Shown here: positions 1 through 64,000 of the stretch, one piece after another
Layout of the letters: the number at the start of each line of letters is the position of its first letter
Position numbering within the stretch: the first letter of the stretch is position 1
Position numbers and translations under genes: made by a program
NCBI GenBank assembly: GCA_029718625.1
Contig: CM056385.1
Coordinates: forward strand, 22,529,282 to 22,593,281
Length of the DNA: 64,000 nucleotides
Source: Synaphobranchus kaupii
Taxonomy: Eukaryota > Chordata > Actinopteri > Anguilliformes > Synaphobranchidae
Direction: 5' to 3'
The notes under the pieces: model-generated
Database searches by the model: none
The model's input: the letters and a program-made list of their open reading frames with translations, nothing else
What the model was told of the DNA's origin: nothing

Positions 1-104
1 TTTTTGGTCGACTCAGGAGATCATGGTAAATGAGAACTGGTCATCAACTGACCTTCCAGGCAAGAGAGTGGTTTAAAAGCAGTGGAATGGCAGATTACAC
101 ACAG

Positions 105-604
105 NNNNNNNNNNNNNNNNNNNNNNNNNNNNNNNNNNNNNNNNNNNNNNNNNNNNNNNNNNNNNNNNNNNNNNNNNNNNNNNNNNNNNNNNNNNNNNNN
201 NNNNNNNNNNNNNNNNNNNNNNNNNNNNNNNNNNNNNNNNNNNNNNNNNNNNNNNNNNNNNNNNNNNNNNNNNNNNNNNNNNNNNNNNNNNNNNNNNNNN
301 NNNNNNNNNNNNNNNNNNNNNNNNNNNNNNNNNNNNNNNNNNNNNNNNNNNNNNNNNNNNNNNNNNNNNNNNNNNNNNNNNNNNNNNNNNNNNNNNNNNN
401 NNNNNNNNNNNNNNNNNNNNNNNNNNNNNNNNNNNNNNNNNNNNNNNNNNNNNNNNNNNNNNNNNNNNNNNNNNNNNNNNNNNNNNNNNNNNNNNNNNNN
501 NNNNNNNNNNNNNNNNNNNNNNNNNNNNNNNNNNNNNNNNNNNNNNNNNNNNNNNNNNNNNNNNNNNNNNNNNNNNNNNNNNNNNNNNNNNNNNNNNNNN
601 NNNN
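105..604. other. assembly gap (500 N)
   Basis: A run of exactly 500 undetermined bases, typical of a scaffold gap placeholder, so the real size is unknown. Further lcp2 exons could lie in or beyond it. Confidence 0.99.
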
Positions 605-1425
605 CTCTCTTTCTCTTTTCTAAAATTAGCTTACATAACTTAGCTTACACCCTTGAAACACACCCTTTCAGTCTTTCACTTGTAGGTCTCTAAGGGTTAG
701 CATTTATTCATAATGTTGTTGTTTCAGTCTTTGTCTTTAGACATTCTTTTCCATATGATACTGTAAACAAGCAGGGCAATTGTTGCACACAAAACACCTC
801 AGAAATATACACATTCACTCACAGGCTTTATCAACACAGACAGGCTAATAGTGTTGAATTGTAGCCATGCCTTAGGGGCTTCTGGTCAGATAGTTTAGGG
901 TTTGAATATAATTTCATTATTTATTACCTATTTGAAAAAAGCACTGTTGCAATGCTAAAAACAACCATGCTTATTGTGTCAAGACAGTGTTTATACAGCA
1001 TGCTGATAATTAGTGAGAGGCCCTTCCCTTTAATATCAAATAATTTATTGTGTAAAAAGTCCCATGATTCCAAAATTGCCTAAGTCATGAATTCTTCCAG
1101 GTTCTCTCACTTTAGCTATAAAGCATCACTTCCAATTTCTTACTCCAGGGCTATATTAGGAGAAGGGCCACATATCATCTTCAGCTTGTATAGGTGCCAG
1201 CATTGCCTGGAGGATCAAATGCCAGCATTGCCTGGAGGAATTATCATGCTATTCAACTTTGTACCGACAAAGGTATTTAATAGATAAGTGGATCATCTGT
1301 AATGGACCTTTAAGCATTGCATCCTTCACCTTATTCATGAGAGAAAGAGACATGGACATATCTGTGACACAGTATTGCCTTTGAAGTTTCAGATGGACTG
1401 TTAAGGAACATTGAGTGTGACTCAC
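605..1425. other. lcp2: lcp2 intron 3 sequence, no gene seen
   Basis: AT-rich sequence between the gap and lcp2 exon 3. I find no credible exon or RNA gene. An 18-bp direct repeat (ATGCCAGCATTGCCTGGA type) occurs near 1195-1240. Confidence 0.5.
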
Positions 1426-1472
1426 GGGGTGTGGATTTTGGGAAATTTCTGAAGGTCATTCTCCGACATGTT
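1426..1472 (-). CDS. lcp2: lcp2 exon 3, residues 48-63
   Basis: 47 bases between a TGCAG acceptor and a GTGAG donor. It encodes NMSENDLQKFPKIHT and ends in phase 2. It matches the LCP2 signature NLTENDIQKFPK almost residue for residue, which is the strongest evidence for the gene call. Confidence 0.82.
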
Positions 1473-3319
1473 CTGCAAAGAATGGAGGATAGTCAGACCA
1501 CAGATTTTATGATAAAATAAGATTTAAAAAAATAATAAGTTAATTTCCTCACTCTCCCTCCCTTCCCTACCCCTCCTCTTTCCCTCCATATTTTCTCAAC
1601 TTCTAATGTCTGGCAGTCATTGGGCCTCATTCACCAATCACTCTATGAACAAATTTGTTCTTAAGACTTTCTTTAAAATGTTTTTACAAACATTTCAGGA
1701 TTAACTGATGTTTGCATTCTGAGCTTCTGTTCTACCCAAGAAAAAATCCCAAATAAGAAAACATTGGTCAATGCCAGAATGTTTATAAAAACGTTTTAAA
1801 GAAAGTCTTAAGAGCACATTTGTTCAAAGAATGGTTGGTGAATGAGGCCCATTGATATTAATTAAATCTCTGAGAGGAGAGAAAATGAGACCAAGAGGAC
1901 ATAGTCAAGTAGCACACGACAAAACTACAAAACTAAGTTGTCCTCATCAGTAGTTTTCTGGCATTGAAATTCTCTCTCTCTCTCAGCAGAGATGAGGAGG
2001 AACTGTTCAGGGTGGATGGGGGGGGGGGGGGGGGGGGGGGGTTCTTGTGGTGGTGCTGGTAAGGGCTATCACTTCCTCAGTGACTGGGTACCCAAAGACC
2101 CATGGGACTGAGCTGGCTTCACTCCGCTATGTGTCCTGTCTGTTGCATCCTGACTCACATGTTACACTGTCGAGAGTCATGATTGGTTCACATTCTACCT
2201 GCCAGCACCACAACAGCGAATTACTACTCCTGTAGTAGACTGCTATTATCACTGTTATTAAAATGATTGTTGGTACTTCTTTCCAATTAAACTACTTTTT
2301 ATATGGATGTTTACTGACTTGGTTCATACAAGAATTTCCAACATTTCACATTGACACCTTTCCATAATCTTGACCCATTTCTAATTGTATATTATCTATT
2401 GAGCATGTTGAATATTGAATGTTGAATAAGCCTTTTGAATTTAGGATACACAGTCATTTCAGATGTTATTGTTCCTTGTTTCTGACATTGTTACTATACA
2501 TAATTAGCTTAAGTGGAATCATGTGTCTTTGACAGTTCCCACCAGCATGTCAATCAATTAGCTGTATTTATATTTTTTCGCAGAACAAAACCAATGAAGG
2601 TACAATGAAATGCGCAGTGTTCGCTCACACTTGGCAAAATGAACAGTTGAAAACGCTGCATTAAAAGGCGAGTCCTGATCATTTGAGTGTGCAGTTTTAA
2701 AGTCGGAGGCAGCCGTAGAAAGTATTCCAATTCTGTCAGTGAATTTACAACCAATGGAGCCCCTGTATTGGCATATGAAACGCCTCTCTAGGCATTATGG
2801 ATATGCATAATTTGGTTGAGCGAACAAAAGGTTGAATCAAGGTACAGTAACATACAGTATAGTGACATATGTGAAGGTGTACAGCAGCATATCTCTAATA
2901 AGTGCCTTAGCAGGTGTCATTCATGAGGGGGGTCAACTCACCAGGAACCTTCGTCCGGTCATGCCGCACTTCATGATGACCTTGTCACAGCCTCCCAGGT
3001 CCATCTGGGAACACACGGTTTACAAGAAAGTGAACGTTTAATTAAGGTGTACAGTTCTAATGTGATGTGCGTGAGCTTTCGGGTGCCATGCAATATTCAA
3101 TTGCATTAGTGTATATAATTGTAAATCCATGCTGACGACAAAGCTTAACGCTCAGCATATGACATGAAGCTATTGAAATATCACCAAGGGGGGGGGGGGG
3201 GGGGGGGGGGGGGATGGGTGAGGACACCTCATAACGCTTACCTTCCTCAGGTAGTCTGCCAGGTGCGGAGAGTTCCAGCTCATGACCTCCGCCTTGGACG
3301 GCAAACTGTCGAAACTCAT
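1426..3319 (-). CDS. lcp2: lcp2 (SLP-76) adaptor, N-terminal SAM-domain exons, partial
   Basis: Three coding exons in consistent phase: 3242-3319 (starts at ATG 3317-3319), 2942-3004 and 1426-1472. The first 62 residues align with the SAM domain of human LCP2: MSFDSLPSKAEVMSWN, then PHLADYLRK, then MTGRRFL, then NMSENDLQKFPK, where the human protein has NLTENDIQKFPK. LCP2 is the cytosolic adaptor that, once phosphorylated downstream of the T-cell receptor, nucleates Vav, Nck, Itk and PLC-gamma signalling; the SAM domain mediates oligomerisation. All splice sites are GT-AG (GTAAGC, GTGAGT and GTGAG donors; CAG acceptors). The acidic, proline-rich and SH2 regions are not visible and should lie left of the window or in the gap. 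Family assignment rests on exon layout and SAM similarity. Another SLP-76-family or SAM adaptor is possible but less likely. Confidence 0.8.
1622..1850. mobile_element. palindromic MITE, PIF/Harbinger-like, in lcp2 intron 2
   Basis: Terminal inverted repeats start GGGCCTCATTCACCAA and extend imperfectly about 65 bp into each end. Both flanks carry ATT (1619-1621 and 1851-1853), fitting a 3-bp target duplication. GGG...CCC ends with a 3-bp duplication point to PIF/Harbinger. The short length (229 bp) and lack of an ORF make it non-autonomous. Confidence 0.65.
2018..2041 (+). repeat. poly-G run (24)
   Basis: Uninterrupted guanine homopolymer in lcp2 intron 2. Its exact length may be unreliable in the assembly. 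Confidence 0.95.
2942..3004 (-). CDS. lcp2: lcp2 exon 2, residues 27-47
   Basis: 63 bases between a CCCAG acceptor and a GTGAGT donor, phase 0 at both ends. It encodes MDLGGCDKVIMKCGMTGRRFL, the middle helices of the SAM domain; human LCP2 has a DCEKAVKKYHIDGARFL-like segment here. Confidence 0.8.
3188..3213 (+). repeat. poly-G run (26) in lcp2 intron 1
   Basis: 26 consecutive G on the plus strand, so a poly-C tract in the lcp2 transcript about 28 bases past the exon 1 donor. Possible sequencing or length artefact. Confidence 0.95.
3242..3319 (-). CDS. lcp2: lcp2 exon 1 (coding), residues 1-26
   Basis: 78 bases, starting at ATG and ending AAG before a GTAAGC donor in phase 0. It encodes the start of the SAM domain, ending PHLADYLRK. 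The donor lies about 20 bases from a 26-base G run in the intron. Confidence 0.8.
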
Positions 3320-3581
3320 TGCGTTCCCGGGTCGTCCACCGTTTGAGCCTGAGAGGAAAGCCCCGGCGCGGGCAGAAGAAGAGGGAACGACAAGTAAAAC
3401 ACTCGGGCGAAAGCGAAAGAGCGTCTGACGGTGGCGCTTCTCTGCGTCTCGCTGCACATTTATTCCCCGCCCGTCACGGCGGACGCTGAGGCCTTGAAGA
3501 AAATGGCTCCCCGCGCCTTGCTGCTACGCCCCTGTCTATTCTTAATCCGGCTGCGAGTGAAGGAAGTGCAGAGCCCGGCCA

Positions 3582-3902
3582 GTGTTCGCAGCAAGAAGAG
3601 AGGAGGAGGGCTTTAAGTCCACGTACCACAGAGACAAGGACAGGGTTACGCCACCACGAGCACGGAAAACGACAAGAGGTGGGAACAAAAGAGTGAGGCG
3701 GAAGGCCGCTAACCGTGCTAAATCCTTCCTCTTCCTCAAAGTCACGCCTGGTGTGAAGGTGCGGGGTCCCGTACAGCGAGCCGGTCAGAAACGCGTCCAG
3801 AAAAGAGGCCGGGATAATCCATATGTGAAATATGTGAAAATGTATCGTTCAGAACACAAGAAAGCATCGAAGACAAGGCGCAGGCCGTCAAGAGCTGTCT
3901 GA
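3582..3902 (+). CDS. hypothetical basic 106-aa ORF, divergent from lcp2
   Basis: Open frame of 106 residues, very rich in Arg and Lys, beginning MFAARREEEGFKSTYHR. I recognise no domain. It sits in a GC-rich stretch just upstream of lcp2, in divergent orientation. GC-rich promoter DNA often leaves such frames open by chance. Alternatives are a divergent non-coding transcript or simply lcp2 promoter DNA. Confidence 0.15.
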   Translation: MFAARREEEGFKSTYHRDKDRVTPPRARKTTRGGNKRVRRKAANRAKSFLFLKVTPGVKVRGPVQRAGQKRVQKRGRDNPYVKYVKMYRSEHKKASKTRRRPSRAV

Positions 3903-6900
3903 AGATTCTGAGAAAAAGAAAAAAGAATAACCAAAAAAAAAAACTTCCTCCTGCGCTTCCTGTTGAGAGCAGCAGAGGCAAATAGGGGAAGTACAGTTCC
4001 TGTGAGCAGTAATTACATTAAACACTATGTGCGGAGTGTCATTGTTGGGCATAGAAACCACAGAATTTACAATCGATTCCATCTATTCTGAAACAAATAC
4101 TTTTCTGTTGACTATAGGCCGCCTGCACCTTCATAGGCCACAGGGCCTTATTCATCTTTCAAAGATAACAGTCTTTGTATTTTTCAGCTTGTACATGTTT
4201 ATCCTCCTAAGACCTGGCAGTTCATTTTATTTCCCCTGTAAGGGACATGAGTCTCCGGGCTTAATCTCAAGAACCATATTCTACTATGCTGAAAGCTACA
4301 CTACAAAGGACATTCAATGAAAGTAAAATAAATAATATATTTACAAATATTTTCACTGCAACATGCTTTTGTCATCCAAGACACTTGTATTATGCAACAA
4401 AAAATGTAATGCTTCTAACCTTTTTGGGCAGGTCTAAGAAGGTTGAAGTTTATTCTAAAGAGTTTCATTCACACAAGCACAGCAGCAGCAGATCAGCTTT
4501 ACCTGTATTCAAGCTTCAACACACAGGGCCTTTCATCCTTGTGTCCTGTCTCAGCCATTATGCTCAGGGTGCTAGCAGTCTAGCACAACTGTTTTCATAA
4601 TGTAACAATCATGGCCGTCAGGCAGGGTTACATCACTTGGAGGATAATGGCAGCAGCATATTCCGCCTCACTCTGGCATTGGACCTTTTGATAATGTGTT
4701 AATTTCTCTCTCTGCCATGCAGAGTGGGAGGACAGCGTCCGATTCCTGTTTCCGGAAAGTCAACTCTTCACCTCTTTTAAAACTCCTCGTTCATCGCAGT
4801 ATTATTGACTTTACTCTTTATTTTTACTTTCTCACAGTTATAATATGTATGGTGGTATGTGCACAGGAACTTTAATTTGTTGTGCCCCCATCATCAACGG
4901 AGAAACTCGACAGCCAGGTATTAAATTTGGGGGTTGATTGAGACTATACCCCAAACACAGAAGCAGATTCATTCCCTTTTACTACATGGGTGGCCAGTCA
5001 GCTATGGGAAGGAGTACGGCAGGCTGCAAATGGGAGATTGACATTGTGCTACAGTGAGTAGGGTTTTTGAGAATACTGCATTTGTGTTCAGGCCACAGCG
5101 AGATCACAAGAGTGACAGATCACAACCAGATCACATTGGTTTCACAGGCTACAAACTGAAAAAGCTTGTGAACCTGCGAAAACTCTCAGACGACCTGTTC
5201 AAATGGACTCCTATCAGTTATTTGTGCGGCCTATTCTGGTTAGCCGTGCGCGGCGATCTCGGGTCACACAAAACAAGAATACAGGCCATGCATAACTATT
5301 TAACGGGTAACTGCTTTAGAACACAATTAATAAATGAATCTAATGTAACCTGACCAATCAAGTTTTGAGCTCGTCAGTGTTCTAGTAAGGTAATCAATGG
5401 AATAATATAATACTATTACATATTTAGCACGGTTATTACACATTTCAAGACTTGTGCTTTGTCTTGCTGGTGATTCATCTTGAGCCACTGGGCAATTTTT
5501 AAGTCTCTTGTTTTATAAAATAGTGCATTTTGATCATGTCAAGATGGCTGACTAGGCAATATAGTCTTTTGTGGTGGGACATTGCATTAAAGTGATGCAT
5601 AGAATGCTCCTGATAACAATGAAGAATATGTTCAATATGTGTCAAGTTAACAGACGCAATATTATATTGCAAATGATCTCAGCAAATATGTCAAATAATA
5701 TATTCTTTGTCAGAAACATAATTTATAATCCCGCTTTAGTTTACCTCAATAGTTCAGCCCATCAGATAGAAGTAGGTATCTGAGCATAAAAGTAAATAGA
5801 CTATAACTGAAAACGCATGTCAATTTCCATAATATATAATGTCATAGCCATGCTCAAAGGGTGTATAATTACAGTTGAGAGAAAGTGGAATCATTTTTGC
5901 ATGGGGACGTAAATTACACATTTTTGAACTCACGCCCACAGTGGGAAATTTTATGACAACTTGTACCGCGAAATGCAGTGCCTCCACAGCAACTGCTCTG
6001 GTTCCCACAACAACAACAACACCAAAAAACTTTATTAAATAACGGTCAATTGACCGATGTAGCTAGTTGTCCTCCTGCTACAAAGAACAGGAGAAGAATT
6101 CAGCCGGAAAAAGAGTTTAAATCTTATTTTTTTCTAGCAGATCTCAGTGTTGTCACAGGAACACAGAAAGTTACTTGCACATGCCCACATCTACAAAGGC
6201 CTGCAGACTTGCCGTTCATGCATGGCGGTATGCGGAGAGACATGCGTGCACCACTGAGCAGCTGAGCAGTTTCCACTTCCTGGAGACAGTTGCCGTACAA
6301 GTTTGTATTGCAGCATAGTTGACCTTTGTCAGGTTACACAAGCTCTGTGAAATAAGGGGAGATGGGCGTATGTGTTTTATGAATAAATGTTTGGGCACGG
6401 AAAAGTATGACATGATAATCAGATAGTGGTTTTCTCAGGGTTGTTTTCTTGTTTTGCATTTACTAAAAAAGTGAAATGTGTTCACGGTGTCAATGTGTAC
6501 TTTGCCAATATGTTACAACCTTCGAACCCAATTCTTCTGTAAAAATTTCCCCAAGAAAATGTGAGATGGGGAACGAAAATGAGAATTGAAGACAGAAGAC
6601 AAGAGTTTCGAGGGATCGTGAGACCGAGCAGGAGCGTGGGCCCAGCTTCGCTTCCCTTCCTGTAACACAACTCAGGAGTTTCACTTCCAGTTGAAATCCA
6701 TGCACACAGGCGCTGAGTCAGAAGTTAAGCCATTTACTGGCTGACAGACAATGAGGAAAACTTCCATCCTCCATCTGGTTTATGTCCTCACCACCTCCCC
6801 TGTCTGTTCAACATCACTCAGTGATGGGGTTACAAATTTTGATCAGTACAAGCTGACAGCTGGAGTCTGAATCCAAGGATTTAAAAACATTTTAATCAGA

Positions 6901-7701
6901 ACGCCCCCTAAAATTACCACACCCACCACTCAATAAAAGTTAGGGGACATCCTTCCATGGACAGTTCTAGTGTTAAATTGCCGTTGGTTTTCAGCACAGT
7001 AGTGCATGCAATCCTCTGGCAATTTTACACTGTAGTGCATGGAAGCATATCTATACTATATATTATATATGCCTAAAATGTTTCTTTACAAGATATGTAT
7101 AGATACAAAGATCAGTTTTTCTGAAAAAAATTAGTGAAATGTATGAAATTTATGAAGAATTGAGTTTTTTTAAAAAGAAAAATAATATTGGAGAGGAAAA
7201 ATTTAGATACCCTCCCAGAACCTGTCCAAAACACATGTGACTGTCAGCAAGAATTAGGCCACCACTAGTGGGCAGCTTTGAGCTAGAGCTGTGCTGGAGT
7301 GGGTGGATTAAATTAAAATGTGTCCTATGCTGACAGTGTCAGCTGGACTGTCTGTCGGTGCAGACTAGGACATATTTAGTCTCATCATATTTAAACTTAT
7401 TACTGCACAGCTTTACTGCCAAAAACTTTACAAACTGCCAAGTTTTTTCCCCCGACAATTTACACAGCCACGTTTCAACCACCGAACTATATAGTTTGGT
7501 GAGTATAACGGGTCAGATGTGTACCATTCTCCTTCTTCGTCTTCTTGTTATGTGTCCCTTGGTGCAGGCAGGAAAGGGTCTGGGTCAACTTACTGATGAC
7601 CATGTCATTGGTAGTGAGAGTTGTCCGAGCCTAGAGGACAGATCATTCTGGAACACATTAAATACCCATTAATGCCCCATTGTGCCTCTACAGATTGCAT
7701 A
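3903..7701. other. intergenic, no gene recognised
   Basis: Nearly 3.8 kb of unremarkable AT-rich sequence between lcp2 and the nested transposon block. Open frames are short and show no family signatures or splice-compatible conserved blocks. Confidence 0.5.
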
Positions 7702-8562
7702 TTAAAGGTGTGCTATGCAGGATTTTTAGCCTTTCTATGGTCATGTGTTTACAATCAAATTAATCTCCTCCTCCGTCCAAAACCCCACCCACTCACCTCC
7801 GTATGAGGGCAAGAAACATGCTTGAGGCAGTGCAGCAAGCAAAATGCCAAGCGAAGATAAAAATTTAAATAACATTTTTAGCAACATACATTGTTTCACA
7901 TGGATGGTAACAGTAATTAGTGTTATAACAATGAAATAAACACTTTTGAGATTGTTTTGAAGTCCTCAGCTCCCCTACCACACTGACCCCTGCCTCAGTC
8001 TCGTCTTCCTACTGCCGTCTCCAATGAACGCAGTTGTAATTGGGGATTCTATCGCTGCAACCTAAATGTCGCCACTGTTGTATTAAGGATTTTAATGTGT
8101 ACTGTTTTCTTGGTGTGAGAGTGGATGACATGAAACATCAAGCTTCCGCGATTAAAAAACACTCCACTAAAGCTGTACCCTGAGATCATTCATGTGAGCA
8201 CAAATGACACAGGTTGAGAAAATCGTTAGTCTTAAAAAACAGATTTACTTCATTATATAACTGTATCAAACCCATTTGTGAGTTTGTGATCTCAGGCCCG
8301 CTTCCTGTTTTAAACCGTGGCAGTGAGAAATTCAGCCAGCACATTGCCCTAAATGTCTGAAAATGGTGCGCTTGTCCAGTATTTAGCTAACATTATTCGG
8401 AACATTCATTTAGAACTGGGAGGTAAAGATGGACTTGTGTGTGGAAGTAACATTAGCAGACCATATCTTGTCTATCATGGCAAGCTAAAACCCTTTTTAA
8501 AGTAAATCATTTTTTCATGAAGATATTTCTATACAAATATTATTTCTTTTCTGAAATACAAC

Positions 8563-8904
8563 TGTGGTAAGATCGAGTGCCACCCTCGTGGAAGAACAGG
8601 CAGTACACAGGAGTTGTAATTTCAATAGACAATTTATTTGTCCTTTGGGATATTCGCTGGCTACGGTACTATCGGACACTTCTCCGTCCTCTCCTGTCAT
8701 CGGCCAGCCCCCTTTCATCTCCTGCTTCCCTCCTTTAAAGCCCAGGCTCACTGTCAAAGCAATCAGGCAACAATCCAACAATCATTCAATTGTTAATTAT
8801 CGTGTTGTCCTGACTAACTCATGACAGCTGTGGTTCAGGGTCCGAGAGCCGCTCCGCTCACTCTCTCTCTGCAAGCAGAGGCTAACCATGCCCACCCTGC
8901 CACA
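8563..8904 (-). repeat. 3' LTR of the Gmr1-like element
   Basis: 342 bp, same length as the 5' LTR and about 98 percent identical by eye. It is preceded on the minus strand by a G-rich polypurine tract. Confidence 0.9.
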
Positions 8905-8929
8905 TACCCCCACCGCCCGACTTAGGCCG

Positions 8930-9430
8930 GGGTGCCATCCGGCCGATGACCAAGCCCCCCGCCCCCCCCTCGAGGCGAGAGAGGAAGTCCGCCACCACCA
9001 TCTGCGCCCCCGGCCTATAAACCACCTTAAAATTAAACGGCTGAAGAGCCAGATACCAACGGGTGATTCGCGCGTTGGTATCTTTCATGCGGTGGAGCCA
9101 CTGGAGGGGGGCGTGGTCCGACCAGAGGGTGAATGCGCGGCCCAGCAGGTAATACCGGAGGGACCCAACCGCCCACCGGATAACGAGGCATTCTTTCTCA
9201 ATGGTGCTGTACTTCGCCTCCCGCTGTGAAAGTTTGCGGCTTATGTACAGCACCGGGCGATCGACTCCCTCCACCTGCTGGGTCAACACCGCCCCCAGCC
9301 CTCTGTCCGACGCGTCTGTCTGCAGGGTGAAAGGGAGAGAAAAGTTAGGTGTGAACAACAGCGGCTCCCCACAGAGTGCTTCTTTTACCCTCTCAAACGC
9401 CCTCCGGCACGACTCCGTCCACTGGACCAC
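8930..9430 (-). pseudogene. pol: RNase H domain, C-terminal end of pol
   Basis: TDASDRGLGAVLTQQ, YSTIEKECLVIRWAVG and SDHAPLQW are RNase H motifs, and ADFLSRLEGG closes the polyprotein. It overlaps the end of the reverse transcriptase frame, marking an indel between them. Pol ends close to the 3' LTR, as expected when integrase is not last. Confidence 0.85.
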
Positions 9431-10690
9431 TCTGAGGCACCTTTTCGAGTCAAATCAGTCAAGGGGCTGGTCAGCTCTGGAAAGGCAGGAATAAACCTCC
9501 TGTAGTAACCGGCCAACCCCAAGAATCTCCTCACCTCTTTTTTTGTCTTGGGCCGGGGGCAGGTCGCAATCGCCACAGTTTTATCCACTAGAGGCCGCAC
9601 CTGTCCACTTCTCAAGTGGTACCCCAAATACCGTACCTCCGCTCTGCCAATTGCACACTTCCTCGGGTTAGCCGTGAGCCCCGCCCGCCTCAATGAGTCG
9701 AGCACCGCCCCCATATGCCGCATATGCTGTGCCCAGTCGCTACTGTGGATGATAATATCATCAATATAGGCTGCAGTATATGCGACATGCGGACGCAGCA
9801 CCCGATCCATAAGGCGTTGGAATGTGGCTGGAGCCCCGAATAACCCGAATGAAAGTGTCCGAAATTGGTACAAACCATCCGGAGCGGAGAAAGCCGATTT
9901 TTCCTTGGACTCTGGCGACAAGGGAATCTGCCAGTAGCCCTTGGTCAGATCCAGTGTCGAAAAAAAACGAGCCGTGCCCAGCCGATCCAAGAGTTCATCG
10001 ACCCTAGGCATTGGATAAGCATCAAACCGTGAAACTTCGTTCACCTTTCTGTAATCCACACAGAACCGGGTAGACCCATCTGGTTTCCCTACCAGAACAA
10101 TGGGGCTACTCCAGGCACTGTGTGACTCCTCTATTACGCCCAAGTCCAGCATGGCCTTTATTTCTGCCTGTACCAATTTTTTTTTGTGTTCCGGCAGTCT
10201 ATACGGATGGGAACGTACCGTCACTCCCGGGGCGGTTTCGATATAGTGGGTTACCAGATTAGTGCATCCGGGTAGGGGAGAAAACACATCCGCAAACTGC
10301 TTTTGCAACAGGGCAAGGTCTGCCTGCTGGTTTGGCGAGAGATGGCCATCCGAAAGGGGCGGGGTCTGATTGGGTGAATTTGGTACCTCCGGCCCCAGCT
10401 CATCTTTCTCCTGATCCACCGTCACCAGCGAGACAGCCGCTACCTCTTTCCAAGCTTTTAATAGGTTCAGACGGTAGATTTGTTTTGCTCCTTCCCTATC
10501 CGAAAGCACCACCTCGTAGTCTACCTCCCCTATTCGCCGTGTGACCACAAAGGGCCCTTGCCACTTGGCGAGCAATTTTGTGCTGGAGGTTGGAAGTAAT
10601 ACCAGTACTTTATCTCCCGGTGACAATTGTCTGAGTTTCGTCCCTTTATTATAGTGCGTTTGCTGCCGCTCCTGGGCCTTGAGCAAATTC
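9385..10690 (-). pseudogene. pol: reverse transcriptase
   Basis: Part of a 539-residue open frame (9385-11004). The motifs run KPDGSTRFCVDYRKVN, STLDLTKGYWQIPL and the catalytic YIDDIII near 9750-9770, then the connection region with RRFLGLAGYYRRFIP. The frame is lost near 9430, where RNase H continues in another frame. Confidence 0.88.
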
Positions 10691-10699
10691 TCCCGTGAT

Positions 10700-11403
10700 A
10701 CCCTCCCCAGTGTATGGAGTTTTGCTCGCAGGTCCATGACGTACTGTATTTCATTTTTACTGGAGCTTGGACCATCCTCCCAGGTTTCTTTAGCGAGATC
10801 CAAGACTCCCCGGGGTTTTCGCCCGAATATTAGTTCAAAGGGAGAAAATCCCGTGGAGGCCTGGGGAACCTCCCGCACTGCAAATAGTAAAGGGACTAGC
10901 CATTTATCCCAATTCCGACTATCCTCGTGAACAAACTTCCGAATCATTGACTTCAAAGTCCTATTAAAGCGCTCAACGAGCCCATCCGTTTGGGGATGGT
11001 ACACGCTGGTTTTAATTTACTGAATGCCCAATAAAGCATACAGTTCGTTTAGTGTTCGTGACATAAACGATGTGCCCTGGTCCGTCAGAATCTCTTTCGG
11101 GAATCCGACACGGGAGATGATCTGAAACAGTGCCTGCGCCACACTCTTAGCCGAGATATTTTGCAGCGGAACTGCTTCGGGATACCGGGTCGCATAATCC
11201 ACCAGAACTAATACGAATCGGTATCCCTGAGTGCTCCGTTCAAATGGCCCGATGAGGTCCATAGCCACTCTATCAAACGGGACCTCTATTAATGGAAGTG
11301 GCTACAACGGCGCTTTTGGAATGGCCGGGGAATTCACTAATTGACATTCCGGGCACGACGCACACCACTGACGTACGTCTGCCCAAATGCCCGGCCAATA
11401 AAA
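10700..11403 (-). pseudogene. pol: integrase, interrupted by stops
   Basis: The zinc-binding cysteines continue in QWCASCPECQ. The catalytic DDE residues appear in MDLIGPF, LTDQGTSF and HPQTDGLVERFNRTL. A GPY/F-like module (GDKVLVLLP to KWQGPFVV) follows. TAG at 11302-11304 and TAA at 11017-11019 break the frame. The integrase lies upstream of the reverse transcriptase, contrary to ordinary Ty3/gypsy order. Confidence 0.85.
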
Positions 11404-12273
11404 TCAGGCCATTATACGGTTGAGTGTCTTTTCGTATCCTAAGTGTCCCGCCATGGGGTTATAATGAGCCGCCTGGAAAACCATTTCCCTGCGGCTTTTA
11501 GGTACCAACAACTGGGTATTTTCTTCCCCTGTCTGAGCGTCCCGACACACTCGATATAATCTATCTCTAATAATCGAGAAATATGGGTGAGAAAGAGCTG
11601 CCTCAGGTCGTACCTGTTGACCATCAATACGCATCACCTGATCGAAGGCAATGCGTAAGGTGTCATCCCGAGACTGTTCGAGTGGGAAATCCTCCGTGGG
11701 GGGAAACACCGAAACCAGGGGCTCCGTCCCCCCCTCGACCGCGTCGGCTGACCCTGCGTCATCACCGTCAGCAGCACACACCTCACCTGGCCCTACCGGT
11801 CGGGATCGCACCTCCCACAGCTTCCCTGACACTTTACGAAACCCCGCCCAATCAATGCCCAAAATCAAGGGGTGCGACAGCCGGGAGCTAACCGCGGCTT
11901 TAACTATATGCATTTTTTTGTTATAATAAATTTTGACCGGCACTACCGGATATTTGTGCACATCACCATGCACGCACCTAATTGACACCCATGGTGCCTC
12001 AACCAATGCCTCGGGTCGAACCAGGCTTTGCCGAATCATGGACTGCATAGCCCCCGAATCCAACAACGCCCGGTGTTCACTCCCTTGCACCCTTACCGGG
12101 ATACAGTACGCCCCCTCTGGATCGTGAGCGAGAGAGGGCGGCCCGGCAACCCGGACCACCTGCCCCACTTCCATCATTGGACAGTCGCGGCGTAGGTGAC
12201 CGAGCTGACCGCACCGCCAACACCCCGGTCCAGACGCCTGCGGAGCCCTCTGTGGGTCGGACCCTCCCGCCAC
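11404..12273 (-). pseudogene. pol: zinc knuckle, aspartic protease and start of integrase
   Basis: Open frame of 289 residues. The zinc knuckle comes first, then the aspartic protease active-site motif ALLDSGA (the DSG codons at 12060-12052), followed by a spacer and the integrase zinc-binding histidines in AAHYNPMAGHLGYEK. It ends at a TGA (11404-11406) inside the integrase N-terminal domain, so the polyprotein is interrupted. Confidence 0.8.
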
Positions 12274-13089
12274 CGAGCCTGAGCCTGTAGAGGGAGGGAC
12301 AAAAAAAGGAGAATTAATTTGGGGTGGGTTGTAGCGGGGTCTCGGGGAAAAGGGCCTGGGCCCGTGCGAGGAGGGGGTTTCCTCCTCGGAGCCGGTTCCG
12401 GCGGCCTTTGTGGTGGGCTGCTGGGCACAGTGGCCAGATGGTCTTCGGCCACGTCCACGGCCAGCTCCAGGCTGGTGGGTCGGTGGCAGCGAACCCAGCT
12501 AGCTGTCGCCTCTGGCAGCCCGCCCATAAATGCCTCCAGCAGGACCTGCTCCACTACCCCCGCGGCGGACCGGATGTCTGGCTGCAACCAGCGCCGAGCC
12601 ATGTCAGTGAGCCGCTGGGCGAACGTGAACAGCCGATCCCCCACGGCCCAGGGATGCTTCCCGGAACCGGCGCCGTTGGTCCTCGGGACTATAGCCCAGC
12701 CGATCCAGGATGGCCCTCCTGACATTGTCGTAGTCAGCGCGGGCTACCGCCGGCAACCCATGCGCCACCTGCTGAGCTTCCCCCGTTAACAGGGGCAGGA
12801 GGCGGACCACCCACTCCTCTCTGGGCCACTGACACGCCTCCGCGGCCACCTCGAAACTATCCAGGAAGGCCTGGGCGTCGTCATCCGCGGTCATCTTCAG
12901 CAATTGGATCTTCATCCGGGTCCGGAAGGGCTGATCCCGGGATCCTGCCCCCCCGACGGTGGCTAGCTGTCGTAGCGCCTCCATCTGGAGGGTGGCCTGT
13001 GCACGCAGAGCCTCCATTTGCTCTGCGTGTACTGCAGCTTGTCTCTCCTGCATCACCGCCATTGCCTCCAGCATATGGGCAAGTGCCAC
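12174..13089 (-). pseudogene. gag: gag-like region of the LTR retrotransposon (frameshifted)
   Basis: Begins MALAHMLEAMAVMQERQAAV at 13089 and runs through a coiled, Gln/Glu-rich N-terminus into a capsid-like segment. The frame shifts near 12640 and again near 12290. The last part carries a CCHC zinc knuckle, CWRCGQLGHLRRDC, at about 12222-12181. Structural protein of the retrotransposon particle; broken here. Confidence 0.75.
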
Positions 13090-13178
13090 GACCGGCTGCC
13101 CCGCTTCTGTTCATTCCTGCTCTGTATTCATTTTCCCTGGTCTGTTCTTCCTTTCTTACTCCCCGTACGGGCCACCAC

Positions 13179-13520
13179 TGTGGCAAGATCGAGTGCCACC
13201 CTCGCGGAAGAACAGGCAGTACACAGGAGTTGTAATTTCAATAGACACTTTATTTGTCCTTTGGGATATTCGCTGGCTACGGTTCTATCGGACACTTCTC
13301 CGTCCTCTCCCGTCATCGGCCAGCCCCCTTTCATCTCCTGCTTCCCTCCTTTAAAGCCCAGGCTCACTGTCAAAGCAATCAGGCAACAATCCAACAATCA
13401 TTCAATTGTTAATTATCGTGTTGTCCTGACTAACTCATGACAGCTGTGGTTCCGGGTCCGAGAGCCGCTCCGCTCACTCTCTCTCTGCAAGCAGAGGCTA
13501 ACCACGCCCACCCTGCCACA
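13179..13520 (-). repeat. 5' LTR of the Gmr1-like element
   Basis: 342 bp, ending on the minus strand at 13179, after which the internal region begins GTGGTGGCCCGTACGGGG. A TGG at the second internal base suggests a primer site, but I could not match it to a tRNA. Confidence 0.9.
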
Positions 13521-14261
13521 ACAACATAGGCCTAATATTACAGTTATTATTTTGGTACAAAAGGTACGGATTTTGGCCATCTAGCTACCTAGCTGGATAG
13601 CTAGAGGTAACGTTAGCCTACTGACAGTCCAACAGAAAACAAGGCACTTTGCTGTTCAAAACCCTTGCAAAACTTCAGCTGTTGCCATTGAGGAAAAGCT
13701 AATCCTAGGCGTGTTTTATTATTATGCTTCTCTAGCTCATTCATTGCAGCTGGCCAGCATTGTCGGGTCTTAAAATTATGGTTTTGTTAAAGAAAATTAT
13801 TGTACATAGACAAACGAAGAGACAGTGTAAATATTTATTCTAAGCAATAACCTTATAAAATATGTTGTGACACCATATAATCTCAGTGAATGAATATTAG
13901 TAGTAGGCTACACAAGGGGAAAAAATATTTTGCGCACAAATGACTTTGATTGGGTGCGCCTTGATAGGCTACCTCATACACAGCTCTCAACGCTGCAGCC
14001 GGCTACAAACCCCGAATCCTATGAGAAATGTGCATTACCGCCACCTACTGTGCTGGAGTGTGGATCAAATCAGGCCAGGGGTCAGATCCTATTTCCCAAG
14101 AGGAAGTAAACCATAGATATGACTGAGCATTGTTATTTATAATATTTTCTTGGTAAAAATCCTGCATAGTGCACCTTTAATATCTCATAGCCATAAAGTA
14201 CATAATATCTCAACTTGTAGTCATTAAAATAATCTTAGCGTCTCATTCAGTAACCACTAAT

Positions 14262-14668
14262 TACGCTTATACCATGGTCTGGATGAATACTCGATTCTGA
14301 TAGGCTGGAACGTGGGTGTTAAAAAAAGTTTAATGCACAAGTAGTTTGGGTCAAGTTTAATCACCGTTCTAAATTGATATGCTGCCTGGCCAGCTAACAA
14401 AACTATGTAACCATAGAAACATGCCGAAACAGTAGCAAGCCTAGCAAACAACTTTGCAACTAACTAACTTTGTACAACTTTAAAACAAACTAATGATCGA
14501 CAGGGCACACACAAAAACACACAAACAATGGATGATTTTCATCCTAGTTACATTATCAGTTAGTTCTATGTGCACTAACTCATTTATATGTGCAACATGT
14601 AATACATTTTTTTAAATTACATTTTAATCTTTGGCAAATGACCATGGCATAAGCGGAGTAATCCACTA
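14262..14668. mobile_element. MITE-like inverted repeat
   Basis: The sequence around TTACGCTTATACCATGGTC at the left recurs inverted as GACCATGGCATAAGCGGAGT at the right, with an AT-rich interior and no ORF. Such TTACGCTTATGCCATGG ends are common in teleost repeats. Boundaries are approximate. Confidence 0.45.
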
Positions 14669-15047
14669 CGCATTGGGTGGTTCTTCGCCTCCACATCGTG
14701 TGTTAAAACCTTTCAACGTATACCTCATTGTGGATCATTCTAACATATACAACTCAAAATGTAGTCTTAGATTACACATTAATATCTCATTCACTGCTAT
14801 GCCAATTGCACTGGATCAACAGCATCTGCTCTAAGGAAAATACTGTGATATAACTTGCACTGCTCAGATCTGAGTGAACCTCTCTTTATCGGTTAAATAA
14901 TTGGCAGGGCATGATCTCTGGTTATGTACAGTGGACATGAATGGTTATGATACAGGGGGCTTGATCATTGGCTATGGAGCGGATTTGAGGGGTAGCTCGG
15001 TGTGGAAGTATTTTTTTTCTTAAACATTGGTAAAGGAGCATTGTTGA

Positions 15048-15212
15048 CCTCTATGGCGGGGCAGTCGACTTTGCTGCGGATGAGCATCGTGGGAATGTCG
15101 GTATTGGCATACTCATCCTCCAGGTCCACCACGTAGGCCATGCGCCCAGGCAGGAAGAGCTCGTTCCGCTCTGTCAGACGGCTCTTGAACAGGATACTGT
15201 AGATGTTCCTCC
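15048..15212 (-). pseudogene. ik: IK copy, last recognisable exon
   Basis: After a TTCTAG acceptor it reads GRNIYSILFKSRLTERNELF, then LPGRMAYVVDLEDEYANTD and IPTMLIRSKVDCPAIE. Human IK is almost the same through RSKADCPTME. A weak GTCAAC follows; the sequence beyond is not IK-like and no later exon was found. Confidence 0.8.
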
Positions 15213-15563
15213 CTAGAAAGCGCAGGTAGAGCCTCGTGGAAACCTAAGCTTTTTCCACAGCCCATGCAACATTGACCATTTACTTCGTAGAACAACCTTT
15301 GACTTACATTGATTATCCATTATCCACTCGGACTCCTGTCTATTGCACTGAAACAATTAGGTTCCTTAAACATGGCCACAACAGCAAAATACATGCCTGG
15401 CTTTAAAACCGGCACCCTTTCAGTTCCCAAAGTCCTGCTCTACACTGCCGCCATTCATCTACGGAAAGAATATACATCATACCCATAAACCTGTAAAGGT
15501 ATTATCACCATCAGCCATCCATTAGATGTTACTGCACACAACTACTCATTTCTTGCACACTTA

Positions 15564-16694
15564 GGGCCGGATTCAGAGATGACCAACTTAAGTCATGCGC
15601 TTAAGTGCCTCTCCTGCGCGGATTTAATGCGGGATGAGACACGCTGTATTCTAACCTGCGCTACGTGGGTGCGTTTCTCAAAATGTGGGTGGCACGTGGC
15701 ATGGTATTCTAATGACCTGTTTCTTGTACCTGCGCCCCTGGGTTGTCAGCTTTCTACTAAACAAATGCGTGTGGGGGTATACATTTTCAACGTGTCAGTG
15801 ACAGTGCCTTTAATAACCGCATTTGCCTTTGTAAAATCCTGCCTTTGTGTGTCGCAGTTGCTCTTGCGTGATGGGGAAGGCAGTGAACGTATCAATCCGT
15901 TGCATTGATAAAATGATCGTAGCTCCTATTGACGACTTGGATATACCCATCACACAATCAAAATAAATAATCGCTGGACAGTGCTTGCACGCAATGTTAT
16001 TAAGTAAACTATTTAATTGTTGGATTTATTGAAATAAAAAAATAAAAAAATCTCATCTTTTTTTAATGATTTACCTAATAAAGTCACATAGCCCACAATG
16101 AACACAATAGCCTATATGCGACATCTTCAGCTTAATAATTTTGAAAAAGCTGTGCTGACACAAATTGTCTCTCTGTCAAAGCAAATATGATCCAGACACT
16201 GTCTATCAATTAATCCATCTAATATTGGTCTGGTATGATATACCAGCAGACGGTCAATCATAGCCTACTTTTACATATTTTTCTTTTTATGACAACTCTT
16301 TGATAATTGCAAGTTAGATATGCAAAGGGAAACTATGACCAATATTATGTTCAAATAACATGCACTCATACTAATATCAATTTATGCGAAAGATGCTGTA
16401 TTTTTCATAATAATCTATTGGCGGCGCTAGACATAAACCACCTTTTTTCCGAACAAAGTTGTGCGGAAAGAAATTATTAAGTAAAAAATCTGAATACGTG
16501 TATCTTGCATGACTTGCAGACACGCCTCATTTTCATCAAATCTCCACCCTGCACCCATAATGCCGCAGATATACTGGAGAGATGCTTAAAAGAGCGGATA
16601 AGTCAAATATCTGAATCAAAAATAGCTTAAGCTACGTGGAATTTTGGGAAAAAGTCCCATTTGTGCATGCTTATCTCAACTCTGAATCTGGCCC
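15564..16694. mobile_element. PIF/Harbinger-like non-autonomous element
   Basis: The ends are inverted: GGGCCGGATTCAGAGATGA at the left, and at the right the complement of GGGCCAGATTCAGAGTTGAG. The flanks are TTA and TTG, fitting a TTA target duplication with one change. About 1.1 kb without a transposase frame. It lies in an IK-copy intron. Confidence 0.65.
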
Positions 16695-16718
16695 TTGTTG
16701 AGTGAAGGGAATACTCAC

Positions 16719-16765
16719 CCAGACGGGTCTTGAACTCCATTTTCTGCTCTGAGTCTTCATCTTTC
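16719..16765 (-). pseudogene. ik: IK copy exon, KDEDSEQKMEFKTRL block
   Basis: 47 bases between a TTGCAG acceptor and a GTGAGT donor. It aligns to human KKDEDPENKIEFKTRL, and phases agree with both neighbouring exons. A Harbinger-like repeat ends 25 bases away in the following intron. Confidence 0.8.
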
Positions 16766-17452
16766 CTGCAAGACACAAAAGCTTTCCTTGGAATACTAGA
16801 GAAGGACCTGGTTCAGAGCAGCTCGGTCACAACATAAAACGGCAAACACCTTTTTTGGGGCGAAATTCCTGACAGCCTTCCGAAATCTGTGAGCTGGATT
16901 ACTGGACCTTTTACAATGGATCAGGTTTGCAATATCTGTAAGATGAGTTTTCTGTTATTTTGTAAAATATAATACATTGACCGGTCTTGTTCTGTCTGAG
17001 CCGTGAAGCTGTTTTACCAATGTTAGATATGCATTCTACCTTCCTGTTTGAGGTCAATCCTGCTGGTAAGTAGTTGTGTTTCAAACTGATTCATTTGAAC
17101 TAGCAGCTTAGCTAAATTAGTTTTGTAGTTTGCTGGCTTATGGTAACACCGTATTTAACATAGCAGATGCTGTTCTAACATAATTAAAAATAAATTCTTG
17201 AATTTCAGATTTTTTGGGGCAAGGAAACTAAAGAATTACTTGAAATTTGGGATGCGTTAAAATAACGGAATAATTTGACTGGACATATTCATTGTCTCAT
17301 CAACACGGCCTCGAGGCACTCTTTGTACAGTACTTTGCTCCAAGAGGTGTCGAAACAAATGTGAATTCCAGCTGTGAGAAATGTGGTAAATGTGGAGAAT
17401 TTGTGGTAAATTATTTTCATGTTTGGGGTAAAAGCTTGAGAAAATGCAAATA

Positions 17453-18985
17453 CACTACTCACAAAAAGTTTAGGGATATTTGGCTTTCGGGTGAAATTTA
17501 TGGAAAATGTAAGTTCACGCTACAGTGATATTATACGTATCATGAAAGTAGGGCATTTAAGTAGAAGCATGCAATGGTGATTTCCTCATCTCAAACAATT
17601 TATTGAAACAAAAGCCAACAACAGTGGTGGGTATACCACAACAAAAATGTCAATGTCTCAATAACTTGTCATGTGCCCTTGAGCATCAATTACAGCTTGA
17701 CAACGATGTCTCATGCTGTTCACAAGTCGACTTATTGTCTGCTGAGGCATGGCATCCCACTCTTCTTGAAGGGCGGCCCTCAGGTCATTGAGGTTCTGGG
17801 GTACAGAGTTACGAGCCTCTACACGGTGAGTCAGCTGATCCCATAGGTTTTCTATGGGATTCAGGTCTGGAGAAAGTGCAGGCCACTCCATTTGAGGTAC
17901 CCCAGTCTCCAGCAGCCTTTCCCTAATGATGCGACCTCGATGAGCTGGAGCATTGTCGTCCATGAAGATGAAATTAGGCCTGTGTTGTTCATGCAGGGGC
18001 ACAATGACTGGATTAATGATGTTATTCAGGTAGTATGGGCTTGTCACTGTACCATTCACAAAGTGTAGGGCCGTTCTGTATTGACTAGACACACCTGCCC
18101 ACACTGTAACACCGCCACCACCAAAGGGTCGTCTGGTGACAACAGTGGCTGATGCATAGCGCTCTCCTTGACGTCTCCAACATCGTTGGCGGCCATCATT
18201 TCTGCTCAACGTGAATCGACTTTCATCAGAGAACAGCACTGAGGCCCACTGGTCCCTCGTCCAGCGTAAATGCTCCCTGGCCCATGCAAGACGATGACGC
18301 CTGTGCCTGGTGGTGTGGTCAGGTACCCTTGCAGGTCGTCTAGCACGCAGACCACGCTGATGTAAACGGTTTCGAATGGTCTGACGTGACACTTGGGTGC
18401 CTCTCACCTCCCTTAAATGTGCCTGGAGTTGAGTGGCATTCATCATCCGGTTCCGCAGGGCACTGTTCACAATGAAGCGGTCATCAGTGTGGGATGTGGC
18501 CAAAGGACGTCCACTTCTATGCCTTTCTGTGACTCTTCCAGTCTCTCTGTATCTCTGTTGCAACCTGCTGATGACACTCTGTGACACTCTAAGCTCAGTG
18601 GCCACTTCCCTCTGAGAACATCCTGTTTGAAGCCTCGCAATGGCGAGGTACTGTTGATCAATTGTTAGGTGTCGTCTTGGTCTCATGATGTCAAAATGTG
18701 AACAGCATGATGAAGAGGACTGTTTAAATACCAATTCTAATTGAACCAGGAAATTTATTGGTCAATTCATGGATCAAACACCTGTTGTGAATTTTGCCGT
18801 TCAGCTCCTTGTTAGAGAACAGCAAGTTGTGCAAAAAGTACTGAAACATTGAATAGTTGGACATGTGCATTCAAAAGTTTAGAGAAGGTCAAATTAATTT
18901 CACCTGTAAAGGTTATAGTGCATTTTAGGTTCATCCTGAAATTTCACCCCGAAAGCCGAATATCCCTAACTTTTTGTGAGTAGTG
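17453..18985 (-). mobile_element. Tc1-like transposon, copy 1, apparently intact
   Basis: 1533 bp with inverted ends CACTACTCACAAAAAGTT, extending imperfectly to about 45 bp, flanked by TA on both sides (17451-17452, 18986-18987). It carries an uninterrupted transposase. A second copy at 49788-51316 differs by a handful of substitutions and 4 bases of deletions, so both are very young. It lies in an IK-copy intron. Confidence 0.93.
17658..18686 (-). CDS. Tc1/mariner transposase (DD34E), intact
   Basis: 342 residues from [15 protein letters not shown], the usual length for Tc1 transposases; an upstream in-frame Met at 18734 is possible but less likely. The N-terminus holds two helix-turn-helix DNA-binding segments ([19 protein letters not shown] and the [12 protein letters not shown] region) separated by a GRPR-like RSGRPLAT hook. 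The catalytic triad is seen in [17 protein letters not shown] and NPIENLW, with 34 residues between the second Asp and the Glu. Function: cut-and-paste transposition into TA sites. No stop or frameshift is seen; whether it is expressed is unknown. Confidence 0.92.
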
Positions 18986-19059
18986 TATAACACCTGTGAT
19001 TCGGATATTGCATACATCCATATCACAATAAAGATATATTTTAGATATACCATTTAGCC

Positions 19060-19420
19060 ATGGTTTGGAGGAGGTGCTATAGTAGAGTAATGGTGGAATT
19101 TTGACATTAACAGCGAAGTCTGGAAGAGGTGCTACGGTTCAGTAATGGAAGATTATGGAGTAGGTGAGAGTAGGAGGATTAACAATACACTTCGGAGGAG
19201 GTGCAAGAGGGCAGTGATGGTAGATTGCAGGAGGTGATAAAAGGATGTAACAGGGCTAATGGTATAGTTTGGAGAAGGTGCTACAGGTAAGCTACAGGTA
19301 AGTAACAGTTTAGTTTAGAGTAGTAGGACCGTAATAGTGTGTGTAGGAGGTAGTAACAGTGGAGTTTTGAGGAGGTGATATAGGATAGTAATGGTAAAGC
19401 CTGCAGGTGATATGAGGAGC
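19060..19420. repeat. degenerate minisatellite
   Basis: Repeating blocks of about 40-50 bp built around GGAGGAGGTGCTA and AGTAATGGTAGA phrases, strongly diverged from one another. Intronic in the IK copy. Confidence 0.55.
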
Positions 19421-19453
19421 CAAAATAGGTGTTTGTTGGAAGAGCTGGCTTAC

Positions 19454-19524
19454 ATGACCTCCTTCTGTACTTTCTCCATTATGTCTTCCTCTTCCTTTTC
19501 ATTGCTAGCGATCTCAGCCCTCGT
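19454..19524 (-). pseudogene. ik: IK copy exon, RAEIAS block
   Basis: TTCAG acceptor, TRAEIASNEKEEEDIMEKVQ then KEV, and a GTAAGC donor splitting an ATG codon. It aligns to human RAEIASKEKEEEELMEKPQK and is intact. Confidence 0.8.
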
Positions 19525-19939
19525 CTGAAATCAAAGAGGAGAAAAAAAGCAATAACAATGAGTGTGTATTTAATTTCTTAGATTTAGACTGGAGGTACAC
19601 GCAGAGCACTGTGTTCCCGGGCCACTGTGCCCCAGTTATTTTAAGGTAGAGGCACAGGTGGATCACCGTGTTCCTGAGCTGGGTCTCTGCTCCAGTTCAA
19701 TACTGCAGAGTACCCATTCCTAACTTCTCATTTCCCACACAGAGGCTCAGAACAGGGTGACCCACTTGGTATTTTTATTCGCTCCAAAGACATTTTGTGC
19801 CCGGCCCTAATCTGAAATGCCTTGGAGACAATTGTTCGTCAGCGATCTAACAGAGGACACAGCGGACTTTGTCGCTCAGCAGATTTGACTTTGGGGTATG
19901 CGGCTGAGCAAGTTGCACAGGCAAAATGCCCAAACTAAC

Positions 19940-20054
19940 CTTCTGAAGCAGGGCAAAGTCCAGCCCTTTCACCAAGTGAGTGTGCTCCATGTCACCTCCC
20001 AAGAACTTGGACTCCTGGATCAGCTGACACATCTTCTCTGCCGCTGAATTGTCT
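19940..20054 (-). pseudogene. ik: IK copy exon, HTHLVKGLDFALLQK block
   Basis: Starts after TTAG and reads DNSAAEKMCQLIQESKFLGG, then DMEHTHLVKGLDFALLQK, up to a GTTAGT donor. It is nearly identical to human IK, and this block gives the surest identification. Confidence 0.85.
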
Positions 20055-20108
20055 CTAAGGACCCACGCACACAACAACCAATTAGCATGAGCAATAGGGA
20101 CGGAAATG

Positions 20109-20562
20109 AACTTTTTTTTTTTTTTGTATACTGTATACCCAATTCTGGAATGTCCAACTGTCTGCAACCGCAGTCACGTTCCATGCGCAAACCACCCTGC
20201 CAATTCGGGAGAGCTGCAACACCCACGGCACTCCTCCGAAAAACACGTGCCGTCCCACAGCTGCTTCATTTTGCGTTGCAGAGCGCAGCTAAGCGCGCAT
20301 GGACCGGGTGTCGGAGGAGGGACCTTTCATATGCGGCTTTGCAGTCTCACGAGTGCCCTTATCAGCCAGCGGGGGGTCGCCTAAGAGCAATGAAATGCGG
20401 AACCCTGTCCCCCTGAACCCTCCCATTCCCTGGGCGACACAGGCACCAGTTGTGCATCGCCCTGTTGAGCTACCAGCCACAGTCATGCACTGGTACGGTC
20501 GGGATTCGATCCGAGGTCGTGAGGCTCATCCACTGAGTGAGCCATCCAGCAGCCCAGGAAAT
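20109..20562 (-). mobile_element. tRNA-derived SINE
   Basis: Read on the minus strand it starts near 20560 with a tRNA-like head: an A-box-like TGGCTCACTCAGTGG and a B-box-like GGATCGAATCCCGACC. It ends in a poly-A tail (the T run at 20110-20124 on the plus strand). About 450 bp. Short frames inside it are not genes. Confidence 0.65.
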
Positions 20563-20775
20563 TAAACTACATTACAGGCATTTAGCAGACGCTTATCCAG
20601 AGCGACTTACACAACTTTTTAGCATTTTTCATTTTTTACATATTATCCATTTATACAGCTGGATATATACTGAAGCGATTCAGGTTAAGTACCTCGCTCA
20701 AGGGTACAACGGCAGTGTCGAACCTGCATCCTTTCGGTTGCAAGACCAGTTCCTTAACCATTATACTACACTCTG
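20563..20775. repeat. common teleost interspersed repeat
   Basis: Contains the widespread fish phrase ATTTAGCAGACGCTTATCC, then AGAGCGACTTACA, and ends near TTCCTTAACCATTATACTAC. It abuts the SINE head. A badly decayed relative seems present at 32645-32825. Confidence 0.6.
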
Positions 20776-20884
20776 AGCCATGTTACATTAACGTATTTAC
20801 AGAACAGACAGTCACACGCAGTTCTGGATCTAGTAAAAGACCAGCAAAGAGGCTCTGAATGATATGAAAATGTCAGGATGACTC

Positions 20885-21050
20885 TGCTGTGGGCCCCACC
20901 GCCCTGTAGTTAGCAGTGGAGCCGATAAGCTCGGTCTTCTCATAGTCCTCGTTGATGCTGTCGCGACGCTCTCAGGTATGGTCATGGCATTTTTCCGCCA
21001 GCTCCCACCCTCGATCTAGCTCCTGCTGATGCGGTCTGGCATAATAGCTG
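20885..21050 (-). pseudogene. ik: IK copy exon with stop codon and lost splice sites
   Basis: Reads KTASYYARPHQQELDRGWEL, then AEKCHDHT, a TGA at 20972-20974, then ERRDSINEDYEKTELIGSTA and NYRAVGPTAE. Human IK has an uninterrupted KKKSYYAKLRQQE to NYRAVGPTAE block here. No AG precedes the expected start (CTCCCAAAAC), and the expected donor reads GAGTCATCC, so splicing is probably impaired as well. Confidence 0.8.
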
Positions 21051-21365
21051 GCCGTTTTGGGAGAGGTAAGGGGGTCATGAGGCAGCAGGAACAGGCATTA
21101 CAGACAAACACAAGATTTCAGCATTTCGGCTACAGCAGGCCTGACACTATGTATGGAGTCTGTTCTGTTAATATTCATGTATATGTTTTACCTGCCTGAC
21201 CTATTGTAAATTCACACTTAACACGTTATAAATTAAATTATAAAAAATATGTTGGACATGAAAGGTAAGAGAAACAAGAACCCAATCATTGTGCAAGTAT
21301 ATATACAGTATGCTTGTAGAGGTGCATGTGTATAACTTGAATGTAGTTAGAATTTCCTGGAAAGT

Positions 21366-21428
21366 TACCCTTTCCCCCGTCTGCGAGCTGCAGGGTCTTC
21401 ATCCTCGTGATACTCCTGTGGCCTCCAT
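21366..21428 (-). pseudogene. ik: IK copy exon, EDEDPAARRR block
   Basis: Reads RWRPQEYHEDEDPAARRRGK after a CTCAG acceptor; human IK has PREYNEDEDPAARRRKKK. The donor is a GTAACT-type site and its exact position is uncertain by a base or two. Confidence 0.75.
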
Positions 21429-21820
21429 CTGAGAAATGGAGGGAATACATTTTCAGGAAGAGTGGTGGCTAATTAAGTTAAAGGGATAGTTCACCCCATT
21501 TAGAAAAAAATATATTGTTTTATTTACCCCTAAAATAGTATGTAAGGCTGTAGTGATGCTGTCCTGAACAATGCTAGCATCTTGCCATTGGATTTAACTG
21601 CTCCCCGGCTAACTTTTGTTAAAATAACAAAAGTTAGCTGAGCTGTCTGGTGGCACGCTCAGCTAAAGAACTCAGTGTTGGGTGCTTAAACATGGCATGG
21701 AATCAAATACTGAACAATGCCACTGGTCCTACAGGTTGTCATATAAATTGTTGTGAAATAACTGGCAAGGAGTGAGTTTTCATTTCATGCAGGGTGCTTT
21801 CCACCTCTCTGAGCAAGACT

Positions 21821-21904
21821 GAGTCTGATCTATCCCCATCGACTGTACGAGTCTGATCTATCCCCATCGACTGTACGAGTCTGATCTATCCCCATCGACT
21901 GTAT
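21821..21904 (+). repeat. 28-bp tandem repeat, three copies
   Basis: Three consecutive, almost perfect copies of a 28-bp unit beginning GAGTCTGATCTATCCCCATC (starts 21821, 21849, 21877). Confidence 0.9.
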
Positions 21905-22044
21905 GTACAAGCAATGCAGCAAGTTACTGTGCAGCTCAAGTGGCGACTGACAGAATGCATTCCAGAGGATGCACACCCAGGTCGGTGCTCTCTCAATTGA
22001 TTTAATATATAATTTGACATTACAAACTGGGAAAAAAACATAGT

Positions 22045-22130
22045 ACAATTCAATTCAATTTATTTTGTATAGCGCTTTTTACAGAGAACTGTCGCAAAGA
22101 CGCTGTACAGAGAAACAGAAGAATTGGCGG
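22045..22130 (+). repeat. teleost interspersed repeat end
   Basis: AATTCAATTCAATTTATTTT followed by GTATAGCGCTTTTTACAGAG is a repeat terminus found throughout teleost genomes. Full extent not determined. Confidence 0.45.
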
Positions 22131-22730
22131 AAGTCTTCATTGGTCAACTTGGATCTAGAGTTAAAAACAGGGCCATGCTGGGTTTCTTTACTCAAGAATA
22201 TAATAATCCAGAGATTTACACAGATTAATCAAGCAAATACTTTCTCTCATATAATGTGTCCTTCATATTGGGATGGCAGGTATTCCATCCGCCAAGTTAT
22301 GGCTTGGCGGGGCATGCCCCATACCTATACAGCACCGAGAGTTTGGCACTTTTCAGGGTTTCCTACAGAAGTAACCACAATGACCATAGACTCTCAACCC
22401 TTAAAAACATTAACTTCTGTATGTTCTGACCTAATGTAACCACACAGCATTCAGATACAACTTCACACATCCACACAATAAAGCCCCAAACTTGGGTTAT
22501 TTTGCCATTTTTCTCCTTCCTCTTCCGCTTCTTCTTCTTCTTCTTATTATTCTTCTTCCCATTTTCCTGCCAAACTGCCTGCCTCTATCGGGATGTTATC
22601 CAATGGGGAGAATTATTATTTGAGCGTATGGTCCCTATACCTGCTCATCAAACTTATCGTCCAATAAAAATGCATCATACTAATGTTTTTTAATGTTAAT
22701 ATAGCTAATGGCTTCATGCTTTCTAAGAAG

Positions 22731-22801
22731 CCACTGTGGCTTAGTGGTTAGAACTGCAGTTTATCACACAGTGGATAGTGGGTTTGAGCCCAGCAGGGCA
22801 T
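22731..22801 (+). other. tRNA-like sequence (SINE head or tRNA relic)
   Basis: A-box-like TGGCTTAGTGGTTAG and B-box-like GGGTTTGAGCCC lie at tRNA-like spacing, but I cannot fold a convincing complete cloverleaf. Probably the head of a tRNA-derived SINE rather than a functional tRNA. Confidence 0.4.
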
Positions 22802-22953
22802 GTGTATTTTCCACAAAAACAATGTGCAACTGTTAAGTTCTTTTCATTTCTTAGACTGTTATTATTTTCACATTGACACATTAACGTATTTTTTTTGCAA
22901 AGGCAAAACAGGTTTACAATATGAACTGTTCAATGTTTCACTTGTATTATATC

Positions 22954-23003
22954 ACACCCTCCCCAAACCAGACGCTCGCTTTTGTCTGGTCTGGGGAGGG
23001 TGT
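22954..23003. repeat. 20-bp inverted repeat (hairpin)
   Basis: ACACCCTCCCCAAACCAGAC and its complement, with a single mismatch that would still pair as G-U, separated by 10 bases. Confidence 0.8.
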
Positions 23004-23344
23004 TACGCTCTGCTCTTGCGGTCATGACTGACTGACTGTGAAAACCCCTTGCCTCGGCCAACATTTCTTTATTCATTAATTTCTTCACTTCAGCTCTGTT
23101 CACTTTATCCTTTTCACACATAACACAAGGTCACCATAAAATTAACTACTAGGAAAATTAAGAATTTACGATAACAGCCTACATTAAGAATTGAGGATAG
23201 CCTCTTTTAAGCTGCAAACCTTTAAGCGATCGGATTTAAAAACCGCCAATTCCCCAAACATATCTGATTCATGGTTAGTCACTTATAAATAGATAGCCTC
23301 CAAATGTGGCTCTAGTCTACGCTACTCTGCTGATAATGTAGCTT

Positions 23345-23641
23345 AAGGAGAAGGAGAAGAAGGAGAAGAAGAAGGAGAAGAAGGAGAAGAAGAAGGAGAA
23401 GAAGAAGAAGGAGAAGAAGAAGGAGAAGAAGGAGGAGAAGGAGAAGGAGAAGGAGAAGAAGGAGAAGAAGGAGAAGGAGAAGGAGAAGGAGAAGGAGAAG
23501 GAGAAGGAGAAGGAGAAGGAGAAGGAGAAGGAGAAGGAGAAGGAGAAGGAGAAGGAGAAGAAGAAGAAGAAGAAGAAGAAGAAGAAGAAGAAGAAGGAGA
23601 AGGAGAAGGAGAAGGAGAAGGAGAAGAAGAAGAAGAAGAAA
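23345..23641 (+). repeat. pure purine microsatellite, (GAGAAG)n and (GAA)n
   Basis: About 297 uninterrupted purines built from GAGAAG, GAAGGA and GAA units. The long Ser/Phe frame opposite is an artefact of the repeat. It lies in an IK-copy intron. Confidence 0.97.
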
Positions 23642-23930
23642 TAATCTCTGGTATGTACTTTCTTAGTAGTATCTACTGTTTTCTTTCTGGCTAAGATTCC
23701 TGGGAAATATGCATTGTCCAATTAAGCTTGTTCGCCAACGTTACTTCCTGCTTCTCGTCAGGAAGCAGAAACAAGCTAGGCTACTACGAAGCGAATCAAC
23801 ATGCATTATAGCCTACATTCGTTGCACTACAGAAAACTAAACTAAACCTAGCTGTCCGGTACCAAAACATTTCCCGCAGGTAACGTTCTACACTACCGGG
23901 AAAAAAAACTCTGCTGTGCAGAAACTCATT

Positions 23931-24104
23931 AGCTCGCTCGCTAGCTCGTAGCCCACACATGGAAGGTTGGAGTTACGCATCCGGCAATCCAGTGTTGAAT
24001 AGCCTAACTGCTGTGCTTATGAACTCAGCTCACTCGCTAGCTCGTAGCCCACACATGGAAGGTTGGAGTTACGCATCCGGCAATCCAGTGTTGAATAGCC
24101 TAAC
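23931..24104 (+). repeat. 78-bp direct duplication
   Basis: Two nearly identical 78-bp copies (23931-24008 and 24027-24104) containing CTAGCTCGTAGCCCACACAT, separated by 18 bp. Confidence 0.9.
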
Positions 24105-24522
24105 ATTACATGTATTTCATTTTCTATAGAATACTAATAGCCCTATTTTAAAACTGTATTTCCATATTTTACTGATGCAAACTATTTAGGCTGTATGTCT
24201 TTCATCTAGAATGTGTTTGCGTAGCCCATTGTGCATGTATGTCTCCATGTAGACTTAGTTAATTAATTTACATGCTTCTTCATGATCCATAGCTCAGGTA
24301 GTGCTGTTCATTGTATTTCATTACACATCAAATACTGCTCATCTACAAACTCTTTTAATGTAATTGTGTGCTGTCTGTAATAGGATAACTGTTCTCATTC
24401 TTGTCAATAGAGGGCGTTATGGTTAAGCGAATGTCTGCATACATTTCTTTGGAATGCATGTCTCTCTCCGTGTTTATCTTCATGCATTATTCATCATTAG
24501 TTAGCTATAAAAAAACAAGTGA

Positions 24523-25496
24523 TATCAGATCAAAAACGTCTACGACGTAAAAAAAAAAGCCAAGTTACTCATGCATAGCCTACATAGCGCTGTCCATAAG
24601 TTCTTAATTCCAACTTGCAAAAACTAGGCCTGCCTTTAAAAGTCTTGATATCAAAATGTGGCCAAGTTACAACTACCAATATTGCCTATCGTAGCTCACA
24701 CTAAATAAACTAGCTCTATTCCAAAGCAATGCTATCCAAACTTTCCTAAATTATTTAATGCAAGGATATGGTTGTACTTTGTTGGCAAGTTTACTTTAGA
24801 AAATGTACAGGTTTTAAAATGTTAACTGCTGCTACAGCATTCTTTACAATTCACAAACAGACAATTATATGAAGAAACATCATGTACAATAGAGAAAGGG
24901 GTGATGAATAAATAAATGCAGATGAAAATGATATTTGCAAACAGAATTTTGTGAACACAAGGATATCTATGCTCAAATAAATAAATCAATAAATACATAA
25001 TAATAATAATAATACATTTCATTCATTCTGTGCTTTTCATAGACCCAAAGCAGTGGATGCAGACAATTGTTCAAACATGCCCTATAGTGTAGTACTTTTT
25101 CTGTTTAATTTCTAAGTGTAACACATCTGAATCAGAGTATTTCCACTATAAATTATTTTCATTTTGCAGTTTGATGTGGCACATACAGTTTCATTGACCA
25201 CATTCTCTTGAGATGGTAAGATGAAGAAACACAGGGCCAAGTTGCATTAAATAATTTAGGAAAGTTTGGATAGCATTGCTTTGGAATAGAGCTAGTTTAT
25301 TTAGTGTGAGCTACGATAGGCAATATTGGTAGTTGTAACTTGGCCACATTTTGATATCAAGACTTTTAAAGGCAGGCCTAGTTTTTGCAATTTGGAATTA
25401 ATGGACTTATGAACTAATTAATGAACTTATGGACAGCGCTATGTAGGCTATGCATGAGTAAGCTTTTTTTACGCCGTAGACGTTTTTGATCTGATA
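24523..25496. mobile_element. foldback-type element with 250-bp inverted arms
   Basis: Left arm 24523-24763 and right arm 25242-25496 are inverted, highly similar copies (outer ends TATCAGATCAAAAACGTCTA), separated by 478 bp of AT-rich sequence without a gene. The right arm has a small internal duplication of GAACTTATGG-type sequence. No clear target duplication seen. Confidence 0.75.
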
Positions 25497-25879
25497 CTGG
25501 TATACAATAGGGTTGCTCAAAGGTTCAAAGCTCCTGGTGAAATTAACTGCTATAGTTTTAAACCAGTTCACTTTCAACATTCTAAACCAAAATTGAGAGT
25601 GACTAAATTCTATCTGTGGGGAAATGACTCTTTGCTTTTTATTAACTTTGTGCTTCCATGATAAGGTCTGAACAATAATGGCTCCTCCTTGGGACAGTGG
25701 CCAGGTATATAATGCTCACCAAAAGGATTCACACCTTTGATAAAGGTGAGTAAAGATAGCTGTATAAAATAAACAAAGGTAATAACCTATATTGCATGCT
25801 CAAAAATATTGGCATTGCTCAACTCAAAGTGCTAGAGTACAGAACCAAGATAACGAGATAATCAATGTTATTCACTTCA

Positions 25880-25918
25880 TCTGTCAGTGGTTTTAATGTT
25901 GTGGCTGATCGGTGTATA
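25880..25918 (-). mobile_element. Tc1-like terminal repeat fragment
   Basis: On the minus strand it reads TACACCGATCAGCCACAACA then TTAAAACCACTGACAG, a familiar teleost Tc1-like end. The transposase is gone; the inward extent is unclear. Confidence 0.5.
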
Positions 25919-25948
25919 CACAGTGTGTGTGTGTGTGTGTATATATAT

Positions 25949-25979
<31 letters not shown>

Positions 25980-25991
25980 GAGAGAGAGAGA
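25918..25991 (+). repeat. compound microsatellite (GT)n(AT)n(AG)n
   Basis: Adjacent dinucleotide runs GT, then TA, then AG. Confidence 0.95.
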
Positions 25992-26262
25992 ATTGAACGA
26001 CTCAAATTCTGTTTAATTTGCAACAAATGATTTAACTTCAATGACAACCGCATTACAGATAGCAGATAATTATGTGAGCAATGCCGTATTTTCTGTAGCA
26101 AAGACAAGTAGCCTTTTGTATGACACAGATAATGAATGCATAAGATCCTGAGGCAGAAGTAATGTGTCAATTTAAAATAATGAAACGAGACTTGGATCTT
26201 ACAGGCACTTGTTCTACTCGTATAGCTATACCATTAGCATATTTCTGAGAGAGCAAACTCAC

Positions 26263-26369
26263 TGCACTGAGCGGTTGTCCTCCACTTGATGATTATCGGG
26301 AGCCAGTGGGTCCGAGTACGGCTCGGATGGAGAGAAGGTACGGAAAGCGTTACTACCTGCAGACGCCAT
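26263..26369 (-). pseudogene. ik: IK copy, first coding exon
   Basis: ATG at 26367-26369, reading MASAGSNAFRTFSPSEPYSD and then PLAPDNHQVEDN, with a GTGAGT donor. Human IK has SEPFSNPLAPDGHDVDD in this position. The exon is intact. Confidence 0.75.
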
Positions 26370-28290
26370 AGACCCGTTCCGTGTGTTCGGCTTTCTGCTT
26401 AGTGCTCTGAAAACTTCCGCACACTGACAGGACTATTAGACAAGAATTCTGAATTCCCGACAGACTACACTTATACAACGCCTCAGACTCAATATTTAAT
26501 GAACTGACACGGTTTATAGTTAATAGCCTAGCTAGCAAACGAGTGCACCGATTTATTTTTGTGTCTTGTTTTTTTACAATTTATTTTAGAAACATGTAGG
26601 CTAGGTTGTAACAAATTATATTACAGATTTTGTTTGCTGGCTAGCAAATAATTTGACGAGTCAGGGAGCTACTCTGCAAGGTGCACTACTTAACTGATAA
26701 TGTAAATGTTATAGCTAATTGTAAAGTAGCCTATAGAACAGTCAGCGATGCTGAGCAAAAGAGCTAACGTTAGTTAACTCATTTTAATTGTTTTTGTTCT
26801 TGTAACCTCATGTTTTATGCGAGATCTTCCTTGAGAGATTTTGACCTCAGTGGGGTTTTTTCGTGTGTCTTTTTTCCAGCCAGGACGTTTTAGAGAGGGT
26901 CTAGGCTAGATGAGATAATATTTAGTGTTCAATATTAGGCTAGCGGTTTGGGAATCTGCACACAAAAAAGAAGCAAAAAGCCAGAATCGTTAACACAGCA
27001 GGCAAGATGATAGGTCATAGTAGCACCTTTACACGCGCTGTATGATACAGCTGTTAAGTTGGACCCAGACCCCCCACAGCGATTCTGATTCTGAAATGCT
27101 TCCCTCTGTGCCGTTTTCCGACTGCCCTGCAGATCTCAACCCCCTTCACGTGAACGCGCACGTCAAACTACACGCTATGCTATGAACGCTCTGCGCTTTT
27201 CTTTTGCTTAATTTCTCCAATTAAAATGAAAACGATAATAGGCTACTGTGGATCGTGGTATGAGCATAGCTATGACCCACGAATTGTAGATTGTTCTATT
27301 GATTGTGGTGTTCAACCATGTACACTCCAATGGATGAAACAAGTAGGCTGGCTACGTTAATTAATCAAATCTTTTCAATATAGGCAAAATAACCGAAAGA
27401 GGAAAGAATAATTTCACCTTTTTTTCCTTTAGTGGAAACATCTAAATGTAGGCTATTATGATTCTCTGAAGGGCCCAAACATTTGAAATTGAGAACAATT
27501 TGAAGAGAAAAGTTTATTAAGTTTCCATCAGAAAAAAAACAAAAAACAAAGTCTCACACCCCCCCCCCCCCATTAGCTTTTTGCGACAGATTTGTAAACA
27601 GAAATTCCCTGACAACTATCATAGTGAGGTTATCTACCACAAATTTAACCTCCTCACTCCCAAAACAAACATTTCCCTGCATAGGCACATTCTTATGACA
27701 AACACTTAAAATACTTCTTGGCTCAGAAATGGGATTTGCAATGCAAAGTAAATATATTGTTCAGGACTGAGGAGGTTATGCACTACCAGTGTTCCCTGTT
27801 TGTACTAGAATTAAAAATAATTTTCAAAATGCATCATAACATCCAGCAGGTGACATGGATGATCTTTCATCTTGAGGTACAATTTGCTTCGACGTTCCTT
27901 GCCTTCAACGTGTAACGCAACTCCAAGCCCCTTCAACAGAAATGGAACTGAAACTCAAAACATGCTTGAGAGAAAGCAAGACCTTATTTCACATTCATGG
28001 TTTAAAAGTTAACTAAAGCTAACAGAGATGAATTTTCCCCATGAAACACAAAAACTTATGCAACCATTACTTATGATTATTATTAAAAATAATAATAATA
28101 ATTAAAAAATTTTAAAAAAAATGCAAATCCTTTTTCACTCTCCTGGGAGACACCCAGGCAACGTTGTCAATGCAATGGTCCTTTCCACCTGGCTAGCAGC
28201 TCCTTGATTTTCAGAATCAGAAAGGTGATGGCGCCCCCTTGTAAGAAACAGAAAAACATCACAAGTTACACATGTAATCAAGTACACTTA
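26370..28290. other. no gene recognised
   Basis: Sequence upstream of the IK-copy start and downstream of treacle. I see no exon or RNA gene, only a poly-C run near 27558-27570 and AT-rich DNA. The first 100 bases may be the old IK promoter. Confidence 0.5.
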
Positions 28291-28839
28291 CAGGGGGTGG
28301 ACCAGTTGTCCATAAAACCTAAAAAAGCTGCCACACGTTTGCCTCGCAAAACCTCAACCTCTGTTCCTAACCTGATTATCTATTCTGTTTTGTGAATCTT
28401 GTGCCACGTGTACAATTTATATGATGACTTGTTTTTCTTTATAATTATGCCAATCAACCATAATTGCCTGTTAGTCATATTTTTATGAAATGGTAACAAA
28501 TCATAAATGACGCGGTTATATAAGTAATAAGCGATTTCACTTCAACAAATGTTTAAGAAGAAAACATTTTGTTCCCCAGCAATTGGAGTTGATCGCCTCT
28601 ATTTAGTACAGTGGAATGTGATTAGTGGAAAAATCTAACTGAAAAGGAATAATTAACAATTGGGCCATATTTGTGACTCATGTTACATGCAATTGTTGGA
28701 TTCTAGACCAGTTTCAATGATCTTCATAAAAGTCTTAAAAGATTAGTCATAAGACTGTAGAAAATATAGGTAAGAGAAATGATTTTATGAAAAACTTTTT
28801 TCCAGTTTCTGGTGTTTCCGATATTTTGTCCACCCCCTG
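28291..28839. mobile_element. non-autonomous Tc1/mariner-type MITE
   Basis: 549 bp with inverted ends CAGGGGGTGGAC, each flanked by TA (28289-28290, 28840-28841). The right end, read inverted, continues AAAATATCGGAAACACC, a known teleost Tc1-like terminus. No transposase. Confidence 0.7.
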
Positions 28840-29174
28840 TATGTAGCCTATAACTGGTTGTTTAATTAATCAGATTTTCTGTTTATTACAGTTTTCAGCC
28901 CTTGATTATGCAGCTCATATGATACTTTGCCATGATGGCCTTGTAAACAACTCCAAATGCCTGCCAAATACAAACCCCAATTCCAAAAAAGCTGGGACAG
29001 TGTATAAAATGTAAATAAAAACAAAGCAAATCCATTTTGACATGTATTCAATTGAAAACAGTACAAAGACAAGATATTTAATGTTTTAACTTTAATCAAC
29101 TTTATTGTTTTTTGTAAATTATTCAAAATGTGATGCCTGCAAAACATCCTAAAAAAGTTGGGACAGGGGCATGT

Positions 29175-29711
29175 TTACCACTGTGTTACATCACCTTTCC
29201 TTTTATCAACACTCAGTAATCTTTTGGGAACTGAGGACACTAATTGTTGTAGTTTTGAACGTGGAATTTTTTCCCATTCTTGCTTGATATAAGACGTCAG
29301 CTGCTCAACAGTCCGGGGTCTCCGTTGTCGTATTTTGAGCTTCATAATGTGCCACACATTTTCAATGGGAGACAGGTCTGGACTGCAGACAGGCCAGTCT
29401 AACACGTGCAGAATGTGGCTTGGCATTGTCTTGCTAAAATAAGCAGTGATGTCCCTGAAAAAGACGTAGTCTAGATGGCAGCATATGTTGCTCCAAAATG
29501 CATATGTACCCTTCAGTGTTAATGGTGCCTTCACAGATGTGCAAGTTACCCATGCCATGGGCACTAACACACCCCCATACCATGACAGGTGCTGGCTATT
29601 GAACCTTGCGTTGGTAACAATCGGGATGGTCCTTTTTCTCTTTGGCCCAGAGAACACGACGTCCATTATTTCCAAAAAAATTTGAAAGGTGGACTCGTCA
29701 GACCACAGCAC
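29175..29711 (-). pseudogene. Tc1-like transposase remnant
   Basis: C-terminal 178 residues: LWSDESTFQIF (first Asp), a decayed second catalytic region, CSPDLSPIENVWHIMK (Glu) and TVEQLTSYIKQEWEKIP. The N-terminal DNA-binding half is lost or frameshifted. Confidence 0.8.
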
Positions 29712-30158
29712 GTTTCCACTTTCTGTCAGTCCATCTCAGATAAGCTCGAGCCCAGAGAAGTCGGCGGCGTTTCTGGATGTTGTTGATATATGGCTTACAC
29801 TTTGCGTAGTAGTCTTAACTTGCATTTGTAGATGCAGTGACGAACTGCGTTTACTGACAATGGTTTTCCAAAGTATCCCCGAGCCCATGTGGCTATATTC
29901 ATTACAGAAGCATGTAATTTTTTATTGCAGTGATCGAAGGTCACGGGCATTCAATCCTTGCTCGTAAACGCCCGAGCCTTTGTGGATGCTCCTTTTATAC
30001 CCAGTCATGATTCATGATAGCATCACCGGTTACCTTTTCCCAGACTTATGTTGCCCTGTTCCAACTTTTTTGGAACTTGTTGCAGGCATCAAATTCAGAA
30101 TTTGCGCACATTTACAAAAATCAATAAAGTTGATATGGTAAAACATTAAAGTTCTGCT

Positions 30159-30164
30159 TTTATT
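30159..30164 (-). promoter_or_regulatory. tcof1: candidate tcof1 polyadenylation signal
   Basis: AATAAA on the minus strand about 196 bases after the tcof1 stop codon, located inside the end of the Tc1-like element. I saw no better signal closer to the stop. Confidence 0.35.
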
Positions 30165-30359
30165 TGCATTTTACATACTGCCCCATATAGGCTTGTAAAT
30201 AACCAAATATATTATCACTGCTGTATGCATATTGCTTGCATTGTTTAATTATTATTTTGATACAATGTTTCCTTATTGTCCTGGAAAGCCAAATTGAAAT
30301 GGTGACAGTTAACCAGTATTTAAAAAGAAAAGCTCTCTACATACCCAGTAATGACAGAA

Positions 30360-30386
30360 CTATTTGTTCTTGGAAGACTTCTTTTT
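30360..30386 (-). CDS. tcof1: tcof1 exon 23, C-terminus
   Basis: KKKSSKNK and a TAG stop at 30360-30362, after a TTCCAG acceptor. The terminal lysine cluster resembles the end of mammalian treacle. Confidence 0.82.
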   Translation of the reverse strand, partial: KKKSSKNK

Positions 30387-33300
30387 CTGGAAAAAACAAA
30401 CAAACAAAAAAAACAAACATGTACAACCACATTCATATATTTTCTAGGATATATCTATAAGAGCATCAAATACTGTTTGCCTCTGTCCTGGGAGGGAATA
30501 AGAACTAAATATTCCCAAGATTCACTTAAGAACCACAACGACGTACAAGTTAGGCTTGTTACAATGTTACTATTTTGACACAGGTGTTACTTCCCTCTAG
30601 AACACCGTTGATACCGGTATTACCAGCTGTAGCCAGATAATGCCTGGTACAGACTAAGGCCACACAAACTCAGTGTTATGCAACAGAAAAGATTGCGTTG
30701 TTTGGCAGACTTTTATATGACGTTTTTACTGTAATGTTAGCTATACCAGTCTGTAATCCTGCAATCGTAACTAGAAGACTTGCAAGTCCACAACGAGGTC
30801 TGTGGAAGCAGTGGGGTGGGGTGTGTGTCTTTCTCTGAGGGCAGGGCCGAGGGATGTTGTGACTGAAACGTTTTGACAACAAATGTGACCGTTGAGGAAA
30901 AGTTGCACACTATAGCTTTAAAGGTTCAGTTTCTCTGTACTGTGGAGCGAGAGGGTGATAGGTCAGAGGTCGGCTACTGCTTACCTTTCCAGGGGTGCTC
31001 TTGGCGAGTGCTGGAGTGGTCCCGAGGGATGAAGGTGTCTCAGGACTGAGCCCTTCTGGGGGCGTAAAGGGCGTCATCTTTATCATGTTCATCTTCTCCT
31101 TCAGTTTGTTTTTCTTCTTTTTCTGGAAAAAAAAACAAACAAAAAAAAAACATGTACAACCACATTCATATTAAATTATTTTCTAGGATATATCTATAAG
31201 AGCATCAAATACTGTTTGCCTCTGTCCTGGGAGGGAATAAGAACTAAATATTCCCAAGATTCACTTAAGAACCACAACGACATACAAGTTAGGCTTGTTA
31301 CAATGTTACTATTTTGACACAGGTGTTACTTCCCTCTAGAACACCGTTGATACCGGTATTACCAGCTGTAACCAGATAATTCCTGGTTCAGACTAAGGCT
31401 ACACAAACTCAGTGTTATGCAACAGAAAAGATTGCGTTGTTTGGCGGACTTTTATATGACGTTTTTACTGTAATGTTAGCTATACCAGTCTGTAATCCTG
31501 CAATCCTAACTAGAAGACTTGCAAGTCCACAACGAGGTCTGTGGAAGCAGTGGGGTGGGGTGTGTGTCTTTCTCTGAGGGCAGGGCCGAGGGATGTTGTG
31601 ACTGAAACGTTTTGACAACAAATGTGACCGTTGGGGAAAAGTTGCACACTATAGCTTTAAAGGTTCAGTTTCTCTGTACTGTGGAGTGAGAGGGTGATAG
31701 GTCAGAGGTCGGCTACTGCTTACCTTTCCAGGGGTGCTCTTGGCGAGTGCTGGAGTGGTCCTGAGGGATGAAGGTGTCTCAGGACTGAGCCCTTCTGGGG
31801 GCTTAAAGGGAGTCATCTTTATCATGTTCATCTTCTCCTTCTTTTCCTTCAGTTTGTTTTTCTCTGCAGAATTTTAACGCAGGATCAATAAAGAATGGCC
31901 CTCATTAGACCGCCCTCTTCTAAAATGACAGCTAAGAAAAAGACAAATGAAATGCTAAATAAAAGCACTCACTCTTTTTTTTCTTTGTTTCCGAAAGGGG
32001 GCAGGAATTCACAGCAAGGGATGGAGATGCAGCCTCCACCGTGATCTCTATCTCTTCCAGGGATGCCACTTCCTTCAGTTTCTTCTTCTTCTCTTTCTTT
32101 TCTTTCGTTTTTTTCTTGGGCGGAGAGGGCAGAGGAGTTTCTGGCTCTGCGTTTGCTTTTTTGCTGCCCTTTTTGTCTGATTTTTTCTTCTTTTTTGGAG
32201 CCTCCTGCCCATCCGTTTCAGGTGTGGCCGGTGTTGGGAACGGCCTCTTACCAGGCGTGGCCTTGGGTGCAGCTGCCTTCCCTGGTGTTTCAGAAGAGGC
32301 TTCTGATTGGTTGGTCATGACTGGAGGCTGCTGTGAGACTGTTGCCGGGGGTTTGGCTTTCTTTTTCTTTTTGGGTGTCTTGTCCTTTTTCTGGGACTTG
32401 GGTGTCCCATTCTCCACAGTCACCTCTTTAGCAAGCATTGCTGCCATCATTTTCTGTTTATTCTTTTTCTTCCTTTTCTTCAGTGATTTGGCTGACAGGA
32501 CGAGAGTTGTGGAGCCACAGTTTTCAGGGGAAATGGCATCCAGCTCCGCCACATCGTCATCTGCCAACATAGGAATAATTACTGCCAGTGATAATCAGTG
32601 GGTATAAAGCGGTTGACATATAACATATGTATAAAAATGTCAACTATTTAGCAGACATGTTTATATAAAGTTATGGTATAGCTTACATCTTTACAAACTA
32701 TCTATTTCTATTGCAGCACATTGACTGCGAAATTCAGGTCAACCCACTTTAGATTTGAGCACGCATCCTTCCAGTTACCAAATTCAGTTGCGTCAAAATA
32801 CCACTCCCTATTCATTACACTACACCTTCACTGATCTACACCAAAGAGAAGCTTTTTTCAGAGCATTAGACTAAGTTTCATCATTTTATCATAGCTTCTC
32901 CGGCTGCAGCTCATACCTGAGAGGTTGAACACCAGCTTCTTCTCCACGTCCGCACTCTTGCTGGGCTCGCTGCATCCCGTTGGCTGTTCATTTTCCACCA
33001 CCCCAGGCTCGGGCAGGCCTGGTTTCTTCTTCTTCTTCTTCTTCTTATTCTTTTTCTTCTTAGCAGGTGGTTCCGTTTCCTCTTCGACCCTCTTCCTCTT
33101 GGCCAGTGGAGCTGGGGTCGTCTCAACAGTTGGCTCAAAAGGCACTTCCTCAGGTACAGACTGCAGACAAGAGAACAATAATGTAATTTAATATAACAGA
33201 AAACTAATCTGACATAAAAGTTTGGGGGAAAAAAAGATGGTTATGATTTTTCATCAACATAAATCCAAGGCACTTTCAACAACTTTTGGCAGAGTTATTG

Positions 33301-36300
33301 CTTGAATGCCTTATCTAATATATAATTATGAGCATATAATTATTTGGCTGGGAACCATCTTAAAGGCTCTAACCTGTGAGGTCTCGGATGTGGGGTTCAG
33401 GGGACCAGCATCACCCTCGGACACCTCCTCCTCTTCAGCAGCTGAACACAACAGTGTTGGGTTTAAATAATAAAGCCTGAACGCACACCACATATCAGAA
33501 CTGAACACAGAGAATAATCCGGAGGTAGATGAGCATTCGAAGGGAGATGTTTCTCTTTAGACTTTAGAAGATGCTTTGTCATAGGATGTGCCTTTCTAAA
33601 TTCCACAATTTAGCAGCAGCTAGACAGCAAGACAGTCTTCAAACGGAAAAATGGAAATGGAAAAACAAAACCAGACAAAACAGACCAACTACGAGGTGAA
33701 AGTTTTAAACAGTTGACAACATTCGCGCATGCCACACACACTGACAATCAGAGCAGTGCTTGCAGCGGTTGCCTGCAACCACCAATTCCGCATATCAACT
33801 AGCCTATTTCATGTGAAACTAGTTTGATTTTATTCCAGCTTATGTTATTCAAACTATTGTAAAAGGTTGTGTGTGTATGGTTCTTTGTGTAGTAGGAAAC
33901 TACGGAACCAAATGCGTCCCGTGCTGATTCAGTAAGGAACGCAACAATTTATTCTTCATACGGGAATATATTATAAGGAACGAGTCGAAACCCTAAACGA
34001 AATTTGTCTACCAAAAGACTTCTATGTGTTTAGCTGAACTGGGCATAGACGGGGTAAAAAATTTAAAAACAGGATTACAAAAAAAATAGACCACAACATT
34101 TCTTAAATGTAACCAAATCTATTTTCCCCCCGGGAGTTCCTCCTGCTTTGCCTAATCTTCACGGTTCTCGAGGTGTGGTGGGAAAGCAAACACCTGTTTT
34201 AGTCCCCCGTTGTGGATAGTTCCTGCCTTCTTTTAGTTCCTACAACCCAGTGGAAAGGGAGAGGGGGCACAAACTCCTATGGCACTTCATACTTAACGTC
34301 TGCAATTGATTCATTTTTTTAATTAAAACTTGATTCATTATTAAATTAAAAAAGTCGGGAAATTACTGAATTGAACAGAATGTGTAAGAACACAAGAATA
34401 CAAAAAAGCACTTAAAAGAGGGTCAAAAAGTTTAGACATACCACAGTGGCAAAACTGCACAAGAAGCCCTACCAACCCCCACAATGCCAAAAACAAACAA
34501 ACCAAAAAAAAAACATTTCTGTTTGGCCCATGATGGGGAGCTGATGCAGTATATGGGGGGTTGTGGTACCTTTGCGTGCCTCTGCTATTAATTCATGGGA
34601 GCGGTGTCCAAACTGGGCTCCTTCAGGGCATGTGGAGAGGGGGTGCAGTCCTTACCATTTGCCGGGACGGCAGGGGTGGTGGTCTTGTCCTCCTCGGACA
34701 CAGCAGACTGCTTCTTCTTCTTCTTTCCTTTTTTCTTCCCTTCTTTGCTTTTCTTGCTCTTTGGCTGTGGAGGAGACTGGAAAGGATTCACATCATTTGG
34801 ACAAACGGAGAAAGCTGAACCTACAAACTGCCCCCTTTAGGGCCGCCACATTACAAGCCTGCACAAGGACCACGTGCCCATTTCCTGTTATTGCAAGAGT
34901 GCACATTCCCGTTTTATGCTTTTTTTATGCAAAAATGTAATATATACGGAGGCCTCTGAGGTTTTATGATCCTGCCATCTAGCCAACCATCCATCTGTCA
35001 TCACAGCCGGAGGCATCAGGATTTTGTCGTCAAGAAAATTGTCTTTCGATTGGTCTATGCAGAAGTGATTGACAGCTCCACCCATCTGTATCAAGCTACC
35101 TACCTGTAAGGTCTCCTCTTCGCCGGGATTGCCATTCTCTGGGCTCTGTTCCACTACAGCTGGGATGGCCTGGTCTGGGGCCGTACCTGAGCAAATGCCA
35201 CATCCACAGACACATCACTATGGTAACCACATCGCCCACAGACAATATGCCATGACCTCACACACCTACGCAAACCACCATTGATATCACTACAGGTCTC
35301 ACACAGCTACACCACCCGCAGACAAACAAGGTCCCCTAACTTTCCAACCTTGTCCCTGTCCGTGCACTAAAAGCCATGAATTTAAGCACGCAAGACCCGT
35401 TGACCAGGGGGAAAAAGATGCCACAACTGCACTGTAAGCACACATGAATGTGAAACAAGTAAAAACACAGATTGCTGAATAAAAATGTCACCTTCCGGAA
35501 GGACAGGCTCAGGGCTCTTCGGAACGGTCACTTCCTGTGAAGACAAGACGGGCACCGTGAAACGAGAGATGGCTCTCGGGATAAGAGAAATTAAAACGCT
35601 GGTCAAAGCCGAGGCGTTTGTTCACTATTCCAATTGCTTGTATGGAAGACCAAAAATCACTTATCTAATTATAACTAAATAAATGAACAAATATATAAAT
35701 AAATAAATGCATACATTAATATACAAATAAATAAATGTTATGGATAAATGTAGATAATTAAACGTGAAGTACAAATAGAGAAATAATATATATAAAAGCA
35801 GAAATAAGCAAATAAATATAAATGTAAATGAATTATACCCTTTAAATTTATTTAAATATTTATTTATTTCTGTATTTCTACTCTCTATATAATACCGAGT
35901 TGGGCACCATTGTACACCATTGGTTAATCGTAGGTGAACTGGCAAAGTTTATGGTCTCTGCCGCTGCAGAGAAAATTAACAAACTGTTTCAGCAGAGGTA
36001 CCCCGTGATCTCCGTCAGCCAGTTATCCAGATAGTGTTTGGGACAAGGTATCATTATGATTGATAAAGTAAGCGTGGCTAGCTAGCTTGCAGAAACCAGA
36101 GGGGAGTATTTCACAAAGCAGGATTACTGAGTTAGCTGGATAACTGCACTGAGTAAAACCCAGAACCCTCCAAAATGTGGAAAATGGGCTGAAGTAAAAA
36201 AAGAGCTGTTCCATATTTTACTCAGTGCAGTGATCCAGCTAATTTAGTAATCCTGTTTGTGAAATACCCCCAAAAGCATTTTAGCTAGCTATCAGTTACT

Positions 36301-37529
36301 GGTCTCACTCTCAACATGGCTTGGCTGCAGGTGGCCCGGCTCAGGAACGCTACTAGGTTAAGGGTCAGGGTGGATCAGGATCAGTTTGAAAATAGCACAG
36401 GATATTTTATTTTGGCCAAAACTGTGCACATATTAAATCTAAACAGCGATTCTAATAAATTCTAATCTATTAACGTAGATGCAACTGGCTAGCTATGCAT
36501 CACAATACTATCAAGCACAGTAATTAACCAAATAACTGCTGCTTTGTGATAGTAGTACTACTGGTGATTTTAGAACCAAGAGGCATGGACAGAAGAAAGG
36601 TACAGTTTTCAAGTTGATGAGCCACCTTCCTTAGCATTCCAATGAGCAGCCTGCTGTTCGACACCATTGCATGCAACCCCTCCTTCAAAGAGATCTTAGA
36701 AAGTGTAAGGATCTTTGTTGTTCATGCCTGGTATGCCCACTTGCCCAGTCAACCAAGCTTTAAATCAGGTTAGGACAATCCATCTCATAAATATATATAG
36801 ACACATAAATACAGGAATTAATAAATGTTGAACATTTTTTCATTTATTTCCATATGTATTACCAACATTTATACATTTCAGTATTTATTATTAATTTATT
36901 TAATTCCAGAATTATTATTGACATTTATTTCTTTCAGCATTGATTTATACATAATAAAATACTTTTTCCTCCTTCATATCGGAGGTTATTTCGCTTAAAA
37001 TTTTTCTTTAATTCAAATTATTTAATGAAATGCTGGCATGTCATTGAAAGCTGATGCAAACCAAGCAGTGAACAAAAGAAAATGTAATAATAAAGTTGCT
37101 CCAAAAAGTGAAGGTTTCTGTTGGTACTATAATGTTGCGAGGCATGTTTTTACTGGCATGGATTGGGTGCACTCATACCCTTCGAAGACCAGCTTTATGG
37201 CAATTGTCGCATAATCGTACTGATCGGTCACAGTGTTTCCCCTAGCTTGTTTGTGTTAGCGGGGTGGTTAGACGGCATGATTAGTTACATAAACTAAGCA
37301 AAAGCTGATGGACTTTCTCGTAGAAGAGTGGCTCGGTACTATGCCTGCTGAATTAGACACTAGTTGACCAGCCAACAGCGCATGCAGGCATACTGGCCAC
37401 ACATGCCGGGCAGGTGGCTCAGGTGACTTTACGTTGGTGCTTCAATTTTTTGTTCACTCATTTATTTATTCATTCATTTATACTAACGTACACATACCAG
37501 AACATGGGTGCAGCTTGCACTCTCTCACA

Positions 37530-37566
<37 letters not shown>

Positions 37567-40500
37567 GGTGCACAAAGTTTGACCTGGGCAGGTGTGGGTG
37601 CGATTCCCTCCTCTTCCTTTCTTTCAGGTGGGGTGGGCGTGGCTGGGGAAGCAGCAGCAGCAGAAATAGCAGTAGCAGCAGCAGATGCTTGGGCGGTGGG
37701 GGTCTTCACAGCTTTGACCAGAAGAATACCACTTCAGACATGTATTATTTGCTCGCAAAGAGAAAAAAACGCGCTGTAGAACTGCTAAGCGTCCCCCTAA
37801 ACTGCATTTTAAAATCATTGTAATGATTTTGTTTATTTCCCGTGTGTGTGTGTGTTTTATTCCGGGTTTCATACCCAGTTCCTCCTCATGGCACCAGAAT
37901 TGTGAAACAACAACTGAGACGTCCTTACCAACAGGGGGAGCCTCCTCAGTTTGTGAAGAGTCCTCACTGCTGCTTTCCTCCTCCTTGGAAGGCACAGGTA
38001 TCTTGGGTGAAGGTTTGGGTGCTGCGTCAGGCGTGGCCAGCACTGCCTTCAACGACGCTGTGACGTTCTGCTTGTGTGAGAAATGAGAAGATCTACCAAA
38101 TCTGATTTGTGGGCCTTTCAAGGTACAATAACCAAGAGTTTGCCCACTCCGACAAACCGCTTTAGAAATGGTTTGAATCAATCAACCAATCAGTCGGTCA
38201 TGGAATTTCATAAAAAAAAGTTTTAACACATGTTCACAAAGGAGCTTAATCCACACAGCCGACCTTTGGCTGAGCCTCTTCCTCAGTGTCGGAGGAATCT
38301 GGGCTCTCGTCCTCCACGGGCTCAGGAACCCTGGGTGTGGCTTTAGGCGTGGCCAGCACAGCTTTTGCCTTGGGAGTTGCCGCCATCTTCTGATCAACAA
38401 AAAATGTAAAAATTGGGAAATCGCAAGTGTTTGGAATCGGGTAATTGTTCAAGGTTCATCTATAATCACGCACCCGAGTCTGAAATGACTGTGTGGGAGT
38501 GTGACACTGACCTTCACTATGACCTCATCATCGCTCCCCGATGTCTCGGAGCTCTCGTTCTCCTCGTTGGCAGGAGCTGTGGTTTTGGGCGTGGCCTTGA
38601 CCTGACTGGCAGTTGTCCCACCCGCCGGTTTCCCCAGAGCCGCCGCAGCTGCTGTTGGGGCTGCCTTGGCTCCTGCTATCTGTTCACAGTTCAAAACCGA
38701 CGGGAAAGCAGTTCTGAGATGTGCGATTCATTTGTTAAACATTTACAGTCATTCATTTGGCACCTTACATCATGTATGTCACTTTGAAAAATGTAGGCTA
38801 TAGTTTTATTTTTAATGAGCATCATAGCCTATGTGCATTGCCATTGATTTTTATCTGAGTAAAGACACCAGATAGCAACCAATACGCATTGTATGTCACA
38901 TTATTTCAATGTGCTATAAGGGGATGAACGCACACACCGCCATCGATAATTGAATCACAGTGTATACTTTGATAATTGAATCATCTGATGAAACACGAGC
39001 GTGATGCATATATTTTTCAAAGTGACATACATACTCTGAAAAAAGACAATTAAAAATACATGTTGCCGACCCTGTGATAACATAAGGTATATTTATAATT
39101 GGCGTACTTAATCATAATGAAAGCTTAAACACCTTGATACATGGGCAACATTGCCTGCAAAAAGGATGGAGATAAGCAAATAGGACAAAAATCAGTGAGG
39201 AAAACAAGGTGGGCTCTAAGAAAATTAAGTATGGTGAAAAAAACTATTGGTCACATTTGTGGGCAAAATTGCCCATTTTCACTTTGCCTGTGATTGTGAA
39301 TGCAATGGCAACCATCGTCAATGGAATTAAAGTAAGATCCCAGTCACTTATCAAGATCACTGTTGGGAACAAATAAAGTGATTAATTAATACTGACAAAC
39401 CCATGTATCTGCTCTGGTCCTCTTAGCCATGTAAAAAATAATAAAAAATAAAAAATCTAAAGAATGCATAAACTGGGACAGTGTTATGTTAATCAATGCC
39501 AAAAACTGGTGTCCATCAAAGCATAAAATTGGAATAGAAGGGTATCGGTGTCAAGTTAGCCGTGATGACCAAGCTAGACCAGCCGCGCTTAGGCACCACC
39601 TAAGCCTCTTTTTTTCGGCTGTCTTCACTGGCTTCTCCGGGGGATGAGCATAGGCTTCTGTTCACCGTTTAAAAACAATGAACGCTTTGATGCATTTGTG
39701 GAAGTGAGCCCCAGTTAGCTTTCTATTACCAGAACTTTCCCATACATACAAGCCAGTGATGAGCGCCCACTAACAAACACTGTTTAGATAGACTGGCGGG
39801 AGGGGATAGGCTATAACAGCAGGGGAGAGTTCACACAGTATTAGTGGCATCCCTATGAGAAACTAAATTAAAAGACTGAAGCTGCATGTTGGCTAGTATT
39901 TCCATGTCACAGAAGTTTCAGGAAAAAGTATGCTGATGAAAAATGAAGAGGAAATGATCAGGCAGATGCTTCAGTCAAGTACCATTGACAGTGCATATGA
40001 AACTAATCAGTAAATACATACAGATAAATATGTCTAACAGGCCATAACTGACTAAATACTAGGGCTGAACGATTTGAGGGAAAAAATATCCCTTGCAATT
40101 TTTCAGACAAATATTGGGATTGAGATATGATTTGCGATATAATTACACACATGCACCCGTAGCGCTGTCCATCAATCTGTCTTTCTGTCTGCGCCGACAG
40201 TTCTGATCCGATCTGCATGAAACTTCACACACAGCTTGACAGGATGGCAAGGCCCAGAATTCCAAATATTTTTCTAATCGGTCAACTACAAGTATTATAA
40301 TTTGAATTAATTTCAGTGTCTAATGAATAGACGTTGGAGGAATTGACGTTACACCTTTTGAACGCAGGAGGGCGCACACGGGGAAGAGAAACTCTTGGAT
40401 ATTTTGTCAAAGGTTTGTCATAGAGCGTATACAGGAAAAGGAGAGGCGGGAGGAGCGAGGAGTTGAGGAGAACCAATGGCATCCAGCACACCGCAACTCT

Positions 40501-43500
40501 CAATTTTCATATAGGCTATAATGGAGAAACTGCTGCTACCAAACTAAGGGGTTTGCACCACCATTACACACAGCCTCACCATTATACAGCACCGCCGTCA
40601 CAACCAGCCCCCGCCAGGGATTTTGGGCCCCATGAAAATAACTCACATTGGGCCCCACCACGCCATCCCTGCGCAATTACTATAAGCACACCACACCAGG
40701 CTTGCAACTCTCTTGTAGTCTAATATTTACTGACAGCGAGCTATGAAAATATGTATAATACTGTGCAGACATGCATGCAACATTCTGTATACAGTGGAAC
40801 TCACTACCCTCTATAGGAAATGTGCTAAAGCGAATTATGGTCATTTGTTCTTGCTTATATATATATCTTAGTTTCATGTTCAATATGGTAGTTAACAAGC
40901 TGTCAATCAAATCTACACTTGCCCTCCAGGGAAGTCCTGCACTTTGCTCCGTGGTCTTTGCACTTGAGTTTACATTGTAAGTCACTGGAAAAGAGCTTCT
41001 GGAATGGAATGTTTCAAAGGAGGCTAAATGCTTGATGTAAAATGATAACATCTGATGGGTATATAGAACCTGTGCCGAGAACCGCAACGGCTCCCTTTTG
41101 GAACAATTCTGCCTCTGGCATGCCAGTCAGGAAGAAACAAACCTTTTTAGGTGGAGCCGTCTCCTCTTTGCTCTCCGAGTCGTCCGTGCTCTCGCTCTCC
41201 GAGCTCCCTCCCTTCTTTGTTGAAGCAGGGGCTTTGGGTGTAGCTTTAGCCTGGCTGGGCTTGGGCGGAGTCGGGCGAAGCTTCTTGGGTGGAGCCTCTG
41301 CCTCGCTATCTGACGGGTCCGTGCTCTCGCTCTCCTCCTCGGCTGGTGCTGAGGCCTTGGGTGTTATTTTGCTTGAGGGTGTGGGCGTGGCCTTGGACTT
41401 TCCAGGAACTGGCTTTACCGAGGTGACCGGAGTGGCCTTCGTTTTCTAGAAGACATAAGCACATCTGTGTACCCCTCGTTTTGAGATGTCATCATATCCT
41501 GAGAGTGATACGGCAGGGTAGGGCCTGGGAGTGGCATCAAGGATTGCAGCTTAATTTTATATCCGTACTATTGTTTTTAAATGGCATGTCATATAACTGG
41601 AAATTCCAATGCAATGGATTCACTGGGGGACTAATTAATAGCATTTCGCCTATAACTTGACAGGATGTTGCCTAATGTCTTTTGCTCGCTCTCTCTGTTT
41701 CTCTTTCCCTGTTGGTCTCTCTCTGTCTCTACCCCCCCCCCCCCCCCCCACATCCCTACCACCATCTTTTAACCTAATACCATGCCCATATGTTTTTAAG
41801 TCCCTTACGTTAGGTATCAATTTTATGATTCATCAGTTTGAACGAGTTTGCGCGCCTGAAGACTATTTCCCCATAATGCAACTTCCAGAGTTATTACTAG
41901 AAATGATAGCTAACGTGAGCATGCCGCCTCCTAAAAAGAGAAAAAGCTCTAACACGGGGGATGGGCAACCAAATATTAACTTTTTTTTCCTCAGATGTTC
42001 ATGATGTGATAGCCTAAGGTTAGAGAATTGTCAACATTAATGTATAAGGTGCTGCATAAAACCTTGGTAAAGCTGCAAAGTAATGCCAGATTAATTAAAA
42101 ATGTTAATTAAATCTATTTTTATTGAATGTCTTAAAAAAATCTTTGTCATAGAAAAGTTTGTGACATTGTTAAAGATGCTCTGTATTGACGGGATGTTGC
42201 CTAATGTCTTGTGCTCTTTCTCTCTCCCTTTCTCTGTCTCTCTCTCTCTCTCTCTCTGTCTGTCTCTCTCTCTCGGCCTCTCTCTGCCCCCCCCATCCCT
42301 ACCACCACCTTTTAACCTAATACCATGCCCATGTTGTGTTTAAGTCCCTTTTACAGAGTGTAGGTGCCCCGCCAAATACTGTTCATAGACACTTCTGGAC
42401 AAGTCAGCCCTATTCATGTGATTATTTAGATTGGCAATCCCGTGGAAGGTAAACCCTGTCCGTAAGGTTCCCCGGCATGGACTGACAGCGGTCATAACAT
42501 GCAGTGCTATCATTAATTGTTCCGGTCTTCACATGTTGCTATGAGTGTTAATGCCTAAGCCCTCAACTCCCACAGTCTTCTCCTGCCATTCCCTAAAGGA
42601 CACGCACAGACACAAGTGCAAACAAGTGCAACCGGTCCCACACCCTGCCGCGGGAAGCTAGCCTAAGCAACTGCTGTCAGCAGTCCACCCAATTGGATCC
42701 AGGCTAAAGGAGCCAAAATGGATTCCGACAGGGAAAGAGGAGCTTCCCTGCCCGTCAGAAGAGAGGCCCTGACTGCACTTTGCCACCTGTGGATCGTCCA
42801 GCTTCCTGTCACAGGAGACAGAGCCCCCACACGCCGTGCAGAACTGGTAGAGACACTGTGGAGTAGGTTGCATTTCACTCACGCAATTGCAACACTAATG
42901 GAAAAAGCACTGCATGTTACCCAAGTCCAGGGAACTTCTGGTCCCTTGCCAGTCTAGATACCCGGACACTGGAGAAGGAAGAGACTGAACCAGGGTGTCA
43001 TAACAGCAGCGACACAAAAGAGTGTCTAATAGAGATATGACTCTAGATCACAAAGGGACTATTAAACTGGGCATGGACTAAATGTTTTAAAAATGGTTGG
43101 TGAACCATTTGGACAGTTGTTTTTGTTGTTAGCAGGTAACTGCATCTTCAATGTCCAAATGTGTAATGTGATTCCTATTTGGTGATGTAAGAATAGGTTT
43201 TTAGCAGGTGCATGCACCTATTCTTACAAGAGAGGGATGTAGGATATCTAATATTTCCCCCCTTCTCTCTATCTCTGTCTCTCTCTCTCATTCTCAACCC
43301 CCCATCAAAGATAAGCCAGTCTTTGTCATAAATGACCCCTCTCCCCCCCCCCCCCCCCTCCCCCACACCTTAACCCAATCAGGACAGGGATGGTCTTCCT
43401 GTGGAGGTATTTTATGAGTGTACCGCAGAAAAAGAAGTTAGTCAATTGTGGAGTTTGTGTGAAGAAGTCATTCTTTTTGGTTCCTCGTGCGTTTCCTTTT

Positions 43501-46500
43501 TTTCCTGTTCCGCTGGAGGGTAAATAATTTGACAATTTTTGGCTTATCTCTCTCTTTTCTGGTATATTTCCTAATTAATGTCTGGTTTAATGTCTTCACT
43601 TTTGTAAATTATAAGTAGTCAGCCTACATTCCTTAGTGAATGTATGATTTCAGCTCATTATTCCAATTGAATGTTTTTCATTTAATAAAATTATTTAATC
43701 TCAAGACCTGATTTAGACTTTGTTTTGGCTTGTTGGTTGATCCACCAGGTTACTGTTCGACTTACCTGTTAACGAATTTGGCGATTTAATTGATGATTGT
43801 CATTTTTAATAATTATTATTAAACTAAATCACGTAAAGCTTATTTTGAATGTAGGTTAAGTGAGGGGTTCTAGCACGCAATATCGCTTGTGTTCAGTATT
43901 CAGAGTGCTGAACGTTTTAACAAGGGCATTGACTGTTAAAACCGCTGGATTCAGATTATACACATTTTACCTAGTCCTCACTTACCCGACATAATTGGAG
44001 GTTCCACCGAGATAGGTTGTCCTATAGCATACTAAATTTTGCTATTGAGTAAACTGCGGTAAACTCTGAGACAAGTTCAAATCTTTTTCTAATCGACTGG
44101 TCTTAGATTTATTGATTTTATTTATTTATTTAAATTTTTTTACATTATTATGGCATACCAGACAAAGAGAGAGATGTCTCATTTACCCTCCACTGCTAAC
44201 CTACCAGCATTCCCTGGCCAGTCAAGGCTGGATCAGCAGTGGTATCTCATGTTATCAGAACGGCAATATTTGATAGCCCAGTGCCCAAAATTTGCAGAAC
44301 AGCTCAAGGCAATGGACCAGCTGAAGGAGGAGGCCCTTTACAACCTGCGGACTGAGTATTTGGACTATCTGATTTCTCCAGATAGTGATGAAACCAAGCG
44401 CAAGATTGTCCAAGGGATAAGGTCGTACCTAGAGAAAAGACAACATTTTCTCTACCTCTGGCGGTCAAAGCAGGCATGGGAGGAGGTAAACCAGATGTGG
44501 AAACTGGCTTGGGAAAAGCACCACTCTAAGTCAGGAGTTACTGCCAAACCAGTTTCTTCTGTGGCAGTCCAGCATGCACTGGATGGAGCAGTGCATGGCG
44601 CCATTCCAGCCATAACCCAGGCACCACCCCCCACCGAGGACAATACAGCACTCTCCATTGACTCATCCCCACCCCCTTCAGGCTTGGACAATTCTGTGGA
44701 TTTTGTCACCTCCACAGACAATGTAGCCGCCCCCCTGGTGAGCCCCCCTTCCCTGGAGGAATTTGGGGGAAACAGCTCTGTGTCTTGTATCACACCAGCC
44801 ACCACAGAGGAGGTGACCCCACAGGACGTGGAATCTGCTGCTGCAGTCCTCTCAGCTGAGCCAGGTGAGGAGACCGTCGAACCCCGGGAGGCAGAACCTG
44901 CTACTGCAGACACAGCAGCCCAGCCTGGTGAGGAGACCGTCAAACCCCTGGAGGCAGAACCTGCTACTGCAGACACAGCAGCCCAGCCTGGTGAGGAGAC
45001 CGTCAAACCCCTGGAGGCAGAACCTGCTACTGCAGACACAGCAGCCCAGCCTGGTGAGGAGACCGTCAAACCCCTGGAGGCAGAACCTGCTACTGCAAAC
45101 ACAGCAGCCCAGCCTGGTGAGGAGACCGTCAAAGCCCTGGAGGCAGAACCTGCTACTGCAGACACAGCAGCCCAGCCTGGTGAGGAGACCGTCGAACCCC
45201 TGGCGGCAGAACCTGCTACTGCAGACGCAGCAGCCCAGCCTGGTGAGGAGACTGTTGAACCGCAGGACGCGGAACCGGCTTCTACAGGCCCATCAGCCCT
45301 GCCAGGTGGAGAGGTCTACGCACCCCAACAGGTGGAGTCAGCCCCCACAGAAAAGTCCACCCAGGCCGAGGACCCCACCCCACCCCTTGTGGACTTTTCT
45401 TCCCCTCCTGCTGCTTCCCCTCCTGCTGAATCCGGGGAACCTCTGTCTGCTGCACAGACAGAAGGGGTGTGCTCTGTGGACTCTCCCACTTCCACAGTTC
45501 CTGTGATGGAGGAGATAGGGGGACTTCTGCGAAAGTCTCGCTCCCCTATCAGAGCTGTAAAGAGACCATGGGAGAAACGGAGCAGGAAGCCAACCCCCGG
45601 CCGTTTTACGACTCCTCTGGCCCTCAAAGTCTCCGCCAGAGTGTTGTCTTGCAATCCAAAGCAAGATGAAAGCAGCCAATTTAGCACAACAATTTCCCCC
45701 ACCCTCATCTCTCCACCCCCGAGCCACACCTGCAAACTTCGCACACACACGTCATCCAGGGAGAGTGCAAGAGCCCTTTTCCGACATCAGAAGTGTTCGG
45801 AGAGCAGTGATGGACTGCATGCCTACGAGCAACGATCAGCCCAACTGCCCAGAGAGGGAACCAAAGCCAAAACTGGCATAGACCCCTGGACAGAGATGAG
45901 ACGGGCGTGGTTAAGGGGCATCCACGTGCGGAAGAAGCAAGATGACAGGATGCCTCCTGTCATCCCGGTTTGCTGAACGCTGTGGCCCTCCGCAGCCAAA
46001 GGACTGCCAGTAACCACACTGGGGTTCTAGGAGGTAAAACTGGCACTCTGTCTGCCCCTGCCCCCCCCCCCCCCTCACCACCCCCCCACATCCCTACCAC
46101 CACCTTTTAACATAAGACAATGCCCATGTTTTTAAGTCCCTTTTCGAAAGTGTAGGTGCCCCCTCCAATGCTGTTCCTGGGCACTTGTGGACAAGTCTGC
46201 CCTATTCAGGTGATTATTTGGACTGGCAATCTTGTGGATGGTAAATCCTGTCCGTAAGATTCCCCTGAATGGACTAAGTGCTTATAACATGCAGTGTTCC
46301 CCTCTTCACATGTTGCTGTGAGTGATAAGGCCTAAACCCTCAAGTCCCACAGTCTTCTCCTGCCACTCCCCGAAGGACCCCCAGAGGCACAAGTGCAACC
46401 GGACCCATACCCTGCCGCGGGAAGCTAGCCTAAGCGACTGCCGTCAGCAGTCCACCCAACTGGACCCGAGCTCAAGGAGCCAAAACGGATTCCGACAGGG

Positions 46501-49500
46501 AAAGAGGTGCTTCCCCGCCCGTCAGTAGAGAGGTCTTGACCGCACTTTTCCGCCTGTGGATCGTCCAGCTGCCTGTCACAGGAGACAGAGCCCCCCGCAC
46601 GCTGTGCAGAATTGGTAGAGACACTGTGGAATTAGGCCGCCTTTCACTCACACAGTTACAACATTAAGGGGAATAAGCACTGCATGTTATCCAAGGAAGT
46701 CCAGGGAGCCTCTTCCCTTGCCAGTCCAGATACCCTGACACTGGAGAAGGAATTGACTGAACCAAGGTGCCATGACAGCAGTGACAAAAAAATAAATAAA
46801 AATGTCTGCACCACACCGGATCATCACAATGGGACTAGTAAACTGGACATGGACTAATTGTTTTAAAGATGGTTAATGAACCATTAGGACAGTTGTTTTC
46901 ATGCAGCTATCATTGTACAATGATATTTATAATGTCCAAATGTGTGGTTGTTCTGATGATGGAATGATAGGCTCTTAGCAGCTGCATGCACCTATCGTTC
47001 CAAGAGAGGGAATGACGGGATGTTGCCTAATGTCTTGTGCTCTTTCTCTCTCCCTTTCTCTGTCTCTCTCTCTCGGCCTCTCTCTCTCGGCCTCTCTCTG
47101 CCCCCCCCCCCCCCCCCCCCCCCATCCCTACCACCACCTTTTAACCTAATACCATGCCCATGTTGTGTTTAAGTCCCTTTTATAGAGTGTAGGTGCCCCG
47201 CCAAATACTGTTCATAGACACTTCTGGACAAGTCAGCCCTATTCATGTGATTATTTAGATTGGCAATCCCGTGGAAGGTAAACCCTGTCCGTAAGGTTCC
47301 CCAGCATGGACTGACAGCGGTCATAACATGCAGTGCTATCATTAATTGTTCCGGTCTTCACATGTTGCTATGAGTGTTAATGCCTAAGCCCTCAACTCCC
47401 ACAGTCTTCTCCTGCCATTCCCTAAAGGACACGCACAGACACAAGTGCAAACAAGTGCAACCGGTCCCACACCCTGCCGCGGGAAGCTAGCCTAAGCAAC
47501 TGCTGTCAGCAGTCCACCCAATTGGATCCAGGCTAAAGGAGCCAAAATGGATTCCGACAGGGAAAGAGGAGCTTCCCTGCCCGTCAGAAGAGAGGCCCTG
47601 ACTGCACTTTGCCACCTGTGGATCGTCCAGCTTCCTGTCACAGGAGACAGAGCCCTCACACGCCGTGCAGAACTGGTAGAGACACTGTGGAGTAGGTTGC
47701 ATTTCACTCACGCAATTGCAACACTAATGGAAAAAGCACTGCATGTTACCCAAGTCCAGGGAACTTCTGGTCCCTTGCCAGTCTAGATACCCGGACACTG
47801 GAGAAGGAAGAGACTGAACCAGGGTGTCATAACAGCAGCGACACAAAAGAGTGTCTAATAGAGATATGACTCTAGATCACAAAGGGACTATTAAACTGGG
47901 CATGGACTAAATGTTTTAAAAATGGTTGGTGAACCATTTGGACAGTTGTTTTTGTTGTTAGCAGGTAACTGCATCTTCAATGTCCAAATGTGTAATGTGA
48001 TTCCTATTTGGTGATGTAAGAATAGGTTTTTAGCAGGTGCATGCACCTATTCTTACAAGAGAGGGATGTAGGATATCTAATATTTCCCCCCTTCTCTCTA
48101 TCTCTGTCTCTCTCTCTCATTCTCAACCCCCCATCAAAGATAAGCCAGTCTTTGTCATAAATGACCCCTCTCCCCCCCCCCCCTCCCCCACACCTTAACC
48201 CAATCAGGACAGGGATGGTCTTCCTGTGGAGGTATTTTATGAGTGTACCGCAGAAAAAGAAGTTAGTCAATTGTGGAGTTTGTGTGAAGAAGTCATTCTT
48301 TTTGGTTCCTCGTGCGTTTCCTTTTTTTCCTGTTCCGCTGGAGGGTAAATAATTTGACAATTTTTGGCTTATCTCTCTCTTTTCTGGTATATTTCCTAAT
48401 TAATGTCTGGTTTAATGTCTTCACTTTTGTAAATTATAAGTAGTCAGCCTACATTCCTTAGTGAATGTATGATTTCAGCTCATTATTCCAATTGAATGTT
48501 TTTCATTTAATAAAATTATTTAATCTCAAGACCTGATTTAGACTTTGTTTTGGCTTGTTGGTTGATCCACCAGGTTACTGTTCGACTTACCTGTTAACGA
48601 ATTTGGCGATTTAATTGATGATTGTCATTTTTAATAATTATTATTAAACTAAATCACGTAAAGCTTATTTTGAATGTAGGTTAAGTGAGGGGTTCTAGCA
48701 CGCAATATCGCTTGTGTTCAGTATTCAGAGTGCTGAACGTTTTAACAAGGGCATTGACTGTGAAAACCGCTGGATTCTGATTATACACATTTTACCTAGT
48801 CCTCACTTACCCGACAGTATGCAATTGTGGAGTCTCGATTATAATGTGGCATATCTAATTGAAAAATTTAATATCAAAATAAAATCTGTGATCAAATGGA
48901 AGTGTGATTTTATGTGACAGCATGAGTAGAGCTAGTAAGCATAGGTACGATAATTTCAGTCCTGACAAACATCTGGAACTCCCGGCAGAAACTAAGAGAC
49001 ATCCAATGAAACAGTTTGTAGTAAAACGTCAGTTTGTTCAGTGTAAAAGTATATACCCTACACTGTAAAAAAAAACACCATAAAGAAATGGCAGCAATGT
49101 CTCCAGTGAAAAACAAGTTAATGAACAGGTAAAACTGTATGAATCCTGTTATTTTGCTGTAGCCTATAAATCCTGTTATTTAATTGTATAAATCATTATT
49201 TTATGGGATGACTAAATACTTATTGCTGTTATTCTATATGACCTTGACAGTGTTAAAAAAAGTTAAATCCTCCAACAGTTTTTTTTAGTGTACTGTGGAA
49301 AAAACAATTTTTTAAGTATGTTTGTAAAAGAAAAAAAAAAATTTGAAAACACAGTAAAATCATGGAGAATATTCATCTAATTGTCACCTCCTAAAATAAC
49401 ATGATTTATACATTTCTTCCCAGTCATTAAATGTTTTTTCACTGGCAACATTGCTGCCAGTCTTTTCGCTGCTAGTCTTTTTCTTACAGTGTAAAGATTC

Positions 49501-52500
49501 TTAAAACGCAGAATTTATCGTCGCTGTTTGCGGCTGGAGTAATTTAAATAATGACTCTTAGTTGATTACCAGCAAAGTATGGAATTATAACAAGTGCAAA
49601 TACTTTGGCTGCACCCGCAAAATAACACCCCTAAAATGAACACTATGTGTTTGAAACTGTAATTACTACAAGTACGAATACGTACCTTGCCAAAAATAAT
49701 AAATTTGTTGTGTTAGGCATAAAGACAAAAACATTGCATTTAAAATAAAATAACTTTTTCAATGAAATTCAAATGCTATCATACATACACTACTCACAAA
49801 AAGTTAGGGATATTTGGCTTTCGGGTGAAATTTATGGAAAATGTAAGTTCACGCTACAGTGATATTATACGTATCATGAAAGTAGGGCATTTAAGTAGAA
49901 GCATGCAATGGTGATTTCCTCATCTCAAACAATTTATTGAAACAAAAGCCAACAACAGTGGTGGGTATACCACAACAAAAATGTCAATGTCTCAATAACT
50001 TGTCATGTGCCCTTGAGCATCAATTACAGCTTGACAACGACGTCTCATGCTGTTCACAAGTCGACTTATTGTCTGCTGAGGCATGGCATCCCACTCTTCT
50101 TGAAGGGCGGCCCTCAGGTCATTGAGGTTCTGGGGTACAGAGTTACGAGCCTCTACACGATGAGTCAGCTGATCCCATAGGTTTTCTATGGGATTCAGGT
50201 CTGGAGAAAGTGCAGGCCACTCCATTTGAGGTACCCCAGTCTCCAGCAGCCTTTCCCTAATGATGCGACCTCGATGAGCTGGAGCATTGTTGTCCATGAA
50301 GATGAAATTAGGCCTGTGTTGTTCATGCAGGGGCACAATGACTGGATTAATGATGTTATTCAGGTAGTATGGGCTTGTCACTGTACCATTCACAAAGTGT
50401 AGGGCAGTTCTGTATTGACTAGACACCTGCCCACACTGTAACACCGCCACCACCAAAGGGTCGTCTGGTGACAACAGTGGCTGATGCATAGCGCTCTCCT
50501 TGACGTCTCCAACATCGTTGGCGGCCATCATTTCTGCTCAACGTGAATCGACTTTCATCAGAGAACAGCACTGAGGCCCACTGGTCCCTCGTCCAGCGTA
50601 AATGCTCCCTGGCCCATGCAAGACGATGACGCCTGTGCCTGGTGGTGTGGTCAGGTACCCTTGCAGGTCGTCTAGCACGCAGACCACGCTGATGTAAACG
50701 GTTTCGAATGGTCTGACGTGACACTTGGGTGCCTCTCACCTCCCTTAAATGTGCCTGGAGTTGAGTGGCATTCATCATCCGGTTCCGCAGGGCACTGTTC
50801 ACAATGAAGCGGTCATCAGTGTGGGATGTGGCCAAAGGACGTCCACTTCTATGCCTTTCTGTGACTCTTCCAGTCTCTCTGTATCTCTGTTGCAACCTGC
50901 TGATGACACTCTGTGACACTCTAAGCTCAGTGGCCACTTCCCTCTGAGAACATCCTGTTTGAAGCCTCGCAATGGCGAGGTACTGTTGATCAATTGTTAG
51001 GTGTCGTCTTGGTCTCATGATGTCAAAATGTGAACAGCATGATGAAGAGGACTGTTTAAATACCAATTCTAATTGAACCAGGAAATTTATTGGTCGATTC
51101 ATGGATCAAACACCTGTTGTGAATTTTGCCGTTCAGCTCCTTGTTAGAGAACAGCAAGTTGTGCAAAAAGTACTGAAACATTGAATAGTTGGACATGTGC
51201 ATTCAAAAGTTTAGAGAAGGTCAAATTAATTTCACCTGTAAAGGTTATAGTGCATTTTAGGTTCATCCTGAAATTTCACCCGAAAGCCGAATATCCCTAA
51301 CTTTTTGTGAGTAGTGTATGTATACACTACATACTGTATGTGCAGGGTTTTGCATTAAGATTTTCTTACGGTGTTTGATAAAAGACTACTTTTCAAAGTT
51401 ACTGTTTGATAACCCCATCCCCATTTTGTGGATGAACCCCTCAGACGGCGTGTTGATTGACAGAGGGTCACAGAGAAGAACAAGCTCGGAACAGAAGCAC
51501 TCTGCCTGTCTCAGGTGGGACTCACCTGTGCATACGTCACCTCCTCGCTGTCACTATCTGAACTCTCAGAGTTACTGGCTGCAGTGGGCGTGGCTGCAGC
51601 CTTGCTGGGTGGAGCCTTTGTGAAAGCTACCTTCTCCTGTAAGCCAAACGGACACATGGAAAAAGAAGACACAGAAGTTAAAAGTGGCTTTATCTATACG
51701 ACACATTTCTATAATTACTCACAATATTTCCTATATTTCCATAAAACTGTCATGATTGGAGAAATAAGTTCAGTCGGCTTTAGTGTTGTTATTGGTCATT
51801 GAAATAATACTCCATGCTTAATAACAATGCAAGTTAATAAGATGTTGTGTTTATTAAACACTGTATTTTATTTTACTGTACGTTTATTATGTAAAACAGG
51901 TAAAACTATACATTTCCCGGAACATAAACTCCTTGTCCATAAGTTTGCAAGTGCGAGTGTGATATGCAGAACTACCAAAGATCTATGATGCAAAATGTAA
52001 GCAGTGTACCCTGTTGTCCTTAAGTCCGTCCAGACTCGAGTTGCATACATTTTTGGCCGAGATCTTGTATTGACGACGGGAGAGTCAAACCAACTCCGTA
52101 AAGTCTTCTTCAGCACATCCCAAAGACTTTCAAGGTAAGGGGTTAAGGTCAGGACTCTGGTGGCCAATTCATGTGTGAAAATGATTCCTCATGCTCCCTG
52201 AACCACTGTTTCACAATTTGAGCCCGATGAATCTTGGCATTGTTGTCCTGGAATATGCCCATTGATGGGATAACCTGGTCAGTCAGTATATTCAGGTACT
52301 CAGCTGACTTCATTTTATTGCTGCATAATGTTGCTGAGCCTAGACCTGACCAATTGAAGCAACCCCAGATCATAACACTGCCTCCAGAGGCTTGTAAAGT
52401 GGGCACTATGCATGACGGGTGCAACGGTGACTTTGTTTTTGGCCAGGCAGTGTATGTAGCCTAATCACTCACTCTTGTACTTCAATAAAACATTACTTCT

Positions 52501-55500
52501 TTCTGTACTCCACAGTATGTAATCTTTTGCTGCATGCCCTGGGATGTTTACAAAAATGCTCTGAAATTAAACAGTAAATTTAATTGAGTATTTTCCATGC
52601 CCTAAGTGACAAGTATAGCCCAGGGAGATACTAATACACCATAGCCTATATTATGTATGATAAGATTACAATAAAATAATATTCCACCATCAGGAAAATG
52701 CTGCCAAATGTTCTAGCTTCAATGAAAATCGGTACATAAAACATGACTGAGTCACCAATGAACGCTTACACTACAGTATTTGAAACGCACTCAAAATGCT
52801 AAAATAACAATATCAAACATATTGGCCAAGAACGAGTGGAAAAACTAACGTACATATGTAGCCAGTGAGACCAACCGCATATTACAAGCAGCATTACTTG
52901 CATATCGAGGAGGGAAAACTCCCATCATGTTCGTAGGCATATTCTCCCATAGAATAAATACTTCTGACCCACTTCCAAAATGCATGTAAACAAGGCAGGG
53001 ATTACTCTAGCCATGCTGACGAGCTGGCCAAATTAGTGAAATCTTGTGAAAATATCAGGAAAACAACAATTATGCCAAGGCGAGCTAATTCGTTTTCTGT
53101 AGCTGTTTGCATAATACTAAACTGATAAAACTAAAAATGCTGTTACGCAAGGCTGTAATTTATTGTTCAAAGCACCCAATAAAGAATTCTAAACACCATC
53201 GTGAAGGATATCCTGTCCTCTTTCAGATAAGAGTTGTCAAATACGAGTGAAATACTTCAGAGCTACAGGAACAGCTTGTGGGGTTTTACACGAGGCTTTG
53301 AGGAAGTGTACCTGCATTATAAAGGGCTGTGTATTTCTCAAACGGATTGTCCACGACAATAAATGACCACTGAAAAGGGACATCTCTATGCATAAAACCA
53401 ATGGTAGGATTGTATATTTATTTCATATTTAGTAGTAGATATTGACAGTAGAATGATATGGTATAATTACACAAGAATTCCACTAGTTTATTTCGCATTT
53501 GAGTGAGCAGGGCTTTTCACGGCTGTTTCATGGCATACATTCAGGCTATAGTTGGCTTTATAGTGATGTTATGACGGAATACAAATTTTTAGTTGTGAAA
53601 AAATCATGGTGGTCACGAATAGTGTACAAATAAAGCTAAAACAGCTTGTTGTTTCAACTCATAGTTTGGTGGCAGTAGCAATTCATGTCTTAGCAAAATC
53701 TTGGCACCAGCACAATCTCCACGAGGGGGTCTGCGCGAAGGGGTTAATTTCGGTGCTAAAACGATAAATAATACAGATGTACCATCGATCATCCATCCAT
53801 GATGCCATCCGGAGCCACATACAACCAATATGATGCAACAAACTGATGCTGTGCTGTGGCTCCATGTACATAATGAAATTTGTTCTGTGACCTGCATACT
53901 TAATGTCATTTCAGTGGGGGGGGGGGCATTATGGAGGGCAGGGGGTTGGTTGATTGCAATCGCAAAGGGCACCTGTACTGTTCTGTTTCAGGGGGGCACG
54001 CGCATCAGCATATGTTGGTGTTTAGCTGTGAATGTGCCTGTTTGTCTTTCCATAGGAAGGGTGCAAGATACCATTCTACAGCAGAACATAAAAGCCCACC
54101 TGCACTGGAGCCTCGTCTTCCTCCCCCTCACTCTCCGAGTCGTCCGTGCTCTTGCTCTCAGCCTTCTTCCCTGAAGCAGGGGCACAGGGTGCAGTTTTAG
54201 CCTGTGTGGGGATGGGCTGGCTGGGCGGTGCAGGTTCTGCGAGGGCCCCCTTGGCTGTAGCTTGCTTCTCAGGAATTGTGGAAGCTGCTTTTGGTATCAC
54301 GGTTGCTTTCTAACAAAAAAAGCAGATGTAAAATTTAAAAAGGCAGCCAGGGTAATGCAGTTGTCCATGCCTACAACAAGGGTTGTAAAGTTCTGGGAAA
54401 ATTCCCCTTTTTAAGGAATTTTTACGTAATTTTGGAAACATTGAGCCAATTTTTGGAATTTATACTGTTCACAAAACTTTTCATAAATCGTATGATTTTT
54501 TTATGTGTTGGGCCTATTTGAGGGGTCATTGCAAGTACTTTGCACACATTGTAAGGGAGAAAACCATATATAACTATATGTGTGTGTGTGTACATGTTAA
54601 AAAAATATTATTTCTTGGTTTTTTTTTTTCTCATAATAAATTTACTTTTGATTTTTCTAATTTTTTTCAGGGTGAGATTAAGCTAATTCACCAAACGGTG
54701 AATTTTTTATAACCCTTTTTACTCATCTTTACCAGGGGTGCCAATAATAGTGGAGGGCACTGTATATTTAATTTTGGCTAGTTTACTTTTTTTTGGCAAG
54801 ACAGCTAGCTAACATCAGACATGTCAGAACATGGGGTGATGAAAAATTTTCTAAAACTATCTTCCACAAGATACAATATACATGAACTAGGGTATATTAT
54901 TAATGATAACATTAGTTGTAAAACAAAAATGTATCTTATAATAACCTTATTACGTTAGCTGACGATAAATTAATATTGTAACACAACCGAGAGCTTGGGT
55001 AGCTTAATGCTGAAACAATATGTATCCATTATAGTGTACCACAGAGGGTTTAACTTTTGCAAACAACTTTCACAAACATACTAACCACGTCAATCTCCTC
55101 AGAATTGTGAGGAGATGGAGCCTGCGTGCGGCTGGTTTTGTGTGTTATCAGGGGGAGGGGCATAGACCAGGGTGAAGAGAGGGTCTTTTTGAAGCGACGG
55201 GGCCACGCTGCGCACATAAGCCTACAATTTCAAATTTAGATTTTTTTTTGTATCAATTTGAAACTGTGGCAATTGAAATTAAACTGTGGCAAGCTGCCAC
55301 ATTTTAATACATTAATGGGAAACACTGCACTGTTTTGGCTGGTGCCCAGGATTTGTAGGCTACAAGCGAGTAAAAAAAAAAAAAAACGTGACCTGCAAAT
55401 GTTGCTCGCTCCTGATGCGGGAGTTTGAGGAAGCGCGCTACCAGCAGGCTGCTGGCTGCAGTTCACTTACGGCCACTGGTATCAGTAATGAGAAGGATTT

Positions 55501-58500
55501 TCTGGACGTTATATATATGCCCTTTAAATGATTTTGATATTTTTCAACGATTGTCCTTTTTGATGAAGAGAGAGGAGGCAATTAGCCAGCAATAAGGCAA
55601 AGAAAGAGAACATCACAAGTACACAATATCAAAACACCAAATTGTTCCTCTCTCAGTTTGCGGATGGACCCTCAAGACTATTTGCTGATTGACAGGTCAC
55701 TGGGAGGAGCATGATTAGTACAGGACCACTGCGCTTCTCTCAGGTAGGACTTACCTGTGCAGGCGTCTCGTCCTCGCTGTCGCTATCTGAACTCTCAGCC
55801 TTGCTGGGCACGGCCTTTGTGGCAGCTATTTTTTTCTGCAACACAGACATATACCTCAGCTTAAACCTTTCACTATATAATCAACAGCTGTGCCAAAGAG
55901 GGAGCTTGCCAGGTGAAAATTTGCATAGCTTCAGTAGTTTATTGAACTGAAATATGTGCAAGAATATAATCCCGAAAAGGCAGTTACAATAAATGATATA
56001 TCCCACATGCCTGTCATTAAAATCACAGTCCCTGAGAGCCAAGAACTGCTGGTTTTCCACCCTCCCTTTACCTGGGAGTCAGGTGTGAAGCCAGTCTGTC
56101 CAACCAGGCCCGGGTTTGGATTTGAGTGCCAGATTTGAATATCCATGACCTAAGTGTTCTGCAAGCATGTGTGTTCTTTGCGGTTGCTTTCCTGGTCCAG
56201 GAATAGAAGACTGACCCATGGGGGTCACAGCATGACACAGATGTTGCCAAAGGAGTGGAATATGAAGGGTCGCTTTGGCCTGGTGTTATAGTGGTTGTAA
56301 GAAGTCTGTCTCTGAGGCCAATATGTCTGCTAGCCACACATTCCCTTGATCTTATCATTATTACAAATACTGTTGGTGCAAGGGTAGCATAGGGAACGTG
56401 AGTGGGAAATCAGGAACTACTCAAATCAACAGACGTGCTAATTCAATCACAGCAAGACGGCCAATACACTACGGCCTAATTGATAGGTGTCACAAAACAC
56501 AAAACTGTCTACATCCTTCCTAGTATGTGTATTCAACACTCCGGATCAAAGTTGGGAAACCAGATAAGAAGCAGTCATTTGAAACATTCGTGGTTCAGTC
56601 TGACTCTGCTGAATCCTAAGTGTCATTCGTGCGCTTAGTCACTGTCGGTATCGGAAATAAACTTTGTATCTTTTCATCACGTTCGAGAGACGTTCCTTTT
56701 TTCCTTACATGGTCTTGGCCCCATGCGGCCAGATGGAAAAGAATGTATTCACTGCATGTCAGCAGGTTTTAGCATGGCACAGCACAAATGTAGGTCTTAT
56801 TTTCCACTGAAAACTGAGGTTTGATTTGTAAAAGAGTAGCTGTCACCCTGATTCAAATGAGCCAGCCTCAGCAAACTCTACCTGTAGTGAGAGCAGAGAT
56901 ACAGCCCCAAACTACTGTGCATGTTCCAGGTACCTGCTTTACTGTGAACTACAACAGGCGGGCACTTAGTTTATGGGTGGGTGTCAGACAATGGCAGTCA
57001 CGGGTTGCCACTCCTACTCAATATAAACGGAGGGGCTGGGTGTTACTACTAGTCCGAGAAGCCGTTATTCGAGAGAGGCTAATGTTACTCACTGGCAAGC
57101 TAGCCACTACTGTTCTACTGAAGAAATTTCACCAGCATTAGCTGGAGTCTCCAGAGAAAAATGGCGGAAATACAGACATTCATTTAGAAAAACGCAGCCC
57201 TTCATTTACCAACTTTTGGTCTAGTGAAAACGTATTAGGTAGCCTAGCCAGAAGTCTGTGACACTTACTCGTTACTCATTTTCTCCTCCCGGATCTCTCG
57301 GTATGCGTCTCTTATGCCAGTTCATTTTGCGGCCTCGGCCGTGTATTTGGGCTCAAGTAAAATTTCTCATAAGGTGTTGTCATCCAGTGTATGGTAAGAT
57401 TTTCAACACAGTATCATGTCATCCATATTAATTTCACTTAGGATATATGTCTGAAATAAATATACAGTAAAATTATTTTTAATTTTTAATTTATAAAAAG
57501 AATTGCCCGTGTCGTGACTTTCCTGTCAGCGCATAATTCCTAATTTATCGAATACAATTGGATAGGCAAATACTTTAAACATTCATGTAAAAACAAATAT
57601 ATATATATATCTTTTTCATTTTATTTACTCCAAAATGTGCAAGAAAGCAAGTGAAAATATCATAACTGAAGTTCAGTTGGAGATCTCCAATCACCCTGCA
57701 CAACGCAGGTTCCTTTTGTTTCGCAAATGAGCAATTAGACGTGTGAATAGGACAGTAGCTTAGATTCTGCAGAAAAAAAACTGATTCTTGGAGCTCTGTG
57801 ACCTACCAGCAAGCTGGGCACACATAGCCTGTATGTATCCCTATAACAAACTATTTTAAAACAGAGCTTTCCAGAAAAAAACAAAACAAAACAAATGAAG
57901 TTCCTAAATTACTTGAGCGTCAGTGACAGTCAATTTAAATGGATAAATTATTTTGATAATACATATCTAATATGGGTGCATGTTAAGTTTAAAGTATGTC
58001 CTTGTCGTGAGATATGACCCCACCTGTGATGCAGCATCCGCGTCTTCGCTCTCTGATTCGCTCTCACTGTCTGAGCTCTCTGCTTTTTTGGAGGTAGGGA
58101 CAGTAGGGGCCTTACTGGCTTCTACCGGAGTAGGTTCTGCGATGATCAATGGCTTCTTTATAAAAAATAAAAATAAAACCCACACACAATAAATACACTT
58201 CATTAGATACAATTTTTATACAAATTAAATTTTTACGTAAAAATTGTCATGGAAAAAAAAATGTTAACATTTTCCATACCAATTTCTATTGCTCTGCACA
58301 CCCATGGAATCTTGTTTTTGCTCCCTAATTGGCTGACTAACTGCTTTCCTAAATGAAATGTATGCTGTTTAAAAAAATTAATAAAAAATATACATTTAAA
58401 TTTCTTTATTTTTTTACATTTCATTATTAAATTTAAATATCTACATCCCATCCCAAAACACCTGGGATAGTGGAATCACGTCTCTGCTCTTTGATTGGCT

Positions 58501-61500
58501 GAGCCCATCTGAGTTCTGCACTGTTTTAGTAAGGTGTGGTGTCATGGGGTGGGGGGTGGATGTCACAGACACTTCAAGGGGAACTGGCCCTGCCTGGTAA
58601 GATCACATATACACAGTGTTAGCTTTAGGGGTTACCTCTGCAGTCTGCGATATAGAACAGAGCTAATAGGAGTGTAACAGAGAACTCACCCACAAAAAAC
58701 AATAACTTGCCATTTTGTATTTATGTCTACCGCATGCAATTTGAACAGTGCAATTTGAGTGAATTTTTGGGCAGGATTGTTAGTTGGTCCACAGGAGTTC
58801 CACAATAGTAGCACATAAATTTGCCATGAGATGAAGACATAATTTGAATACTATGGACTACTGGAATACACTTACAAATAGATTGATACTGATTTTTCCT
58901 TTTAACCAAGGACAAATTGACAACTCACATTACATTGACTTTTGTGGAAGGTAAGTAAGCCGAAAGCAAAGGAGGCATCGCTGGACTAACCTGAGGTGCT
59001 GGAGCCTCCTCATCGCTCCTCGAGTCATCACTGCTCTCAGACTCGGAAGCAGGCCTCTCGGGAACGGGGGCCACAGCATTCTGGGGGGCTGAGAGGTAAG
59101 ATAAAAACAGAGGCAACAATGTATAGATTCTCAAAAAGCTGCATCGCTGCTTCAATCCAGCCAGCCAATCATTATCTGGTTACGGAGCACCGATTTAACA
59201 TTTAGTTTTTCAAGGGCTTCCAAAATAAAATATTTCAAGTGCCCCAATTTTGCTTTGTTTCTCCAAACACCATATGGCATTCCTGTCCTTCAAATTGAAG
59301 TTGCAAGTGAAATGTTCAAATGATTCATCTTGGTTCCTCTGTGAAATGTCTTTTTCTTTATGCCTCAAATTAACTGGTATCTACACCTGATTCATACCAT
59401 CTACACCAGGGGAGTCCAATTTTATCCAAAAAGGGCCACTATGACACCAATTAATTAACCAATCATGGTCTTCGATCAAAACCTTGATAAGTAGAATCAG
59501 GCATCTTAGTACTGAGCTAAAACAAAAACCTGCACCCACAGCAGCCCTTCTTGGAAAAGGCTGGACACCCTCACCCTCCAGCTTCCTGTCAGAATCCTTG
59601 GGGGCTTGTGTAACAGCAGGGACTGGGTCAGAGTCTCTGGGCGTACCAGCCATTTTGATGATGGGCTTGGTGTCCACTGCTTCAACAGCCTTTTCAGGAG
59701 TCGAATCTAGGAGAGAAGAGAGTTTTCAATTAATAATTTCAGTTTGTATAGTTTAGTGTGGAATAATGCATAAAAGGGCACTATGCAGGATTTTTTGCCT
59801 TGCTGTTGTCCTGTGTTTACAATCAAATAAGTCTCCTTGTCCGTCCTAAACCCCGCCCACTCACTTCCGTTGAGGGCAAGAAACATGGTTGAGGCAGCAC
59901 AGCAAGCAAAATGCCAAGCAAACATAAAAGGAAAATAACATTTTTAGCAACATGCAATGTTCTATATGGATGGAAACAGTAATTAGGCAGTGATATGTTG
60001 AAATAAACACTTTTGAGTTCCCCAACCACATTGAACCCTGCTTCTCCCTCATTGTCTTCCTTACTGCCATGTGCGACTCAGTTGTAACTGGGGATTCTAT
60101 CATTTGCAGCGTAAATGTTGCCAGTAGTTCTAAGGATTTTACTGTGTACTGAGACTGAGTGGATGACATAAAACATTAAGCTCCCGTGATTAAAAAACAC
60201 TCAAACTATAAACTGTAGCCTGTAATCATTAATGCAGGCACGAATGACACCAGGTTGAGAAAATCTGAAAATCTGAAATCTTATTTAATTACATAACTGT
60301 ATCTAACCCATTTACAAGCTTGTGATACAGTTCAGTATTTAGCTAACGTTATTCTGAACATTAATTTAGACCTGGGATGTTTAAGACAAAATAGTGCATG
60401 GAATAATTAACATTAGCGGACCACATCCGGTCCATGACTAGCTAATATCATTGTAAAGTAAATTAGTTTTTCGTAAAGATATTTGTATACAAATATTATT
60501 TTTCTCAAATACAACATTATATTACATTGTTATTAATTCAATAAAAAAGGTACCCGACTTTGGCCATCTAGCTATCTAGCTAAAAAGCTAGAGGTAACGT
60601 TACTTACAGGTCAAACAGGTCAAACACGGCAACTCCACGTCACTTTTCAAACCCTTAAAAAATTGCAGCTGTTGCCATCAAGGAAAAGCCAATCCTAGGT
60701 TGAACACTTCTTGAATGTGCTATGTAGGCATGTTGTTCAGCTTCATTGCAGGGGATTATGCTTCTTGTGTTCTTGAATTGTGTTTCCTCACCTCTGCCAC
60801 TGCAGTAGCCAGCTGCAGTAGTCAGCTGAAACCTGATCCGACCCCACAGGCTCTGTAGCCACACACACCCCTGCCCACACAAAAAAAGAGTGCCATACCC
60901 AGAAACACCCCAAACACACCTTAGAACAAATACCATACCATCGATATGACTGAGCACGGTTATTTTATATTTTATAGGTAAAAATCCTGCATCATGCATG
61001 TCCAAGACAATGATGCTAAGCAAATTACGTTTACACTACAAACAATGAAATAGGCCTCTCTGGCATATTTATCTGGCTTCAAAGGTCACCTGTACCTGAC
61101 AAAACTGCTTCTTCATCTTTTCCCAGTGTCACAAAGTCACCGTCAGGCTCCGACTTCTTCACAATGGCTGTGTCAATGTCAGGTTCCTCCTTTGTCTTCA
61201 CAGAAATAGAAGCTCTGATGCAGGTTCATACACAATAAATTAGTTTAAAATTGACGCTTTCTCAGTTGTAACCAATGCAGTGTAAACGGCACACAGGCCA
61301 CACTTGCAAAATAAAATGTGTACTATTCATAATTTTCAAACATCACCTCATGGCAGAAGCTGATTGACAGATTGTGCTCGTAGGGAAATATGGAAATAAA
61401 TAGGGGAATATATATGGAAATAAATATGGGAAAATATACGGAAATAAGTAAATAGTGAAATATATATGCAAATGAATATGTTCAAAACAATATACTAAAA

Positions 61501-63025
61501 TAGAAATATATACGGAAATAAATGAATAAATGTGAAAATAAAAAAATAAATAAGTTTAATTAATTGCACGTACATTTACATTTCTATATTCATTTTCAGA
61601 TTTATTTACTTATATTGTTTTGATTATTTTTTTTATTTTTTTATTTCCAGATTGATTTATTTTCAGATTATTTTATTCATTCATTTTTATATTTCAACAT
61701 GTATTTATTATTGTGGCACTCTTGGTGTTCCATATTACTTAATTTTGTATTTGCCAATAACAAATTAAACACAGACCTACATAAAATGTATAAAATGAAT
61801 GGATACTTTAGTACTTTATTCCAGAAGTTTCACACTACTGAAGACTAGGTAATGCAATTGTATTTTTGCTTACGCAAACTTCATTGGTGTAAACCGGACA
61901 AATGCCTAGCAGAACAGTGCATCTAAAATGTTGGTGTATCGTAAATTTAAAGATATTTCGGTATTAGGGCCTAATACTTTAAAGTGCTTTGTACGTCTCC
62001 CTTTTCACGATTTTCAAAGAGTGAGCTCCGTTCAGTAGCCAGCAGCCACTGGAATCTACTGTTCGGTGGGGGAGGGGGTTCAAATTCAAACCAACGCAAA
62101 CACGCTATGATCGCTTCTGCACACAACAAAAATCAAATCAAATAATTAAAAAATAACTTGTCGGATACTCCGTAAATGTGTGTAGTATTAGCTAGGCGAA
62201 ATATAATCAGTATATTATGGACAATCAATTCCATAGCCAAACTCAAGAATGTAGCCCTACGACACAAAGAGAAAACAAATGGTTGTGAGGGGGAAGATGT
62301 AGGCCTGTATACGTAAATTACCGGATTATTTCATGTACAACTCGCAATGTGTAGTGAAGCGACTTACTTTGCCCAACTCCTGTAGATATCATGGAGACTA
62401 GTCGCCACCACTGTCGTTTCATTCTGTGCAACACCAAAGTAGCACAGTTAAAGCACAGAAAGAGCAACGCCCCCCTCGCTGCAACCATTGCGCACGAACA
62501 GTTGCAATAAATCGGAAACATTTGTAATGCATTATAAATTATAAATCTAACGAGATGCATGACTAGCGTAAAGGTTCTTCTGATAATTTAACAAGTCCAT
62601 GCGAGCTGGTGCGAAACAAGCTAAATCACTGGCCTGGCGTTACATAATGCTTTCACGCATGGTGTCCTGGAGCCTAGCAAAATTATAGAAAACTATTTTG
62701 AAAATGTATGAAAAATAATACATGCAGCCATTCGCATGTGGGACGCATTGAGATCTATATCGGTTTGCTGTTTTAATAAAACCAAAGCTATCTCTGAATT
62801 CACAAAAAAAATCTACTTAGCTAACTTCCACATGCAAGCCAAGAAAACATTTTCAACATGGTGCGTCCACAGCGCCGTATGAAGACAGGAATGCGTAAAA
62901 ATTACCTGTGTAACATGCTTTTTGAGCACGTTAGCAGCTTTCTGGTAACCGTTCTCTTTCAAATGCAAATAAATCAAATGCAACAATTCATAACTTGACG
63001 CGTCTTCGTCCTTTGAATTTTCCAT
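30360..63025 (-). CDS. tcof1: treacle ribosome biogenesis factor, 23-exon model
   Basis: Exons: 62906-63025, 62368-62423, 61096-61214, 59575-59706, 58991-59088, 58024-58155, 55755-55835, 54100-54309, 51526-51636, 41143-41445, 38512-38679, 38264-38389, 37929-38067, 37584-37711, 35492-35534, 35104-35186, 34656-34776, 33374-33441, 32917-33160, 31973-32560, 31724-31863, 30985-31122, 30360-30386. All phases agree; total 3375 bases, 1124 residues plus stop. Residues 1-59 form a LisH module ([20 protein letters not shown], then [11 protein letters not shown], where human treacle has LLDIYTHW). About 100-750 are repeated Ser/Glu/Asp clusters (casein-kinase-type sites) alternating with Lys/Pro/Ala stretches; 750-1124 are lysine-rich, fitting nucleolar targeting. 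Treacle binds UBF and RNA polymerase I and promotes rRNA transcription and modification. NOLC1 shares the architecture, but its conserved C-terminal domain is absent here and the LisH segment fits treacle better. Extra phase-0 exons in large introns may be missed. Confidence 0.88.
30985..31122 (-). CDS. tcof1: tcof1 exon 22 (chimeric duplicate)
   Basis: [20 protein letters not shown] then [20 protein letters not shown], ending KSTPGK before GTAAGC. Its acceptor and first nine bases derive from exon 23, the rest from exon 21; phase 0 at both ends. Confidence 0.85.
31724..31863 (-). CDS. tcof1: tcof1 exon 21 (original copy)
   Basis: [20 protein letters not shown] then [20 protein letters not shown], ending STPGK before GTAAGC. 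Parent of duplicated exon 22. Confidence 0.85.
31973..32560 (-). CDS. tcof1: tcof1 exon 20, large Lys-rich exon
   Basis: 196 codons, [20 protein letters not shown] ... [20 protein letters not shown] ... PLSETKKK. Several KKKKK blocks alternate with Pro/Thr spacers, as in the treacle C-terminus. GGCAG acceptor, GTGAGT donor. Confidence 0.9.
32917..33160 (-). CDS. tcof1: tcof1 exon 19, poly-Lys nuclear/nucleolar signal
   Basis: [40 protein letters not shown], then a run of lysines and [20 protein letters not shown]. The lysine block is a plausible nucleolar localisation signal. TGCAG acceptor, GTATGA donor. Confidence 0.88.
33374..33441 (-). CDS. tcof1: tcof1 exon 18, acidic
   Basis: [20 protein letters not shown] then SQ, TTCAG acceptor, GTTAGA donor. 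Confidence 0.82.
34656..34776 (-). CDS. tcof1: tcof1 exon 17, Lys-rich
   Basis: [20 protein letters not shown] then [25 protein letters not shown] acceptor, GTAAGG donor. Confidence 0.85.
35104..35186 (-). CDS. tcof1: tcof1 exon 16
   Basis: [20 protein letters not shown] then GEEETLQ, CTCAG acceptor, GTAGGT donor. Confidence 0.8.
35492..35534 (-). CDS. tcof1: tcof1 exon 15
   Basis: [19 protein letters not shown] acceptor, GTGACA donor in phase 1. Short, but phases fit on both sides. Confidence 0.75.
35660..35890. repeat. AT-rich ATAAATAAAT-type repeat
   Basis: Simple-like repeat of AAATAAATA phrases inside tcof1 intron 14. Similar tracts occur at 36780-36980 and 61380-61720. Confidence 0.7.
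36101..36271. mobile_element. palindromic MITE in tcof1 intron 14
   Basis: Arms of about 65 bp starting GGGGAGTATTTCACAAAGCA and repeated inverted at the right end (TTTGTGAAATACCCCC), with a short loop. No ORF. Confidence 0.7.
36780..36980. repeat. AT-rich repeat
   Basis: AAATAAATG/CATTTATT phrases on both strands, imperfectly inverted around 36840. Intronic. Confidence 0.5.
37527..37562 (+). repeat. (CA)n microsatellite
   Basis: About 18 CA units just downstream of tcof1 exon 14, within 22 bp of its donor. Confidence 0.95.
37584..37711 (-). CDS. tcof1: tcof1 exon 14, Ala-rich
   Basis: [20 protein letters not shown] then [20 protein letters not shown]. The phase fits both neighbours, but the acceptor (CAAAG) and donor (GTCAAA) are weak. 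Confidence 0.7.
37929..38067 (-). CDS. tcof1: tcof1 exon 13, repeat module
   Basis: [20 protein letters not shown] then [20 protein letters not shown], ending EEAPPV. AAGCAG acceptor, GTAAGG donor in phase 1, matching exon 14. Confidence 0.85.
38264..38389 (-). CDS. tcof1: tcof1 exon 12, repeat module
   Basis: [20 protein letters not shown] then [25 protein letters not shown] acceptor; the GTCGGC donor is weak, so the 3' boundary is the least sure part. Confidence 0.8.
38512..38679 (-). CDS. tcof1: tcof1 exon 11, repeat module
   Basis: 56 residues, [20 protein letters not shown] ... [21 protein letters not shown] acceptor, GTCAGT donor, phase 0. Confidence 0.85.
38680..41142 (-). other. tcof1: tcof1 intron 10, no exon recognised
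   Basis: 2.5 kb of AT-rich intron. At 40060-40150 there is a common teleost repeat phrase (GGGCTGAACGATTTGAGGG ... GATATGATTTGCGATATA). No treacle-like module found. Confidence 0.5.
41143..41445 (-). CDS. tcof1: tcof1 exon 10, double repeat module
   Basis: 101 residues with two treacle modules in tandem, ending [17 protein letters not shown] and [25 protein letters not shown] acceptor and a weak GTTTGT donor. The 10-kb intron before it holds the young LTR element and a Tc1 copy. Confidence 0.82.
41658..41815 (+). repeat. old LTR fragment related to the intron 9 element
   Basis: Starts TGACAGGATGTTGCCTAATG, then a CT-rich tract, a C run and ACCATCTTTTAACCTAATAC, paralleling the first part of the LTR at 42187. 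It breaks off at about 41815. Probably a relic of an earlier insertion. Confidence 0.6.
42187..43991 (+). repeat. 5' LTR of the intron 9 element
   Basis: TG...CA ends. Contains a CT-rich tract, a C run, a stem-loop at 43187-43227 followed by AAGAGAGGGA, a second CT/C block, and AATAAA at 43684-43689 with a T/G-rich stretch after it. The 79-aa frame at 42718-42957 is interrupted in the internal relative and is probably not a gene. Confidence 0.92.
43187..43227 (+). ncRNA. LTR copy of the stem-loop
   Basis: GTAAGAATAGG pairs perfectly with CCTATTCTTAC, with an additional T-A pair; the loop contains TTAGCAGGTGCATGC. The identical copy in the 3' LTR is at 48016-48056. Followed by CAAGAGAGGGA. 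Confidence 0.7.
43996..44013 (+). promoter_or_regulatory. primer binding site, tRNA-Gln
   Basis: TGGAGGTTCCACCGAGAT, four bases after the 5' LTR, is the exact complement of the 3' end of vertebrate tRNA-Gln (ending ATCTCGGTGGAACCT plus CCA). It primes minus-strand DNA synthesis. Confidence 0.9.
44150..45976 (+). CDS. 608-aa ORF of the LTR element, gag-like by position
   Basis: Intact frame starting [18 protein letters not shown], 137 bases after the primer site. Residues about 28-130 are predicted-helical and charged ([20 protein letters not shown], then [20 protein letters not shown]). Residues about 131-237 are a Pro/Ser/Thr-rich linker. From residue 238 come seven exact-length 21-residue repeats ([20 protein letters not shown] type) and a decayed eighth. 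The last ~150 residues are basic ([20 protein letters not shown]), ending IPVC. No zinc knuckle, protease or polymerase motif. Position suggests a Gag-type particle or RNA-binding protein, but there is no recognised homology; this is inference. The frame being open in a young element suggests selection or recent activity. Confidence 0.75.
   Translation: MAYQTKREMSHLPSTANLPAFPGQSRLDQQWYLMLSERQYLIAQCPKFAEQLKAMDQLKEEALYNLRTEYLDYLISPDSDETKRKIVQGIRSYLEKRQHFLYLWRSKQAWEEVNQMWKLAWEKHHSKSGVTAKPVSSVAVQHALDGAVHGAIPAITQAPPPTEDNTALSIDSSPPPSGLDNSVDFVTSTDNVAAPLVSPPSLEEFGGNSSVSCITPATTEEVTPQDVESAAAVLSAEPGEETVEPREAEPATADTAAQPGEETVKPLEAEPATADTAAQPGEETVKPLEAEPATADTAAQPGEETVKPLEAEPATANTAAQPGEETVKALEAEPATADTAAQPGEETVEPLAAEPATADAAAQPGEETVEPQDAEPASTGPSALPGGEVYAPQQVESAPTEKSTQAEDPTPPLVDFSSPPAASPPAESGEPLSAAQTEGVCSVDSPTSTVPVMEEIGGLLRKSRSPIRAVKRPWEKRSRKPTPGRFTTPLALKVSARVLSCNPKQDESSQFSTTISPTLISPPPSHTCKLRTHTSSRESARALFRHQKCSESSDGLHAYEQRSAQLPREGTKAKTGIDPWTEMRRAWLRGIHVRKKQDDRMPPVIPVC
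44861..45301 (+). repeat. 63-bp in-frame tandem repeat, seven units
   Basis: Units start at 44861, 44924, 44987, 45050, 45113, 45176 and 45239, each encoding 21 residues. The middle units are nearly identical at DNA level; a degenerate unit follows to about 45364. Confidence 0.95.
46088..47003 (+). repeat. 3' internal region homologous to LTR segment 42293-43230
   Basis: Non-coding sequence after the ORF that aligns throughout with the middle of the LTR: shared CTACCACCACCTTTTAAC, CCGCGGGAAGCTAGCCTAAG and ATTCCGACAGGGAAAGAG. It is clearly diverged, unlike the LTR pair. It ends in the stem-loop and polypurine tract. Confidence 0.88.
46961..47001 (+). ncRNA. conserved stem-loop before the polypurine tract
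   Basis: GGAATGATAGG pairs with CCTATCGTTCC around a 19-base loop, CTCTTAGCAGCTGCATGCA. The same structure with different stem bases occurs in each LTR. A cis-acting element of the retrotransposon RNA, not a separate RNA gene. Confidence 0.7.
47002..47012 (+). promoter_or_regulatory. polypurine tract of the LTR element
   Basis: AAGAGAGGGAA directly abuts the TG of the 3' LTR; it is the usual primer for plus-strand DNA synthesis. Confidence 0.85.
47013..48816 (+). repeat. 3' LTR of the intron 9 element
   Basis: Near-identical copy of the 5' LTR. Visible differences include a shorter C run, CT-unit changes and single substitutions. AATAAA at 48509-48514. Confidence 0.92.
49060..49495. mobile_element. 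MITE with ACACTGTAAAAAA ends
   Basis: The left end TACACTGTAAAAAAAAACAC and right end TTTTTCTTACAGTGTA are inverted. Subterminal GGCAGCAATGTCTCCAGTG is mirrored by CACTGGCAACATTGCTGCC. AT-rich interior, no ORF. Confidence 0.65.
49788..51316 (-). mobile_element. Tc1-like transposon, copy 2, transposase frameshifted
   Basis: 1529 bp with the same ends and TA flanks as copy 1. Relative to copy 1 it has one base fewer near each end and a 2-base deletion in the transposase, plus a few substitutions. Sits in tcof1 intron 9, same orientation as the gene. Confidence 0.93.
49992..51018 (-). pseudogene. Tc1 transposase, 2-bp deletion
   Basis: Same protein as copy 1 in two frames. The deletion near 50424 (GACTAGACACCTG against GACTAGACACACCTG) falls between the first and second catalytic Asp, so no full-length enzyme can be made. 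Confidence 0.92.
51526..51636 (-). CDS. tcof1: tcof1 exon 9, repeat module
   Basis: [20 protein letters not shown] then [20 protein letters not shown] acceptor, GTGAGT donor. A Tc1 copy ends 209 bp downstream in intron 9. Confidence 0.88.
51868..52455 (-). mobile_element. truncated Tc1-like element in tcof1 intron 8
   Basis: Minus-strand transposase pieces: [34 protein letters not shown] (second Asp), HMNWPPES, then a frameshift into [14 protein letters not shown] (catalytic Glu region). The upper end carries TACACTGCCTGGCCAAAAAC, a known fish Tc1 terminus, placed next to the middle of the gene, so the N-terminal half is deleted. Confidence 0.75.
52456..54099 (-). other. tcof1: tcof1 intron 8, nothing recognised
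   Basis: AT-rich intron with no exon-like treacle module, ORF or structured repeat that I can support. Confidence 0.5.
54100..54309 (-). CDS. tcof1: tcof1 exon 8, repeat module
   Basis: 70 residues, [20 protein letters not shown] ... [19 protein letters not shown], from a TTAG acceptor to a GTGGGC donor. Its 3' half resembles that of exon 10. Confidence 0.85.
54660..54763 (-). mobile_element. Tc1-like terminal fragment in tcof1 intron 7
   Basis: On the minus strand the end reads CAGTGCCCTCCACTATTATT then GGCACCCCTGG, a typical teleost Tc1 inverted repeat. The partner end and transposase were not found. Confidence 0.55.
55755..55835 (-). CDS. tcof1: tcof1 exon 7, repeat module
   Basis: [20 protein letters not shown] then EDETPAQ; TTGCAG acceptor, GTAAGT donor. 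Closely related to exon 9, including adjoining intron sequence. Confidence 0.88.
58024..58155 (-). CDS. tcof1: tcof1 exon 6, repeat module
   Basis: [20 protein letters not shown], then [18 protein letters not shown], then ADAASQ. Classical treacle basic-Pro plus SSDSESE module, phase 0 at both ends. Confidence 0.88.
58991..59088 (-). CDS. tcof1: tcof1 exon 5, first acidic Ser cluster
   Basis: [20 protein letters not shown] then [17 protein letters not shown] acceptor, GTTAGT donor. Confidence 0.85.
59575..59706 (-). CDS. tcof1: tcof1 exon 4
   Basis: [20 protein letters not shown], then [20 protein letters not shown], then KLE, from a CCTAG acceptor to a GTGAGG donor. Phases match exons 3 and 5. 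Confidence 0.8.
59775..61003. mobile_element. second copy of the TTAA-type repeat, in tcof1 intron 3
   Basis: Colinear with 7706-8562 plus 13526-14176, with AGGGCACTATGCAGGATTTT at the left and AAAAATCCTGCATCATGCAT at the right. It lacks the retrotransposon and so preserves the empty site near 60515 (CAAATACAACATTA). Edges decayed. Confidence 0.75.
61096..61214 (-). CDS. tcof1: tcof1 exon 3
   Basis: [20 protein letters not shown] then [19 protein letters not shown]. The CATCAG acceptor is chosen because it restores phase with exon 2; the donor is GTACAG. An AG nearer 61194 is a possible alternative acceptor. Confidence 0.75.
61380..61720. repeat. AT-rich GGAAATAAAT-type repeat
   Basis: Successive ATATGGAAATAAATA phrases, mirrored after 61560 by ATTTATT/TTATTTCC phrases, so weakly palindromic. 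In tcof1 intron 2. Confidence 0.6.
62368..62423 (-). CDS. tcof1: tcof1 exon 2, end of LisH module
   Basis: [19 protein letters not shown] after a CACAG acceptor, with a GTAAGT donor. Matches the treacle/NOLC1 LLDIYxxW segment. Confidence 0.88.
62906..63025 (-). CDS. tcof1: tcof1 exon 1, LisH, residues 1-40
   Basis: ATG at 63023-63025. [20 protein letters not shown] then [20 protein letters not shown], with a GTAATT donor in phase 0. Resembles treacle [21 protein letters not shown]. Confidence 0.9.
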
Positions 63026-63172
63026 TTTTTTCCTATTGTAAAATACTGCGTTTAAAATGTTTTTTAATGAAACTTGGACGACCAGTTAACTGCAGCTACA
63101 TTTCGTGGAGACGTCCATGCTTCTTCCGAATTTCACCTTTGAACCAGACAAGATCGCCCCCCTGCCTTTCTT

Positions 63173-63191
63173 TGCATCTTGGGATGTGTAG
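63173..63191 (-). promoter_or_regulatory. tcof1: ZNF143-like site in the tcof1 promoter
   Basis: Minus strand CTACACATCCCAAGATGCA resembles the ACTACAATTCCCAGCATGC consensus found upstream of many housekeeping genes. It lies about 150 bases upstream of the tcof1 ATG. Suggestive only. Confidence 0.35.
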
Positions 63192-64000
63192 GCTAGTTCA
63201 AATTAGTCAGGGACGCTGGAGGGACAGGGTGAGAGCACACGTGTTCGTTGGTTTTCTTTCCAACCTTACTTATTCTTACAGTATATAGGCATGCAAATTA
63301 TTTTTTAATTGGACATTTTAATGTATAATGAGGGATGATGTCTTCATGCCACATCATGTCAGAAACGTATTGTATTATAATATTCCATTCAAGTTACATT
63401 TTCTATTGCGTAATTAATTGATGAATGAGGACAATGTACGAAATGGGGAATTTAAAAAAGTGTGTAATATATGTATATATGGGCCATTCTACAAAAGTCA
63501 TGCAAATTGCTGTGCAAGATCCAATATATAAATTGCAGTAATAATAGTTACATTTATCAAAAATCAACACTTATACTCTTGGGAGTATAAATTCCTATTG
63601 GGCGATGGCTGTCCCCACTATCAACCCTTAAACTGGTGCATTAAAAAATAATACCCAAAATATTTTTGCCAATTATTTGACTTGTCTCATTCAATAAAGC
63701 ATGTGAATTTTTATCAAATATAAGTTAAAATAATGCAATGTATTTTGTAATAAATTTTATAATTCAAAAAACCTATCGAAAAAATGCTGTCCCCAATTTT
63801 TACGTCACAACCGAAACGTACACTGTTTGAGTCTGTGCAGTGAACCTGCTTGTAGCCACACACCCCTTTTTTAACCAGGAAATTAGACAGCCTTCATATG
63901 AATCAAGGGCACATGGTGAGTCGCTAGGTTTTAGCGTTTTGATATAATTGTCCTTCAAAGTATGAAAATTAGTCTGTGGTTTTAAGAGACGTCACACCCA
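63192..64000. other. upstream of tcof1, nothing recognised
   Basis: AT-rich sequence with no supported gene, RNA or transposon. Confidence 0.5.

Follow-up and report, generated by a model that had tools for sequence, protein, structure and literature searches.

The 64,000-nucleotide stretch of Synaphobranchus kaupii DNA analysed here (the window) contains an element that is probably a young, multi-copy, non-autonomous retroelement in which the choice between two polypurine tracts (PPTs) for the start of the plus strand sets the length of the long terminal repeats (LTRs), either of the resulting ends being integrated. It is an LTR retroelement by its TG...CA direct repeats with a short target-site duplication (TSD), its primer binding site, and its PPT (Table 1). 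A preliminary description of the window had listed 1.8-kb TG...CA LTRs with a GTAT duplication, an 18-base tRNA-Gln primer site, a polypurine tract, and a single intact 608-codon open reading frame (ORF), and exact coordinates were recovered for all of them; the primer site fits the 3′ end of tRNA-Gln. The LTRs, with the ends TGACGGG...CCCGACA, align with 1781 matches, 20 mismatches, and 2 gaps (7 columns). The CT/C-rich tract 42249-42286 accounts for fifteen of the mismatches, and the two gaps are likewise situated in runs of CT or C; once the tract is set aside, 5 substitutions are left, in agreement with the earlier estimate of about five. The LTR begins, with a matching TSD, at the first base 3′ of PPT1, which terminates the internal module A′, where LTR positions 101-1051 recur (83% identity in ungapped columns, 81% by BLAST). 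The surroundings had been read as an intron of a treacle gene, which is plausible given the composition and, at 41445/41446 on the minus strand, a border resembling a splice site, while Pfam lends it no support, the three exon-like pieces tried having no match there.

Table 1 Features of the LTR element and its immediate surroundings (window positions)
Feature	Position	Strand	Remarks
Older fragment, not part of the element, with ~80% identity to LTR positions 1-164	41658..41806	+	begins at the LTR first base
5′ TSD GTAT	42183..42186	.	
5′ LTR, long form (H + A + PPT2 + core), 1805 bp	42187..43991	+	
H, ~100-bp CT/C-rich head	42187..42286	+	in ordinary copies its TGACGGG start follows PPT1
A module	42287..43237	+	83% identical to internal A′
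Hairpin immediately 5′ of PPT2, stem TGTAAGAATAGG/CCTATTCTTACA	43186..43228	+	second copy in 3′ LTR
PPT2 copy AAGAGAGGGA within long LTR	43228..43237	+	
Core LTR, 754 bp, TGTAGGATA...CCCGACA	43238..43991	+	the family's ordinary LTR
TATTTTA at 43408 and AATAAA at 43684	both within core LTR	+	
Primer binding site TGGAGGTTCCACCGAGAT	43996..44013	+	
608-codon ORF	44150..45976	+	gag-like by position only
A′, internal module copy	46081..47012	+	
Hairpin immediately 5′ of PPT1	46960..47002	+	
PPT1 AAGAGAGGGAA	47002..47012	+	
3′ LTR, long form, 1804 bp	47013..48816	+	PPT2 48057-48066, core 48067-48816
3′ TSD GTAT	48817..48820	.	

The element is one of a family with hundreds of members, and the genome contains 227 exact junctions of LTR and primer site. 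Copies on many contigs have different flanks and TSDs, which argues against segmental duplication, the alternative that the preliminary description had wished to see checked. Twenty other stretches were fetched, 17 of them with the 5′ LTR in range, and in none of the 17 is H or A found upstream of the 5′ core (in L024 the preceding base is masked). A perfect 4-bp TSD lies outside the core in 14 of these 17 two-LTR copies; in the remaining three the TSD is mismatched (L009), the 3′ LTR is cut (L022), or the sequence is masked (L024). Eighteen more 5′ ends, taken from genome matches, all begin at the core. Of these 17 and 18 ends together, 34 are thus short and 1 is unreadable. Among the other proviruses readable at the 5′ end, the LTR is the 754-bp core in 34 of 35, the exception being the long one of L071, and the 1.8-kb LTR is a rare form. 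The usual 3′ core is preceded by two tandem modules, each terminating in a hairpin and a PPT; L009 has a third module. Among 40 scored candidates, A, core, and leader are matched end to end only in the window copy.

Long ends are not confined to the window. Three solo 1.8-kb LTRs have matching TSDs of their own (L025, AGCC; L049, CATG; L068, TCTG), hence long-end formation occurred more than once. Exact H starts number 460, of which 384 follow PPT1; among the first 100 listed, 12 lack an exact PPT1, 10 of these standing at flanking DNA and 2 at PPT1 variants, and at 6 of the 10 flanking sites the core end is absent at the expected distance. In L071 (C3:59451876, minus), whose interior is unexplained, a long 5′ LTR is followed by the primer site, with PPT2 just 2885 bp on and no exact H found downstream, and the long LTR of L061 has a TSD that does not match. 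An H start was not found at C8:49175137, where the ORF lies close upstream of A, at C14:4180715 (masked), or at C6:69007907. Three primer sites have H 8.2, 9.7, and 10.2 kb downstream; samples of 151 bases from each interval gave A′, the ORF, and unrelated sequence, and no pol was seen in them.

The hairpins at PPT1 and PPT2 are compensated, with 3 of 12 pairs altered on both sides between the PPT1 and PPT2 rows. Hairpin cells are paired in 97.2%, as against 88.6% in shuffled rows and at most 43.1% when the rows are slid, the counts coming from 11 hand-picked rows of 42 (6 distinct) in two lineages. On two measures the rows do not surpass their shuffles, namely pairs changed on both sides (123/500) and further pair types (230/500), and a longer piece around PPT1 folds little better than its shuffles (z -1.2).

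The two-PPT model supposes that the element encodes one probably Gag-like protein and that a partner would supply reverse transcriptase and integrase. Its RNA would end in two tandem 3′ modules, A′-PPT1-H and then A-PPT2-core, each made up of a hairpin, a PPT, and an LTR-like start. The usual plus-strand start at PPT2 would yield 754-bp LTRs and an occasional start at PPT1 the 1.8-kb ones, with the integrase accepting both U3 ends, TGTAGGA and TGACGGG, each similar to TGTCGGG, the U5 end in inverted form. With the TATA-like and poly(A)-like words inside the core, the same RNA would be expected from either provirus form, and the LTR length would be chosen anew in each cycle. The layout of L071 is not predicted by the simple form of this model, and the long LTR of L061 and the six flanking H sites devoid of a core end are also counted against it, as are the facts that no pol-bearing partner was found among the sequences analysed and that the priming step is read from sequence. 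A further and more tentative idea, possible but rather doubtful, is that of a maintained start switch, in which two hairpin-PPT units, each linked to an integrase-compatible LTR start of its own, would turn one RNA into two heritable DNA forms that differ in their LTRs, the upstream unit being kept through use. Homology of H to the first bases of the core by unequal slippage at C tracts was considered as well; the full alignment is suggestive, and the homology is not claimed because the agreement over the first 28 bases is equalled by 1089 of 5000 shuffles.

The long LTR could instead be an older or parallel heritable form, that is, a sister lineage with H-A-core LTRs, the 754-bp LTR having arisen when the inner PPT2 took over. 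Such a history would fit L071, a second provirus whose 5′ LTR is long, and the 10 sites among the first 100 where H borders genomic flanking DNA. It would also fit the fragment at 41658, ~80% identical and beginning at H, which suggests that H has long been an element end and that the long form may be of greater age than assumed. However, the long LTR of the window is 95-97% like the usual 3′ ends elsewhere in the family, nearly all other readable 5′ LTRs are short, and with TATTTTA and AATAAA in the core the RNA could hardly carry the LTR length, and we regard a separate lineage as unlikely. Joining of H-A to a 5′ core by post-insertion recombination, gene conversion, or misassembly seems very improbable: L071 and L061 do look chimeric or unresolved, but in four cases, the window element, L025, L049, and L068, the 4-bp TSD matches and sits precisely where H begins, an outcome not expected from recombination four times over.

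The 608-aa product comprises a helical N-terminal region, a large middle part of 63-bp (21-aa) tandem repeats, and a basic C-terminal region. It has no match in Pfam or PDB at E≤1, and a model of its N-terminal 137 aa, four helices with low confidence (mean pLDDT 59), gives no significant match in a fold search (best PDB structure E 0.85). Among 5.8 billion proteins, the whole ORF (the best 7997 candidates scored), the N-terminal part, and the C-terminal part retrieved 3, 1, and 2 hits, respectively, all of them unnamed S. kaupii predictions, and the viral_contigs search found no relative. Two of the predictions, P0003 with the repeat joined to Ig domains and P0002 with a frame switch in the repeat, were taken as gene-model artefacts of other copies. 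The earlier word "unrecognised" is fair in this respect; gag-only fish endogenous retroviruses (ERVs), however, are already known. Of 18 copies, 11 keep the frame open as far as its shared end, and pN/pS values of 0.78 and 0.87 among young copies point to little constraint. Coding for reverse transcriptase or integrase is absent from the window copy, to which the pol scan applied, other copies being mapped using window segments; none of six further ORFs of at least 80 aa that overlap the element has a pol-like match in Pfam. One of the six matches ZSWIM1-3_C within the repeat, though below the cut-off. Together with the near-identical LTRs this supports the earlier view of a young pol-less element needing borrowed enzymes, and of the "gag-like or novel protein" proposed with it the single ORF stands, while gag-like applies by position only.

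That the product is Gag-like is probable, an identity which remains an inference since neither sequence nor fold matches were found. The ORF comes first after the primer site, its helical N-terminus and basic C-terminal stretch would suit a Gag, and its 608 aa are close to the 617-aa Gag of Bik-1 (PMC10996621). The ORF might instead encode a captured or new protein, e.g., a disordered repeat protein, that acts in cis in a different role; this is possible, though less likely, and would account for the repeat filling the large middle part, the lack of Pfam and PDB matches, and the low-confidence N-terminal model with its insignificant fold match.

Second PPTs and pol-less elements are both known from other systems. 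The central PPT of lentiviruses and foamy viruses lies, as an additional PPT, upstream of the 3′ one and is not known to define an LTR end, in contrast to PPT1 of the eel element, which precedes an LTR-like start that occurs at integration sites. LARD and TRIM elements are known as non-autonomous LTR elements devoid of pol and of coding capacity; the eel element shares with them the absence of pol and differs in retaining the 608-codon ORF. In HIV-1 3′ PPT mutants a shifted plus-strand start may likewise lengthen the LTR end, but there it is caused by mutation and accompanied by a very low titre (PMC13395811, PMC8705849), whereas the eel family as a whole possesses the upstream PPT, and its extended ends are integrated with normal target duplications. 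A close parallel is BHIKHARI-1 and -2, zebrafish endogenous lokiretroviruses and an example of gag-only non-autonomous ERVs (PMC10996621). They resemble the eel element as fish LTR elements with very recent insertions and in needing a partner, and Bik-1 also in its single long ORF of ~600 aa and in the absence of pol from every reference copy (PMC10996621). The two differ, as compared by description only, in the Gag capsid fold predicted for Bik, which has no counterpart among the fold matches of the eel ORF, and the double PPT with two LTR lengths is a feature of the eel element not mentioned for BHIKHARI in the available text of PMC10996621. No description of natural long and short LTRs arising from two PPTs was found in the literature searched, which does not prove that none exists.

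LTR boundaries are usually regarded as fixed within a family. Here two LTR lengths occur in one genome, apparently from the same RNA, and would form a natural record of plus-strand start sites and of the ends that integrase accepted. Repeat annotation could split one such family into two. The ORF would add another gag-only-like fish element, from an eel instead of the zebrafish.

The window lies at C10:22529282-22593281 of the 1.50-Gb S. kaupii assembly. The LTRs of its element are 1805 bp (5') and 1804 bp (3') long and their alignment shows 5 substitutions (ca. 0.3%), the CT/C-rich tract excluded. This means that the insertion is recent: at rates commonly assumed for fish, its age is well below a million years. 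Enclosed by the LTRs are a primer site of tRNA-Gln type, an ORF of 608 codons and the tract AAGAGAGGGAA; an ORF scan and a Pfam profile search found no pol-like ORF in this copy. The preliminary description was right about the GTAT target-site duplication (TSD), the LTR pair with its substitutions, the ORF and the missing pol, and its reading was partly right: the element belongs to an ordinary class, that of non-autonomous LTR elements, but the 1.8-kb LTR is not the usual form, the 5' LTR of almost all other copies read being a 754-bp core. One of the two Tc1-like transposases nearby is open at 358 codons (HTH_Tnp_Tc3_2, DDE_3), and the other, near-identical by eye, is broken into two ORFs.

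Features of the window (positions in nucleotides)
Feature	Position	Strand	Remarks
ORFs resembling Ty3/gypsy pieces	8882-13089	minus	by eye
ORF matching RVT_1	9385-11004	minus	Pfam; one of the Ty3/gypsy-like pieces
Tc1-like transposases	17658-18734 and 49992-51102	minus	
Older fragment	41658-41806		first base at the exact LTR start (TGACAGG...); ~80% identical to LTR positions 1-164, unrelated DNA beyond; ~380 bp ahead of the element
Element	42187-48816		flanked on both sides by GTAT
TATTTTA	43408		within the 754-bp LTR
AATAAA	43684		within the 754-bp LTR
A' (internal copy of module A)	46081-47012		directly upstream of the 3' LTR; 83% identity to LTR positions 101-1051 (764 matches, 151 mismatches, ungapped columns)

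The family search scored 40 of 3255 candidates, two being the window's own LTRs. Long stretches were examined around 20 other scored matches. Of these, 17 have a 5' LTR, in every case the 754-bp core, and behind it come the leader and the ORF; the 3' end of these copies reads A'-PPT1-H-A-PPT2-core, where H is the CT/C-rich head of the long LTR and PPT a polypurine tract, and 14 of the 17 have a perfect 4-bp TSD. The remaining 18 matches, read at their 5' ends alone, all begin at the core. Altogether, among 35 copies picked as good matches rather than at random, the 5' LTR is clearly short in 34 and unreadable in one (L024, with the base preceding it masked). When A, core and leader were searched as one query, with 40 of 3196 candidates scored, an end-to-end match was seen solely in the window; the remaining top matches break off at the core end, slightly before or past it, or inside the core.

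Both A' and A terminate in a hairpin and AAGAGAGGGA, after which comes TGACGGG, the start of the 1.8-kb LTR, in one module and TGTAGGA, the start of the complete 754-bp LTR, in the other; one locus, L009, has three modules. The stem is GGAACGATAGG/CCTATCGTTCC at PPT1 in 17 of 20 rows (PPT1 of L019, not caught by the search word, is missing from them) and GTAAGAATAGG/CCTATTCTTAC at PPT2 in 19 of 22, the deviating ones having single changes (a U-G wobble in the case of the window's PPT1 stem, for example) or arms undetected by the script (L016). Three of the 12 pairs, the outer U-A included in the 12, are changed on both sides between PPT1 and PPT2. Sliding the arms abolishes pairing, and two of five measures are no better than shuffling (11 of 42 rows, 6 distinct); in folding, the z-score of PPT2 is -3.1 and that of PPT1 is -2.0, or -1.2 when a longer piece is taken. 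This comparison, of two lineages, suggests that the hairpin-PPT unit works as RNA at both places. L013 carries the ORF repeat, together with the 3' part of the ORF, in three tandem copies, and in L016 a tandem satellite-like array of ~90-96 bp units (~1330-3940 on the reverse complement) adjoins a truncated copy.

The long form recurs as solo 1.8-kb LTRs in L025 (C21, TSD AGCC) and L049 (C11, TSD CATG). Exact words gave, genome-wide, 227 LTR-primer-site junctions, 460 H starts, 384 PPT1+H and 431 PPT2+core, and positions were examined for the first 100 listed of each. The H starts among these lie on C1, C2 and a portion of C3. A comparison by eye places 88 of them in the PPT1+H listing as well and leaves 12 without a counterpart there, two having PPT1 variants and ten adjoining flanking DNA. 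Among the ten are L068, a solo long LTR bounded by TCTG at either end; L071, whose long LTR continues into the primer site; L061, which extends to the core end with no matching TSD; and L066, with U5 sequence in the stretch read. In the other six (L062-L065, L067, L070) the core end is not at the expected place, although L064 has the exact PPT2+core word ~1.1 kb further on. Over this same stretch lie 50 exact primer-site junctions, which by exact words comprise 34 of two-module type, 7 with PPT2 but no H, 3 with H but no PPT2, 5 with neither, and L071, the only one with exact H within 2 kb upstream, whose sole PPT2 is 2885 bp downstream. This crude count, blind to mutated words, puts the frequency of long 5' LTRs at the order of 1 in 50. 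Four other primer sites have PPT2 just 2.4-3.0 kb downstream and no exact H, as would a one-module element.

Eleven of 18 copies, among them the window's, keep the ORF open as far as the shared C-terminus. Since pN/pS is 0.78 in the first part of the ORF and 0.87 in its last, constraint is weak, or is hidden by neutral changes of recent origin. The N-terminal 137 amino acids are modelled as four helices with low confidence (mean pLDDT 59), and a structure search with this model gave no significant fold match. From its position and the precedent of BHIKHARI-1 (Bik-1), a zebrafish gag-only element with a Gag of 617 aa and no reference copy predicted to encode pol (PMC10996621), we infer that the product is Gag. 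The three relatives found by protein search are all S. kaupii predicted proteins. One, P0003, a predicted Ig-domain protein, includes the 21-aa repeats of the ORF, likely an intronic copy drawn into the gene model.

The PPT/U3 junction fixes the first base of the LTR during reverse transcription. Priming at PPT1 and then normal integration would yield copies that start right after this tract and have a TSD, and is the probable origin of the long form. By eye, TGACGGG matches the inverted U5 end, TGTCGGGTAAG, at 6 of 7 bases and TGTAGGA at 5 of 7. Should transcription begin in the core, one and the same RNA would come from both provirus forms, and every long copy would be an event of its own. 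HIV-1 3'PPT mutants are reported possibly to elongate the LTR and to have very low titres (PMC8705849, PMC13395811), whereas in the eel family extended ends have integrated with clean TSDs at least four times (the window, L025, L049 and L068). A second plus-strand start is apparently usable in this family, giving two LTR lengths, and this is its unusual feature.
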